A DNA stretch of 64,000 nt from Peronospora farinosa (Eukaryota; Oomycota; Peronosporomycetes; Peronosporales; Peronosporaceae): contig CANTFK010000921.1 of NCBI GenBank assembly GCA_947646735.1, positions 372,001 through 436,000 on the forward strand, written 5' to 3'. The translations under genes and the position numbers were made by a program. Shown one piece after another: positions 1 to 64,000 of this stretch (position 1 is its first letter; the number at the start of each line of letters is the position of its first letter). The notes below the pieces were generated by a model. The model saw only the letters and a list, made by a program, of their open reading frames with translations. It had not been told where the DNA came from and searched no databases.

Positions 1-564
1 AGAGTCGATAGGTATGCATAGAAGAAAAAGGACAGCAGAGAAGGTTTAGTATAATACAGAATCATAACTACTAAAAATTTAGCTTTTAACTTTTCCACAA
101 ATCTCGCTCTCGCTCAGCTCCGGATAAGCAGTCTCATCCTCTACGATAAGATTGCGAAGCTCCAAAGTCGTCATTTGATCCCTGATACGCAGCCTCTCTA
201 GATGGTCTCTCAGCTCATGCTCCAGCTTTTCGACATCTTCTACTATCTAGGTAGAAAAGACACTATTAAACACTGTAAATTTACATATAGCTTTCACTAA
301 TAGCACAGAAAATATAAGTTTACGACTTGTCTCGAACTTTTAGGTCGGGTCCAACAAACAAAGGAGTCAGGGACTTAAGCTCTTTTAAGCAGTCTGAACC
401 TTGCTGCCAAGTTTTATTTTATTTATCCTAGTTCTCTTATGTACAATACACATGATCCGATAAGTTATAACCTCCGTTAAGTTATGGCTATTGTCGTCCA
501 CCGTACCCATAACTAAACGGAGGGATCTTGTAACTATATATACTTGTATAACGGTACACCCCAT
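1..564. other. AT-rich non-coding flank
   Basis: I see no credible gene here: no open frame of useful length and no RNA gene. The last part (about 480-560) contains short TGTAAC/GTTACA-like pieces of the kind that end the LTRs elsewhere in the window, so part of it may be decayed LTR sequence upstream of the recognisable repeat at 565. Confidence 0.4.
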
Positions 565-1140
565 TACAGATTAGATGATTCCATATTCCCCAGATACAGA
601 CGATGGCATACTATAATTATTATAATAGAAATTAATCTAGCGTAGGGTACTTAGAGTAGGATTTATTCATATAATCTTAATGCATGAATAAAGTTAATTC
701 TCATTTTGAGTTCAAGATCTCAAGTCTCTATAAGACTTGTTCTCTTGTGCACTTCGTGCGTTACTTCCTTGAGCCGTAAGCATAGCTTAAACGCTTGCAC
801 TCGGTGCGTTGATCTCTGAATCTTAAGCTTATTGCTTGCAGACTAAAAGCCTCTCTCTTAGTCCCTTAGAACAGGGTGACTTCTTAGTCGTTTAATTAGT
901 TACTTAGAACTAAGTGGCTTTTAGCCGTAAATCTTTTTCGTTATATAGAACGAAGAGGCTCTCACTCTATAAGTCTTATCTGACTTAGGATCTGTGTAGC
1001 TCCGCTACAAGGTGCATTAATTTAGTGCAATAGACAGAAGAAATGGACCTATACACTGCATTATGCAGCTACGAGAAATGCGCTCAGCGCAATTTACATA
1101 GTATAAGCATACACAGATAGAGAATTGCTAAATCGACCCA
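565..1140 (+). repeat. Family A LTR copy, inverted relative to element A
   Basis: The segment from about 565 to 1030 is the reverse complement, with scattered changes, of 8545-8995 (5' LTR of element A), and also matches 63490-63900 in reverse. Landmarks shared by all three are the block CGCACGAAGTGCAC, the paired TTAGTC/GACTAA stem and the CTTAG-AA-CTAAG stem. Its orientation is plus, opposite to element A, so it belongs to a separate insertion rather than to the 3' LTR of A. The 5' end is truncated or diverged before 565. The sequence is almost entirely small perfect hairpins (see findings). Confidence 0.75.
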
Positions 1141-1233
1141 CAGCATCTGTCACCTCCTTTGTGATTACAGCTCAATGCCTAAGCGATGCACTGCACGAAA
1201 CTGACTTATCTGCAATGCTAAGTCCTTGCGTCA

Positions 1234-1736
1234 TTATTTAGTCGGTCTTAATTTTTTTAATTGATCAACCGTCAGCATGTAGTTGGCGCTCGCTATAAAT
1301 AGCTTCGCTAATTTGGCATGAATTTCCTTGATCTTCGTCTTGTCGCATCGTTCAACAGTAAGGCGAGTGTTAAAGCTCAATAAGCGCAGATTCGTGTCGT
1401 CCTTCGTCAAGTTAACGTAGCTACCTATCGCGACATTAAGTTGCGCAACCTGCACGGAAGTCAGCCGAGATGCTAGTTTATCCTCCAGTTTTACTGCTTT
1501 CACCTCTAACGCAACAAACAAAGTGAGCAAGAATTGCTTACAATGGTAAAGGCAGCCCTGTTACACGTAACACTGACGATTGCACAGAAGATAGAAACCC
1601 CAATGAAGTGCTCTTCATTCGACGTCAGCATAAAGCGACCCATTAAAAGAGCTTTTAGGTTAAAGGAATAGGTGTTCACAACTGCAATCGGCGTTTGTAA
1701 CGGGGTAAGCCCGTTACATAATATTAACCTATACAA
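1234..1736 (-). CDS. Hypothetical ORF between LTR fragments
   Basis: I do not recognise this gene. A minus-strand frame of 98 codons (1530 to 1234) is preceded by an overlapping 76-codon frame (1736 to 1506), and the 98-codon frame is open for some codons upstream of its first ATG. The C-terminal half is lysine- and leucine-rich and reads like a helical protein (key stretch KIKEIHAKLAKLF). It lies between an LTR fragment and an LTR-end-like motif, so it may be cargo or internal sequence of a small element rather than a host gene. There is no signal peptide and no recognisable effector motif. Confidence 0.25.
1694..1716 (+). repeat. LTR-terminus-like palindrome
   Basis: TGTAACGGGG followed after three bases by CCCGTTACA forms an imperfect palindrome beginning with TG. 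It resembles the start of the family A LTRs (minus strand at 9207 and 2021) but in plus orientation. It may mark the start of another LTR insertion into the A 3' LTR region. Only the motif is visible; no matching partner end was found. Confidence 0.3.
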
Positions 1737-1899
1737 TAAGTGGCAATAAGACTATTATTATAGCTAATATTATAAGACAATATAATCTTTTCTTATAGTA
1801 TTGTCCTCACATCTCCTTGAAGTTGGAGATGCCCTCTGATTGTTTAATAAAGGCCATTATATCAACCAAGGCGCTGACGGTATCCAAAAATACCGTATC

Positions 1900-2021
1900 T
1901 TAACGCTCATACATTATACCTATCGAAAGAGAAGTATCAAGAATACATTGTATGCAATATAGGGAAACTTCAACCGTAAACTTTCGGATGGATGTTACAA
2001 TCGTCTTGTAACCCCTTTACA
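1900..2021 (-). repeat. 3' LTR of element A (5' portion only)
   Basis: The block GCAATATAG...AAACTTCAACCGT followed by a TGTAAC...TTACA palindrome appears here (palindrome at 2007-2021) and in the 5' LTR (palindrome at 9193-9207) in the same orientation. Similarity fades below about 1900, where other sequence, including the hairpin ATCTCC/GGAGAT at about 1808-1830 and the motif at 1694, takes over. Confidence 0.6.
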
Positions 2022-2133
2022 CTCTCCCCCACCAGACTGACATTACCATAGAATGTCATTATAAATCTTTTCTCCATTTGAGGTAGTGCTTTAGCGAACG
2101 TTTAAACCTTACGGTTTGCTCACGGCACACAAC

Positions 2134-2294
2134 ATGACGCCTCCTGGCAATGAGTCACTAACTCTACGGGACCTCATTGAAGGCGATCTTGTCGAAGCGA
2201 TTGATTACGAAAGTGCTACCGTCTTTGTGGGACTCGATGGATCCCTCTAACCACCCTTACGGGTGACGATGACAGTAGTCATGATGTCGTTACA

Positions 2295-2337
<43 letters not shown>

Positions 2338-2999
2338 GTACCAATAATACCAGCAAAAGCACTAAAAATTAAATATAAAGTTCCAATATCTTTATGATTT
2401 GTTGAAAAAAGCCCTGAACGTGGTGCTGCACATGCGCTAGCAGCGTTACATGACCAGCCTAACGTATCGTCAACAGCGGCGGCTACTCATTCACTCGACG
2501 AACAACAGCAGCAGACCATTGATCATGAGGAAGGCGCCAAGCGCCGGACGAAGAATATGGCTAGGATTCAGGGCCACCGACAGTATAAGTTCAAGCCATT
2601 CACAGTGGAAGAACGCCTTAAGGAGGCATCTGGTCATTCCCTCTCTGGCTGGGCCATTGGGCCTGAGGTCATTGCACCCGATGATGTCGCTACGCGAATG
2701 GCTCTTCGACAGCGGTATTTGGAACCTCACACCACAACGAAAAGCAATACTTGGCACGTCTCACTAGGAAAGTGCGCGATGCACCAGTTCCTCCCATAAG
2801 GAGTGTTTCCATCCTTCTATTCGCGGGAGAAACCGAGGAGGAAGTGGATACGGTTTTTAGCCGCTGGGCGCACTATGCGCGACGTTTAAGCAGAATGTGG
2901 TCTCTACGGGCAAGTGCCGACGTGGCAGATGTTCGTCTCGAACGGAAAATGCGTTACGATCACGCTAAACTCAAGGCCAGAGAAAAGTTTAGGTCTTAA
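2134..2999 (+). pseudogene. Opposite-strand accessory ORF (aORF-A) of element A
   Basis: This plus-strand coding region runs against pol and ends about 190 bases from the end of the integrase frame. It starts with ATG at 2134, about 110 bases inside the 3' LTR, and is acidic at first (ESLTLRDLIEGDLVEAIDYE). It is broken by a frameshift near 2240 and the mitochondrial insertion at 2337-2408, resumes at about 2409 ([17 protein letters not shown]), continues through SLDEQQQQ and MARIQGHRQYKFKPFTVEE, shifts frame near 2740, and ends with QYLARLTRKVRDAPVP, ILLFAGE and RLERKMRYDHAKLKARE. The same peptide blocks in the same order occur at 51160-50450 on the minus strand, again opposite to a family A-like pol. 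No known domain was recognised. Confidence 0.6.
2337..2408 (-). other. Nuclear insertion of mitochondrial cox1 DNA (NUMT)
   Basis: The minus strand translates to [19 protein letters not shown] and continues with IIGT. This is the highly conserved N-terminal start of cytochrome c oxidase subunit 1 (usual context [14 protein letters not shown]). The segment is much more AT-rich than the flanking accessory ORF, as expected for oomycete mitochondrial DNA. It interrupts aORF-A, whose coding sense resumes immediately after about 2409. About 24 codons are present, so it is a short patch of the kind left when a chromosome break is repaired with organelle DNA. Confidence 0.8.
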
Positions 3000-3188
3000 C
3001 AAACGCAATATTCGTCTTCTACCCAGTGCTCCAATGTTTCGGCTACAACTGTAGCCGCGAGTTTACTCCAATGTTTCGGCTACAACTGTAGCCGCGAGTT
3101 TACGACAGGTCGAGGCCGCTAACTCGCCTATACTCACCCCTACTGGTGAGAAACGTCATCGCCAACAGGTTGGCCCTGCGCACGACGT

Positions 3189-4634
3189 TCAAAAACGTCC
3201 ACGGCGTACGGGCAATCCCGCCGAAGGGGAACCTCGAACTCTTTGATCGTGGCGGTGACGCTTCTGTAGAAGCCGTTTCACATAGAACTGAAGAACACCC
3301 TTTTCATCCAGCAGTGCCGGCGGAGGCCGGCGTATCGGCACAAGCTCCTTCTGAGCTACTTCAGGAGGTGAATTGTCTTCGTGAGACTGAACAGAAGATG
3401 AATACTCGCCTCGAGTCGTTGCAGCAGAGTCAAACCCGAGTGGAGGGGCAGCTTGACCTCTTGGTCCGAATGATACGTCCTGCGGCGGTGCCGACCACCT
3501 CGTCGCAAGCGCCTTAGCATTCACGTTAGATGGATCCCGATATGACTTGAGCATGCCAACATAGAACACGGGGTGCGTACGCAGTTTGCGCGGCAAGTTA
3601 AGCGTATACGCTGTGCCTTTCTTGGCCACGACCGTAAAGGGTCCGATGAAGCGCGGACGCAATTTTGTCTTCAATACAGTGGACATTACTTTAGTAGGTA
3701 GGTTTTTAGCATTAAGTAATACTTGGTCTTCGACCTCATAAAAATTGATACAACTTCTGCCTTTAGCATCTGCATATTCTTTTTGTTTATCTTGACTATC
3801 ATCTATTGCGTCTTGCACATGTCGTAAGACATTCAGTCGCGTCGCGAGAAACGCATTTACCTGTTTCTTAACAGTAACAGGGATGGCATCAGCAAGCCGA
3901 TCGGAAACCTCTCCCCCACCAAGCCCTGAAACACTCGTTGGTAGTAGTAACGGAACGCGTGGGTGCATGAGACCATTCACATAGAACGGAGTATATCCGG
4001 TAGAGGCGTGCACGGAGTTATTGAGTGCAAACTCAACAACAAGTAGCATAAAGCTCCAACGCTTAGGCGTTTCAGCACAAACGCTGTGGGGGATATCTTC
4101 AACAACGCGATTTACGCGTTCAATTTGACCGTCAGTCTGCAGATGATACGCTGCGGACATGTCCAAACGGGTGCCCAGCACCTGGAAGACGGACTTCCAA
4201 AATTTACTCGTGAAACGAGGATCACGGTTAGAAACAATTGCCACTGGCAAGCCATGTTGGCGAAACACTCCATCGATAAACATCTCCGCTGTTCCTTCAC
4301 CATCGATCGAGTCGAACACAGCCGCCAAGTTAGCCATCTTGCTTAAACGGTTAACAAATACCACAATACCTGTGTTGCCATGCGAATCTTTCGGTAGGCC
4401 AAACACAAAATCCATACTAATGAATTCCCAACACACAGTAGGAATAGGCAAGCTAGCCAGAGGAGCCGCCGAATGGGGCGAGGATTTCACCCGTTGACAC
4501 GTTTCACACGTACGCACATAAGTGCTCATCCATTTATACAATTTGTGCCACCGATAATTGGCATACTGCTCCATATGTCTTTTCACGACCCAAATGACCA
4601 CCGATGGCGGTGTCATGTACCTCATAGAGGACAC
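3189..4634 (-). pseudogene. Element A integrase (catalytic core to chromodomain remnant)
   Basis: This frame of 481 codons carries the Ty3/gypsy integrase. The zinc-binding tail CETCQRVKSS is followed by the core with Asp in SMDFVFGLP, Asp in IVSNRDPRF and Glu in DGQIERVN, that is, a D,D,E set. The GPF/Y-type module RPRFIGPFTVVAKKGTAYTL and HPVFYVGMLKSY then leads to the linker RRPPPALLDEKG. The chromodomain begins (FYVKRLLQKR) but its core is missing: the expected end, FEVPLRRDCP, is found just downstream in another frame. The frame therefore ends in out-of-frame residues. Position and content make this the last part of pol. Confidence 0.85.
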
Positions 4635-4639
4635 GAAAC

Positions 4640-6435
4640 TTCAAGTCCCCGTCATGAGGAACCACAAAAGCGCGGAGGATCCGCCCATCTGTACAATAGT
4701 ATAACATCCCCCTGCCGACAGAATATCGATAGAGGCTCGCACGTAATCGTGCCGGCAATTTAATGTCCGAGTCTTTAAACTCATCACTGCCAAGAGCATG
4801 TCGAAAAGCTACACAATGATCGTCTTTAGCATACGCCGCACGAATGAGATCGGTGATCGAATACGACAACGTCGTAACATGAGCAAGCTCATAGTCAGGT
4901 CTGAATGACGACGCATCAGCCAAAGCGTTTTGTTTGCCAGGCTTATACTTCATCTCGAAGTTATATTCGGCAAAGAATGACAGCCATCTGGCCATTCTCT
5001 GCGAGAGATGAGTCCACTGAGTCGCAGTGCGTAAATAAGCATGATCAGTATAGATCAGAAAAGGCTTCGATCCCAGCAGATGAGTTCTGAATCTGACTAG
5101 ACCATACTTCATTGCAAATAGTTCTTTGTCATGAAATGGATAGTTCTTTTCTACAGCCTTCAGCTGGCGATATTCTAAAGCGATCACACGCTCACGACCT
5201 TCATCATCTGTTTGTAACAGAGCACTGCCAATGGCAAAATCCGACGCGTCACAGAAGACGCTAAACGGTCGGTCAGGATCAGGCAAGACAAGGATCGGGG
5301 CTATGCAGAAGGCTAGTTTGCTCTTTTTGAAAAGCATTTCGTGTTCGGCATGCCAACACCATTCTACATTCTTTTTAAGGAGATTGAATAATGGCCGAGC
5401 CATATCAGCGTAATTCTTGCTGTACTTAAGAAGTAATCGGTAAAACCAAACCACTAACGCAAGTCCTTCTGAGACTGTGAAACAGGCCAGTCGAATATGC
5501 TTTGACCTTAGCGGGATCCACTTTGAGGCCTCGCTTCTCAATGAAGCACCCTAAAAGGGAATTTCTTCGGCGCCGAATATACACTTAGATGCATTAGCAT
5601 ATAGCTTATTAGCGCACATGCACTCGAGCACAGCTCGTAAGTGAATAATATGGCTCTCAATATTCGACTGCCCATGTTCAGCACGTGTCATAGAAATACA
5701 TTTGTGCATAATTTAGATGGGGTCAAAACAATTGCATTACCAAACGGTTAAACGTAGCCGGATCATTCGACAGCTTCTGGAGCATCACCAACCACTCCCA
5801 GAGCATACCGCTCGGAGTACTAACCGCAGTGAGCATAATATCGCTAGCTCGCATAAGCAATTGATAATAAACATCGAATAAGTCGAGTGCACTGTACATG
5901 GTACAACCGACCATATTGTTCTGAAGAACATCCTTTCTAGGTATTGGCGTCTGTGCAGGTATAGTGGCTGGATTGAGCTTATTGTAAGTATGAACGATAC
6001 GCAGCTTACCATTGTGTACTTGACACAGAAAGTGGGTGTCGAGTGCGGAGATTTGCTCTGGCTCACCATAGCCTTTGCACGAAAGAACTTGTCAATGAAG
6101 TCACACTGTTCTTTGGGCAAAGGCCACTGCCGTATTACGCAGTATTTGATTCCAGGAACCAAGTCAATTTCATGACGTACACCCCTATCAGGAGGGAGAA
6201 CAGACGGCGGCTCATGGCACACCACGTCCTGATATTCCTTAACTAAATGGTAGTAGGGATCTGAAGGATTCTTCAAGGTAGATGATCCACTACGCGCACT
6301 AAGTGCCGCCTTTGTATCTTCAAGGACTGCTTCATCGATAACCGAGGATGAGTTCAACTCGAGGTTAGGTCGAATGGCCACCATATCGGATAAACTTTCA
6401 GCCTTCAAGGCTTGATGGAATTCATCCACAGACAT
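4640..6435 (-). pseudogene. Element A reverse transcriptase and RNase H (inactivated)
   Basis: The frame from 6435 enters RT ([20 protein letters not shown], then [11 protein letters not shown]) and shifts near TFCVK. Fingers/palm pieces ([27 protein letters not shown]) follow in another frame at 5915-5723, and thumb pieces (LGCFIEKRGLKVDPAKV) near 5580-5500. At the place where YxDD should be, YAQMYF runs straight into sequence matching the region after the motif, so the catalytic Asp pair is lost. The frame from 5541 carries RNase H (SVFCDASDFAIGSALLQ, LIYTDHAYL, KPGKQNALADASS) and the integrase zinc-binding start (VHDTAIGGHLGREKTY), overlapping the integrase frame. Confidence 0.8.
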
Positions 6436-6506
6436 TTTGTCTCTCTCTTAGAGATCCTATAATAATGAGAGGGCCTCAAGGTCAACCTCACCATCTATGC
6501 CACCTG

Positions 6507-7418
6507 TCACTTCGTTGACCAGGGTATACAACTGGCCACTGATATCACTACGTGATAAACAGACGACTTGCATCTCGCAGCCGCCATCTGACGACGCTGC
6601 CGTCTCATTGACGAGACCGTACCTTTTAAAGTACTTAAGATACCATCATCCCCAAGGTAAATAGATTCCTTGACCTTAACCTGCTCTATACGAGAGCTAA
6701 TGTCATTACCGACATCCAGTGAGTCGCTATCACAGGTGACATTACTAACAAGGTCTTCGACCTTAGCTTGCCCTATACAAGAGCCTATGTCATTACCGAC
6801 ATCCAGTGTCTCAATATTACTTTGAGTATCACTCAACGGAGTACGTGCCGCTACACTAGGTGTCACTGAGCTCTGCTCGACACGATTATTGTTGACATTG
6901 GAGTTTATCAACTCAGACACTCCAATGTCCAGCACACTAACTGACTCAGTTAATGGCTCGCGCCAATAGCACTTTTGTTTCATAGCGAAGGTGTGTTCAT
7001 GACACTCCAACGATTCGCTAGGAACATTGCACGTGTCGCCTAAGGTTTTGGATCTCCAATCGATCCATGGCCCATGGCGTTCTAGCCAGGCCATACCGAG
7101 AATGAGATCATATCTCAAGTCCAAATCTAGGACAAGACAGCGCTGTGGAGTCTAAAAGCTTCACACTTAAGTTCAACAGAACTCTAACAACGGTGACACG
7201 TACTCCTGTTGCGAGGCGCACTGTTACAGTATACTTTCACCATCTTGCGCTTCTAGCGTCTCAGCATACAGCTGACTCCCTTCAAGGGAACGACGTCGGA
7301 CATAATTACCTGACGCCCCTGAGTCAATTAGAATTGAGCATGGTTTCTCAAAACCCTTAACGGTTGCCGACACAACCAACAAGCCTGACTTGTAATCTTG
7401 TTCTATGGAAGCATCCAC
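6507..7418 (-). pseudogene. Element A aspartic protease region
   Basis: The frame 7418-7224 has the retropepsin active-site motif ILIDSGASGNYV in the context CSILIDSGAS. The next frame (7124-6507) begins DLRYDLILGMAWLERHGPWIDW, the conserved C-terminal protease block (ILGMxWL). A frameshift separates the two. The long spacer downstream has an imperfect internal duplication (LDVGNDIGSCIGQAKVE and LDVGNDISSRIEQVKVK). It lies between the zinc knuckle and RT, as expected for Ty3/gypsy. Confidence 0.75.
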
Positions 7419-7505
7419 AGAACCACCTGGGGGCTAAGCCCTGTTTACCTCTACCTCCTAGAGGTTCAATAGAGCTTAGTTCTTTCCCAGTAGGGCGCCC
7501 CTCGC

Positions 7506-8507
7506 CTACTGAGAGTTGACTTTTTCCCCTGCCGGGCTCGACTTTTGGCTAGGAGCAGGGTTTCGGCTCTGCCGATTTGAGCGTTGCTTTCGCAACGGAC
7601 AGCTAGGGCGAAGATGCCTAGTGCTTCCGCACATGTAACATCTACGGATGTTACCTTGCTGCTCAGCAGCTTGAAGCTCAGCTTCTTCAGCATGGCTGAG
7701 GTCCATGGGTTTCGTCCTGTTAGAGGCATTTGAATTTTACCATGGCAGACCATAGCGAGCAGATTTAAAATTAAATTTAGCGTTAAACGCTATGCTCACT
7801 GCCTCTTCGAACGTTGAAGGCTGGAAACGAAAAACTTCTGTCCTGGCGACCCCAGTACGAAGCCCTCACATATATATATGGTTACTCGGACTTCTTCTGC
7901 CAGAGGGTCCTGCTGCCTATCAGCAATGAGAGTTCACAACTCTTGGACATAGTCCGACAATTTTTTCTCACCCTGTCGGGTAGATAAGAAGCGTAAGCGC
8001 AGACGATAAGCCTGATTAGGCGGTGCATACACGCAAGTTAATTGATTTTTAAGCATTTCCCATGTGGGAAATGCGGCATTTACAGAGACATCGCTCGTTA
8101 GAGCCCACTCTCTAGCTCTTCCACCGAGATTAGAAATGGCCAAGCCAACTCGTTGCTTATCTGACACAAGCATGGCGGCATCCATTACCATTTCAACTTC
8201 TCGTACCCAGAAGAGAAGATTTTCTCCCTCCTTCCCTCAAAGTTTTTAACGTTTAAAACGAATGAGTGAGCCTTTGGCTCTACATAGGGCACAGATACCG
8301 GTATGTAATGTGTAGGCGCAGCTGACGCTGCCTGGTTATGGACCTGCCCGAGTAGCGTTGCTTCATAGCGCATGAGGCCTCAAGGCGAGCATTAAGGACC
8401 TCCGGGCCTTGGGACAAAAGAGCCTCGATTTGTTCGGGCCCAACGAACGCAGATAATTTATCTAGTGAGAGTCGTTGCGCCTCAGTGAGATGATTTTGAC
8501 TCTCCAT
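7506..8507 (-). pseudogene. Element A gag with CCHC zinc knuckle
   Basis: The 8507 frame begins MESQNHLTEAQRLSLDKL. After frameshifts, the retrotransposon gag core appears at 8191-7934: QRVGLAISNLGGRAREWAL, then FPTWEMLKNQL, then FLSTRQGEKKLSDYVQEL. This matches the gag/capsid family of Ty3/gypsy elements. A zinc knuckle CYMCGSTRHLRPSC (C-x2-C-x4-H-x4-C) follows in the 7706-7506 frame. This sense-strand gag shows that the opposite-strand ORF at 2134 is additional and does not replace gag in this family. Confidence 0.8.
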
Positions 8508-8539
8508 CCTCCAAGAGGGTCAGTCTTTGAGACTCAGGT

Positions 8540-9207
8540 GTAGGATTGACTAAGAGTGCTACCAAGTGTAGCAGAGCTGCACAGCTCTTTAGCCAGATAA
8601 GACTTATAGGGTGAGAGCCTCTTCGTTCTATAGAAAGAAATAAATTTACGGCTAAAAGCCACTTAGTTCTAAGTAACTAATTAAACGACTAAGAAGTCAC
8701 CCTGTTCTAAGGAACTAGTAGAGAGGCTTTTAGTCTGCAAGCAAAAAGCTTAAGAGATCAACGCACCGAGTGCAAGCGTTTAAGCTATGCTTACGGTTCA
8801 AGGAAGTAACGCACGAAGTGCACACGAGAACAAGTCTTATAGAGACTTGAGATCTTGAACTCAAAATGAGAATTAACTTTATTCATGCATTAAGATTATA
8901 TGAATAAATCCTACTCTAAGTACCCTACGCTAAATTAATTACTATTATACAAATTATAGTATGTCATCGTCTATATCTGGTGGATATGGAATCATCCAAC
9001 CATCAGTGTATGTTGTACTTTGTAGTACTGTATCAATTTTGAACCGATACGGTAGTATAAGGTATAACTGATTCCTTATACTATCACTCAAATATAATAC
9101 CTCTTTTTTAGGGATCGGTATTGAGAATGCATTATATGCAATATAGAAACTTCAACCGTGATGTACTTTCAGTATAATGTTCCAGCGGCTGTGTAACCCC
9201 GTTACAC
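8540..9207 (-). repeat. 5' LTR of element A
   Basis: On the minus strand it starts at about 9207 with TGTAACGGGGTTACA and runs about 670 bases to near 8540, just upstream of gag. The inner part (8545-8995) has related copies at 565-1030 (inverted) and 63490-63900 (same orientation). It is rich in small hairpins. The exact 3' end and primer binding site are not clear. Confidence 0.7.
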
Positions 9208-10029
9208 ACTCTTACCAGCTTCATACAAGCTGATATTGACCCTCTTAACCATGTCAAGACACAATCTGAGAGCTCTTGCACTTTGAAGGTCGTAACAAAT
9301 TGTCTGGGGACCAGTTAGGATTAACAGCACCGGTCTCTATGGAGCAATACGAACGTAAAACATGAACCAAGTCAAGTGAAAGACTTGTTTTGTGACGCAT
9401 ATAATGGCTACTTGACACATGCATGTCCATAAGATGACTTGCGACCGCTTAAGTAGTATGAGCTTACAAAGTGTAATATAAGCTGAACGTATACTGCGAA
9501 GTATACTTTATATTTATTACATGACTTAAAATTTTGACGAAATTATATGCCGGCTACACATTATTAAAACAAAATATGACAAAATCCTCACCCTATTATT
9601 CTAATTGGCTGATACTGTAGCTATATAACGAGCTCCAATTGGTCTACCATCCCATACAGAGCACAAGTGTACTTATGTTTATAATCATATTCATCTCTAT
9701 CGCCACCAAGTAATATATTTACGTGCTTCATTATCCCCAAAAATCGTTTTACCTACTAAACTCCCAAGACACAATAAATATAATCTTTCTATTTGTAACC
9801 CTTCCCACTCTTGCTGTCTTCCACTTATATCCCCAGTAAACTGTCTTTCACTGTACTCTATCAAGTCGCATTTTCTTTACTCCCTCTTCCGACAGCTTTT
9901 CCAACCCACGGTCCGTCAAGCCAGCGAGACTCTTTAAAATAATAACACACACACACACACTCCGGTCTTTTCTGGTCTTATTTTGCGAGATCTCGTCATT
10001 ATCATCGTCGTCACTTTATCACTTGAAAG
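9208..10029. other. Intergenic region upstream of PH gene
   Basis: No gene is seen. The region passes from retroelement-derived sequence into the promoter and leader of the PH-domain gene. A (CA)n microsatellite lies at 9945-9960, and pyrimidine-rich sequence precedes the start codon at 10030. Confidence 0.5.
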
Positions 10030-10833
10030 ATGCCCCCAATTGGCAGCAGTTTCCGTAATAAAATGAAACGTGGGAATTCATCGTCTGAATCGTCCTCAAT
10101 GTCAGAGGAAAATGACATTCAAATGCAAGGCTGGATGCGTAAACAAAAGGAGACATTACGTTCGTGGGCACGTCGATACTTTACACTTAATGGTAAAGTA
10201 TTAACCTACTATGATAGTGAAGACACAAGTCGTGGGGCACGTGGAGTGCTGGAGTTTGTGGACGTGACAGCACTTACGACTGAAAACAATGGACTGGCAC
10301 TTCATTTAGTGAGTGGGAAAGAAATTCGGCTTATTGCCGATACTCACGTGGCTTATGCAGCCTGGATGGCGGTACTATCAGCAGCTGTGAAACGACCACG
10401 TACTACCAAGAATCGAACGAGTAAAGAAGGATGGGCCCATTGTTTGACAGATGATGATGTCTGGACGCGTTTTTTTGTCGTGATTAAACACGATAGTTTT
10501 AGTTGCTATGAATCCGAAGATGATGATGCTGAGCTTGCATTGTCTGGACTGATTCGGGCCGTGAATGAGTGGGACGGCAAACGCTTTGGGATTGTTTGTT
10601 TACTTAATCGTGGACGGACGATCAAGCTATGCTTTGATTCCGCGGAAGAGAAGATGTCGTGGTTTTTGACGCTTGAGTTTTCCGTCTCATACGGTGCTGC
10701 ACGGATGAAGAAGGAAACGTCGGTCAAGAGTACGAGCAGTGAGAACAATCCTGTGGTGCGTGCTGAATCATCCAAATTGGATGTCGGTGCTACGACGACA
10801 GAGACGGAAGAAGATGACGGCGTATGGATTTAA
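10030..10833 (+). CDS. Tandem PH-domain protein
   Basis: A single-exon frame of 267 residues. Two pleckstrin-homology domains fill most of it. The first (about residues 33-120) starts MQGWMRKQKETLRSWARRYF and ends with the invariant-Trp helix YAAWMAVLSAAV. The second (about 131-222) starts KEGWAHCLTDDDVWTRFF and ends KMSWFLTLEFSV. PH domains usually bind phosphoinositides or proteins at membranes; the basic K-x-R pattern of the first beta strands fits lipid binding but does not prove it. The tail is acidic and Ser/Thr-rich with no other domain. The downstream 300 bases look like 3' UTR, with AATAAA at about 11136 and 11158. The role is probably membrane signalling or trafficking; the specific function is unknown. 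Confidence 0.85.
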   Translation: MPPIGSSFRNKMKRGNSSSESSSMSEENDIQMQGWMRKQKETLRSWARRYFTLNGKVLTYYDSEDTSRGARGVLEFVDVTALTTENNGLALHLVSGKEIRLIADTHVAYAAWMAVLSAAVKRPRTTKNRTSKEGWAHCLTDDDVWTRFFVVIKHDSFSCYESEDDDAELALSGLIRAVNEWDGKRFGIVCLLNRGRTIKLCFDSAEEKMSWFLTLEFSVSYGAARMKKETSVKSTSSENNPVVRAESSKLDVGATTTETEEDDGVWI

Positions 10834-11393
10834 GAATCTGTTGACGGTGTTGTACTAGTTGATCGGAAGGATGAAGGAGAAGTGTTGGACGGATGAAGAA
10901 GCTATGGAGCTCCGTTGACGCGCTCTGGGCTTTCGAGCATCAAAGACCTACGTTTTTGGAAGATGAGAAAATGATGAGGCCCACGTATCTATCTAGGCAC
11001 GCAACTCAAGGAGATAATGCGATCAACAGCTGTGACTTTGTCAAGTCGCGCTTGTGGTCATTTCGTTTTTTGGTATTGCTGCTGCGAGAACGCTGTATAA
11101 ACAAAGAGAAGATGTTCATTTCGATGTAAAGGTCAATAAATGAAAGTATACCAAGCCAATAAAATGTTTGTGTTCATGTGCTGCAAGTGACACAGAACTT
11201 TAGTTAGTGTGAGACTCAAATTGCAACATACAGCAGGAAGGATGGATACATTGAGCTGCAATTTCCTCATCAACAAAAAGGGCTGCCACACTCTTCTCTT
11301 CGTTCGCTTTTCTTGGTGCTTTTCGTCACTATATCTCTGTAGTCCATTGATGTTGTTTTGCTACTTGTCTTCGTCGTGTCGGGCAAATCTTAT
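10834..11393. other. Convergent 3' regions
   Basis: Between the convergent ends of the PH gene and the mitochondrial-protein gene. AATAAA-type signals on the plus strand at about 11136 and 11158 probably serve the PH gene. The small frames here (for example 10893-11129) show no protein-like character. Confidence 0.5.
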
Positions 11394-12723
11394 TCACAAC
11401 TTCGCCAAAGCAGCCTCAACGTCGTTGTCGCTGGACACGACGAAACTCTTAGTGTCAGCCTTCTTGAGAAGCGCCTCAAACTTCTCCACATCAGCGTCAG
11501 CATCCACCTTCTTCAACAACGCGGCGGCTTCTGCAGATGAGATTGACTTCACGCCCTTGCTAGCTTTGTCCACAAAAATGGCAGCCTTTGGATGCTCCAC
11601 CAGGTTGTTGCACGGCACATTTACGGACGCACCGTCCTCCACGGCTACCATCTTCTTCTTCGACATCTTAGTGGTGCCGTCGACAATTGCACCACCATAT
11701 AGTGACGTCACACCATGTAGGTTCCAGATATTCAAATGAGCACTGTAAAGTAGCCCCTTGTTGATAGCCGCCGCACGTCCAGCACCAGTTGTGTTAAACA
11801 CCAGCGCAGTCTTATTGTCCTTGATCAGAACATCAGCCTGGACCACCAGCGACTCGGACTCGACCATTCCCAGCAGCTTCTTCTTAGCCAGACCTACAGC
11901 GTCCTTAACCGTCGACAGGTCAGCTGCTCCAGTAATCACAACCTTAACGAACATCGCACCATCATCGTCATTGTCCACCAGCAGCTGCGCCTGTGGCTCC
12001 TTGTCCTTGAACTCACCTGCAGTTGCCACGTACACCACAATGGGACGAGCAGCGTGCGGGTCCTTTATAGGCACACGCACCAGCAACGTCTGTGCAAACA
12101 GAGCTACCAATGGCGAGTCCGTAATCACACGAACACGTGTACGGTCGTCCTTGAATGATCCTACGGCGCCGTCCTGTGTGTAGAGATTAGGCTCGGTCGA
12201 CAGATGCTTCGTTACCGTATCGTATAGTCCCTCAAAGTCATTAAACACGACGTTCACGTCCACCTCTTGAATCTCCACCATTTTACCAGCTATTTGCACA
12301 ATTGCATGATTATAAGAATATAAATAATATAAAGTTATACAGGATATACAGCAACCAGGTTCATCACTACCTTACCTGGTTTCTCGTGTTTGGCAAGTTG
12401 CTCAAGTTTAGACCAGCTGAGATTCCGGAACGCGTCACCATGTGGTGTCACGTCATCTTGTGCTAGTGACCAGTTAAACTCAATATGAAGACCTTCGTGC
12501 TCCTCTGGAAGCTCCTACTCTCATCATTAATCATATAAAAAAATATTAAAAATAACAAGGTTTAATAAATTAATATTATATGCTTAATACTTTGTCAGCT
12601 ACAGAATCTACGCACCACTACAAACTTGTCAGCAGCATGTGAAGCGACACTAAAGTTACGAAGCAACACACGACGGGTTGCAACCGAACGCAACGCTTGG
12701 AAACTCTGGCGGATGGCCATCAT
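11394..12723 (-). CDS. Predicted mitochondrial protein of unknown function (3 exons)
   Basis: Splicing by eye gives exons 12723-12616, 12514-12376 and 12289-11394 (380 residues; all junctions GT-AG and in frame). The N-terminus MMAIRQSFQALRSVATRRVL is rich in Arg, Ser and Ala and free of acid, a typical mitochondrial presequence. After it come KFVVELPEEHEGLHIEFNWS and then an alpha/beta-looking globular region with TDSPLVALFAQTLLVRVP and LLYSAHLNIWNLHG. I noted a faint resemblance of the TDSP...LFAQ...LVRVP stretch to the N-terminal lobe of ATP-dependent PEP carboxykinase, but no P-loop or catalytic residues follow, so I do not assign that function. The Lys/Ala-rich tail is helical. It diverges from RAD51C across 181 bases. 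Confidence 0.75.
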
Positions 12724-12904
12724 TGAAAGTACTAAAAAGGTGGTGGGGGCTTGTGGTCGTACGGATACAATTAATCCGAATTGATAGTGTCGTACTTAAG
12801 CGAAACATAATGGACCTTTTAGCCAATAAAAAGACGTCATTGCTATTTGATCAATTACAATAGTACGTATCGTATTGATTGTAGCAAGTTGCCCTTCGTG
12901 CAGT
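12724..12904. promoter_or_regulatory. Short bidirectional promoter region
   Basis: Only 181 bases separate the start codons of the mitochondrial-protein gene (minus, 12723) and RAD51C (plus, 12905). Both promoters must lie here unless they extend into the genes. No consensus oomycete initiator (TCATTYY followed by CAWTTT) is convincing. Confidence 0.4.
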
Positions 12905-14780
12905 ATGGACGTGCCTCTTGTATCATGTGGTCTTGCGCCGTCAGTTCTGGGTACGACAATGATTAACGCACACGTAGAGGTAGCATAGTATACCTAGTAC
13001 AACATGCTGTTGATGTAAATATGTGATGTTGCGTGTACGCTGCACTGTTTATATTCGTAGCAGCGCTCTTCCGCGCCGGTTTTCGGTATCAGAAAGACCT
13101 GGTGAGCGTCTCAGCGCGTGAATTGGCCAATGGTAGGGCGTCTTGCAATGTCCAAGAGTCTATATCACAGTATCAGAAGATAAGTAAAATGGGTGTTTAC
13201 TGCGGCAGAGGCACAAATTCGTGTGAAAGATGCCGTGCGAGTGCTGGAGATTGCCCAGGGCGGTGACAATTCAACGACAGTGGGAGAGACAGCACTGGAT
13301 CTTCTGCAGGTTGGCATGTTGTTTGATTGTCGCAATAAGGGACGTATTGCTATTGGACTTACTACAAACAAATGGAGGTAGGAAGTGACAAAGACGAGAC
13401 CAATTGCCATGCGACTCTTGGGACTGGACGGACTATTGGGTGGTGGCTTGCAACGTGGTGAAGTGACGGAAATTTGTAAGTTTTGTACTGTCTGTACACT
13501 GTATCATGTTGTGTCTATCATGTTGTTGTTTTTTGACAAAAGGTGGTGGTCCTGGAACTGGAAAGACACAACTTGGGTACGTCGTAGACGACATAAAATA
13601 GCCATCTATTGGAGCTAATTAGTTGGTTATAATGATCAACAGTATCCACGCTTGCTTGGCTGCGCAGTATTGGACAGAAGGAACGGGAAAAACTGGATCT
13701 GCTGTTTTTATTGGTACGTAAATGACCACATTGGGCTGGTTTATTCCTTCTTTCTAATGGTTTTATTCTTAGATAGCGAAGGAAGTTTTATTATTGAACG
13801 AGTTGCGTCAATGGCTGAGCATTTTCTAGAAGATTTTTGTCAGCTTGGACTGAAAAAGCTGGTAGATTGATTTCGTCTATTGCTTGAATTGTTTGTCAGT
13901 CTTTTTTGTTGATTTGTCAACGATAATTTGGTGTTTTTGTGGTTATGGCTGATGCAGACACGAGACGACTTATTGCGAGGGATTACGTACTACCGTGTGC
14001 ATGATTACTTGGAACAAATGGAAGTGCTGTATTCTTTACCAGCCTATTTCCGAGTGACGGACGAGGTGGGCTTATGTTATTGTATTATTCATTATGTATC
14101 CAGTTTGTTGACATGTAATTGTGTGCGGATCTATTGCAGTGCAAGCTTCTAGTGGTAGATACCGTTGCTTTCCACATTCGCCATGGTTTTGATGACTTTA
14201 CACAAAGAGCACGAGCATTGGATAATCTTGCTACCCTTTTGCATGAACTAGCAGCTGACTTTGATTTGGCTGTAAGTGCTATTATTGGGTTGATGAATTG
14301 TGTCAACTTGTATTCTAAATGGTTTTGTTTTAGGTGGTGTTGATTAATCATGTCACTACCACAGCATCATCGAATGAGAACCTCGGATTACAGCAGCGGC
14401 CAGCACTGGGTTAGTAATTTTTGTGACTGAGTCACCAAAATGGATCTGTAATGCTGTTGCTATATATATATGTATAGGCGAAAGCTGGGCACACTCGATA
14501 CAAAATCGGGTTGTTTTCGAATGGATGGTGCGTGCCTTCCAAGCTGCAATTGATATGTATGTATGGTGATAACTATTTAACTTTGAATGGTAGGGGACTT
14601 GCCGCGTAGCTCGCCTGGTGAAGTCAGCTACGCTAGCACATGACTCGGCACCATTTGAAGGTACTGCTGAAATGGTGGATTAGTACCTTACCTAGTTGCA
14701 AACCTTATATGACGAAACGTTATGGTTGTTGTTTAGTTTCTGAGCGGGGAGTGCGCGATGTTGCCGACGATGAGTACTGA
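12905..14780 (+). CDS. RAD51C: RAD51C-type DNA repair recombinase paralogue (13 exons)
   Basis: Exons: 12905-12950, 13061-13132, 13185-13309, 13382-13475, 13543-13576, 13643-13713, 13773-13861, 13958-14065, 14140-14271, 14334-14409, 14478-14527, 14594-14660, 14737-14780. Together they encode 335 residues in one frame. The N-terminal helix-hairpin-helix (LAPSVLAALFRAGF) is followed by LDGLLGGGLQRGEVTEI and Walker A GGPGTGKTQL (split by an intron), then AVFIDSEGSFIIERV. Walker B is KLLVVDTVAF, preceding the RAD51C-like HIRHGFDDFTQRARALDNLA. The block VVLINHVTTT and PALGESWAHS ends the ATPase core. The IDSEGSF, RHxxDD and ESWxH features favour RAD51C over RAD51, DMC1 or XRCC3. It acts in the nucleus in homologous recombination. 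The length is close to human RAD51C (376). The least certain junction is the exon 2/3 acceptor at 13184. Confidence 0.85.
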
Positions 14781-15553
14781 ATCTGGTTTACGCGGATGGT
14801 TGCTAGCGACTTTACTACTCGGAAAATTATTTGCAAAAATGAGATCTCAGCTGATCAGATTTCTCCTTTGAGCATTGTAAGTGAATTTTACAATTGCTGC
14901 TTCTCACTACACGAGTCCTTCCTCGTAACCTCATGTGGCGCAAAGCACTCCAATTCCAGTGTTGTAACCGCAGGTGCGCGACCAGAACACTCCATCAGCT
15001 CGAATGAGGGGCAATAAGCTTGACATCTTTAGCAAATAGACCCCAACTTTCTAGTGGCGTTCCCACCACCACCAGAGACTATTCCTAAATCATGTTGTCA
15101 CCAGTATCATCGCGGTCCAGTGGTCCCTTCATAGAATCGTGCGTCGTCATCGCAAAGGGTTGTGTCGTACATGCCTCATGAATGGAATTTTGTGACCGGA
15201 GCAGTCGTCGTTGATCTAGTTTTTACCTGCACATGCAAACGTCATTAAGACTGGCTGGGTATAGCAGCAGCCAGGGATAATCAAGTTCTTGTTCGTACTA
15301 GCCCAGAGAGCTACTACGAACTAGAACTTGATCATTCTTCTCATTGCTGCGATCAGCTATGTGAATTTGAATATGAGCCGACTCGGTTGCAGCGTCCTAT
15401 TGACAGAAAGATTCGTGCAGGGGAACGCTATCGTTGGGACTGAAAATAGTGCTGCAGACGCCAGCAGGTTGTACAAGTATCGTAAAACTTCACACTTTTG
15501 ATCCTCCCTATCTTCTTCTCAAGTCATCTCCTTCCTCCTGCCATTCTCGAAAC
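14781..15553. other. Intergenic region with an imperfect inverted repeat
   Basis: The ends of RAD51C (plus) and the TMEM256-like gene (minus) converge here. No convincing gene is seen; the frame 14796-15017 has no protein-like features. An inverted repeat occurs at 15276-15336. Confidence 0.5.
15276..15336. repeat. Imperfect inverted repeat
   Basis: The arm ATCAAGTTCTTGTTCGTACTAG is mirrored about 10 bases later by CTACTACGAACTAGAACTTGAT. With one or two mismatches this could form a stem of about 20 bases. It lies between two convergent gene ends and may act in RNA 3' end formation or be a mobile-element relic. Confidence 0.5.
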
Positions 15554-16153
15554 CTACAACATTAATGCCAACCACCCCGCCACCATCGCAACACCTCCAA
15601 TAGGCTACGCCAAAAAACACCAATCAACTCCTCATGTCTCTACTACTCGTAACCAGCCAGCAAACTCACCGTGATCATGCCGAGCTTCTTCTCCCCCGTA
15701 AGCGTCATTGCATAGAGAGATCCCGAAAATAACATCGTGCCCGTTGCAATAAGTCCACCAGCCAGTCCCGGTCGTCGACACATTGGTGTAGCCAACAACA
15801 CCACCGAGTGGACCAGCTATCAAAGAAAAAAAAGACACCTAAGTGTCTCTATAATGAACACCCAAGTATACAAAATGAGTCACTCAAAACCTGATAATAA
15901 GCGGCTGTTTCCCAATTTTTGAGCATTTGTGGATCTTTGATACGGTTTTTGAGTCCATGAGCTCCAAAAGCGCCTGTCACACGTCGCAGATAACGTAATC
16001 CATCAGTTGACAAGATGTTTTACTAGCTTCGAGTGTATTGTATAGAGGCTATATAAGTTATATTGACAAACCGAGTAGCACGCCACTGCCACCTGCAATT
16101 GCACCGACCTTCCACCAGATTGAAGAAGCAGATGAAATTAATGCAGTCTTCAT
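15554..16153 (-). CDS. TMEM256/DUF423-family small membrane protein (4 exons)
   Basis: Exons 16153-16072, 15973-15891, 15816-15670 and 15604-15554 join into 120 residues with GT-AG junctions in frame. The family signature is clear: GAFGAHGLKNRIKDP after the first hydrophobic segment (VGAIAGGSGVLLGAF), then two further hydrophobic segments (LVHSVVLLA, GLAGGLIATGTMLFSGSLYAMTL) and the last, IGGVAMVAGWLALML, at the C-terminus. This is the order FGAHGLK / FSGSLY / GWL seen in DUF423 (bacterial YgdD) and animal TMEM256. The length of about 120 is typical. The family's biochemical role is unknown; it is an integral membrane protein. The first donor (GTTTGT) is weak, but the joined protein matches the family across it. 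Confidence 0.8.
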
Positions 16154-16585
16154 TTCTGACTAAGAGTTTATGACCGGTATACAGAAAAACTTGCCTAACA
16201 TGATACTGCCTTCATCGATAGCTCTTCACAGCTGCTAAGAAATTACTACTGTCTTAGTTAGTAACCTGTCTTAACAAATAAATGTATCTCTTATACTTAG
16301 CTCAGGCTATACATTAAAAAATAATACCTTATCTTCTTACTAAACCTAATATTCTTGCCATCAAGGCTACTAATCAGATTACACCGGTTATCAATAAAAA
16401 AAGGGATATAATGATATTGTATGGGGTCGTCAACCGGAAAGGTATCAATTAAGACAGTATCACTCTTGTTATTCCGCCCTCTTCAACCCCTTAATTATAC
16501 GTCAACTTATCGAGTACTTGTTTAATTCTTCATTCCGTCCCTCACGTGCCATTTTAAAAGTCGATCCCCACTTCCAAGCATTTCC
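16154..16585 (+). promoter_or_regulatory. Intergenic region with candidate oomycete initiator
   Basis: AT-rich spacer between the divergent TMEM256-like and PFKFB genes. At about 16528-16556, TTCATTCC followed by CCATTTT about 14 bases later resembles the oomycete core promoter (initiator TCATTYY plus flanking CAWTTT). It lies about 30-55 bases before the ATG at 16586, a usual leader length in this group. Confidence 0.4.
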
Positions 16586-18268
16586 ATGGCTCGTGTCGAG
16601 CGATTATCTACTTCTCCAATGGCTATTACACCACCTCTATCCATCTCTTCATCTCCGTCTACATCTTCTGCATCTTTTCCACCTCTTCCGAGCTTTCCAC
16701 TTGCTGTAGAAGTGGCGTTATCAAGCTCTGAAGATGATCAAGTACCGTCTCCAGGTGGTCCAGACTCTATGGACTATAAGACCGTAACATTTACAGTATC
16801 TCCACCTCCTTTAATCCGTCGTGGGTCTCGTGATATCAACTGTACGCTCTTTTCAGAGCGTCAACGCTTTACACCCACTGCAGATAAACTTGTGCTCGTT
16901 ATGGTGGGACTTCCGGCTCGTGGCAAGTCGTTTATTGCAAAAAAGCTTTGGAAATTCTTTTGCTGGAAAGGTCTCAAGTGTCGTGTATTTAATGTAGGAC
17001 AATTACGTCGCGCTACAAGTTCAGGAACTAAACAGGATCATTCTTTCTTTGATCCGAGTAATACTCAAGCTCTCGAAGAGAGAGAGAGACTTGCGCTCGA
17101 GTCTCTAAAACAGGTACAATCCTGGTTTTTAGGCGATGATGGAGAAAAAGGGGGAGATGTTGCAGTTTTTGATGCGACAAACACGACAAAAACTCGAAGA
17201 AAGATGCTGAGAGAGATGTTTCATGCTTTTGCCGAAGAGCATACGACGAGTGTCCATGTGGTTTTTGTGGAAAGCATATGCACTAGTGAAGCAGTGATTA
17301 ATGCTAATATCAAGCAAAAGGTTGAAAGTAGTCCAGATTATCGCAGCATGCCCGAGGAAGAAGCATTTGCAGATTTGAAACAGAGACTGAAGAATTATGA
17401 AGTCGCGTATGAAGCACTGGAAGATGAAGAAAATTGCAGTTATATCAAGTTGTTTGACATGCAGTCTAAAGTGCATGCCAAAGGTATTTACGGACATGTG
17501 GCCAAGTCTATTTTGCCTTACATGATGAGTTTTCATATTGAACATCGCCCGATTTGGCTTGTGCGGGCTGGACACTGTACCGAAGTGAGACGAGACTTTC
17601 GTGCCATTATAAAAGATCCGTGCGTAGCACCACGGTCTGCGCGTTTGAGTGCACTCGGAGTAGACTTTGCGTACCGTCTCGGCGTGTTTGTGCAGCAGCG
17701 GACGGCGGTGTGGATGGAAAATGAAGGGATCACCCCAGAAAATGCCTCGACAGAGTGTCTCGTCATGACATCTACATTGCCACGAGCTGTACAAACTGCA
17801 GACTTTCTTTCCAGCGGCAAGCGAAGTACGTGGATATTCTTGTTGATATTTGTGATGGTGTTACGTGATGCTCACTTACTTTGTATATTTGTTTCTCTAG
17901 TGCAAATGGCAACTCTGAATCCGCTGGATAAGGGCGAGTGCTATGGAATGACGATGGATCAGATGAAGGAGTTAATGCCGGAAGCATTTGCTGCGTACGA
18001 AAAGGATCCGTGGCGTACTCGTTTTCCCGGTGGTGAGTCCTACCAGGACTTGATGCTGCGTCTGGAGCCCCTTCTTATCGACATCGAGCAGCACACAGGG
18101 CCAGTGCTCGTGGTTTCCCACATTTCCACATTGCAAGTGCTCTACTCGTACTTTTTAGGTGCGCCCATCGAAAGCTGCCCAGGTTTGGAGATTCCATTCC
18201 ACTCAGTGCTCGAGCTCGTGCCAAATCAGGACGGCTGGACCAAGACTGTATTTAACATGCGTGCTTAG
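16586..18268 (+). CDS. 6-phosphofructo-2-kinase/fructose-2,6-bisphosphatase-like (2 exons)
   Basis: Exons 16586-17825 and 17901-18268 give 535 residues. The 75-base intron is a multiple of three with no in-frame stop. After a Ser/Pro-rich N-terminus, the kinase domain has the P-loop VMVGLPARGKSFIAKKL, then AVFDATNTTKTRR and the substrate block FVESICTSEAVINANI...SSPDYRSM, all typical of PFKFB. The C-terminal histidine-phosphatase domain keeps PRAVQTA, DKGECYGMTM with its Glu, FPGGESYQDLMLRLEP and VVSHISTLQVL with the second His, but the usual LTRHGE nucleophile motif reads LVRAGHCTE, so Ala replaces the phospho-accepting His. The enzyme would set fructose-2,6-bisphosphate in the cytosol. I infer that kinase activity dominates and the phosphatase is impaired. 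Confidence 0.88.
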   Translation: MARVERLSTSPMAITPPLSISSSPSTSSASFPPLPSFPLAVEVALSSSEDDQVPSPGGPDSMDYKTVTFTVSPPPLIRRGSRDINCTLFSERQRFTPTADKLVLVMVGLPARGKSFIAKKLWKFFCWKGLKCRVFNVGQLRRATSSGTKQDHSFFDPSNTQALEERERLALESLKQVQSWFLGDDGEKGGDVAVFDATNTTKTRRKMLREMFHAFAEEHTTSVHVVFVESICTSEAVINANIKQKVESSPDYRSMPEEEAFADLKQRLKNYEVAYEALEDEENCSYIKLFDMQSKVHAKGIYGHVAKSILPYMMSFHIEHRPIWLVRAGHCTEVRRDFRAIIKDPCVAPRSARLSALGVDFAYRLGVFVQQRTAVWMENEGITPENASTECLVMTSTLPRAVQTADFLSSGKRSTWIFLLIFVMVLRDAHLLCIFVSLVQMATLNPLDKGECYGMTMDQMKELMPEAFAAYEKDPWRTRFPGGESYQDLMLRLEPLLIDIEQHTGPVLVVSHISTLQVLYSYFLGAPIESCPGLEIPFHSVLELVPNQDGWTKTVFNMRA

Positions 18269-18746
18269 GGCGTATCACAAGGTAGTAGCGTACGTTTGCT
18301 TACGTACTCGTACACGAACAAGCCTTTGCACAAGCCCCAATGAAGAACTCAACACGATATCATTCCACCGATATTTGAATATCTTTATGGATGAGATTTC
18401 TTGTGCAGGATCTCAAACCACGTACGCGGACTAACGGTTGTCTTGCCGTGCATGTCAGCATTATTTTCAAGTCAAAAGACCGCGCTCCACCTAGGATTAA
18501 ATTCTTGTACTTTCACGCGGATGAAACTTACCTTGAAACTACAGAAATGGTGGGTAAGATGATGCATAGAAAAGTGTGTTTCCTTGAACAAGTTTCGCAT
18601 GAAATTAACCTTCGACAACTATCCTCTTGCAGACTGCCATGAAGAATGGAGTATTCATAAGAGAACTTCTTGCTAACTATACCTCTCCCTACTAACACGC
18701 TCCAATACAGTCATTCATTCCCTACAAACGTATCACTTTTATTTCA
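18269..18746. other. Intergenic, convergent gene ends
   Basis: No gene is supported. Small plus-strand frames follow the PFKFB stop but show no family features. The NOL7-like gene converges from the right. Confidence 0.5.
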
Positions 18747-19462
18747 TCATCCCTTACGTTTCTTCGTAAACTGGGACGCGTGTCCCTCCATGACATTCAT
18801 CCTCTCTCGGGTAGGTGCGAATCGCAGCTCCATAAACTCCTTGGCACTAGCCAGCAATGTTCTCGTCTGCGTCTTCTCCAACGCCTCAAGCGTCTGCACT
18901 TGAATGTTACCAAATTGTCTCGTGTGCGTCTTCTTCTCCATCAACTTGGCCAACTTAACTTCGTTCAGCGCACGTCTCTTCTTTGCACGCAATTGAGCCA
19001 TTGATTCTTCCTTCTCTGCCGCTTCCTCCTCCTCTTTTTTCCTTGCAGCAACAACTGACAAAACTTCATCTGGTAATTCCGGCACTTCTGTCAACTGCTT
19101 ATTTTTTCTCTTCCTGCTTCAAATACAATACCACCGACAATTTTCCCACCATATTAGACACCTTCTTTATCACACCAAAGCATCTGGATGCAATTGCAAT
19201 GCCCCCTTCGACCTCAAAAGACCCAAAAGACCCCTACCAATCCCATTAAAACGCACCTTTTCGTTGCCATGGCTTGTGCACGCGCTTCTTTTTCCTGACG
19301 ACGCTGCGCTTGCACTATCTCTGTGGCAATCTGCTTTGTCATAACTTCAGGTGCCTCCTCGCTATCGCTATCATTGCCATTGAGCCGTACAATAGGTGTC
19401 TTGTCCTTCATCCTTATCGTAGCTCCTGGTAAAGGGTCAATGACTTGAAATGGAGTCTCCAC
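18747..19462 (-). CDS. NOL7-like nucleolar protein (2 exons)
   Basis: Exons 19462-19257 and 19113-18747 join in frame into 190 residues. The N-terminal part is acidic (NGNDSDSEEAPEVMTKQIA), followed by a long charged helix (QRRQEKEARAQAMATKRKRKNK), LPDEVLSVVAARKKEEEEA, a second basic helix (AQLRAKKRRALNEVKLAKL) and a C-terminus ending TKKRKG. The order of an acidic stretch with EAPE, a charged helix, LPDxxL and a basic tail is similar to the NOL7/NUC129 family of small nucleolar proteins. Low-complexity composition makes the family call uncertain; a nucleolar or RNA-binding role is likely. GTGCGT is used as donor. Confidence 0.55.
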
Positions 19463-20750
19463 TCAGCACTTTTAACCAATCAGTACATGGTATATGACAT
19501 TTCCACCAATCGAAATGCTGCAAGTCAGATTTATGCTGACCAATGCTGACTACGAAATATGGCTACACTTTGATCACAAACGTCGACAAGTTGTGCTTGA
19601 AGCTGCTGAAAACGATCTGTTGGTGGCTCTGGGCTCTCGAGATGGACGCTAGTTGATTGGGGGGAATAGATCGATCTAGTTGCAATGCTTTGGACGTAAA
19701 AGTAAATGACAAATAGTAGTAATAACAACGGAACAAGTGCAGACGCAGATATTGCAAGCCCAGATTCAGGTGGACGTCAGGTCGCAGAGATCTCGATTAC
19801 AAAGCTGGCCATTGTATACGCGTTTGCAGAGTTGTTTGGTTGGCATTGCAGATAAATTGAGAAATTGAGAACGCAGTTGGATAAGGATGCCGAAGTGTTG
19901 TCGATCAGGGGGGTAGACAGCATTCGATTTGAGTGTTTGTATTGTGCTGACGAGCTTCTCCCATACGAGTCGACACCCCGATGCCACTTAAGTTACATCG
20001 TATTACAGGCTCTTGTGAGCGTCATTTGGAATTCATGTCTTGCTGGTGCTGCCATCTAGATACCCTGTATTTCACAACTTTGTCTTTGATCATAGCCCTA
20101 AGCTACGTCGGTGACAGTTCACACGAGCACCCACCATGGAAGCAGATGTAGACATTCGGTGCATTATTGAGCTTGTCGTCTCGCAATAATGTAAAAGCAT
20201 GCGTCGTCTCGGAGTGGCTCAACAGATCTTAAAGCTTGGTAATTTACAACACATGAGCTACCAAGCTTTAAATGCGACCTTAGTAAAGACTAATGCCATC
20301 AAATCGAAACGTACTGTAAGGAGCTGCATCCAACAACACGCCAAGCAGCCTGACTCATCTGCAATTACCATTCACCTAGGTTTGATCATCGCGCGCACTA
20401 GTTGCCGTTATATCGTCTTTTGCTGTATCAATATCATTGTTGGATCCGAGCATTGTCATGGAGCTGCAAAGACACTTGCTATCGACGATCCTTCAGCAAC
20501 TCACCTCGCGACCGACGTTATCCAATCCAACTCGCTGCAACAACAGTTAAATCGACCAGCTGCACAGTTACTTCTTTTATGTAGATTCGCAAAGGCCCTA
20601 CAATTTACAATTCCGAATCCCATACCAGTTGCCTAGCACAATTCACTTGCATGATTTTCAACTAATTGTAGCGGGAGGAAGATTAATAACCAACAAGGTA
20701 TTCTAAGGAAGGACTTAGTGTCGAAGCTTCTTTATTTACCCACCATGAGA
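19463..20750. other. 1.3 kb intergenic region, no firm gene
   Basis: Several frames of 60-145 codons exist on both strands (for example minus 19728-19531 with one hydrophobic segment LLLLFVIYFYVQS, minus 19987-19766, plus 20199-20636), but none has family features or joins into a longer protein by plausible splicing. A short single-pass membrane protein at 19728-19531 is the best of them, and weak. Confidence 0.4.
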
Positions 20751-21662
20751 TTAGTTCGCCTCACTTATCGTCTCGTCTTTTGCTTGAGTCTTGCCTTCGG
20801 TCTTCGTCTCCACTCTGGTCTCAGTCATTTTAACGGTCTCCTTCACTTCACTGGGCCACGTGTTGTACAGCACGACCATTGCCGACACACAACCGACCGA
20901 ACCAATCACGCCGTCATGTAGTTTCGTGCCAGTAATTCGCTCCGATAACCTCACTCCTGTCGTGTTGGACGACACAATGAGGTCACACGTCGCCTTGAGC
21001 ACTGCAAGCAATTGCTTACAGCGGCAACTTCTCAGTGTTTCCAGTTGATGCTGCAGCGTTTCCACGCGCGTAGTGTCCTCCTCCGAGGCCAGAATGTCCC
21101 TGACACACTTTTCCTTCTCCACATCGGCATTGAGATTGTCCAAAGCGTTAAAGAAGCCCGCCAAGTTGGCACAGAACCACAGAATGCCTCCACGATACGC
21201 CAACTTGTCTGCATCAAAGTAAAGCACCTTAGCTTTGCTTGCAAAAGCCAAATTGTCTGTGATAAAGTAGCCTAACATGCCCAGATTCTGGACAAATTGC
21301 AAATACCGTTGTCCCTCCGACAAACTCTTGTTTTTGGACAGTGTCTCCAGCTTTTTATAGTACGTAATACTCTTGCCCAGTCGAAAAGCCTTTCTTGATT
21401 GCTGCATGACCTTGTAAAGAGCATACAGTCGTTGTCCCACGTCACTCTTGGGGTTGATCGACAGGATGTAGAAGGCTACTGCTCGACTGCCATATTGCAA
21501 TATCTAAGTATCATTACGAAACGGTTCATAGCTCATTAGAAAGCAAATTCAATATCGAATTCATATCTATCGACTGTTCACCTTGGAAAGCTTGTCTCGA
21601 CCTTCTAGACAGAACGCAAGTTTTATAAAGGTATCCAGGGAGAGTGGAGCTTTTACATTCAT
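20751..21662 (-). CDS. PEX11: Peroxisomal membrane protein PEX11 (2 exons)
   Basis: Exons 21662-21582 and 21503-20751 give 277 residues. The N-terminus LDTFIKLAFCLEGRDKLSK joins across the intron to ILQYGSRAVAFYIL, reproducing the PEX11 start (T-x-GRDK...x-QYGSR). SRKAFRLGKSI, matching the family motif ARKxFRLGK, and DNLAFASKAKVL, a conserved amphipathic/hydrophobic region, follow. A hydrophobic C-terminal segment (GVIGSVGCVSAMVVLYNTW) is followed by a charged tail of Glu/Lys/Thr that is longer than usual. PEX11 inserts amphipathic helices into the peroxisomal membrane to elongate it before division. The gene is in tandem with the downstream-numbered esterase gene. Confidence 0.88.
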
Positions 21663-21891
21663 AATTGTTTTGAAGCGAATACTAAGCGGTGGATGACGGT
21701 TGTAGGCTCAATAGATGCACAATTGAATACAAAACAAGATCCAAGTGGTTGCAAGAGGAAGGTGGTGTATATGAAAGAGGGACAGCGGTTTTAGTGAAGA
21801 CGTCGGTACGCGAATGACCTCAACTTGAACGGGTCTGACGTGAATATTTTGTAGGCTAAGTACGATTCTAGGGTCAGTAGATACCAAAGTG

Positions 21892-22088
21892 ATGGCGACG
21901 ACGTCGTCGGACTCAGATGCACTGCAGTTGGTATTGTCGAGATCAATCGTTGATGTTTGTGGTAAGTAAAGCTATTTTGTATCTAGAATTGTCTTAATGG
22001 ATCAGATATGGGGTTATCGCAAGATGTTGTCGACAATACATGTATATGGCTCAAAAATTGCTACGACAAGGTCAACGACACGTTATGA
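21892..22088 (+). CDS. Possible small two-exon gene
   Basis: ATG at 21892 opens MATTSSDSDALQLVLSRSIV, followed by a clean donor (GTAAGT at 21962). With the acceptor at 22005 the frame continues DMGLSQDVVDNTCIWLKNCY and stops at 22086-22088, giving 50 residues. Helical, regularly spaced hydrophobics suggest a folded fragment; I do not recognise it. The protein could be longer if GTCAAC at about 22069 is a further donor. It lies between PEX11 and the esterase, on the opposite strand to both. It may be a real small gene or the truncated start of a decayed one. Confidence 0.3.
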
Positions 22089-22252
22089 AAACCGAAAGGA
22101 GTCGCATTGAAAACACGTTTGTAGGTTTCATCTTCTTGTATATTTGTTAGCTTTGTTGCAGTATTTTCGAAAGAAGTGAGGTACATGTAGCTTTGCAACG
22201 CTAGCAATTCTAAATGTAATACATGGAGAGTTCTCCATGCGTATCGTACTCT

Positions 22253-23989
22253 CTAGTACCACAGTGCCTTGTTCCAGAACAGGCTCTTCGAGTTGGTTAA
22301 GTCATCATCACCAATTGTAAACGTGTTGTTGAACACGATGTGTGATCCAACACTCGACTCGTTGTACAGTGGCCAGTACATTTTATCTTCCGCCCACATG
22401 GTGTTGGGGTTGCCTGTGAGCACGAAAGAAAGCAGATACTTCTGCATTGTAATTGCAATCGTTGTGTTCACCGATAAGCTATCACCCGCGTCCCCTGCGC
22501 TACCAGGGCCTCCAATGGAATTGCTGCCCATCACTTCCGTATCGTCGGCATCACCAACAGAGATCGTCGAGGTACTAGAGGAAGATGAACCGTTGGTGGT
22601 GGTCGCGGTCGTGTTATCCATTGAGGTCAACAACTTGTACGTGCTGTACCAGTAGTATTTCTGATCAGTGCCGTGCGTTGCGGTGCCAAGAGCAGCCTCA
22701 GCACTCCAGGTCTGATTATTCAAGGCATGTGTCAAAGCCATAACTTTGCTCGTTGAGTCGAACGACTGCTTCATGTCTGAAAAACGAAGACCAGCGCTCT
22801 CGTAGTCGCCCTCTGGGTACAATTCCAGCAGCTCCTCGATCACATCGTCCGTGATAGTTGGGAAGAAAATACGCAGGTGAGTCGAAATGTCCTTTTCATT
22901 GTCGATGCCGTCGTATGCTAGAGAGTTTGCCTCGTGCTGTTCGTGCGTGATAACGCACGGACCCGAGAAGTTAAATTGTCCCTGGTACAGGCTAGCCTCG
23001 TACGTGTCCGGGATAATGGACCCATCCACGTGAGGCTGCATTTCATACGTATACTTTTTGATGACATCGTTCGTTGCATCAGTAAGATTAGCAAAGTCCA
23101 CCTCACGCATGCAGTCGAGCTGACCGTCGTCGCAGCCAGCCACGGACGACACGTTTTGCCAGAATTGCTCAATGTGGTGATGACCAGCGCTGCCTGGCAT
23201 GTAGTCGGGAGACATCACAAATGCCTTGTGGAAGAGCTGAGGGGCGTTGCCACCGAAACGAGTCATCTGGAACAGCACCTGCGATCCGCCCGCAGAGAAC
23301 CCCAAGGCCGTCACGTCGTCCGGGTTGCCGCCGAAGTTGCTAATGTATTTCTGCACCCATTTGAACGCGTGCGTTGAGTCCCATACACACAGGTTGGCTT
23401 CGCCACCTTCGTGCTGGTATGTGGGGCCCGAGGCCAGTCCGGTGATACCAAGACGGTAGTTGTACGCGACAAAGATGAAGTCCGTGGACAGGTCAAAAAG
23501 ACCCTCCGGCGTGTCGTGAAACTTGGAGCCACCCGTGAAGCCGCCACCATGCGTCCAGACAATCACCGACAGGTTGCGTTCGGCGGCGTCGGCAGGAGCC
23601 CAGACATCGAGATACAAGCAGTCCTCGTTGGACGAGCAGTCAACATCGGCGTTAGCGAGGTTCGTGCCAGTGTTGGTCTCCGTTTCGACGTCGGGCCATT
23701 CTGGTGCAGCAAAACGAAGATCGCCCGTAGGCACCTTGGCGAATCGGATGTTCTGGTACTTGTAGTATCCGACGGTGGTGTTTCCACCGAGGGACTGAAC
23801 TGTAGTGTAGTTGAGCTCAACAGTGGGAAGCAACGATGACATTGAACCGCTGCCGGTTGTCATGGTCGTCTGATTGCTGGAATTAGCAACCGAAGGGGTC
23901 TCCGCCGTGCCAAGAGCGTTGGTGCTGCTGCCGGCAAAAGCAGGAGCCACAATAGCTGTCGAAGCTATCAGAAGAGTGTAGACGTGCAT
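22253..23989 (-). CDS. Secreted type-B carboxylesterase/lipase
   Basis: A single-exon frame of 578 residues. Residues 1-19 (MHVYTLLIASTAIVAPAFA) are a signal peptide with an AFA cleavage site. A Ser/Thr-rich spacer follows, then the alpha/beta-hydrolase domain: EDCLYLDVW (about 122-130, the carboxylesterase-B second signature), oxyanion-hole HGGG (147-150), and nucleophile elbow GFSAGGS with Ser232. The acidic member is probably the Glu in THEQHEANS and the His the one in THGTDQKYYW. The start follows an intron-free leader. Several N-glycosylation sites (NXT/S) fit secretion. It would hydrolyse esters outside the cell or in the apoplast or cell wall; the substrate is unknown. A Ser/Thr/Gly-rich low-complexity insertion (TTATTTNGSSSSSTST) sits near the C-terminus. 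Confidence 0.88.
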   Translation of the reverse strand: MHVYTLLIASTAIVAPAFAGSSTNALGTAETPSVANSSNQTTMTTGSGSMSSLLPTVELNYTTVQSLGGNTTVGYYKYQNIRFAKVPTGDLRFAAPEWPDVETETNTGTNLANADVDCSSNEDCLYLDVWAPADAAERNLSVIVWTHGGGFTGGSKFHDTPEGLFDLSTDFIFVAYNYRLGITGLASGPTYQHEGGEANLCVWDSTHAFKWVQKYISNFGGNPDDVTALGFSAGGSQVLFQMTRFGGNAPQLFHKAFVMSPDYMPGSAGHHHIEQFWQNVSSVAGCDDGQLDCMREVDFANLTDATNDVIKKYTYEMQPHVDGSIIPDTYEASLYQGQFNFSGPCVITHEQHEANSLAYDGIDNEKDISTHLRIFFPTITDDVIEELLELYPEGDYESAGLRFSDMKQSFDSTSKVMALTHALNNQTWSAEAALGTATHGTDQKYYWYSTYKLLTSMDNTTATTTNGSSSSSTSTISVGDADDTEVMGSNSIGGPGSAGDAGDSLSVNTTIAITMQKYLLSFVLTGNPNTMWAEDKMYWPLYNESSVGSHIVFNNTFTIGDDDLTNSKSLFWNKALWY

Positions 23990-25606
23990 GGTGTACGAGA
24001 AGGCGTGGAAGGCGTGGGGTCTTCAAGAAGATGGTTATCAAAGACAGAAAATTGAAAAGTGAGTGTCTGCTTCAACAAGTACCCGGCAGGTCGACTAGAC
24101 GTTGCAACTTCTCATGCGTGGATCTACTTGGCACTAGCGATACGGCAAACGGTTTCTTGCTATTGAAAAGAATCGTGTGGGGCTGTGCGTAGACATCATC
24201 CATTAAGCTAAAGCTCATGCATGTCACGCCTCTGTATTCAAATTTAGAAGAGCTACTGAAAAGGCAGCATGAGCGAGCGTTTTCAGCGTGGGAAGTGTTT
24301 TGTTATAAGCTGAGGTAAGTTTCGGGACTGTGGAACGTTTCCAGTGCTAAACTTGTAACGCTGCAAAAGGCAAACTTTGCCTTCCATTGTGAAGCAGGCC
24401 CTAGACGTGAATGACAGACTGCAAACACTGTAGTGAATGGTAATAAAATATAGCAAATGTTTGCACCCTAATGCATGCTAGCGGCCGCTAGTGAGACAGG
24501 ACTTTTCAAATGTTGTGGGTCTCTAAAACTACCTACAACATTCACAGGAGTCCCCGTTTGGATTCTTTGCTGCATCCGATTGTGTGACAGCATCGCAAGT
24601 AAGTTACGAAAACAACTTGGCTGATTCGGGAAGGTTGTTAAAATCCGTTTCTGAAGTTGTTGTTTGCTATGCGCGACGGGGACGAATGCTAGCAAAAACT
24701 GCTCGTCTAAGCTCCGGCCACCGCGGCTTGGGTCGATCTTGGGCCCGCCTTGGTCTCAGTGCCAACGTGTGTGTCCAATGGCTCACTGAAGTAGGTTTCT
24801 GGTAGCTGAAGAGCAATATGCAGAGGCTGAAGCCAATGTGCACGCGAATCTTGGTGAAGGCTAGTAAAAGTTGGAAACAATGATTAGGTAGAGTGAAAGC
24901 GGAATCTGTGGAGAATTGGCAGTAGGTCGGAAGGACCAAAGCACAAACAAAATGTAATAAAGTGCCGATCTAACTTGATATACAAGGTCAAGGCATCGCA
25001 ACAAGCTAAGCAGTCAAGCTCAACTCCTGACAGAGATGTCAGAAGTTTGTCGCCAACGAGATTAACATTGAAACGGGATCGTGGGCTTGCTATTTGCGTT
25101 GCAGAAGAGACACCGGAGCAAATACATCCAAGCTTTATAAACGAGTATGTAAGGCTTCCTCTAGCAAGAACAAGAAATACCGTTTGTTTGTGCGTCTACA
25201 TACAGAAAAATGTCTGCAGGAGCACCGTTACGTAGGACAGCAGGCAAGTTCTAGAGGTGAGTCTTGAGCTCCAAACTTAAGCCAAACCATCTTGCGATTG
25301 ATTGTTGATCAACAGGTAAGTTAAAACGTTGTTAGGGCGAGAAAATGAACACCAGACTGCAGCAGCAGTCCTTCATCGATGTAGGCTTTGCGACAATGAT
25401 TGAAGCGACGTGTAGGAACCTACATCGCGCTCGACGTCGTCCATTCAATGCTGTCAATAGAAAAGCAGAAATTCTAAGCAGTCAGACTCTTTTGTTAGAA
25501 AGGTGTTATGCAACGCTACAATGTCAACGTGTACGCCTCAAAGCCTTCATCTGCTTCAACTTTAGCTTCAAAGGACCGAGTAGAAACCTTGCTTGCTGAA
25601 TCTATT
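23990..25606. other. 1.6 kb intergenic region
   Basis: Upstream of the esterase and downstream of the nitrate transporter. Frames of 60-90 codons on both strands lack family features. The plus frame 24975-25235 has a Ser/Arg-rich stretch (SSSTPDRDVRSLSPTRL) reminiscent of the disordered part of secreted effectors, but no signal peptide or RxLR-EER pair, so it is not called. Confidence 0.45.
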
Positions 25607-27286
25607 TTAATCGCACGGTTGCTCTCCAATGCACTCTGTGCTGTGTGGTTTCTTGAAAGTGTCGCTGGGAGACTGGAGGGTAGTAGTTCTTTCCTGATTC
25701 TTCTCCAAATGTGAGAGTCGCAGCAATGGAGTGAGCAGCGCACAGGCCAAGATCATGATACCAGTGTACAGCAGCCCAGAGCTATACTCATCAGTGGTGC
25801 GGAAAATGAGGCCGTAGATCACGCCGCCCAGGTTGCCACCAGCACCGACCAAGCCATTGACAGTACCCGTGTGCTGTTCGTTCAAATACGGGACAATGCC
25901 ATAGGTCGAGCCGCCGGTTGCCTGTGCGGCGATGGCAACGAGAATGTAGAATGTAATACACGCACCAAGCGACTCCAGCTGACCCAACGTGATGACAAAC
26001 ACACCCAGTATGCACATAAGTGTAAACTGTACGCACTGACGGCCTTGCATACCCAATCGGCGACTCACTGCGTCTGAGGCCAAACCACCCAGAGCGCGAG
26101 AAAATATGTTCATGAGTCCGAACGACGACGCGACAGTGGCAGCACTGGTCTTTGACAGCAAGTAGCAGAGAGTGCTATTTGTTGGTACGCAACCCTCCTT
26201 GGTGAACTGGGTGTAAAAGTAAAGCGCGCCCATGTTATTCAGCTGCAGTTCCGTGCCAAACGCAGCTGCGTATTGAGCAATCATGACTAGGACGTTCGTG
26301 TCCGTCAGCACAATTTTAAATGACTGAAGCATGCTCATAGTTTTCGGTTGTTCACTTGCATGATGTTGTGTCATTGGAAGGCTACTAGAGCAATCGCTGA
26401 TGTTTGTCTGAACAGAAGCAAACTGCTCAGCTTTTCGCTTGGTGTTCATGAGCTCTTGGAAGTCACCTGTAGGACAACTGTCCACTGCGAAACGGATCAC
26501 AGTACCCATAATAACAACCAGCACGGCAGGCAAAGCAATAGTAATTCGCCAGCCTAGATCCTCCGATACATGACCGCTGGAAGTCATGGCTTCATACACG
26601 AAAGGCAGCACGAGGAAGGAAAAGCCAATACCTGAGACACCTAGTCCACCAGTAATTGCATTGGCCGTACCTGCGACATTGCGAGCAAATGTAATGGTCG
26701 TCCAGTATTGACTGGATACGAAGACGCAGCCAATGAGTCCAATAAAAAACCGGACAATAACTAAACTCGTTGAGGAGTTCACAAAGGCGGCACAGACAAT
26801 AGGGATTGCACCAAACCAGAGTACTGCACTCTGTACGGCTTGTGGTCCAAACCGATCAAGTAATGGACCTGCTGCAATACGAGAGAGAATAGTACTAGCC
26901 GTACTAGCAATATCCGAATTGTAAACTTGACTGTCCGTAAGTCCTAATTGTGTCTTAATGACCGGCATAAGAGGGGGAATAGCGTACCACCCGAAAAAGC
27001 CCATGATACTTGACATCCACGAAAGGTAAAAGATGCGCATATGAGGTCGTAACATACTCATTGACTTGATCTTTGTCGCCCGGTCATATTGTTCATGATC
27101 AACTGGTAAGTCATACGTCTTGGTTGTCACGACTTGTGGTTCTTCAATACGACAGTATGCAGTATGTGGGGATTGAGCATGATTTGGTGAATCACAAAGT
27201 TCTTGTACTCGTGGTGTCTCAACTTGAAGAGAACTTTGTGATAATCGTCGCAATGATTGCGATCGACAAGCAGCTTGAGGACCCAT
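25607..27286 (-). CDS. NRT2/NNP-type nitrate transporter (major facilitator)
   Basis: A single-exon frame of 559 residues with about 12 hydrophobic segments. Features of the nitrate/nitrite porter family are the first helix FYLSWMSSIMGFFGWYAIPP, the motif A-type loop AAGPLLDRFGPQAVQ, GGLGVSGIGFSFLVLPFVYE, AFGTELQLNNMGALYFYTQF and the glycine-rich signature GLVGAGGNLGGV in helix 11. A central loop and extended cytosolic termini are hydrophilic. It would import nitrate with protons at the plasma membrane. No nitrate or nitrite reductase gene is seen next to it in the window. The N-terminal 75 residues before the first helix are longer than in many relatives; the start could be at a later Met. 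Confidence 0.85.
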   Translation of the reverse strand: MGPQAACRSQSLRRLSQSSLQVETPRVQELCDSPNHAQSPHTAYCRIEEPQVVTTKTYDLPVDHEQYDRATKIKSMSMLRPHMRIFYLSWMSSIMGFFGWYAIPPLMPVIKTQLGLTDSQVYNSDIASTASTILSRIAAGPLLDRFGPQAVQSAVLWFGAIPIVCAAFVNSSTSLVIVRFFIGLIGCVFVSSQYWTTITFARNVAGTANAITGGLGVSGIGFSFLVLPFVYEAMTSSGHVSEDLGWRITIALPAVLVVIMGTVIRFAVDSCPTGDFQELMNTKRKAEQFASVQTNISDCSSSLPMTQHHASEQPKTMSMLQSFKIVLTDTNVLVMIAQYAAAFGTELQLNNMGALYFYTQFTKEGCVPTNSTLCYLLSKTSAATVASSFGLMNIFSRALGGLASDAVSRRLGMQGRQCVQFTLMCILGVFVITLGQLESLGACITFYILVAIAAQATGGSTYGIVPYLNEQHTGTVNGLVGAGGNLGGVIYGLIFRTTDEYSSGLLYTGIMILACALLTPLLRLSHLEKNQERTTTLQSPSDTFKKPHSTECIGEQPCD

Positions 27287-30200
27287 TTGTATGGAGTGGG
27301 GGATAGAAGATTCTACTAGGAGAGTGGGGGGAGGGGGTACTCGAAGGAATTTGACAGAATGAACGAGTCTGAATTTCGTCGAAAAGAGACAGACAAGTGT
27401 TTTTTAATTTTTGTTGGGAGAGATTAAACCTTGTATAAACTATAGTAGTAATTCTCAGACCGGACCAGCGACAGCAAGACGAAACGGTGTATGGTTGTTG
27501 GCCGCTAACTTTGCCTCGTCACTTGCCGTTTCTTAAGATATTTCTGAACCAATCAACCATTCAGATGGGTAAGGGAGATTCGCCGCATGTTGTATAGTAA
27601 TTGTGCCATGTGCGGTACAGTATAAACGTGGGACAACGAGTAGATGAGGCCTAACACGTCGCAGATTCTCCCGCACCGAATGTCAGAGCAAATGTATCGA
27701 CGTGAGCTTCATGTACAGCTGTATATGAAACTGCATTACCAATTGCTTTAGCCGTTCACACTCATGAGATTTCACTAGGAAGTTATGCGGTGAAGTAGTA
27801 CCACTTGATAGCGACAAGTGACAGACATTATCACTTGATTCAGTTCCTTACCAGTTAAAGTACACATGTCGCTGCCTCGGTCTCAGAGTCGCCAGTGCTG
27901 TGGCTGCGTTGGTTTCAAAACATTGGTAGCGACACAAGCAAGACAAACACGTCGAGCCGTCTCGGCTCGCTGTGTCTGATTTTTTTCTCTAATCGTCCTG
28001 AACTAACTAATGCGATGAGTATGGGCTTCTTTTGGTTGATAAGCTAACCAGCTTCTCATACCCGTATTCAAGACGATCCTTAATCTTACGGAGGTGCTGG
28101 GTTTGCATTTCTGCTTCGTCCCATTGTATCAGATGGTTATGTATTCATAATTGATGTTGACGGTCGTTATGAGGGTCGTAATCCGCGCTGCAGTGGATGT
28201 CTGTCCGACTGGTGGTCTTTAGCATTATAGGGACAAGAAAATGTTTGGCAAATAATACACGCAGCAAAGCCTCGATCGCTCTGCTTCATGGGCAATCGCT
28301 TGGAACAGAGCTGAAGCACCAAAATTTACTCTACAAGTACAAGGTCGTGCTTTCGAACGCAAACGTTCGGATCATGGTCTAGTTCTTTGGAGCAGAGAAG
28401 CCACGAAGCAGAATCTTATCTTCGTTGTTGTCAACGACAAGCGCGACAACGGTAGCATCGCAAATTCGGCCTCATGACGTGCTGTCGGTGTTTTGATACC
28501 CGAAAGCTGCGAATCGCTGGGCCATAAGAAGTATCATCTGCTCACGCTTAGTCGTCTTTGCGTCACGCTGTACGTATTTGTGGTGGTTCAACATACGACA
28601 TCGTGTCGTACTTGAACTAGCACAAGATATACAAAGTTAACGACTTGGTTGGTGCAAGCAGCTATAGAAGATGGATGCTCTCGTCAAGTTATCGTATGCA
28701 TTGACGGCTCAACACAGAGCTGTTCTTCATGTGAACTACATACACTCTCCTCTTCAGCCGATAGCAACGCAGCAGTTATTATTAGTGAATCCTTCAAAAC
28801 CACGACCTAAACAATACAGCATCAACGTCATTGTGCCATCGGAGCCAGTCGAGAAACCATGACGTAATACGACAAAGCTTTATTAGCAAGTAGTGGTGAC
28901 CGCGCTGTACCTGAGTGAGTGAGTAGATCGAAGCACGTAAGGTCCATTTCATAAAAAACTTGACGTTACGGGCCTAGAAAAGAAGATGGTGAATAGCGTG
29001 CTCCATTTGCGTGACCATGCTCTGAATTCAGCGGAGTAGAAGTATTCATAAGCAGGAAAGTGCGTCCACGGAGCAAGAGGTCGCGAAAGTTAAACAAGTC
29101 CTTCTTTGCCAATTCCGAGCGGTCGCTATCAAGGAATAACGGAGAGATAGGGATGTGAGCACTAGAATCTACCTTCTCCTAGCAACGCAAATGTTCCAAG
29201 ACACTATCGTCAATCGGTAGCCAGCACTGCATAGTCCTCGTAACCGACGGGAGATATCTCCTGAGGTACTGACATGGCTGAAAAGTTTTCAGAATATCTT
29301 GGAAACTATAAACGAAAAAAATCAACAGTCTGTTACGATCACATGTTCAAGGAATCCTCTGCCTGCGACTTTAGAAGCCCCCGCAGGCATATGATGTCGA
29401 CGAGCAAAGACAAGAACATCGACAACTGAACCTACATACGGTTGCACTTGGAGCTATCAGAAGAACTGTATTTAGTTTTGCTAGAAGTGTTGGGAATGAA
29501 TGACAAGAATGTAGAAAACTAGGTCAGAAACGTACGTAACGATGATGGCGACTATGGTAAAGATGAGGGTGAGGACGCAACAGATATGTCGCTCCAATGG
29601 TAATGCATCAAATTTGGCGTAAAGTCCAGTCACTGACTAATTAACGTAAAGCTTGTCGGTCTTACCATCTTTGCCTTAGTCCTGCATCAATACGTAAACT
29701 GCCAACATCTTCCTGATGGATACAGATCTTCCTTCGTCTAGCTTGCAATCAGACTAGCAAGCACTGCCTGCTCTTTGCGTGAAACTCGCACGAGAAACAC
29801 ATCAATGTGCTTCCGAAGTGTTTAAGGACCTCATACTGGTGAGAGATGAGCGGCTTTTGCCAAGACGCATTCTAGCATTGCAGCCTCTTGACGTCACTGC
29901 TCATCGATAGCTGCACCCAATTGGTCTTTATCTCCCCCAGCCGACTAATAAACATGTATGGCTGCTCGTCTTAGCTTTGTAGATGAAGAAGTTGTTGACG
30001 GGGTCTTCTGGCTGTTGTTTAGGTCATCACGAAATAACGGTGACCGAGTAGCGCACTAAGCTCAACCAAGAACAAAAAGTAGGCTGCCTCTGACTATCAT
30101 TACGTAGCTCCGCGCCGAGAGACCAACAACGGCATAGATGAGATATCCTGAACTAGGTGCGTGCTGCAAACCTACAAGCAACAGTATGAGATACACATAA

Positions 30201-30590
30201 CAGCAACAACGTGAAGCACTTGCACAACAAGGGGGAACAAGACGCCAGGGTTCATGCTCTCAACAACTCGGTGTATCACATTTTATTCCAGGCAATCAAG
30301 CAGAATAAAAGAAAGTCAGTTCCTTCATCGGTTCGCCGTTTTCTCATCGTCGAAGGCGGCAAAGCTGAAAGAATTCTCGAGACAAACATCCAACCAGCTT
30401 CAAACCAGTACGCACAGGCAGCCAAAACGATCAAAAAGCGCATCGACAGCATATCACTGTCTCCTGTCACCCCCTGTTCTCTCCAGTCACTGTACACGTG
30501 CAATCCATAGCTAATTGTCCATCTCTCCTCTGCTATGCTAAAGGCACAAGACCTCCAGCATCCCTCGCCCAATGTCCACGCACGCACCAC
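27287..30590. other. 3.3 kb region without a supportable gene
   Basis: No ORF longer than about 100 codons carries family features. Short frames at 28197-28382, 28671-28862 and 30211-30510 (99 codons, basic) read weakly protein-like, and a minus-strand stretch near 28430-28380 (ATVVALVVDNNEDKILL) looks like the end of a decayed gene. I searched by eye for nitrate or nitrite reductase remains and found none convincing. Confidence 0.45.
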
Positions 30591-31374
30591 TTATCTGTTG
30601 GCCTTAGCCACACGTTCAATCTCGTCTTTCTTCTTAATAGCGTAACTGTTGGACGAACCCTTGGACGCGTTGATAAGCTCATCAGCCAGGCATTCCGCAA
30701 TGGTCTTAACGTTGCGAAACGACGCCTCACGGGCACCCGTGGCGATGAGGTACAGCGCCTGGTTGACACGACGGAAGGGCGACACATCCACACCTTGACG
30801 ACGTACGACACCGGCTGAACCGACGCGAGTAGAGTCCTCACGTGGGCCTGACTTGATGACGGCTTCCACCACCACCTGCAACGGATTCTTGTCCGTCAGC
30901 AAGTGGATAATCTCGAGCGTGTGCTTGACAATACGCGTAGCCTTGAGCTTTTTGCCAGAGTTACGACCCTTGCGCATCAAGGCATTCACCAGACGCTCCG
31001 TAATGGGGCATTGTGCCTTACGAAAGCGCTTCTTCTGATAACGCTGAGCCGTGTGGGGCAGGAACGTAGCGGCTTTACCCTTCACAGCAATGTAGTCCTC
31101 AAGGGAGATGTCTGCTGCGATGCTGATGTCATCGTACGACCTGTTACAAAGTATTGTATTAGCTATTGGACGTGGTACAGGACGATCTACCGGTTCTATC
31201 ACTGTGTTGGATTCGTTTAGACGAGGCTACAATGCTTGACAAGTGATGAAACCTACACCCGTCGATGCACCGTTGTCTTGCGAATACGATACGCCTGTAT
31301 ATGTTGTGTTATACTAACGACTACGGTACTTACCACTTGTTAAAGAGCTTTACTTCAGTTGCAACTTCCGCCAT
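30591..31374 (-). CDS. RPS5: 40S ribosomal protein S5 (uS7) (2 exons)
   Basis: Exons 31374-31334 ([14 protein letters not shown]) and 31140-30591 join in frame to give 196 residues, close to the usual 200 or so. The body carries eukaryotic uS7 landmarks: [101 protein letters not shown], and the end [20 protein letters not shown]. It binds 18S rRNA at the 40S head near the mRNA exit and E site. The tiny first exon with an intron soon after the ATG is typical of ribosomal protein genes. Confidence 0.95.
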
Positions 31375-31873
31375 GTTGAGAGAGTTTCCGAGGATGAATT
31401 TGAGCAAAAAGTGTGGGAGACAGGAGCTTAAATGAATGGGTAGGAAGCTCTAGCAATACAATAATCAAGTCAAGTTTACGAAGCACAAGTGAAAAGACCC
31501 CCTATCCTCGATACAGTCTACGGTTCAAAGGACCGGTTAAACAAGGATCGATTTGGTACCGTCGAAAATGGGTCAGTTTTTCGATTGAGTAAAGTAGCAT
31601 GATGGCAATTCGTTTCAGCTGGTTTTAGAAATGGGACGCTCAGTTAAAAAATTTAATTTGTTTTACCATAAAACCTATTTCTGGGTTTGTATTCCCTCGC
31701 AAAACCATTATACAAGTCGCAGCCCGTACCCACAGGATCTCTCACTCCATAAACCTGTATTAATCAATCTCTGTGACACGCGCATTATCTCGTCACTGGT
31801 ACACTGTACTCTTCGTTTTCTAATAATAAGTCGGAAGAAGCCATTTGTTAATAGTCAGTCATATACAAACTCG
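31375..31873. other. Divergent intergenic region
   Basis: Lies between RPS5 (minus) and the unknown gene (plus). The open frame of the latter extends upstream to 31631, but those codons look like leader sequence, so the spacer is counted as promoter and 5' UTR of both genes. No clear motif is assigned. Confidence 0.4.
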
Positions 31874-32938
31874 ATGGGGGGCGGTCCAGCCAGTGCCGAT
31901 GTCGTGCGTTCGTCCTGTTTCGTGACGTTTCCAGAGCAAGCACACGCTGAACCAGTGCCTGTAGATGCTTGGTATCTATTTGCAGCTGGATTGACGTTCC
32001 TACGTCGCTTGTCACGTGATCGCGTAGGTGATAACATGCACATTGCACTATTGCTACAAGTTCCAGACGAAGAACGACGTTATGTGTCTGTGAGCTCCAA
32101 TACAGTACTACAAGAGGCATTACAAGAGACTTTTGAGTGTCCGGAGAAGGCACTGGTGTTGCATGTGATTGATGTGGGAAGAGTACGAGGTCAGAAACGA
32201 ATTCACGTCCGACCAGCGGTGAATCCGAATGTTTCTCCAGAGCCAGTGGAAGCTTTGGAATTGGTGTTTCCTATACTATCAATTGATAGAGTGGAAGCAC
32301 CGACTGCTGTGGAACTTCCAGCAGCTCAAGTGACGAGGGAGAGTTTGTACGAACAAATGAGTCGATCAATGTTTAACTATCGGAAAGATGATAGTATTCA
32401 ATGGAATGGAGCGAGATCTATGAAGAAAGAGGAACAGAGTTTGAGTCACAGCGCGTTCTTTGTGGAAGAGAGGGACTATACAAGAAGAGAAACGAGAGAA
32501 GAGAAAAAGAAGCAGAAGAAGGAAAAGGAGGAGAGAAGACAGCAAGCAGGTGTGTCTGTGGCAATTGAAGCTGTTGGTAACTTGTTGCCACCAGCTAAGC
32601 AGATGGAGAGTAGTCTTGTTGAACAAGGAGATGAGAGGGATATTCCTATGGCAACACTTGTAGAGACTGACGCAGCACATATTCCGTGTGACTACGTGAT
32701 GCTGGAACTGCAGACGGGTGCAGGACTACCGGAATTTTCAGCTACTACCAGATCAACATACTTTATCTCCTCTCGATGGGCAGAGCAGGCTGATGAAATG
32801 AGTGCGTCTATAAGTCTGGAACGTCCGTCAATGTCAAGTGCTACTTCTATCCATGCAGCATCCAGCGTTGGCAACAATATTGACAGTCATGTGAATATCG
32901 AAGACTCGTTCGTGCTCCTTGAACGTCAAGAGCTCTAA
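31874..32938 (+). CDS. Unknown protein with possible autophagy-adaptor-like features
   Basis: I do not recognise the family. Choosing ATG 31874 (MGGGPASADVVRSSCFVTF) gives 354 residues; the open frame continues 81 codons upstream, but that part is non-protein-like. Residues about 11-115 look like a small alpha/beta fold (CFVTFPEQ..., IALLLQVPDEERRYVSV, SSNTVLQEALQETF, ALVLHVIDVG), possibly ubiquitin-like or PB1-like. The middle is disordered with a very basic/acidic helix (about 215-235, KKKQKKEKEERRQQ). The C-terminus has two motifs of the Atg8-binding type, CDYVMLEL and EDSFVLLERQEL (aromatic-x-x-Leu after an acid). These could make it a cargo adaptor; this is inference only. Confidence 0.6.
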   Translation: MGGGPASADVVRSSCFVTFPEQAHAEPVPVDAWYLFAAGLTFLRRLSRDRVGDNMHIALLLQVPDEERRYVSVSSNTVLQEALQETFECPEKALVLHVIDVGRVRGQKRIHVRPAVNPNVSPEPVEALELVFPILSIDRVEAPTAVELPAAQVTRESLYEQMSRSMFNYRKDDSIQWNGARSMKKEEQSLSHSAFFVEERDYTRRETREEKKKQKKEKEERRQQAGVSVAIEAVGNLLPPAKQMESSLVEQGDERDIPMATLVETDAAHIPCDYVMLELQTGAGLPEFSATTRSTYFISSRWAEQADEMSASISLERPSMSSATSIHAASSVGNNIDSHVNIEDSFVLLERQEL

Positions 32939-33172
32939 GGAACGTGAGAAGGAATGCTACATGTTGCAAGTTGCAGAATGAATGCAGCAGCAAGAAGAAA
33001 AAGAGTCGAGTGATGATAGACAGGCATTAGGTTGTTACTTTTTGTAGACGAAAACTAAGAATAAAGGTATTTATACACCGCAACACTGCATCGGTTAAAT
33101 CAAAAAAACGTTTAAATCATTTTATTAGCGCTCGAAACCATTTCATTAACCGTTTTTACCCATTCAACAAGA

Positions 33173-34522
33173 ATGGCAGCAGTGACTGGTAGCGTCGTGA
33201 ACGTGCAAAATGTGACCCAATTTGACCAAGTGACTGCCCGGGATTCGACTTTTGCCGTGATTTTTTTCTGGGCGGAGTTTCATGAAGCTTGTCGTCCTAA
33301 TGGACAATTGGATATCGTCGTACGACAGCTGGCAATGCTTCATCCACGGATTCGATTTCTTAAAGTTGCAGCCGAAGAATTGGCGGAACTTTCAGAACGG
33401 TTTCAAATTGTTGTTGTTCCTACGTTTATCATTGCACAAGGTCGTACGATGGTGGATAAATTAGAAGGGGCTAATGTCGCTGAATTGGCGAAACGGGTGG
33501 ATATACTGAGCAAGAAAGTTGCAACGAATACGGTCACTAATGTAAATGTTACGACGAACAAGACACCCAAATCGTTGGACGAGGGACTTGAAGATCGTCT
33601 TAAGAAATTGATGAATGCTTCCTTTGTGATGCTCTTTATGAAGGGCACTCCAATGGAACCAAAATGTGGCTTTAGTCGACAGATTGTCACGTTATTGAAC
33701 GATGAAAAGATTCAATTTGGAGCTTTTGATATTCTCAAGGACAATGACGTGCGTCAAGGGTTGAAACAATTGGTTGACTGGCCAACGTTTCCGCAACTTT
33801 ATGTAAATGGTGAACTCATTGGTGGGCTGGATATTGTCAAGGAGATGAAGTCGGAAGGATCAATTGTCGAGCAATTAGGACTGACGAAGAAGAGGGAAGA
33901 AGTAGAAGCGACATTCCAAGAAAGTCTTTGTGCATTGATAAAGTCAGCACCTGTGCTGCTTTTTATGAAGGGCACACCATCGGATCCAAAGTGCGGGTTC
34001 AGCAAGAAGACGGTCAAGTTATTGCATGACCATCAGATCGCCTTCAGCTCGTTTGATATTTTGAGTGATGAGCAGGTTCGTCAGGGTCTTAAAAAGCTCT
34101 CGAACTGGCCCACGTACCCGCAGTTGTATGTCAAGGGCAAACTTGTTGGCGGTTTAGACATTTTGAATGAGATGGCAGAAGACGGTGATCTGAGTGAGCA
34201 GCTCGGCGTGGAGAAAAAAGCCAAGAAGGAGAACAAGTACGAGCAACTGATCAATCGGGCGCGCGTGATGATCTTCATCAAAGGAACGCCCAAACAGCCC
34301 CAGTGTGGATTTAGCCGCAAGCTCGTGGATATTTTGGACAGCGAAGGCTTCAAGTACGACTACTTTGACATCCTCACGGACGACAGTGTGCGTCAAGGAC
34401 TTAAAAAGCACTCGAACTGGCCGACGTTCCCGCAGCTTTACGTGAAAGGTGAACTGATTGGTGGGCTGGACATCATTCAGCAGCTGCAGGAGGACGGTGA
34501 ACTCACGGAGTTGAAGGAGTAG
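33173..34522 (+). CDS. PICOT-type monothiol glutaredoxin: thioredoxin-like plus three Grx domains
   Basis: A single-exon frame of 449 residues. An N-terminal thioredoxin-like domain (about 1-115) has its active site altered (FFWAEFHEACRPN in place of WCGPC). It is followed by three tandem monothiol glutaredoxin domains, each with MKGTP or IKGTP, the CGFS active site, WPTFPQLYV or WPTYPQLYV, and GGLDI. CGFS glutaredoxins bind [2Fe-2S] clusters with glutathione and work in cytosolic/nuclear iron handling and Fe-S protein assembly (GLRX3/Grx3/4). Three Grx repeats match plant GRXS17, against two in animals and one in yeast. It converges with HBS1, 115 bases away. Confidence 0.93.
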   Translation: MAAVTGSVVNVQNVTQFDQVTARDSTFAVIFFWAEFHEACRPNGQLDIVVRQLAMLHPRIRFLKVAAEELAELSERFQIVVVPTFIIAQGRTMVDKLEGANVAELAKRVDILSKKVATNTVTNVNVTTNKTPKSLDEGLEDRLKKLMNASFVMLFMKGTPMEPKCGFSRQIVTLLNDEKIQFGAFDILKDNDVRQGLKQLVDWPTFPQLYVNGELIGGLDIVKEMKSEGSIVEQLGLTKKREEVEATFQESLCALIKSAPVLLFMKGTPSDPKCGFSKKTVKLLHDHQIAFSSFDILSDEQVRQGLKKLSNWPTYPQLYVKGKLVGGLDILNEMAEDGDLSEQLGVEKKAKKENKYEQLINRARVMIFIKGTPKQPQCGFSRKLVDILDSEGFKYDYFDILTDDSVRQGLKKHSNWPTFPQLYVKGELIGGLDIIQQLQEDGELTELKE

Positions 34523-34637
34523 ATGAACACAGGCGCTGGCTGCATGTAAAGCCTACTTCATCGGAACAAATGAAAACTGCTTGATGCTTTCAATTCCTTA
34601 TCGATTAATCTGTAGCGGTGTACGAATAGTTTTAGAA

Positions 34638-37211
34638 CTACGTGATAATCTGTGTGATGATACCAGCAGCAAGCGTCTTCCCACGATCGCGCAGCGTGAA
34701 GCGCCCGAGCTGACGGTAGTTTGCAAACTCCTCGAGGCAGATCTTGCGATGGCACGTTATTTGCACCACAGCCGAGCGCTCACGGGTGATGCAACGCGGC
34801 TTCTTCCTCTCGACCTCGCCGGTCTTGCTCAAGATGCTAATCAACCGTGTGATGTTTACAGGCTCGTCCACGTTGTGCATGTGGATAGTCACGCATGTTC
34901 CCTTTACTAGTGGAACCTCTACCGACGGCATGGTCATAATCTTGGCCTCAAATTTCTTGGCAAGCCGCACCGGTGACGCAATAGAACAGAGGATGCTGCC
35001 AGTACTGTAAGCATGCATGTACACATACACGCAAGGCAGGCCAGTTAGAAGTGCGCATAGAGAGATTATCAAAGAACGACAAACCTATATCATACGTTAA
35101 TGCCGACGGATCGATTCCAGCGACTCCCATCTCGATTGTGTCGCCGGCGCGAGCAAGGGAACAGGTCTCGCCATCTTGTTCCATCCCTTGTTTTGTTCAA
35201 AGTGAGAGTTATACAATGACCACGAAGGTTTACCAAAGTACGCTGAAAGTACTCACCTTTTACCGTCACAGGAAGTCCAATTGGCATCAAGAAGAACTGC
35301 GGCAAGTGTAAATATCTCGTTACAGAAGGCTCTACAGGTTATGATCGCATAAGCAAAAAGCTTTACCGTGTCGCCCACTGCGGCAGCACCAGCGTAAATG
35401 CGACCAGTGATAGTTTGTCCCAGGCTCATTGACTTGGACACATCTGAGACCGTCATCCGGAACGGCTTGGAGATCTGGCGTTGAGGGGGAGTAAAGGCAT
35501 CTACATGGCAAAACAAGTTACGCGATGATGACAATATTTTAGCTTCAAACATGCACCAGCACTTACCGATCGCCTCGACTAGCGAATGGCCCGAGTACCA
35601 TGAGCATTCCTCGACTCCGCCAGTTTTCTCCAAGTTGGCGCCTGTGATGCCACTGAGAGGAATGAAATGCAGGTTTTTCGGGCGAAATCCTGCGCCCGTG
35701 AGGAATGCAGACAATGACTTCACGATATTGTCAAAGCGCTCCTTATCCCAGTTGATCTGTGAGACATGACACAACGTGACTGTAAGCCAAGCGAACACCT
35801 TCAATCACTATTTGACCACATGTAATTCACCATATCCATCTTGTTGACTGCCACGACCATTTGCGAAACACCAAGACTTCGTACAAGCATCGTGTGCTCC
35901 TTGGTTTGTCCGGAATTCTCAAATGCTGCTTCAAATTCACCAATCACTGCTGGAACGACCAGCACAGCAACGTCTGCCTGTGCCGCTCCCGCAATCATTT
36001 TTGGAATGAAGTCGCGGTGTCCTGGCGCGTCGAGTAAGGTGAGGTGCTTGGTTGCCGTTTCAAAGTAGCTCGTACCCACGTCCATGGTGACACCACGAGA
36101 ACGCTCTTCGTCGTCAGCATCCATGACCCAGGCATATGCAAAGGATGACTTGCCAGCCTCACGCGACTCTTTCTCGTACTTGTGCATCAGTTTTTTGCTC
36201 ACGTAGCCCAACTTGTACAGCAGATGGCCAGTAATGGTACTTTTGCCGGCATCAACGTGTCCAATCACTACCATACTAATCTTGGTTTTGCCTCCATTCC
36301 GCGCCTTTTCCTCCAACGCTATCGCTTTTTCCTGCGTCTTCAACTCGGCACGTTCAAAAGCTTTTTTCTCTGCTGGTGTAAACTGAGTCTGTGTCCGTGA
36401 GATCGTGGGTGCAGCACTGACCGCATCTGCCGTCGACAAACACGGAGGCTTCTTCACATCTCCCACCTCCTTAGAAACTGGTGACGGCATTACAACTCCT
36501 CCAATAGCCATAGCTTTGCCTTTGGTCAGCGCAGGCATGATAATCTCCTTCTTGAATTGAGTCTCCTCATTGTCAACGGCTAGCGCCACCGCTTCAAGTC
36601 TGGGAATCTGGATCTCCAATGGCAATACACCACCCATTGCAACCGGAGTCGCTTCACCTTTTTCCAGCAAAGCCACCACGGTTTTATCCAGATCGTAATT
36701 GGCACGACGAAGTTCCGGAATCATCTCGTTGCATGAAAATCTATTGCCAATAACTTGTTGTACTTGAGGTATCATGGCGTCCAAAATCTCAGCATCTCTA
36801 GGGTCTTCAATAAAATGATTGATATTGTTCAGATTTTGCTCCACTAAAGTCGGATCTTGTTGCACGAAGGAAAAGACGGATCGCTGACGACTGGGAGAAT
36901 CTCGACGATACATGAATTCGTCTACATAAATAAGAGAAAAATGGTGTTTTTATTAGTAGAATGTAGTACTTTAACGATAATGTTAATTAGTAAAGAGGTG
37001 GTAATTTATGGTATTTTATTTATTTTACTTACTGGAATTGGGTGAATTGGGCTCGCAGTCGTCGTAGTGTTCGTCATAATCTGAGCAGCGTGTACGAGAA
37101 AGAACAGTACAATAAGATGGTTAAGGATAAATGAATATAAATACGTCAATCGATCGTACCTTCATCCTCATATGAGTACGCGCGGTTGCGTACGTTACGG
37201 TGGCGGGACAT
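34638..37211 (-). CDS. HBS1: HBS1, translational GTPase of ribosome rescue (8 exons)
   Basis: Exons 37211-37160, 37080-37033, 36921-35831, 35756-35567, 35500-35367, 35296-35257, 35186-35096 and 35004-34638 encode 670 residues, near human HBS1L (684). The start [17 protein letters not shown] is the conserved HBS1 N-terminus, followed by an HBS1_N-type domain ([20 protein letters not shown]). The GTPase has G1 GHVDAGKST, switch/G2 [14 protein letters not shown]3 DAPGHRDF and G4 NKMD, then EF1A-like beta barrels ([67 protein letters not shown]). N-terminal MSRHRNVR separates it from eRF3 and EF-1A. With Dom34/Pelota it splits stalled ribosomes. The exon 7 donor (GTATGA at 35095) is chosen because it alone restores frame. 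Confidence 0.9.
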
Positions 37212-38235
37212 GAGCTTGTTATTTTACCACTTGAAGAGATACCGGTTTTATATATTCTTGATCGGTATATCGGAGGATCTTTTTGGTTCAAAGAGATAAT
37301 TATTTCAATGTAAAAAAGTATCTACTAACGTCAAAAAAAAGTTGTATAAGCTACTTGGATGCCCAATGAATTTCATACATCTGGAGGTCGTAGAATGGGA
37401 CCTCTATTCACCTAAATCGCTTGATAACAATAGGAAAACATCGTAATTAGCTAAGGTTAAAATATGCACTATAGAAATCATTGCTGACGTAGATAATGGA
37501 AAAATACCGACATCCGGTACGCTAATGAAATCACCATTACCAACGTACCGAGGAATTCCCTCAAATTCTGTCGTAGATGAGAGTTTTGGGCTTGTGTAAG
37601 AACCGACTCGATTGGCACTACGACCACGTCGGGCGCCCTTACGCCACTCAAAGCGTTGGCGAGGGCAAGTGTCGTGGTCAGATGATGTGCGTTCCTGACA
37701 CGCCTTGAATGCCCTAGAGCCAACCTTCCCTGTACAGGGTAAGACTGATCAACTCGCCCTTGTGCTTTCGCTTGGCACCACTTGAGCGACGACCGAGACA
37801 GTGGTGACTTGACTTATATAGCTTGAAAGTCTCGGGACCATATCGATATCGAGGTCGTGCAAGCTAAAGTATCGACACTCAATTATTGGGGTCTATAATT
37901 CGAGCAGTGATGGCTAACAAAAAATGAATGTGAAAGCGTGCACAGCGCGCTGCCCATTGCTATGTGAGATTGTAGGACGATGACGATCTGTATGTCAATG
38001 TGACGAGGCAAGCCTGGTCATGTGTACTTGTCACAATAGTCAGACGTCATGTATCACGCGTTATTTTTTATTGCTTACGGCTCGATTATATGCAAAAGCT
38101 CCATAGTATCTAGGACCACTACATTGCAAGAAATAAGTTCGTCACCATGTACATAACATGACCGAATCGTTCGTTTCAATACTACGATACTTGACACGAT
38201 TGTCAGCTCATCCTGATCATTTTTGTTCCAATGTC
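37212..38235. other. Intergenic, with possible aquaporin relic
   Basis: No intact gene. Minus strand 37723-37478 contains an 81-codon frame with a segment resembling an aquaporin helix (separate entry). The rest is AT-rich without features. Confidence 0.45.
37478..37723 (-). pseudogene. Possible aquaporin gene fragment
   Basis: The frame includes NLREFLGTLVMVISL, which resembles RECMAEFLGTMVLIMF of the neighbouring aquaporin (38236-39093), with DNA similarity over about 45 bases. A second stretch, AHHLTTTLALANAL, recalls AHLNPAVTTTLALFG but lies in the wrong order for one gene. This may be the remains of tandem copies; chance similarity cannot be excluded. Confidence 0.3.
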
Positions 38236-39093
38236 TCACGTTTGAGTCTCAAGCGGGTGGTGGTGCTCTATCATTCCAACGTATATACCGCCGCCAATCG
38301 CGCCACCTAGAATGGGGCCTACAATCGGTACCCAAAAGTAGTAGTCCCGAAGAGTGAAGACGCGTGAGCCCCAGCCAGCACATAACGAGAAGAGTCGCGG
38401 GCCAAAGTCGCGTGCCGGATTGATGGCATAACCCGAGTTCATGCCGAACGCCATACCGATTGCCACCACTAACATGGCCACAGCTACAGGCTGGACGTAT
38501 GGACTGGCAGGCTTGTTCATCTCGTCACCCAGAGCGAAGATACCTCCCACTAGCAAAGCCGTACCGACCATTTCCGTCAGGAAGCACGTACTAACCGGAA
38601 CGTCGCTGCTGTACGGGTACGTGGCAAAGATGCCTCCAGTCGATTGCTTGCTCGGATCAATTTTATGAATCATGGGGCTGTAGACGGCCCACAAAATAAA
38701 GGCAGCTACGAAAGCTCCCAACACCTGCGCGGTGATATATGGAATCACTTTGCGCCACTCGAAACGACCGAAGAGGGCGAGGGTTGTCGTCACTGCAGGA
38801 TTCAGGTGGGCGCCCGAGATGCCTCCTGTTAAGTGGATGCCAAAGAGCACGCCAAGTCCCCAGCCGAGGTTGATATTGAAGTAACCACCCTTGCTGCCCT
38901 CGCTAAGTACAACCTGAGCCACGCTTCCGTCACCGAACATGATGAGCACCATGGTGCCGAGAAACTCGGCCATGCACTCGCGTAGCAGCGGTGACTTAAT
39001 TTGGTACGGCTTTTGTGGTGGCGTCGGTGTCTTGGCCACGTCAGCATCTTGAATGCCGGAATAATAGCAGCCACTAGCAGACAAATGAGCCAT
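38236..39093 (-). CDS. Aquaglyceroporin (major intrinsic protein)
   Basis: I choose the ATG at 39093 (MAHLSASGCYY), giving 285 residues. The open frame extends 31 codons further, but those translate a (GA)n microsatellite (SLSLSLSL) that is more likely leader. Six membrane helices with the two NPA boxes: HLNPAVTTTLALFG and AINPARDFGPRL. The Asp after NPAR and the Gly-rich surroundings are those of glycerol-conducting GlpF-type channels; water-only channels usually lack it. First helix: ECMAEFLGTMVLIMFGDGSV. It would sit in the plasma membrane and pass glycerol, water or similar small solutes. Confidence 0.9.
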   Translation of the reverse strand: MAHLSASGCYYSGIQDADVAKTPTPPQKPYQIKSPLLRECMAEFLGTMVLIMFGDGSVAQVVLSEGSKGGYFNINLGWGLGVLFGIHLTGGISGAHLNPAVTTTLALFGRFEWRKVIPYITAQVLGAFVAAFILWAVYSPMIHKIDPSKQSTGGIFATYPYSSDVPVSTCFLTEMVGTALLVGGIFALGDEMNKPASPYVQPVAVAMLVVAIGMAFGMNSGYAINPARDFGPRLFSLCAGWGSRVFTLRDYYFWVPIVGPILGGAIGGGIYVGMIEHHHPLETQT

Positions 39094-39420
39094 GACAAGA
39101 GAGAGAGAGAGAGAGAGAGAGAGGAACTTCTTAGAGTTGGGGATAATTGAAAAGTGACATCCAAAGAAGGATGTAGGACTGGTCAAGCTGTAAATTATCC
39201 GTGCTTGGTAGCTAAATGTACTATATTGAAGCGTATGATGCTAGCTATCTCTTGTAGTTGTTACCATTAAACTACTCCCTAATGGGTCTCCAAGAGTCGC
39301 ACTGCCTTCTTCCACATTCGCTTCGCCTTATCTGAGGATCGCTAACTGGACTGCGAATCGCTAATTTGATTGCCGATTTGCGGATCGGGAATCATTTAGA
39401 ATCGCGGATCGCGAATCATC
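39094..39420. other. Aquaporin leader and GATCGCG-rich spacer
   Basis: Contains the (GA)n microsatellite at 39098-39122, just upstream of the aquaporin start. Towards 39340-39420 come repeated GCGGATCG/GCGAATCG motifs, the same word that fills the retroelement bed further right. No gene. Confidence 0.5.
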
Positions 39421-40145
39421 CAGGGGTGGCAGGCATAGGTCAAAGCAGGTTTCGAATAAAACCTAAGTTTTGACCGGTGCCAAAGAAAGAATCTTAAGTC
39501 ATCGGATCTGACCAAAGCATTCTCACAAGATTCTAAAATCAATTCCTAGTGCTACCTAACGCCATTTTTTGAGAGACTACTACCAGATGTGACCAATCGC
39601 GAAAAAAACAACTCAATTGTTACCGTCCTAAAGGAGCTTTCCACCCCGAAGGAAACAGTATCACTAGTAGATCTAAGAGAAGTCGTGCATTTCTAGTCGG
39701 TCTTTATGAATGTTGTAGAATTCGTCAACCACAAGTATGTTTGTTACCTGCAAGCACTGTAAGACAATTGTTTTGATTCACAACAAGTCGACAGAATCTC
39801 ATTAGTATACGTCTTGTTCTCACTATGCACCTTTGCAAAGGCCAACTGTTTCTACAGAGTCGAAATGCGTCAGAGGGAACCCTTCTATGCACTTACGAGG
39901 TCAGCAATGATAAGCTTATGAATCTCACGATCTTCCGTCATCGTTGTTTGATCGATGGAAGAGCCAACCCTTTTGTCTTGCCTGTCATCATTATTGTGAA
40001 AAACAAAGAATAAATCAACTAATTAGATTTAATTCAGATTTCATTTAGGTTTTATTCATGCCTGAATAAACCTAAATTATTTCTAAATTGCGGAATATAA
40101 AACCTATTTCAGCTTGCAGAAATTTCTAGGTTTTTGCCACCCCTG
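39421..40145. mobile_element. Non-autonomous hAT transposon (725 bp) with 8-bp target duplication
   Basis: Termini are CAGGGGTGGCA at 39421 and its complement TGCCACCCCTG ending at 40145. Directly outside them is the perfect 8-base duplication GAATCATC (39413-39420 and 40146-40153). CAGGGG-type short inverted ends with 8-base duplications define hAT transposons. Both subterminal regions repeat AAACCTA/TAGGTTT words, as expected of transposase binding sites. The interior has only a 62-codon frame (39825-40013) without transposase features, so it depends on a transposase from elsewhere. The intact duplication and matching ends suggest a fairly recent insertion. Confidence 0.88.
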
Positions 40146-40479
40146 GAATCATCTCTATCGGACCGTGAATTGCGTGGTATGGTGTGGTACACACACGCCG
40201 GATGGCGGATGGCGGATCGTGGATCGTGGTCTACCGGAGTGCGGTCTACTGGATCACGGCTTACTCAATTACGGTTTACCTGATCGTGGTGAACGGTCCA
40301 CCTACCGATTTGTCCACCTCATTTAAGCCATCCAGAATGATTGTTTCACATTTATATATTCCCCATACTCAAACGATCGCGTCTGGTCGGTCTCCTGCAC
40401 GGATCGCATAGCTGCAGCTTTTCTTGCAATTCCAAATACCTTCTTCTCACCTTCCAGCATGTCCTCCATGTTTGATCAT

Positions 40480-41197
40480 GAATTACGCAATCACCAAATG
40501 TCTATCCATTTTTACATATCCTCCATTCTCGCGATCGCGGTGATCGCAATTAATAGGCCTATTATCGTAGTAATTGGGCAGCGAACTGCGATCTTCTCGG
40601 CGTAGCAGTAGGTGTCCATATCGCTAACGGCCAGTCGTATTCACCAACTCACAAACCTGTAATTGCCAGTGTGTTCTTCCAAATCCTCTCCTGACGGGCC
40701 AGCACCTGGCCGTTGGTCTGCCCCTTCGCTCTCTGGACCCGACCCTGACTTGATTGTTCCGACCTTGGACCTCGTCGGGGACCCTCCTGATTATGCGAGT
40801 GTCGCCCAAGCATGGAGAGTTATCCAACTGGCGATGGAACGGACCCAAGTCATGAAGGCTCTCGCTGAAGATCATAGAATCCTTCAGTAGGACAATCAGG
40901 CTAAGCATCGCCGGGCCCAAGAAATGCAGTGCCGCGTAGATGAAGTTGTTCGATTCGAGGAAGTGAATGAAGTTGTTCGATTCGAGGAAGTCGATCTTCA
41001 TCAGATTAAGGATAGGATCAAAAATTTCGTATCTCGGTATGGTCGTATCCAGTATGAATACCTGGTACAATGGAGGATACTCCGATCCGTCATGGGTAGA
41101 CGAGGTGGACATCAACTGTGGAGAACTGCTTGAAGAATATGAACGCAGTCAAGTCACTCATAATCGCTTTGAGGTAATGCAGAGCCATGAGGAGTAG
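40480..41197 (+). pseudogene. Family E fragment E0: accessory-ORF start fused to a chromodomain
   Basis: Plus-strand pieces: LSGPDPDLIVPTLDLVGDPP and AWRVIQLAMERTQVMKALAE (about 40720-40880), coiled-coil sequence like the N-terminal part of the family E accessory ORF, then EMQCRVDEVVRFEEVNEVV, with a 27-base tandem duplication at about 40938-40990, running straight into a pol chromodomain (DRIKNFVSRYGRIQYEYLVQW, then after a one-base shift YSDPSWVDEVDINCGELLEE) that ends RFEVMQSHEE at 41197. In other copies these two parts are on opposite strands, so this is a rearranged chimera. It has a stop after HRILQ and a frameshift. Confidence 0.55.
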
Positions 41198-41345
41198 AGG
41201 GAGAGTTCATTCTGGAAAGGTCGAGATGATGAAAGAAGGAGGTGGTATTTGTTGCATACATATAAATCGGTCAAGCTATATATTCGAGAGATCAGCGGAA
41301 CAAGAAGAGTAAAGAATTGTAAGCCTGAAGAGTACCCGGGCCCAT

Positions 41346-41900
41346 CTAAGACATGGGTTGAAAGAAAACGATTTGGAGTTTACTATGCGCCGGGCTATAA
41401 CGACGACGAGAGGCACGCGACTGGGCCATCGCGGCTATCAGAGACTCAACGCTACTACTAGACTCGTTTTTAGTGGAACTATAAACACGGGTAGTCTGGC
41501 GCTTATTAGATGTGAAAGGGGCTGGGGCCTTGACAGCGGGCGACCGCGACCTCTTAGCACTCAAGGGTACCGGGGCCTTGGCCATAGGCGTAGCAGGTTT
41601 AGATTTAGCGCTCCGGGCCACTGCCAGCTGCTTCTGGTGCCAATCCCGTTGGAGAATGACTTATTTTGCGAGATCCTTTGAGCGAGCATATTCATCCTGG
41701 TGTTGCGACACTTAAGATACCTTGGCCCGAAAGTCGGCCGCGACAATGTCCAACTGAACCTCCCGTTCCTCGACTTTGACCGTTAAGTTCGTCACAGCAG
41801 CTTCATACTGGCCCCTCCAGTATCTTTTGGTGAACCGAGACGCCACGACTTCAAGACTGTAGTATTTCTGGTTGGCGAGTGCATCTCGGCTCTCCACGAT
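41346..41900 (-). pseudogene. Family E accessory ORF fragment
   Basis: Minus-strand pieces YEAAVTNLTVKVEEREVQLD and DIVAADFRAKVS (coiled coil), then VARSAKSKPATPMAKAPVPL, ending KNESSSSVESLIAAMAQSRA. The equivalents in E2 (DSTLAADFRRMKSKASKYKK; DATLAALSGSRSTARRR) and E3 (DSETLRAALAKSRSSNRR) are in the same order. The C-terminal domain is missing. It converges with the chromodomain ending at 41197, reproducing the family arrangement. Confidence 0.6.
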
Positions 41901-41904
41901 AGTC

Positions 41905-44450
41905 AGCTGATCAGTTTGGTGATCGCATTCCTTCCCATACGCCTTACAAGAATTTTCTCTACTTCATACTCGTTCTCCTCTGATTCTGCAACTAATTGTC
42001 CTCTGGCAACAGGGCTTCGTCAAAATCCACCCGATCCGTCTCGTCCACCACCAGCACCGTATTCGGTCTGTCGGGGTGTTGATGGACTAACTTCAACTTC
42101 GAAATGTGTACCAACAAGTATATACAATGATCTGTTCCACTGATTTCCAGTCGAGCTGCATGGTCACCCACCAATTCCCGTACTCTGAATGGTCCATGCC
42201 AAAGGTAACTCTTTTTTCGGGCATAGCCCTCTTTGACCCGGTTCAAATACAAGCACACTCCTCAACTGTGCTATTAATCACATCGTCGTTGTGAGCCTGG
42301 TCCCGGACTTCAATCGCCCATCGCAATAAATCGTTGACTTGCTCCCTCACCCGACGATACTTTCGCTGCACGCCATATCGCCACTAGCGGGGTTCACAGT
42401 CACGCCGCTTGGTACTGCTAAACGGTATAGTGGCTTCCACGGTACTTCGTTCATCCCAACCGTGCACTAGGTAGAACGGAGTCTCCTTTCTGACCCGGTA
42501 CTGTGCCGTGCCCAGTAAATGCAAGCCTCTCTGAATACGCATCCTATTCTTTCTAGTCCACCTCCGACACATGATAGATCGGGTGATAGTCTGCTTTCCG
42601 CTGTTCGGTTGGCCTGTGGCCGGTAGGTCAGTAGCCCGCTGTTTCTGTCCAATCATGCGGCTAAATGCGCGAAAGAAATCTGACATGAAACTTGGTTCCT
42701 GTCTTGTCGGATTGCCTCACAAGCCCCAGACCGACGAAATACACATTCTTCATATCCTTCTGACACGGTTTGGGCCGACCTCGACGGGCTTTCTTTAGCA
42801 ACTACATACCCAGTTAAGAATTCCACCCAAATCAACATCTCCTTATTTCCATGAACGGCTTGGGCAACGATAGGATATGATCCATTGCGATAACCTGAAG
42901 CGGGTAGGTAGCTTGAATATTTATTGGGGTCTTGCCTCGTAAGGTTTGATCCAACCTTTGCCGGTCTCGCAGTCAAGACAAGTATCAACGAAACGTTGCA
43001 CACTGTGGAATAGTCCTTCCAATGGAAATGTTTTCGCATCCGCTTGTACGTACGGCCGATTCATTGGTGTCCCCCTTCTAGCCTCGTGTGATAATCGTAT
43101 TGAAAATCTTGTTGTAGACTTTCAGGTATCACTAGCCAGATCATTCCATCGCGATCCTCGTCAGCTGTCCCCTGACAAGGGCAATACAAAAGAAGTAATC
43201 ATCATCCAAAGTGTAATTCTCTCGTTTTTCCTGCACATTAACGCAAATTCTACTAATAAACTGCTCCAATCACCTCATAAGTAAATCATTAGTCGCGTAT
43301 CCACATCTCTTCGTCCTGGGCAGCCGAAATTTGCTCGATCCGTATTTGTTGCACTAACTCTTACTGCAAAACCTCTGTCGGCATCCTGGACAGGACCTGA
43401 GACTTCGTGACAGCTGTGTTTTGCAGTGCGGGGCTTGGTTTCATGGGTACCAGGAGTACAGGCAGACAGTCAATCTCTTATAGGCTCTTCCACTCTTCCT
43501 CAGGTATTTTGGCGATGCATTGTTGCTGATGTGGGGCTGCGTTAGCGAGCCGGTCTGCACTCTGGTTTCATTCGAGCTTCATGTGTAGGAGCTCATAGGA
43601 TGGCCAAAAAAAATACCGGCCCAGGGACTTCGACCTTTGTGCCGTGAGACCTGATAAACTCAATTCTCCTCGCATATGTCGGATGATCAGATTGGAGTCT
43701 ACACATACAAGCAGACGCCTACGATATAATTTCTCCAGTAGGCTAAAACCTTTATACTCTGCTTCATTAAATGTTGCTTTCGTTTAGTGTCTTAAAGCTA
43801 CAGCAACCACGGTCCACCCTGGAAGTTGCCATACAATAGCACTACAAGCCTTTCCTCCGCGCTTAGCTCGTGCAGACCAATCGAAACTGACCAAGTACAA
43901 GACCTCCTCGGGTTCGACTGTAGGGGGGCCACTATGATAGCTTGGCGCGAGTGTTTACTGGGGGCAATTGAAGATAGAATAAAGTCCACATTTCCCGGGG
44001 GCGTAATGCTAGTTGTTAATGTCCCTGCCTTGTAACACCGGCTTGTCCTATGAGCTCGACTTCTATAAAGTTGGGTTTTGGCAGTATTTCGTCTTCGCCT
44101 CGTTTACACTTGATCACCTCTAATGTTCATAGGGACAAGAGAGCCGCCCAGTTCCCAAGGCGGCCTTATCGACCAGGTGACCAAACCAACCACGCCAGTG
44201 CCAAATGCCGAGTCAGGACCTTGATCGATCGGGTAACCAACGACGTGTAACAAAGGTCTAGTATCCGCAATAACTCCAGCACTTCCGTTTCCACTAACCC
44301 ATAGTTAATTTCATTTGACTGCAATGTCCGACTCGTCAAAGTCGTGTCTCCGTCTGTTGGGGCCTTCAACTTGGTATGTATCCTCTTTTTGCTTTTGTAC
44401 ACCGTTGGCTCATGAGTAGTAGTTTGGAAAGGACTTGTTTCGGGGTCCAT
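41905..44450 (-). mobile_element. Family E pol fragment C (RNase H to integrase)
   Basis: A minus-strand, frameshifted pol: connection/RNase H start (TLTSRTLQSNEINYGLVETE, LAWLVWSPG; 44450-44166), RNase H pieces about 43990-43550, integrase zinc-binding region (EGGHQ...TYKRMRKHFHWKD near 43130-43000), integrase core pieces (KEMLIWVEFLTGYVVAKES; SDFFRAFSRMIGQKQRAT; RVRKETPFYLVHGWDERSTVE), integrase C-terminus RVKEGYARKKSYLWHGPFRV (42258-41992), and the first residues of a chromodomain (ENEYEVEKILVRRMG) before the break at about 41905. RT proper is absent. It closely resembles the plus-strand E2 and E3 copies. Confidence 0.75.
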
Positions 44451-45410
44451 TGTTTTTTTTAGCTTTCGCTGTCAAACATGGGACCCCTTGACCATAAATG
44501 CTTACTATGGCCCACGATGTCTTCTTCAATGAAGACAATCGGGAGGGTTTTTAGGCTTATATTCATATTCCACCTTGACCTCAATGGCAGAGATCCTCCC
44601 CGGGGTCTGCAGGTCGATCCTTCTTCCTTCTTGATCACTGGCGATCCGGGTTACAGTGTCTTGGTCGTCCCTTGGTCTATCTTGACCGTTGTATTTCCTT
44701 CTTCGTGAGGCTTACGGTATAATCCCGCGTCTCCCGAAGATCCGGGCACGCGCACCATTGTGGTGGATTGGATTCTCAAACAACGCAAGATAAACACAAG
44801 CACACACAGCGCCGCCGACTTGCGATGGGGTTACTCCGATACCGTGTCGCTTCAACCTTGGGTCTCACCTTGTGTACACGTCGTCTTGGCTGGTCTTGCT
44901 CCTCGCTAGACGCAGAAGACTTATAGACTTGGCCCTTGTATGGGACTTGGTGGTCTTCGAGAGGATATACCACTCTTGACCGGTTTTCTTGTGCTCGATC
45001 GACTGAGTTGAGAGCTATTCACCTGGTACTATGTACCTCTTTCGGTGTCTAACGGTTTCTTGGTCCTTGGACACCTTTGTGTTCTTCCCCGTAGGAAAAC
45101 CGCTTCCTGTAGCGGGTCGTCGAGTCTTGACACCTCAGGCCAACTATCCTGAGGTATAAATTGCGTGGGTTGCGTCTAACACTTGCTGACGTCGGGGGCC
45201 AAAGGGGATTCCGCCCGGAAGAGGTGAGGCGACGGAGAAGCTTGGAGGGGGTGCTTAAAGCTGCCACGTGTAATGCAGATCCGAGTGTGTTTATTTATCA
45301 TATTCTTTATATGCTTTTCTTGCCTAACCAAAACCCTAACCCTTCGCTTTTGGATGGTGCCACGTGTCATCTTCATTTGGAACATCTAGCTTTTTTAAAG
45401 CTCGGTACTT
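44451..45410. other. Retroelement-derived spacer, unassigned
   Basis: Between fragment C and the E1 accessory ORF. Short frames on both strands (for example minus 44973-44776) are not recognisable. It may include LTR or leader sequence of either fragment, but no terminal motif pair was found. Confidence 0.35.
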
Positions 45411-45592
45411 GTACCGGCTCTGCATGGTAGAAAAACCTTTTACCTTCTATGGCTTCAGGACCCTGATCCACCTCGGAGCCCTGAACCTTCGGGGTCCTAT
45501 TGTACCGGCTGTGCACTGTTGGGATACCTTTTACCTTCTATGGCTTTAGAACCCTGATCCACTTCGGAGCCCTGAACCTTCGGGGTCCTGGA
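45411..45592. repeat. Two-copy tandem repeat, 91-base period
   Basis: The unit beginning GTACCGGCT at 45411 repeats at 45502. Both copies contain TTTTACCTTCTATGGCTT and CCTGAACCTTCGGGGTCCT with a few differences. The sequence is non-coding. Confidence 0.8.
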
Positions 45593-45699
45593 CTACCTCG
45601 GGACTTGGACCCTGTCATTCTGTAAAGGAATTTACCTGGACCTTTCTCGCCAGTTATTTTGATAACTGCGAAGGACCTTAATTGCCCTGGCACTTCTCC

Positions 45700-47212
45700 A
45701 CATAGCTGTGGAGCGTTTTCATGTTAAACTGAACGCACTCGAAGTTGATCATGATCGCCTTGTGAGTACGAGTATCCGGACTGATGCGACCTTAGATCGG
45801 TTTCATTAAGAAATTGCGAATCGAGAGGCGGAGCGCGATCCGGACATCCGTGATCGTGACACGCGTCGATCGCATTTTCCAAGCTGGCCACTGGATTTTA
45901 TCCACATTTTAGCAGCCATCCACACCTTCCGGCTCGTTTTCGCAAATTTACAAACGTTTATCGACTTCACTGGTTTCGAACTCTTTGCTCGATTCGCCCA
46001 TCAACGCGATCAGCCACATCAGCGCGATCCGCTGCCCCGGATCGCACTGCTACATCGGCACTACCCAGGACACATATTTCAGGTATACCCACTTCGTAAG
46101 CGAAACGAAAAGCTCGCCCTTCGCTTTCATCTGATTCAGAACACGACGAATGGTCTTTCGATCTGATGACGCCACACTTGTCACCTCTTTTAGTGTCGCG
46201 TTCCACCGCTAGGCGTCATGCACCTGTGACACACGCTCCTGCTAGCACCGGATCGTCTCACTCCCCTATCTTCATTCGCACTGATATTGTTATCGAGATC
46301 GCGGCCTTTTTTCGAGTGAGTATTCCGGCTAAGATTTCCAAGGTTGACCTTTTCGGCAAACCTTCTAGCGATTCTGAAGGTACAATAAGCGTCTTCAGTG
46401 ACGTTCGTGAGAGCGCAAACCTTCTGCTCAATACGAAAATCTTCCTTACACTAGAGAATCACGCGATCTGTGGATTCCGGGACATCATGATCGAATATCT
46501 CGATCGTCGATTCAGGTTGCTCCGTAATAAGCTCAACGGGCCCGTCTGACCAGTGTCGCGGAGATGGAAGTGTATTTACTATACCGAAATCTGTCGAGAC
46601 CGGAAGGATTTTGTTTATATATCCCAGATATATCCAAACTCCTCCTCCTGGCTCGCATTGGACTACTCGGCTGATGAGCTCGGAACCAATTACCGCACTC
46701 TATGATCAAGACCTTGGAAGATCACCCGCCAGCAGGTTACTTCTGTCTCTTCCTCGCTGACTGGGTGGTTTAGAAGTTAAAGACCCTTAATGTGAGTTCG
46801 TGGAGTGGCACCGGCAAGCATCATGGGAAGCGACTTAACCCCTGTATTTTTCCAGTGAGCAACAAGAAATTGATTCAGAACTGGCACAATTCTGCCAGCA
46901 ATGCAAACAACGTCTGTAGCGATCTGAACCCCGCTAGAAGAAGATTCTTCAATTTATTATTCAAGGGATGTTCGAGAGACACTGCAACTTGGATATATTG
47001 CTGGGTCCTTTCTTCTAGCACTCCCTGCACTCGCGGAGTTACGACCGTGGTATCCTGGTCTGGGGCGTGAACAGAAGAACATTTCTAGCTTGATCAATAC
47101 ACTATATATGTCGGATCTTGCAAAACTGTAGCGTAACCAGTATCGATCGACAATCGCCGGTCACCCTAAATCGTCGATCACCCGCCTATCCGGTAAATTC
47201 TTTCTGAAGTAG
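45700..47212 (+). pseudogene. Family E accessory ORF, copy E1 (plus strand)
   Basis: Frameshifted pieces in the order seen in E2: NALEVDHDRLVSTSIRTDAT and EIANREAERDPDIRDRDTRR (about 45720-45880), RSTARRHAPVTHAPASTGSS and ISKVDLFGKPSSDSEGTISV (46166-46440), ELAQFCQQCKQRL and GMFERHCNLDILLG (about 46870-47010), ending LSGKFFLK with TAG at 47210-47212. The E2 counterparts are ELAQFCQQRKQRR, GMIEGHCDLDILLD and LDGKFFPK. It runs on the plus strand, opposite to its adjoining integrase (minus, below). Several stops show that it is dead. The N-terminal part is missing. Confidence 0.7.
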
Positions 47213-47399
47213 CGCTGAGGATCTAGTAACATTATGCATTCATTCAATACTCTTTTCACTTGGTGAACACATTTCTATAATCTTTTTGAGATTTTCGTCT
47301 TCAATATTTGGCTTTCAAGCTCGATCAGGTACATCCAACTTATGATCGCTATACGCACCATACATAACATTCCTTTCTACTATCCTATGTAACCTCATC

Positions 47400-48270
47400 G
47401 TATATTGTAACGCCCTTTACAAACCGGCCACTGTTCGATACAAGATCTATCTTCATGCGACTGCATAATTTCGAATTGAATCTTGCTAACTTGATTGTGA
47501 TCAACTCCTGTATCGATGCACCATAGTTTAAATTCGCTTTGTCTGCCAGAATGAATTGCTATACCTACTAATAATTCCCTCTGTGCTTACCGTAACGGTT
47601 ACTTTGTCCGGATCGTACATCCACGATTTTTCCACCTCAAATTTGTATGGGTCCAGACCCAATTCCTAACTATCTTCTGGCAACATAGCTTCAAAAATAT
47701 TCAAACAATTCGATTCTTTAATTTTTAACAAAGTGATCTGGGAATTGTCAACCGATTTAACTTCGAAATGTACACCACTGGGTATGAATGATATGGCATG
47801 CCTTCGATCTCGAAACGCACTGAGTGCTCTTCACATAACTCTGCGACTCGAAACGGTCCATGCCACATGTGCTCTAACTTGCGAGCATGATCATCCTTCA
47901 CTCGATCCAAATAAAACCCACTTTCGATCTTTGCTCGATACCATGTAGTTCTTGATCGACATTATGCTGATCGGCACGATCTCGGGTCGCGCTCTTTCGA
48001 GATCATTCTTTACGGCTCTTGCTCGTTGATATTGACGCTGTCTGTGGTATCACCACCTTCGCGGCTCAAGAACAAGCCGTTTAGTGCTTCCTAATGGTAT
48101 GTGACGGAGTAAATTTCACAAATTTGCTGATGCAATTCCAACTCTTCACTGGCGCCCGGCCTACCGACTATCGAAGGGGCACCCGATAACGTGTGCAAAA
48201 CCGTTCTTACCTTTTGTACCCGTCGGTTGGGCGGGTTGCACCCTTCTCGGTGGACTCGAGTCGATATTAA
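47400..48270 (-). pseudogene. Family E integrase C-terminus and chromodomain, copy E1
   Basis: Minus strand: VGRPGASEELELHQQICEIY near 48190, then RVKDDHARKLEHMWHGPFRV and YPVVYISKLNR (47910-47725), the integrase C-terminal module, then the chromodomain start DPYKFEVEKSWMYD near 47640 and its end QFEIMQSHED near 47470. About 190 bases separate its end from the accessory ORF end at 47212, which comes from the other strand. Everything between the leader and the integrase C-terminal part is deleted. Confidence 0.65.
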
Positions 48271-48760
48271 CCGGAGTGGTATTCCAAATAAAGAGTTTTG
48301 GTGATCTTACGGCAATCTCCCCTATATCAACCTAGTACTTGTTTGTTGATCTTCCCAATAGATCCCAATTATCCAATAATGCAAAGCTTGAAACTGCGGA
48401 CCAATTGAGAAGAACCTTCTGACCACTTGATTCGTTCTGCACTTGCTTGTCTTGACCTTAATTGTTAATACGCGTCTGATCGCAGTTGGATATCGACTAC
48501 AAGTTTCCCTGACCACAACAATCCAGGGTAAACTTGTTATATATAATCTTGGCGCTGGAAGGTCGAATATCCTGCCTGGAATAAAGTAGTCGACACGTGT
48601 ATCTTTGAAGTAAATTAAACTCTGTTTAATGTTAACCAATCTCATACAACCAAACCCTATGACTCTCCCTGTCTGGAATCTAGGATCTACTGCCACGTGT
48701 CGCCTTCTTGAAAGATGAATCAGATGGGCAGCCCAGATAGTATCGTAATCTCGTCGATCC
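48271..48760 (-). repeat. Family E leader/LTR-proximal region, copy E1
   Basis: The minus strand from 48696 reads MAVDPRFQTGRVIGFGCMRL then VNIKQSLIYFKDTR, and the DNA ends in a block around CACCGAGAAGGGTGCAACCC. The plus-strand region 59217-59690 matches the same sequence in the same order. It precedes pol in both copies, so it is probably LTR and/or leader; the open frame may be incidental. Confidence 0.5.
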
Positions 48761-48834
48761 GTATTTCGGAACGAGTTGAAGGATATATATGTAACCGGTT
48801 ACGAATCGCAATTACGAATTGTCAATCCGGAATT

Positions 48835-48952
48835 GTCGATCCTAATCTAGTCCGTCGATTCTAATCTAGTCCGTCGATCCGAATCTAGTCCGTCGATCCG
48901 AATCTAGTCCGTCGATCCGAACTTGGTCTTCGATCCGAATCTAGTCTTCGAT
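48835..48952. repeat. Minisatellite, about 19-base unit
   Basis: About six copies of GTCGATCCGAATCTAGTCC with small variations, next to the E1 leader. Non-coding. Confidence 0.8.
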
Positions 48953-49469
48953 ATGGTCTTTTCGGATCGCGATTGTGGTGTGTGGCCCACAATAGGTACG
49001 CTTTAATCTATGTTTAAGGTTCTTAAAACCTTCGCTCCCTTTTCAATCGTCTCGTAAGGCTTATTGGCCACCCAGAGAGAGTGTTTTTGGATCACCGGTA
49101 TTTCTTTGATCGATCCCTTTCAAATCTCATGATAGCTTTACCACAGCCGTCCCCTGCATTGATAAGCGGCATACAGTGATGGTGATCCGTGCATCCCGTT
49201 ATTTGATTCCACGCTCTCGCTTGTAATTTAGACGTGTCATCAGAACGTCACGCCAACATTGGTCTCGGATCACCCCGGGTCACCAATTCCTCGACTGGCC
49301 TGCAAATTTGTAAGTTTTGAGTAGTTATTCGGTTATCATTCCATAACACGATCCTTTCATATGACATTACCTTCTTTCCCTTAGATCGCGTTTGAATTCA
49401 TTCCTTTTTTTCTTATCGTTTGATCCGGATCAAATTTTTCAATTCAGAATCGTCGATCCATATACTCAC
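48953..49469. other. Unassigned retroelement-derived spacer
   Basis: No recognisable coding or repeat structure between the minisatellite and fragment B. Confidence 0.35.
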
Positions 49470-50330
49470 TTCGTTGGAGCTCTATACTCCCTGTTGTTTA
49501 GTTTGCACTCAAACAACTTTGTGCACACCTCTGCTGGCTATACTGCACGGCCTCACACACCACGCGCTCCGTTAACGCTACCACCGAGTGGTTCAGGGCT
49601 TAATGGGGGAGGTTGCCGATCGTGTTCCTGACGTTAGCCCTGCTAATGTTCAGAAACAGGCAGCACGTTTCTCACGACGCATTTAAATGTCTTACGAAAT
49701 GTGCGTGATGCAAGGGACAATAGCCGAGGAAACAAAAAGAATAATTGGATGCTAAAGATAGAAGCTGTACTGACGTTAAGGTGAGACCAAGTCCTACTTA
49801 ATGCTTAAAACTTACTTGTCGGTCGTGTTAAAGTTGCGTTCGCGCTTCATCGGACCCTTTAGGATCGTGGACAGAAAGGGCCTAGCGTATACGCTAAAGA
49901 TACCGCGTAGATTGCGTACACATCCCGTGTTTTATGTTGGCATTCTTAAGTCATTAGGGATCCGAGCCACGTGACTGTGAAGGCGCTTGCGCCGGAAATG
50001 TCAGCTTTGCCGCAGGTTGTAACATTCGTTTTAGGTAATCTATCTGTTTAGATGTACCCCTAATCGAGGCATCTTCGGATTCACGCCTGCAGAAGCATCT
50101 GCACCGCGTCCAGCGTGCTTTGAGTCTGAGCAAACCTTTTACGACAGCATTTCACTTCATAAATACTAAGCAAAAGCTGTCGCCTATATTTTGGTATCCT
50201 CCGGCGTTGCTCGATGAGAAAGGTAGCCTTACAGTTCCATATAAAGGATTTTCTTCAGAAGCGTCGTCACCATGTTCAAAAGTAGTATCTGGTATAGTGG
50301 CGAGGTCAGAGCACTAATGAGAGTTTGAGA
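49470..50330 (+). pseudogene. Family A-like integrase fragment B
   Basis: Plus strand: the DNA from about 49478 matches element A integrase. It reads NNFVHTSAGYT, then APLTLPPSGSGL (A: NNSVHASTGYT, VPLLLPTSVSGLGGG), then degenerate GPF-module sequence near 49850-49960 (RFIGPF-like, YTLK, HPVFYVGILKS) and PPALLDEKGSL near 50200. Frameshifts and stops abound. The 5' part of the element is missing. Confidence 0.7.
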
Positions 50331-50449
50331 TATCCCTGCGGCAAGATTGCCCGTACGCCATTAGAGTTTTTGAACGTCGCGGTAAGGGTCAACTTGCGAT
50401 CCATTGCACTTGTAGCCAGTATGGTGAGAGCGGGCGAGCTCACGGTCAA

Positions 50450-51160
50450 GGTCTAACGTGGACTTGCAGCAGCTACAAGGGTAGCCGAAGCACTAGAGTG
50501 CAGAGAAACAGGCGTATATCGTGTCGAGTTTACCGCAAATGGCATTAGGCCTTCAGTTCGCATAGTCATAGCGAAGTTTACTTTCGAGCCTAGCGTCCGC
50601 CACACTGGAACTAGATCGAATGCCATCATACTATGAGGCGCCGTACTCGCTACACCCATCGATTGAATGATTTGTCGTCTTCATCCTCTTCTCGCCTGCA
50701 AATAAGAAGATGGGAACACCCTTCATGGTCGGAACCACCGCACCACGTACTTGCTTTGTCAAGCGTGCCTTTGCGTGGTAACGCATGGCTTGAGATACCT
50801 CTCGTGTAGAGCCTTTCGCGTGCGAGAGGTTAAGGTCTGGTGGCCTCAGGCCTTGTGGTCCATGCAGACAGTGAGTGGACAATCGTTTGCTTAATACCTT
50901 CTACCACGGATAATGTCGTGAAGAAATATTCTCGTTGATCTTGGAGTGTAGCTATACTCCCGATCGACGCCGAGTGCTCTCCCCCTCTTCCATCGTGCGT
51001 TGCTGTTGCTCATCAAGTGGGTTCGTGACAGTCGTCGTGGTGATATGTCAGGTGCTAAGTGCAAAGCTTACGTGATCGCGACACTACATTCAAAGAACGG
51101 AATAAGTGTGCGACGAGAATCGTCTTCACCCATCGATGAACCAGACGTAGCCTCATAGTC
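50450..51160 (-). pseudogene. Opposite-strand accessory ORF (aORF-A) of fragment B
   Basis: Minus-strand pieces in order: GEDDSRRTLIPFFECSV (near 51110), PLDEQQQRTMEEGESTRRR (near 50990), IATLQDQREYFFTTLSVVEG and HSLSAWTTRPEATRP (near 50930-50840), QAMRYHAKARLTKQVRGAVV and VPIFLFAGEK (50790-50690), and VADARLESKLRYDY (near 50590). Each aligns with aORF-A at 2134-2999. The region follows the B integrase and runs against it, as in element A. Frameshifts between pieces show decay. Confidence 0.6.
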
Positions 51161-51217
51161 TCCCATGAAGTTGTTGGCACATTCGTAACCCACCACTCAT
51201 CGAGACCCCTTCAAGAA

Positions 51218-51478
51218 ATGTCACGAAGAGTCTCAGACTTATCGCCGGAAGGCGTCATGTTTGTGCGTATTGTAAACAGCGTGAGTTTTAACGTTCGCAA
51301 TGATGTTATCCGTTCATTTAATGTGATCAAACCTGATGAGGACGTGAAGAACATCATTGATGGCGTCGTAGGTGGATTTATTCTCGATAGTGTGCTACGT
51401 GTTGCTGAAGAGGTCGAGCGGCGCCCCGATATTGTCAGGCATGATGACTTGCGTCCCTATTGTGCCAATCTATGCTGA
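51218..51478 (+). CDS. Hypothetical 86-codon ORF
   Basis: I do not recognise it. It reads MSRRVSDLSPEGVMFVRIVN and ends VRHDDLRPYCANLC, with protein-like composition (VIKPDEDVKNIIDGVVGGF). It lies between fragment B and an LTR, so it may be retroelement cargo or accidental. Confidence 0.25.
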   Translation: MSRRVSDLSPEGVMFVRIVNSVSFNVRNDVIRSFNVIKPDEDVKNIIDGVVGGFILDSVLRVAEEVERRPDIVRHDDLRPYCANLC

Positions 51479-51904
51479 GAAAAGCATAAATAGCAGGCTT
51501 GTCCGGTCCATTGGAATCTTCTTGATCACGTAGTAGAAGCGCAATGAAAAAGTAAAAGCGTCGGATTGCTTCAAGAAACATACTTGACGTTTTCACGTCG
51601 CAAAAGGGTACATTTGTGAGGAAAAGATACTTCGGCTGGTGGAGTCCTCGCGCCACGTGTCATTGCTTCGGTGATCGCGCATTCCAGGTCCGAGGGGCCG
51701 CGCAAGCGGTCGTTAAGGGGATGATTTTACGACTAGCAGCGTCCCTGCGCCGCACGGTAATGCTTCGACAAACGCACAAGTCAAATCAACGGACCGAGCA
51801 AGCGGTCATAAAGGGGTAAAGGGGACTACACCCACGACACGAGCCGTCGCTTCGGCAACCGCGCACCCCTCAGAAAAATTGACCCCTAGAGAGGCCTCAT
51901 ATAT
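51479..51904. other. Spacer with two related GCAAGCGGTC blocks
   Basis: GCAAGCGGTCGTTAAGGGG (about 51702) and GCAAGCGGTCATAAAGGGG (about 51799) form a spaced direct repeat. A minus-strand frame (51656-51435) is not recognisable. Confidence 0.35.
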
Positions 51905-52290
51905 AACGGGCTCAACGTTACACGTACCCGTTAAGTATGCGATACTTAACGGGCAGGTCTAAAAAGGTACTTAAGTACTTAAGACCTGTCGCTCGGGTGA
52001 GACACACCATGTGTCACACTTGATATACACTAGGTGTATTTACATTGATGGGGATGACGCTCAGCTGGGACTAGGCGTCATCAAATGACGTCAGTCAGTT
52101 ACGCCATTAAGCGAGCTTAAATATATTTAAGCTCGCACGTTGGGATGCGCATCTATAGAGATGGCACCCATCATTACATATTAACCAATCAGTAGTTAGA
52201 TTTATATTTAGTTAAATTCTATTAAATATACATCAGTCTTGAATTTGCTAAACACCGAAGCACCACGCACGAGAAGCTGAAAAGTTTCTA
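51905..52290 (+). repeat. LTR-like segment made of successive hairpins
   Basis: AT-rich non-coding block ending abruptly where family E pol begins (about 52290-52350). It contains palindromes in series: 12-base arms at 51927-51953, a 12-base palindrome at 51967-51978, arms at 51998-52019, ATACAC/GTGTAT at 52025-52039, GATGACGC/GCGTCATC at 52053-52082, and a perfect 26-base palindrome at 52111-52136. Its start contains CGTTACACGTACC, near the form of oomycete LTR ends. It is not the LTR of family A. No second copy was found in the window. Confidence 0.45.
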
Positions 52291-52349
52291 CGTGACGTCG
52301 GTGCCTTCTTGTCTTAGGAGTTCGTTGCACTCTCGCTTAAGCGAGAGGC

Positions 52350-55300
52350 AAATGTTGGTATATGCTTATGATCCTTCTGAATGGACGAAGACCTCCTTAC
52401 CGGGCGACCATACAAGCGATCACAATTCCAGATCAATATGTGGTGATTCCCGTGGGCAAATCGACCGAAGTGAAGATCGGAGTTAGTCCTCCTAAAGCCA
52501 AGATCTGGGTGAGGCGCGATCCGAAGGGGGTACCTACAGTAACTACGGGACCAGGTCAGATCAAGTATCTACAGCTGACTAATATCGGTGATCAAGAAGT
52601 GACTTTAAGTCATGGATCGCCATTAGGCTGGTGGATGGTCGCTGATATGATACCTCGGTCCCCAGGATATGTCTCGGTGGGATCGCGTCGGATCGCGTCG
52701 TAACGAATGGCAGACGTTAGCGTTCGAAGCGACAACGGATCGAGAAGAAGAACTACTGGAAGAATTTACCGGACCGCTAGTGGATCATCCTTCGTACCCT
52801 ACACCGAAGAGGATCTTAACACGCTCAAAAGAGGAAGCAGAAGAAAGGTCTACGGAAACGGTGAAACTTACGACACGACCCAATGATGAATGCGATGCGA
52901 TAAGAGAAATCGGTGGAAACAATGTAGAAGATCCGGTGATCGAAGATGAAAGTGAACAAGTAGCGCAATCTCCATGGGTAATCAATGCGATCAGAGGGAT
53001 GTCAAATGTCGATCACGTGCAAGGGCCGTGGGGTGAAGATAATTACACTCACAATAACTATACACAGAAATGTATGGAGCGCGATCCGACAATTAATGAC
53101 CGCGATCTGGCTGATCTGGCAATCAATGACCCCGATCGAAATTGATGACGCGATCTGGCCGATCCGGTAGTTAATGACCGCGATCTGGCCGATCCGGTAG
53201 TTGATGACCGCGATCTGGTCGATCCGGTAGTTGATGACCGCGATCTGGCCGATCTGGATCGCGATCTACGAGAACAGGAGCAAGCTAGTGATACTACGAC
53301 TATCAACGACGAATGTATTCTAGCCGGAGGAAGTGTAAAGATGAAGCCTGAAGACTCGATGTATTATCACGAGAGTGGTGAATTGTATGCCGAAGATGTG
53401 GATCAGCATATGGCTGTCTTGCCTGAGATTGTGTCATCCACCGAAGAAGTTACGATTGATGATATCCAAGTGGGCGATCCGGGAGTTCCTTTAACCAAGG
53501 ACCAAGAAGGTCTACGGCAATTAATTTGGGCGAACCGACACTTACTCATTGGCAAAGGAAATGCGCTTCCTCCTGCAGCTCGAGGAGCAGTATGTGATAT
53601 CGATGTTGGTGGAGCACACCCGATCGCACAACGAGTACGACCGGTCGCTCCCAAATTTCGCGAGAAGTTAGCTGACCTAATCAAAGGATTACTATCAGCC
53701 AGGATTATCCAGCCGTCGACATCACCATGGGCTTCGCCGATTGTGGTAATTATAAAAAAGAATGGTGTCGACATCCGGTTATGTATTGACTATCGGCGGG
53801 TGAATCAACTCACGAGATTGATGGTGTATCCTATGCCGCTGATTAGCGAATTATTGCAAGATATGGATAAAGCTATGTGGTATTGTTCGTTGGATATGGC
53901 CAGTGGATTTTGGGTCGTGGAAATGACCGAGCGAGCAAGGATGATTTCTGCTTTTATCACGCCGTCAGGCCTGTTCGAGTGGTTACGAATGCCGTTTGGG
54001 CTAAAAAACGCTCCGCAGATTTACCAACGTCTAATTGATAATGCACTGTATGGATACCTCAAGATCGGTACGGATCCAAACGCAATTGCCACAGGATCAC
54101 TCGACTCCGCTGATACGGTAACGGGATCGCCAAAGCTGGTTGATGTATTCACTGAAGGCGAACCGGATACTAGCCAGAAGCCATCTGTGCTCGGCCGAAG
54201 GTCATATATTGATGACATACTAATTCCAGCAACCTCGTGGGCCTCCTTATATGATAAGGTAAAGCGATTGTTAGAAGTATGCAACGAATGGAATTTGTCG
54301 ATCAGTCTCGCTAAACGTTTTTGGGGACGACGTAAGGTGGACTACCTGGGTCATCAAGTCTCACTTGCAGGAATCGAAGCTAATCCAAAGGATTTGGGAT
54401 CGCTGGTGAATATTCCGTTCCCAAAAACGTTGCGATCGATGCAATCGTTTCTGGGAAGTTTGAATTACTATAGTCGATTTGTCGAAGACTTTGCGATTTA
54501 TGCGTCAGTGCTATATGAATTACGGGAAGCAGATTTCCACGAAATCCGCTGTTCTGACAAGATGAATGCATTGAATTCGCCTATCGCCACCAGGAATGAT
54601 TCAGATCAAAAGTTCGATATTGGGGACGACCCAGATCCAGAAGGACGGACTCGATGGGAAAAAGCGATGATCGCATTTACCATGTTGAAAGCCAAGATCG
54701 CTAATACCCCGATCCTCAAACACTTCGATCCAGATCGGCCTCCGGTAATTATCGTATATGCGAGTCAATGGGCAGTTTAAGCAGCTTTGTTGCAGAAGTA
54801 TGATGGCACATACTGGCCAGTTACGTTTACAAGCCGAACGCTGAAGCCTAATGAGATCAATTACGGAATGGTCGAGAAGGAGATACTAGCTTTACTTCGG
54901 ATTTTGGATATATGTTATTGCATGCTAGTCTCGCGAGAGATTAAAGTTCTTACGCGTTTCTCGACGATGGCCTGGTTGGTGCAATCCTTCGGTCTCAATG
55001 GCAGGCTAGGTAGGTGGGCCGCATTATTATCGACTTGGACTTTGGAGATCAAGAAATGTGAAAAGGGCGAAGATGAAATGCTTGGTGCCCTGGCTGCAAG
55101 TGACCCGTGAAGAAGTCGTTGAAGTGTTGATCGCGATCGCTCCCCGGAAACAGCCAAGGCAAACTCTAAGTATGCCACCGCCTACGGTGGAAGAAGATGG
55201 AAGTCTCTTGGTTGTCAGTTTCGATGGATCGGCATGAACCAAGCGAAAGGGTGGATCATACAGTGCGATAATATGGAAACTTCCTGAGTGGACTATTGTG

Positions 55301-55920
55301 GCTTGCTGCATCGGAATATGCAACGGACTTAACAGTGAACGAAGCCGAATATCGGGGTTTACTATTAGGCTTTGATCTGTTGGAGAATCAGACTAGGGGA
55401 CGCGTTATTATTTGTGGCGACTCCAACCTAGTGATTCGACAGATGCGGGGTGAAATCGATTGCAAGGCTCCTGGACTGCAGCTGTTGCGACAGAAAGCAA
55501 TGGAGAAGCTTCAATCATGGCCGATCCATGAGTTCTTACATATGAAACGCGACTGGAACCAAAGTGCAGATCGACTGGCGAGTACTGCTTTACAGAAGGA
55601 ACAAGGTGTGGTCATCACTTCGGAAGGAGATCGCCAAGATCTCATTACCCTTAATAGACTGGATGAGTTGTTGAAGTCGAAGCAGACCGAATCGGTGGTT
55701 AAAGTGGCTGCGATTACCAGAGCAACCCGGAGAAGACGTCAACCACCTGAGATTTTGCAAGAATTTGAGCGCGAATAAGTTCGCCGTAATCGGTTTGAAG
55801 TTATGCAGTCTCATGAAGAGGAAAAGCGGAAGATTAGTGAATTTATTATCTTGCTTACGGAGAGTGGAAATGGCTGTACAAGATGGCTGCATAGGCTAAA
55901 CGAACGAGGATATATGTGAA
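52350..55920 (+). pseudogene. Family E pol, copy E2 (protease spacer, RT, RNase H, chromodomain end)
   Basis: From 52350: IQAITIPDQYVVIPVGKSTE and QLTNIGDQEVTLSHGSPLGWW, a pre-RT region, then an acidic spacer with 30-base repeats. RT (53341-54780): ARIIQPSTSPWASPIVVIIK, CIDYRRVNQLT, GLFEWLRMPFGLKNAPQIYQ, the catalytic YIDD in SYIDDILIPATS, and YLGHQVS. A single TAA at 54778-54780 interrupts otherwise continuous sequence into VTFTSRTLKPNEINYGMVEK. RNase H (55296-55778) has DLTVNEAEYRGLLLGFDLL, VIICGDSNLVIRQM and FLHMKRDWNQSADRLAS. It jumps directly to the chromodomain end RNRFEVMQSHEE near 55800: the integrase is deleted. The 5' end is cut by the LTR-like block. Confidence 0.82.
53080..53260 (+). 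repeat. 30-base tandem repeat within family E pol
   Basis: About five units of the form GATCTGGCCGATCCGGTAG plus TTGATGACCGC, encoding DRDLADPVV(D/N)-type decapeptides. A stop/frameshift at 53143-53145 splits the array between frames. Confidence 0.8.
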
Positions 55921-56092
55921 TATGAGTTGTCGGTCGAAGGTCTGAAAGACCAGATCACGACTGAAAAGGCCCAAAATAAGACGACAATTGCAAGAACGAC
56001 CAAAAGGATGAAGCAAAACAGTGAAAATATATTAAATGCTGAAGAAATGAAATCGGATCGCGAAGTGCTACTCCAGATCGGATCGCGAGAAG

Positions 56093-58571
56093 TTACTTTG
56101 GAAAGAACTTACCGTCCAGACGAGGGATCAGCGATCCCGGGTGATCTTCAATCGAAATTCGATACTGATTTCTCCACGGCTCGGCAGAGTCCAACATTGA
56201 GAGCGCGGTAACCAGGTTAGGGATATTCTTCTTCTCGCACTCCAAACCAGGATACCATGGTCGCACTTCTGCGTACACTGGAAAGTGAAGGAAGTATGGA
56301 TCCAACAAAATGTCCAGATCGCAGTGTCCTTCGATCATCCCTTGGAGAATAACGCGAAGAATAGTCTTCCAGCGGGGTCCAGATCTCGACCGACGCTGTT
56401 TGCGTTGCTGACAAAATTGCGCCAGCTCTGTATACTCCTTCCGATGTTCGCGGGAGATATACAGGAAGTGGGTTGCCTTCCACAAGGCTTGCCTATGGCG
56501 ATCTTCATATATCCAGGTAAATGTCCGCCAGATCTTTGAACCAACCGGTCAGAGGGAAAGAGATGGGAGCAATCGGCCGACGAGTGACGTTCCACGGTTT
56601 CTGATCGTAAAGCGCAGTAACTTGTGCCGGGGTGATCAGTCGGGGAATCCACTCAGAATCAAGAAGAGATTTGGGATTGGCTTGAGGGGTGAAGATATAC
56701 CCTCTCGGTCGGGACAAGTGTCGATAGAAGAACTCCACTCCCAATTCTGCAACACTGGTTAGACTGACCCGTCGGGCGGACCATGGAGCAACCTGAGTCG
56801 ACGATCGGGGCTTTCGCTCACGATATCCAGGGATCCATGCATCACGTGATTTTTGGAGATCCGGCAGATCGGCGTATTAAGCGGGAGTGAGCAACTGGTT
56901 TATATCTTCACGGATGTCACTGGAAACGCTAATCTTCCCGTCCGAGTCGCTAGAAGGTTCGCCAAAAAGGTCGACCTTGGAAATCTTGGTCGTAAGGATA
57001 GGGGGTGTAGCAGGACTCGAGACTGGTGATTTTTTGGAGGGTGGGCTACCATTGTGAAATATGATAGGGGACTGAGACGATCCGGTGTTGCCAGAGAGTT
57101 TCGTCATGGTGGTGCGACGCCTCGCGGTTGAACGCGATCCGGATAGAGCAGCAAGTGTAGCGTCTTCGGGATCGGAAGACCACCCGTCATGCTCAATTTC
57201 AGGCGAAGGCGAGCGACACGCTTTGCGTTTCCCTTTAGCTTTCGACGGAACATTGAGTCGCGTTGTAATAATGGATCTCACCGACTTGGCAGATCGTTTT
57301 GGGGTACCATATCGCGCCGGAGTACCAGATAGCGCTAAAGGTATTAGACTGTGCCGAGGTACCAGATCGCGCTGGAATTTCATATCGCGTCGAAGTACCA
57401 GATCGCGCCGGAGTACCAGATTGCGTCGAATTATCAGATCGCGCCGAAGTATCAGATCGCGCTGAAGTATCAGATCGCGCCAGGGTACTAGATCGCGCTG
57501 AACTATCAGATCGCGTCAGAGTACCAGATCGCGGTGGAATGCCAGATCGCTCCGAGGTCGCGGATTGAGTGGAAGTACCGGAAGAGCTGTGGGGACGTTT
57601 GCAGGGGACGTCCAGAGTCGGTGAAGATGACGCACGTTTGCGATTGGGTGACGAGGGATTGGAAAGCGCGAGAAGGCTAGTCGGAGAAGGAAGTAAGCCC
57701 GTAGCCAACTCTGACAAATGCGAACGAAGTAAGTCTCGATCCTGGATGGCCAGATCGCGCTCCGCCTCTCGATCTGCAACTTCGGTACGAAGTCGACCCA
57801 AAGCTGCGTCGTTCCGAATACTTGCATACTCGCACTCAGGAGGCGATCATGATCAAGCTCGAGCGCGCTCAGCGTGTCTTGCAGTTGTTTCGCGGCTTGC
57901 TGGGCCTGAGAACGAGCTTTCTTGTACTTGGACGCCTTGCTTTTCATGCGTCGAAAGTCAGCAGCCAGAGTACTGTCAGCAGCATTACGCTATGCGAGGA
58001 TGGAATCCAATTGCTGTTGGAGGGACGCGATCTGCTGCCGGAATTTTCCTTCCAGAGTTCGCTAAAGATTGGCCGCCTCACGGCGGAATTTATACTGCAG
58101 GCGATGTTTCTCTGCATTGGCTCGAAACAAGGCATTCCTCAGATATGCGATCTCCTGAGACTGATCCGTTAGCTGGTTCAGTTCTTCGTCGAGACCTTCG
58201 GCCATGTGGAGAGAGACATCAAGTTGTTTACGCAACTCTTCATCTCGACGCAAGACGAATGTGCACAGTCGAGGCACCAACTCGTGATACGCATTGAGTT
58301 CCGTCTCCAGCTGATTTCCACGAAATTCCTGCTCCCATAAGGCATTTTCCATGGAGTGATAACTTTCCACGATGGTATCTTGGGCTTCCAGGCGGTCATA
58401 CAATGAAGAAACCAACGAGATCGCGTTCTGACGATCCGTAACGGGAGGAAGGATTATCCGGGTAGACGGGAGCAGGATACGGGATCCGGTAGAAGAATTC
58501 ATCGGTAGATCGCGCGGGACGAGCACACCAGTTTGGGGGTGGTGATCGTTTTCGGGTGGACATCTGGCCAT
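56093..58571 (-). pseudogene. Family E accessory ORF, copy E2 (longest copy)
   Basis: From MARCPPENDHH at 58571 the order is: ILPPVTDRQNAISLVSSLYD; a long coiled coil (LEAQDTIVESYHSMENALWE, KQLDVSLHMAEGLDEELNQL, RRMKSKASKYKKARSQAQQA); a Ser/Thr/Ala/Arg repeat region (57302-57559); KGKRKACRSPSPEIEHDGWS; ISKVDLFGEPSSDSDGKISV; then a conserved globular C-terminal domain (PLTGWFKDLADIYLD, WKATHFLYISREHRKEY, GMIEGHCDLDILLDPYF, RPWYPGLECE, QYRISIEDHPGSLIPRLDGK) ending at 56093. Two in-frame TAG codons (about 58062 and 57993) and a few frameshifts break it. No CCHC knuckle, protease or polymerase motif is present. It runs against pol and ends about 175 bases from it. Confidence 0.72.
57302..57559 (-). 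repeat. 18-base coding minisatellite in the accessory ORF
   Basis: About 14 units of GTACCAGATCGCGC plus four variable bases. On the minus strand they encode hexapeptides such as SDTSAR, SGTPAR and SDSSAR, a Ser/Thr/Arg-rich low-complexity linker. Confidence 0.85.
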
Positions 58572-59216
58572 AGGGGACGAAGGGACGAGAAGCGTGAAAC
58601 GAGACAGTGCACAGCTAGGCCAACACTGTATGTGGGCTAACGGTGCAGGGGACGATTGTGGCGAAGCGAAGGAGTGAATTTGGCGAAGTGTGATCGCATA
58701 TTTTCGGTTAAGTACGAAATGGCCAATATTGATGAATCGCAAACTCGCAGAAAGGTTTCGAGATGATGGCAAATGGGATGGAAAACAGTGAATGGTGGAG
58801 TTTGCAGTTCTATGTGGGATCAAATATGGCCTAGAAACTACGCAATTGCGATCTTCGGTATTTTTCGATGGCGATCCGCGTGAACGCGATCGCTAAGAAG
58901 GAGGATTGGTACATCCAAGTATATGGAATACGGTCTGGTGTGAATTACATCGCTATGGAAGACTGGAATGAGGTGGACATGACACGTCATATAGATGGAC
59001 CATCTCACATCACCCGAGAAACGGTGAAGAGGACAAGTCGTGATCCGGCGGACCGCGATCTGATACTAATTATTAGTACCGCGATCCGATATTAATTATT
59101 AGTACCGCGATTCGATACTAAAAATGGTTTTATATCCAATCGAGGTAGCGATCCAGATCGCGGCGATATTGGAGTGGACCACATTACAAGATCTAATTTT
59201 TCCGAAAGGGCAATAC
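58572..59216. other. Retroelement spacer between E2 and E3
   Basis: Contains GATCGCG-rich sequence and a short direct repeat of GATACTAATTATTAGTACCGCGAT (about 59057-59120). Probably LTR or untranslated sequence of family E. No gene is supported. Confidence 0.4.
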
Positions 59217-59652
59217 ATGGCAATAGATCCTGAGCTACAGATAGTCAAGATCATAGGTTTTGGTATTTGATTGGTTAACATTAACAGAGTTCAGTTTGCT
59301 TCTAAGTACACGTGTCGACTTCTCTTCCGGGCTGGATTCTTTGGCCTCCCGACGTCTCAAGGAAGTCTACATACTACGCAAGTTATATTCCTGGATTGTT
59401 TGGCCAGGGATTGCAATAATTCTCAACAAAACAACTCAAGCTGCGATTGGACGCAGAGGACTAAGAAGTCCAGATACAAGATCGCGAGACGGCTCAAGTG
59501 GTCAGAAGGCAAGCGTATCAAGTATCTACATTTTTGGACAAGGCGATCTCAAGGGAGATCAGGGCGACTAAAAAAGAGCACCTTAAGAACAACTGCGATC
59601 TTGTGAGGAATTCCACTCGATCGCCCCCCATCTATCCCTAACACAATCAAGT
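59217..59652 (+). repeat. Family E leader/LTR-proximal region, copy E3
   Basis: Matches the minus strand of 48696-48271: starts ATGGCAATAGATCCTGAGC (MAIDPEL), contains an in-phase equivalent of LVNIN, and ends with the shared block TCGACTCAAGTCTACCGAG and GCAACCCGCCC. It lies immediately before the integrase remnant, as in E1. Confidence 0.5.
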
Positions 59653-60765
59653 TCAACATCGACTCAAGTCTACCGAGAAGAGAGCAACCCGCCCTACCGA
59701 CGGGTACACAAGGTGAGGAAGGAATTGCTTTACACGGAAACGGAGTACCCCCTCCGTTAGTCGGTCGTCCGGGCGCCAGTGGAGAGTTGGAATCGCATCA
59801 GCAATTTTGCGAATCCCACTCCACCACACATGGCCTACCGACCTCAAGCGAGCGGCACTGCTGAGAGAATGGTCCAGACTCTAACATGATCGCTCAAGAT
59901 GTACGTAGTCGACGTGGGACAGCGATACTGGGATGAATACGCGGAACGTTTAACGTTCGTATTAAACACGGATCAAGGCAGAGTGCAAAAGAAACACCGT
60001 TCTATCTGGTCCAGGAATGGATGCTAGGACCACTATTGAGACCATGTTACCGGTGGTAAACACTCGACGTCAAGAATCAGGACATCGGAGATGGAGATAT
60101 CGGATTCAGAGTCACTATCAGCGAGCAAGGGACCAAGTCAACGAGAATTCACGGGCGGCTAGTCAGGCTCGGGTGCAAGCGCAAAATGAAGGGGTAGTCG
60201 GCCACGAAATTCAGCCAGGGGCCCGGGTATGGCTATACTTAGACCGAGTGAAGGAGGGGTATGCCAAGAAATTGGCCCACCTATGGCATGGACCGTTCCG
60301 AGTCCAGGGGTTAGTCGGAGATCATGCAGTACGTCTGGAGTTACGAGATACAGAATACAGACTATTCCCAATCGTGCACATCTCCAAGCTCAAGCCCGTC
60401 AGAGAGTTCCCCGATCGACCTAATAGCGAGCTGAAAGTGGATGGAACGGATCGAGTCGACTTCGACGAATGTCTGCTACCAGAAGACAGCTGGGTGCGGG
60501 AATTGGAGGAAGGCGAGTATGAATTCTAAAAAGAATTTGTAGAGAGCCGTATAGGCAAGAAGACTCGGTATGGAAGGCAACGAAGAGAAATTTTCGTGCA
60601 ATGGAAGGGACACCCTGACCCCTCGTGGGTGGACGAAGTGGATCTGAATTGCGGAACTTTACTCCGGGACTTCGAGCGCAAGAAGACAAGCCGTTACCGC
60701 TTCGAAGTAATGCAAAGCCATGAATACCGAATACTAGCAGACTGTAGCAAGATCCTTGGAAGGTA
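59653..60765 (+). pseudogene. Family E integrase C-terminal half and chromodomain, copy E3
   Basis: Plus strand: MAYRPQASGTAERMVQTLT (near 59830, after a short leader remnant), YWDEYAERLTFVLNTDQG, then the frame 60017-60529 with RRWRYRIQSHYQRARDQVNE, GARVWLYLDRVKEGYAKKLA, LWHGPFRVQGLVGDHAVRLE and FPIVHISKLKPVREFPDRPN, then the chromodomain KTRYGRQRREIFVQWKGHPD, PSWVDEVDLNCGTLLRDFE, RFEVMQSHEY, stopping near 60765. Gag-RT-RNase H and the integrase N-terminal half are missing. Its end faces the accessory ORF end at about 61010. Confidence 0.75.
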
Positions 60766-60835
60766 GACCTGGTCCCTCATTGGTAGACCTGGTCTTTCAT
60801 TAGGTAGACCCGGTCCCTCGTTGGTAGACCTAGGT
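60762..60835. repeat. About 20-base tandem repeat between convergent ORF ends
   Basis: GGTAGACCTGGTCCCTCATT-like units begin at 60762, 60782, 60803 and 60823, in the gap between the end of pol and the end of the accessory ORF of E3. A related GGGTAGACCCGGG lies near 63200 beside the far end of the same element. Confidence 0.75.
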
Positions 60836-61009
60836 CGCCTATGGGGAGACCTCGACCTTTCACAGGTCCGGTGTATAGAAGAATGGAGAACAAATAGGGA
60901 AGATTGCCAAGATCACCTGGAACAGAGGAAGGTATGGCAGAGGAGATGGAAGATGGACAAGCGCACAAAAATAGGATCGAAGAGAACAAAGAATCTTGTT
61001 CAAAGGAAG

Positions 61010-63003
61010 ACCTAAATGGGTGGCCCAAAAGTTACCCTTGAGGCGTGGGACTAGAGCGCCAGGATGGGGCACAGAAGACAACCGATATTGGGTGAGCCAC
61101 GGCCACGCGAAATCCGACACCCGAAGGGCCTCAAGCAGGTCGACTGGGTCCGACCCCTCCTCACGACCAGGGTACCAGTAAACTACACGGCGAGTTCGAA
61201 GAAGATGACGGAAGAGGGGGTCCAGGAAGATGTCGAGATCGCAGTGGCCCTTGCTCATCCCAATGAAAATAAGGTCGACCACCTCCCGCCACGCTCGAGT
61301 CGCCCGACTCCGACGCTTCTTCCGCGCGTTTTAATATGACGCGAGGAAAGAGTTCGCTCGCGATCGGTCCTTGGAGATCCACAGGCAGTGGGTCGCCTCC
61401 CAAAGTGCTTGAATATGCTCTTCGTCAAACTGGGTGTAAACCGCCGCCAACTGGGCAAACCAGCCAACAGGTCGGAAGAAAACGGGCTGCATGGGAACAC
61501 GAGCTTCCACCCAAGGTTCCGCCGCCAGAAATCTCTGGATCATCGGAGGGTTCACCAGTGACTTCTTCCATTTGGGAGGGCGGTCGAGGTTTCCGTCTGG
61601 AGGACCGAACCAATCCCAAGGTAGATCCAGCTGGTTGACCAAGTCTTTTGGAGACATGGTTACAATGCACCACGAATTGACCAGGTCGACCGGCCAAGGT
61701 GCCACTTCCGCGGCAGAGAATGTCTTCGACTGCATGCACCCTGAGATGATGGCGACTCTGGGAAGCAGGCTGGAGTCGGCCAAAGGGGGCGAAGTGTTGT
61801 CCGCAACAGTAGGCGCACTCTTGTCTTTCTCCACAGACGACTCGGTCTCCGAGTCCGACGTCCCGAACATCGCCCGTTCAGCGAGAGGCCAGAAGCCGAG
61901 GTGGTCCTCAATGGGGGAGCGGACGTCGGCGGAAGACGTAAAGAGTTTGCACTGGTGGGGCGACGATTAGAAGAACGAGACTTGGCCAGAGCCGCCCGAA
62001 GTGTCTCGCTGTCTTCGCTGAGGTCGTCGTCCGAAGACTCCAACAAGACAGGAGAACGGCCACCAGAGACTGCCGACAGCGGTATGGCAGATGTGTCGGG
62101 CCTCGGAGGCTTGGAAACTTTGGCAGGCACACGGGGTGACAGCCGCCTGGACCGTTTACCAAGAGCTTTCGCAGGCCTCGAAGGGGAACATACGGCCGGG
62201 AGCGAAGCTGCCGAAGGAGGAGCTGGTCCCGGAGGTGGCCCATCGGAGAAGTCGACGTGATCAAGCTCTGCAGCAAGAGCGAGTAAGGGTTTCCAATGTG
62301 GTCGATCTTTCATCGCAGGCGATCCACCTGTGTCGTCTCGCGCTGAAGAGCTTTGTGGAGTTAGACCACCAGCTGGGAAATATCGCGTAACTTTTCTTCC
62401 AAACGCTCACAACGAGTGGTCAATAAGGTGGCCAAATGGGGACTTCACCTAGCCGTCTCCCGCAGTCCTCTATGCGGTAAGATTGCGCGTCCACGAGAGC
62501 TTGCAGTTCCTGCAGAGCTACACGCACGTCGACTGGAGCGGAAGACGGGTTGTCAACCTTGGAGACCGACGTGGCAGAAGAATCTGACGTCTTGGCAGAG
62601 GCGAAGCGGTGAAGAGAGGAGAGCTACCAACGACGACAGTTTCGGTTGAACTCAGCGGTGAAGATACCGGCCCGGGAAGGTCGACCAAGGACGCCTCTTC
62701 GAATGGAGGGTCGACCGAAGGCGCGGAAACGATCGAGGTCGGCTCTTCAGACGGTGGGTCGGTGGACGGTGGGTAAGCAGACGGTGGGTCGGTGGACGGT
62801 GGGTCAGCAGACGGTGGGTCAAAACCAGGGGAAGACATGGCTGGACAGACACGAGCTAGAGATGGATGAGCAACAAAGGGGACAGTAAAGGACCTACGTG
62901 ACGAAGGAAGTGAAGACATGCGCGTTCTCAATCCGTTGGACGGCTGAGCAAGTGCTGGGGGCGGCTGTGGTGAAGTGCTGTTTATGCGATGTGAAGACTC
63001 CAT
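61010..63003 (-). pseudogene. Family E accessory ORF, copy E3
   Basis: Minus strand from MESSHRINSTSPQPP (63003): Pro/Ser-rich N-terminus with 15-base repeats (DPPSTDPPSA), KRSRRLSPRVPAKVSKPPRP and VLLESSDDDLSEDSETLRAA with LAKSRSSNRR (62313-61900), FGTSDSETESSVEKDKS (61870), PVGWFAQLAAVYTQFDEEHI with ALWEATHCLWISKDRSR (61870-61331), then MSKGHCDLDIFLDPLF, YWYPGREEGSDPVDLLEAL and QYRLSSVPHPGALVPRLKGN (61282-61010). Every C-terminal block has a counterpart in E2 at about 45-60 percent identity by eye. Frameshifts interrupt it. It converges on the E3 chromodomain. Confidence 0.7.
62750..62824 (-). repeat. 15-base coding repeat
   Basis: Five units of GACGGTGGGTCGGTG or GACGGTGGGTCAGCA. The minus strand encodes (DPPST/A) pentapeptides in the N-terminal part of the E3 accessory ORF. 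Confidence 0.85.
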
Positions 63004-63489
63004 AATTTAGTTGGATTCGATATATAGACCGTGGGTCAGGGACAGGAGACCAGAGAGACAGGGACCTCGAAGGGGAGCGACCGTTGGTGGAGAACAATCC
63101 GCAGGACCCACAGAAGAAAAAGTCAGGTCAGGGTACCGGTTAACCGGTACCGAATGGAGTTGACCATGGCCCTTCATTGATCGATTTGGCCCCTCGTGGG
63201 TAGACCCGGGTTGTAATGGGCTACATTACACATAGTTAACACAAATAAACAAATACATATGTAGACAGGTGCTGGGCCCGAATAGCGGGCACAGCGTGAC
63301 AATCTATTATTGGATTATTTTTGGTTCCTAAAGTCCCAATATGGACCAATGATAAATCAACCTGAAATTGTGTGGTTCCCGAAAGGCGGGAACACTGTCG
63401 TATTTATTACGACTAAAATCTTCGTAATTAGTATGAATGAAAACCAAAATAAAATCAGAGTTAATTTTACTTAATACCTAATACTTGGG
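63004..63489. other. End of E3 and LTR-start-like motif
   Basis: Non-coding. TGTAATGGGCTACATTACA at 63212 resembles an LTR start in plus orientation and may be the beginning of the 3' LTR of E3. GCCCGAATAGCGGGC and TTCCCGAAAGGCGGGAA form small hairpins at about 63278 and 63379. The following family A LTR cuts or adjoins it. Confidence 0.4.
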
Positions 63490-64000
63490 CTTGAGTCTTT
63501 GTACCGGAGCTGCTCAGCTCTTTAGCCAGAGGAAGACTTTAGGCTGAAAGCCTCTTAGTTCTAGAGAACTAAATAGAGTTAAGGCTAAAAGCCACTTAAT
63601 TTTAAGGAACTAATCAAACGACTGAAAGTCACCCTGTTCTAAGGAAGTAGGAGAGACTCTTAGTCAGCAAGCAATAAGCTTGAGGTTCAGAGAACCAACG
63701 CACAGAGTGCAAGAACAATCTAGAGCTTAGAGGTTCAGAGAACCACCGCACGAAGTGCACAAGAGAACAAGTAAGAACGACTTGTGATCTTAAACTCAAA
63801 AGGAGAACTGATTTTATTTATGCTTTAAGATTTATGAATAGTCCTACTCTAAGTACACTACACTAGATTAATTACTATAATAGTAATTATTATATGCAGA
63901 CTTTGCTATTGAACGACGTATCGTCTCAACATCTGTGTATGATGTACTTAATACAGCGTTAGTGATTTATCGAATCCCAATCGATAAGATACGGTATTAC
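63490..64000 (-). repeat. Family A LTR, third copy (runs off the window)
   Basis: 63490-63900 matches 8545-8995 in the same orientation (shared AGTCACCCTGTTCTAAGGAA and CGCACGAAGTGCAC), with short duplications such as GAGGTTCAGAGAACCA, present twice. In minus orientation its 5' end would lie beyond 64000. No family A gag follows to its left, so it is a solo or broken LTR. Confidence 0.7.

What the first reader, a model, noticed from the sequence alone, without database searches (positions are those of the whole stretch)
55296..63003. Ambisense Ty3/gypsy family: a large accessory ORF faces pol in repeated copies
In E2 pol runs plus to about 55920 and a roughly 800-codon ORF runs minus from 58571 to 56093. 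In E3 pol ends plus near 60765 and the homologous ORF runs minus from 63003 to about 61010. In E1 the pair is flipped as a unit (ORF plus ending 47212, pol minus ending near 47400). A broken version lies at 41197/41346. The gap between the convergent ends is about 150-250 bases each time. The ORF has a coiled-coil N-terminus, a repeat-rich linker and a conserved C-terminal domain, with no RT, protease or zinc knuckle. Seen: the orientation and repeated order. Known: plant Tat-lineage and a few other LTR elements carry antisense accessory ORFs, usually beside a sense gag. Inference: this is either a gag encoded on the opposite strand or a new accessory protein expressed from an antisense promoter near the 3' LTR.
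Basis: partly seen in the sequence, partly recalled or inferred. Interest (0 to 1): 0.88.

Follow-up and report, generated by a model that had tools for sequence, protein, structure and literature searches.

The report
Antisense third gene in oomycete retrotransposons
A widespread family of oomycete jumping genes carries, besides the usual two genes, a third large gene written on the opposite DNA strand next to the end repeat, much as some plant jumping genes do, but with an apparently unrelated protein.

Summary
The orientation is real and general in this genome. E2 and E3 are damaged members of two families (B, A) of one LTR-retrotransposon group. Better-preserved copies elsewhere in the same genome have LTR, sense gag with zinc knuckles, sense PR-RT-gRNH-aRNH-INT-chromodomain pol, then an antisense ORF of about 650-870 codons that starts 47-86 bp inside the 3' LTR and ends some 120-260 bp from pol. 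Of 116 ORF places with a pol 3' end within 3 kb, 115 are convergent, none same-strand, one divergent. The ORF is under purifying selection (pooled pN/pS 0.28-0.64), weaker than pol. Homologues, mostly unnamed, occur in Phytophthora, Nothophytophthora and Peronospora. The pol fits the published oomycete 'Chronos' architecture, described (parts read) with ORF1 and ORF2 only. It is not an antisense gag. The protein is a long coiled coil, a linker and an all-helical C-terminal domain; no significant fold match was found. Derivatives lacking that domain recur, suggesting it is not needed in cis. Best reading: a trans-acting, probably nuclear accessory protein from an antisense promoter at the 3' LTR, convergent with plant Retand/Grande antisense genes. 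Promoter, transcript and function are inferred.

The parts
52371..55856 (+). E2 (family B) pol: protease end, RT, degenerate gypsy RNase H, second (archaeal-type) RNase H; integrase and chromodomain deleted
   Evidence: tblastn to L043 pol residues 209-1377 of 1896; RVT_1 and RVT_3 by Pfam
56096..58571 (-). E2 antisense accessory ORF (broken by frameshifts and stops); ATG at 58571
   Evidence: tblastn to P0001; frames
58657..59828 (+). E2 3' LTR (family B), matches from position 1 to 1333 of the LTR with differences in repeat number
   Evidence: blastn, 83% and 94% identity
59829..60724 (+). E3 (family A) pol C-terminus: integrase end, SH3-like domain, chromodomain; 5' truncated at the E2 LTR edge
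   Evidence: blastn/tblastn to L039, pol residues 1463-1760
60725..61027 (.). E3 convergent gap between pol and antisense ORF; holds repeats like those in the family A LTR
61028..62919 (-). E3 antisense accessory ORF (broken); ATG homologous to that of open copies at 62919
   Evidence: tblastn to P0002 and P0009
62966..63211 (+). E3 3' LTR, first 246 of 1152 bp only
   Evidence: blastn to LTR A
45705..47230 (+). E1 antisense ORF remnant (B-like family)
   Evidence: tblastn to P0001 and P0005, 33-68% identity
47443..48100 (-). E1 pol C-terminus remnant, convergent with the E1 ORF
   Evidence: tblastn
48115..48725 (-). E1 LTR B-like fragments
   Evidence: blastn, two pieces
40777..41924 (.). rearranged pieces of a family D antisense ORF (the finding's 'broken version')
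   Evidence: tblastn: 40777-41031 + and 41487-41924 -

Best explanation
The window holds damaged copies of a Ty3/gypsy LTR retrotransposon with the architecture of the oomycete Chronos group. In its better-preserved copies it has three genes: sense gag, sense pol with two RNase H domains and a C-terminal chromodomain, and a third gene on the opposite strand between pol and the 3' LTR (shown). The third gene encodes a protein with a long N-terminal helix of coiled-coil type, a low-complexity basic/serine-rich linker and a conserved all-helical C-terminal domain with an RK(Q/K)RRSR motif (shown by sequence and model). It is read out of the 3' LTR by an antisense promoter in U3 or just inside it (inferred from its start 47-86 bp from the LTR). 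The protein is probably nuclear and oligomeric and acts in trans as an accessory or regulatory factor, for example on the element's transcription, silencing or the chromodomain-guided integration complex (inferred). It seems dispensable in cis, because derivatives that share one deletion of its C-terminal domain occur at many places (inferred).
For: L039, L041 (A), L042, L043 (B) and L044 (C) hold sense gag, pol and a convergent ORF; domains confirmed by Pfam on L039 and L043. Orientation 115 of 116. LTRs of one A copy (1152 bp; 1 mismatch, 2 gaps in 1153 columns) and one B copy (1333 bp; 4 mismatches in 857 columns plus 573 identical columns), 4-bp target duplications and the tract GTGCAGGGG at the 3' LTR. 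ORF pN/pS below 1. Homologues in other oomycetes. AlphaFold2: helix at residues 15-195 and a C-terminal domain with block pLDDT mostly 80-96. RK[KQ]RRSR in 12 of 13 proteins, no CX2CX4HX4C, no 19-residue window above KD 1.6. Shared deletion junctions: 18 places (B) and 4 (A), query copies included, lower bounds.
Against: No transcript, promoter or localisation data. The ORF is less constrained than pol; one pair gave 0.90, not significant, and the B set gave 0.64. Orientation in other species could not be read; metagenome protein P0008 joins RT-RNase H to the ORF's C-terminal domain in one sense frame on a 1.9-kb contig. The recurring deletion derivatives could also mean that the protein is of little use. 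The nuclear role rests on a basic motif and analogy.
Confidence: 0.55

Rival explanations
1. The antisense locus works mainly as an antisense RNA that pairs with the sense transcript and tunes silencing or copy number; the protein matters little.
For: The convergent layout gives overlapping transcripts if termination is leaky; a small palindrome lies in the convergent gap of families B and C; copies without the C-terminal domain recur.
Against: Protein-level constraint: pN/pS 0.28-0.64 in the ORF frame against 0.79-3.3 in the other frames, save the antisense frame that shares the ORF's third positions (0.44-0.64); a C-terminal domain conserved across genera.
Confidence: 0.15
2. The ORF is an envelope-like protein, as in retroviruses, placed on the opposite strand.
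For: Position between pol and the 3' LTR.
Against: No strongly hydrophobic 19-residue window in 13 proteins (maximum KD 1.59); long helix with coiled-coil matches and a basic motif.
Confidence: 0.03
3. The ORF is the element's gag, encoded on the opposite strand.
For: Large helical protein without recognised enzyme domains; a weak PNMA hit (E 0.046, under its cut-off) in one relative, P0012.
Against: A sense gag with three zinc knuckles is present in all five copies read, with Retrotrans_gag similarity just under the cut-off in the two tested; no knuckle in the ORF; no capsid among structure matches, which is inconclusive.
Confidence: 0.03
4. The ORF belongs to a separate mobile element that repeatedly inserted behind pol.
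For: 95 of 211 ORF places had no listed pol end within 3 kb, and 85 of 201 pol places no listed ORF (capped lists).
Against: One orientation and a narrow range of distances (quartiles 217-513 bp between hit ends), position inside the LTR pair in the A and B copy examined; of three pol-only places opened, two were internal deletions and one had an intact antisense ORF missed by the capped list.
Confidence: 0.02

Closest known systems
Chronos Ty3/Gypsy group of oomycetes (Ustyantsev et al. 2017, PMC5348765; abstract, passages, sections 5 and 14 read)
   Same: Ty3/gypsy pol with degenerate gypsy RNase H, adjacent archaeal-type RNase H and C-terminal chromodomain; Peronosporales/Pythiales
   Different: The parts read describe only ORF1 and ORF2; the main text has no occurrence of antisense, opposite, additional ORF or reverse orientation. 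RT phylogeny not repeated here; supplements not seen
Plant Retand / Grande / RIRE2 / PvRetro13 antisense aORFs (PMC11963269 and PMC7264820, passages read)
   Same: Antisense ORF between pol and 3' LTR; several encode SMC-like products; Grande's product is nuclear and transcribed from its own antisense promoter. Plant Tat elements also have dual RNase H (passages of PMC5348765, PMC10508981; that Retand belongs to Tat is recalled)
   Different: Retand proteins mostly carry TRP28 (PF04195); no PF04195 match in 11 oomycete proteins. Tat is described as only distantly related to Chronos by RT
Boty of Botrytis cinerea (from a passage in PMC7264820)
   Same: Antisense ORF between pol and 3' LTR outside plants
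   Different: Not compared by sequence here
HTLV HBZ / APH-2 (from passages in PMC11963269 and PMC7264820)
   Same: Antisense gene with a promoter in the 3' LTR, nuclear protein
   Different: Unrelated element class; no sequence comparison made
Bdelloid rotifer ORF3s (PMC5408684, passages read)
   Same: Extra ORF, including a coiled-coil type, added to gag-pol
   Different: The words antisense and reverse orientation occur there only for small RNAs

Membership tests
Chronos (oomycete Ty3/Gypsy) | Dual RNase H: degenerate gypsy RNase H followed by archaeal-type RNase H | tested here: met
   RT_RNaseH/RT_RNaseH_2 and RVT_3 in order in one A and one B pol; the B aRNH reads FDGS..NEAEY..GDSN..KRDWNQSAD and the B gypsy RNH has VYAS at the first catalytic position (the residue reading is mine)
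Chronos (oomycete Ty3/Gypsy) | Chromodomain C-terminal to integrase | tested here: met
   PF00385 at 7.2e-06 (A, above cut-off) and 3.3e-04 (B, below it), after rve and SH3_Tf2-1, both below their cut-offs
Chronos (oomycete Ty3/Gypsy) | Placement in the Chronos clade by RT phylogeny | not tested
   No reference RT sequences on hand
Chronos (oomycete Ty3/Gypsy) | Host in Peronosporales/Pythiales | tested here: met
   Indirect: A-family ORF C-term 99% identical to a Peronospora effusa protein, P0009; other relatives from Phytophthora, Nothophytophthora, Peronospora
[quoted passage not shown]
   115 of 116 convergent; start 47-86 bp from the 3' LTR in one A and one B copy
Plant Retand TRP28 antisense proteins | TRP28 domain PF04195 | tested here: not met
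   No PF04195 hit at E up to 0.5 in 11 proteins, P0001-P0007 and P0009-P0012; own-genome search also empty, but its control rang nowhere
Gag/capsid protein | CCHC knuckle or capsid fold | tested here: inconclusive
   No CX2CX4HX4C in 13 proteins; no significant fold match of any kind

The most novel reading that the evidence does not exclude
Oomycete Chronos-type elements and plant Tat/Retand elements, whose RTs are only distantly related, have each acquired an archaeal-type second RNase H and an antisense coiled-coil gene at the 3' LTR with unrelated proteins. The two traits would be functionally linked parts of one recurrent retrovirus-like design, in which an antisense-expressed nuclear protein controls reverse transcription, integration or silencing.
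Probability: 0.25. Interest if true: 0.78.

Novelty: new variant of a known kind. Interest (0 to 1): 0.58.

Why it matters
Antisense accessory genes of LTR retrotransposons are known mainly from plants, with no established function. An apparently unrelated protein in the same place in a distant eukaryotic lineage with the same kind of second RNase H gives an independent instance, so one can ask which features recur and why. A number of predicted 'hypothetical proteins' of Phytophthora and Peronospora are relatives of this transposon protein and can now be recognised as such, which matters when gene catalogues of oomycetes are made.
Full report
What is in the window. The window is part of a 46.85-Mb assembly in 274 contigs. 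The two elements of the finding are damaged copies of different families. E2 (family B) has pol-like coding on + from 52371 to 55856 and the antisense ORF on - from 58571 to 56096, followed by a full-span 3' LTR at 58657-59828; the stretch coding integrase and chromodomain is missing (DNA matches stop at 55763 and resume at 55879). E3 (family A) starts at 59829, the base after that LTR, with the last 298 pol residues to 60724, then the ORF on - from 62919 to 61028 and the first 246 bp of its LTR at 62966-63211. This suggests that E2 inserted into the E3 element. E1 shows the same convergent order reversed. The 'broken version' near 41 kb is fragments of a fourth family's ORF on both strands. 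No accessory ORF in the window is intact.

Better-preserved copies. A 211-aa piece of the E3 ORF found 151 matches in the genome, a good number with open frames of 600-970 codons. Six 10-kb stretches were read. In L039 and L041 (A), L042 and L043 (B) and L044 (C), a sense gag lies upstream of pol, and a convergent ORF lies behind pol; pol is a single open frame in L039 and L043 and split in L041, L042 and L044, and gag is cut by the end of several stretches. L040 carries one A-type and one B-type ORF with broken pol between. All five gags have three zinc knuckles (two CX2CX4HX4C, one CX2CX3HX4C). Pfam on L039 and L043 gives gag (Retrotrans_gag, just under its cut-off), protease, RT, gypsy RNase H, a second RNase H (RVT_3), integrase and chromodomain; the ORFs have no hit near a cut-off. 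LTR pairs were compared for one copy each: A 1152 bp (1 mismatch, 2 gaps in 1153 columns), B 1333 bp (4 mismatches in 857 columns plus 573 identical columns offset by repeat number). Both have TG..CA ends, a 4-bp target duplication (AGGT; GAAG) and a GTGCAGGGG tract at the 3' LTR (my reading). The first ATG fitting the relatives is 47 bp (A) and 86 bp (B) inside the 3' LTR. The gap between the open frames of ORF and pol is about 120-230 bp in the five copies and about 260 bp in family D.

Orientation genome-wide. Hits of two ORF searches and two pol C-terminus searches (each capped at the best 150 candidates) were merged to 211 ORF and 201 pol places. Of the ORF places, 116 had a listed pol end within 3 kb: 115 convergent, 0 same-strand, 1 divergent at 2.5 kb. 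The other 95 had none and tell nothing. The median distance between hit ends was 273 bp, quartiles 217 and 513. Of the 85 pol places without a listed ORF I opened three: two were internal deletions of the ORF (L065, L066) and one had an intact antisense ORF of a fourth family, D (L067).

Selection. Only copies with a stop-free frame of 300 codons or more across the match were used: 16 of 30 A loci and 19 of 20 B loci, the B set cut to 10 by dropping near-identical ones. Pooled pairwise pN/pS in the ORF frame was 0.48 (A) and 0.50 (B); in the last 260 codon columns 0.39 and 0.28; before them 0.55 and 0.64. Over the whole alignments the two shifted sense frames gave 0.99-1.34; antisense frames gave 0.92-1.14 except the one sharing the ORF's third positions (0.56-0.57); by region the other frames ranged from 0.79 to 3.3. 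Single distant pairs were significant (for example 26 of 276 synonymous against 16 of 861 nonsynonymous sites, p 1.3e-07), but one A pair gave 0.90 and was not. Pol was tighter: A 0.30 (17 copies) against ORF 0.56 (10 of the same copies); B 0.25 (17) against ORF 0.64 (16), C-terminal part 0.45. Pairs are not independent, and repeats in the linker may inflate the ORF values. Between families, synonymous sites are near saturation, so those ratios are not used.

Relatives. Protein searches listed 5, 5 and 36 proteins, partly the same: Peronospora effusa (99% over 298 aa), P. matthiolae, Phytophthora nicotianae, palmivora, rubi, megakarya, ramorum and fragariaefolia, Nothophytophthora, and metagenomes. 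Names were mostly hypothetical or uncharacterised; a few bear other names such as autophagy-related or histone methylation protein. The host is therefore most likely P. effusa or a close relative (inference). A tree of 21 C-terminal regions joins own families B and C with three metagenome proteins, and own A and D with P. effusa; 7 of 18 inner branches are well supported. Strand relative to pol could not be read in these species. P0008, a 586-aa metagenome protein, joins RT-RNase H and the ORF's C-terminal domain in one sense frame on a 1.9-kb contig; this is either a rearrangement or a chimeric assembly, and it counts against strict generality.

Protein. AlphaFold2 on 24 relatives (first sequence P0004) gives a helix at 15-195, a low-confidence linker and a helical domain at about 481-747 with block pLDDT mostly 80-96, dipping to 66-67 at 541-560; overall mean 68.5. 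A second model, on P0037, is also helical there but weaker (mean 63.8). No Foldseek match at E 0.001. An RK[KQ]RRSR motif occurs in 12 of 13 proteins; none has a CX2CX4HX4C box or a 19-residue window above KD 1.6.

Deletion derivatives. The junction of the B deletion (loss of the C-terminal domain) is spanned at 18 places, the query copy included, at 75-100% identity; by my matching, 10 of these have a listed pol end next to them at 76-100% identity, one with a 1937-codon open frame. The A deletion junction is spanned at 4 places, one being the query. Both counts are lower bounds, as only 40 candidates were scored. Different contigs and graded divergence point to multiplication by transposition rather than one duplication (inference), so the domain seems not to be needed in cis. 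Help in trans from complete copies is one reading; dispensability is the other.

Known and new. The architecture is that of Chronos (PMC5348765; abstract, passages, sections 5 and 14 read); the parts read describe ORF1 and ORF2 only. [quoted passage not shown] passages). I found no mention of one in oomycetes in the listings of seven searches or in the passages seen of PMC12477816 and PMC10508981. I therefore call it a new variant of a known kind. What the protein does, and that it is made, remain inference.

Noticed in passing
L043:3347-3365 and L044:6607-6625 (convergent gap): Small palindrome TATGCAA-CCTTC-TTGCATA in family B (all 20 loci L045-L064) and TATGTAA-CCCTC-TTACATA in the one C copy, with one compensatory pair; no such inverted repeat in the A and D gaps read. 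Possibly a 3'-end signal for both genes.
   Followed up: partly
window 60762-60857; LTR A positions 208-436: The family A LTR carries about 11 copies of a 21-bp repeat; similar repeats lie in the E3 convergent gap and weakly in the gap of L039.
   Followed up: partly
L039:1483-2673 (minus): 397-aa open frame on the pol-sense strand inside the antisense ORF of family A, also open in some other A copies; explained here as an echo of codon structure.
   Followed up: partly
P0008 (metagenome protein, 586 aa): RT-RNase H fused in one sense frame with the antisense ORF's C-terminal domain on a 1923-bp contig; chimera or rearranged element.
   Followed up: no
L065, L066; junction searches: Copies with the same internal deletion of the antisense ORF occur at 4 (A) and 18 (B) places, some next to long open pol frames.
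   Followed up: partly
window 57304-57555: 18-bp tandem repeat (about 14 copies) in the linker part of the E2 ORF; open frames of B copies whose C-terminal part is intact differ in length, 905-973 aa in the long ones, perhaps through this repeat.
   Followed up: no
window 3537-5427 and 41995-44456 (minus): Further pol remnants distant from families A-C (26-67% identity); not pursued.
   Followed up: no
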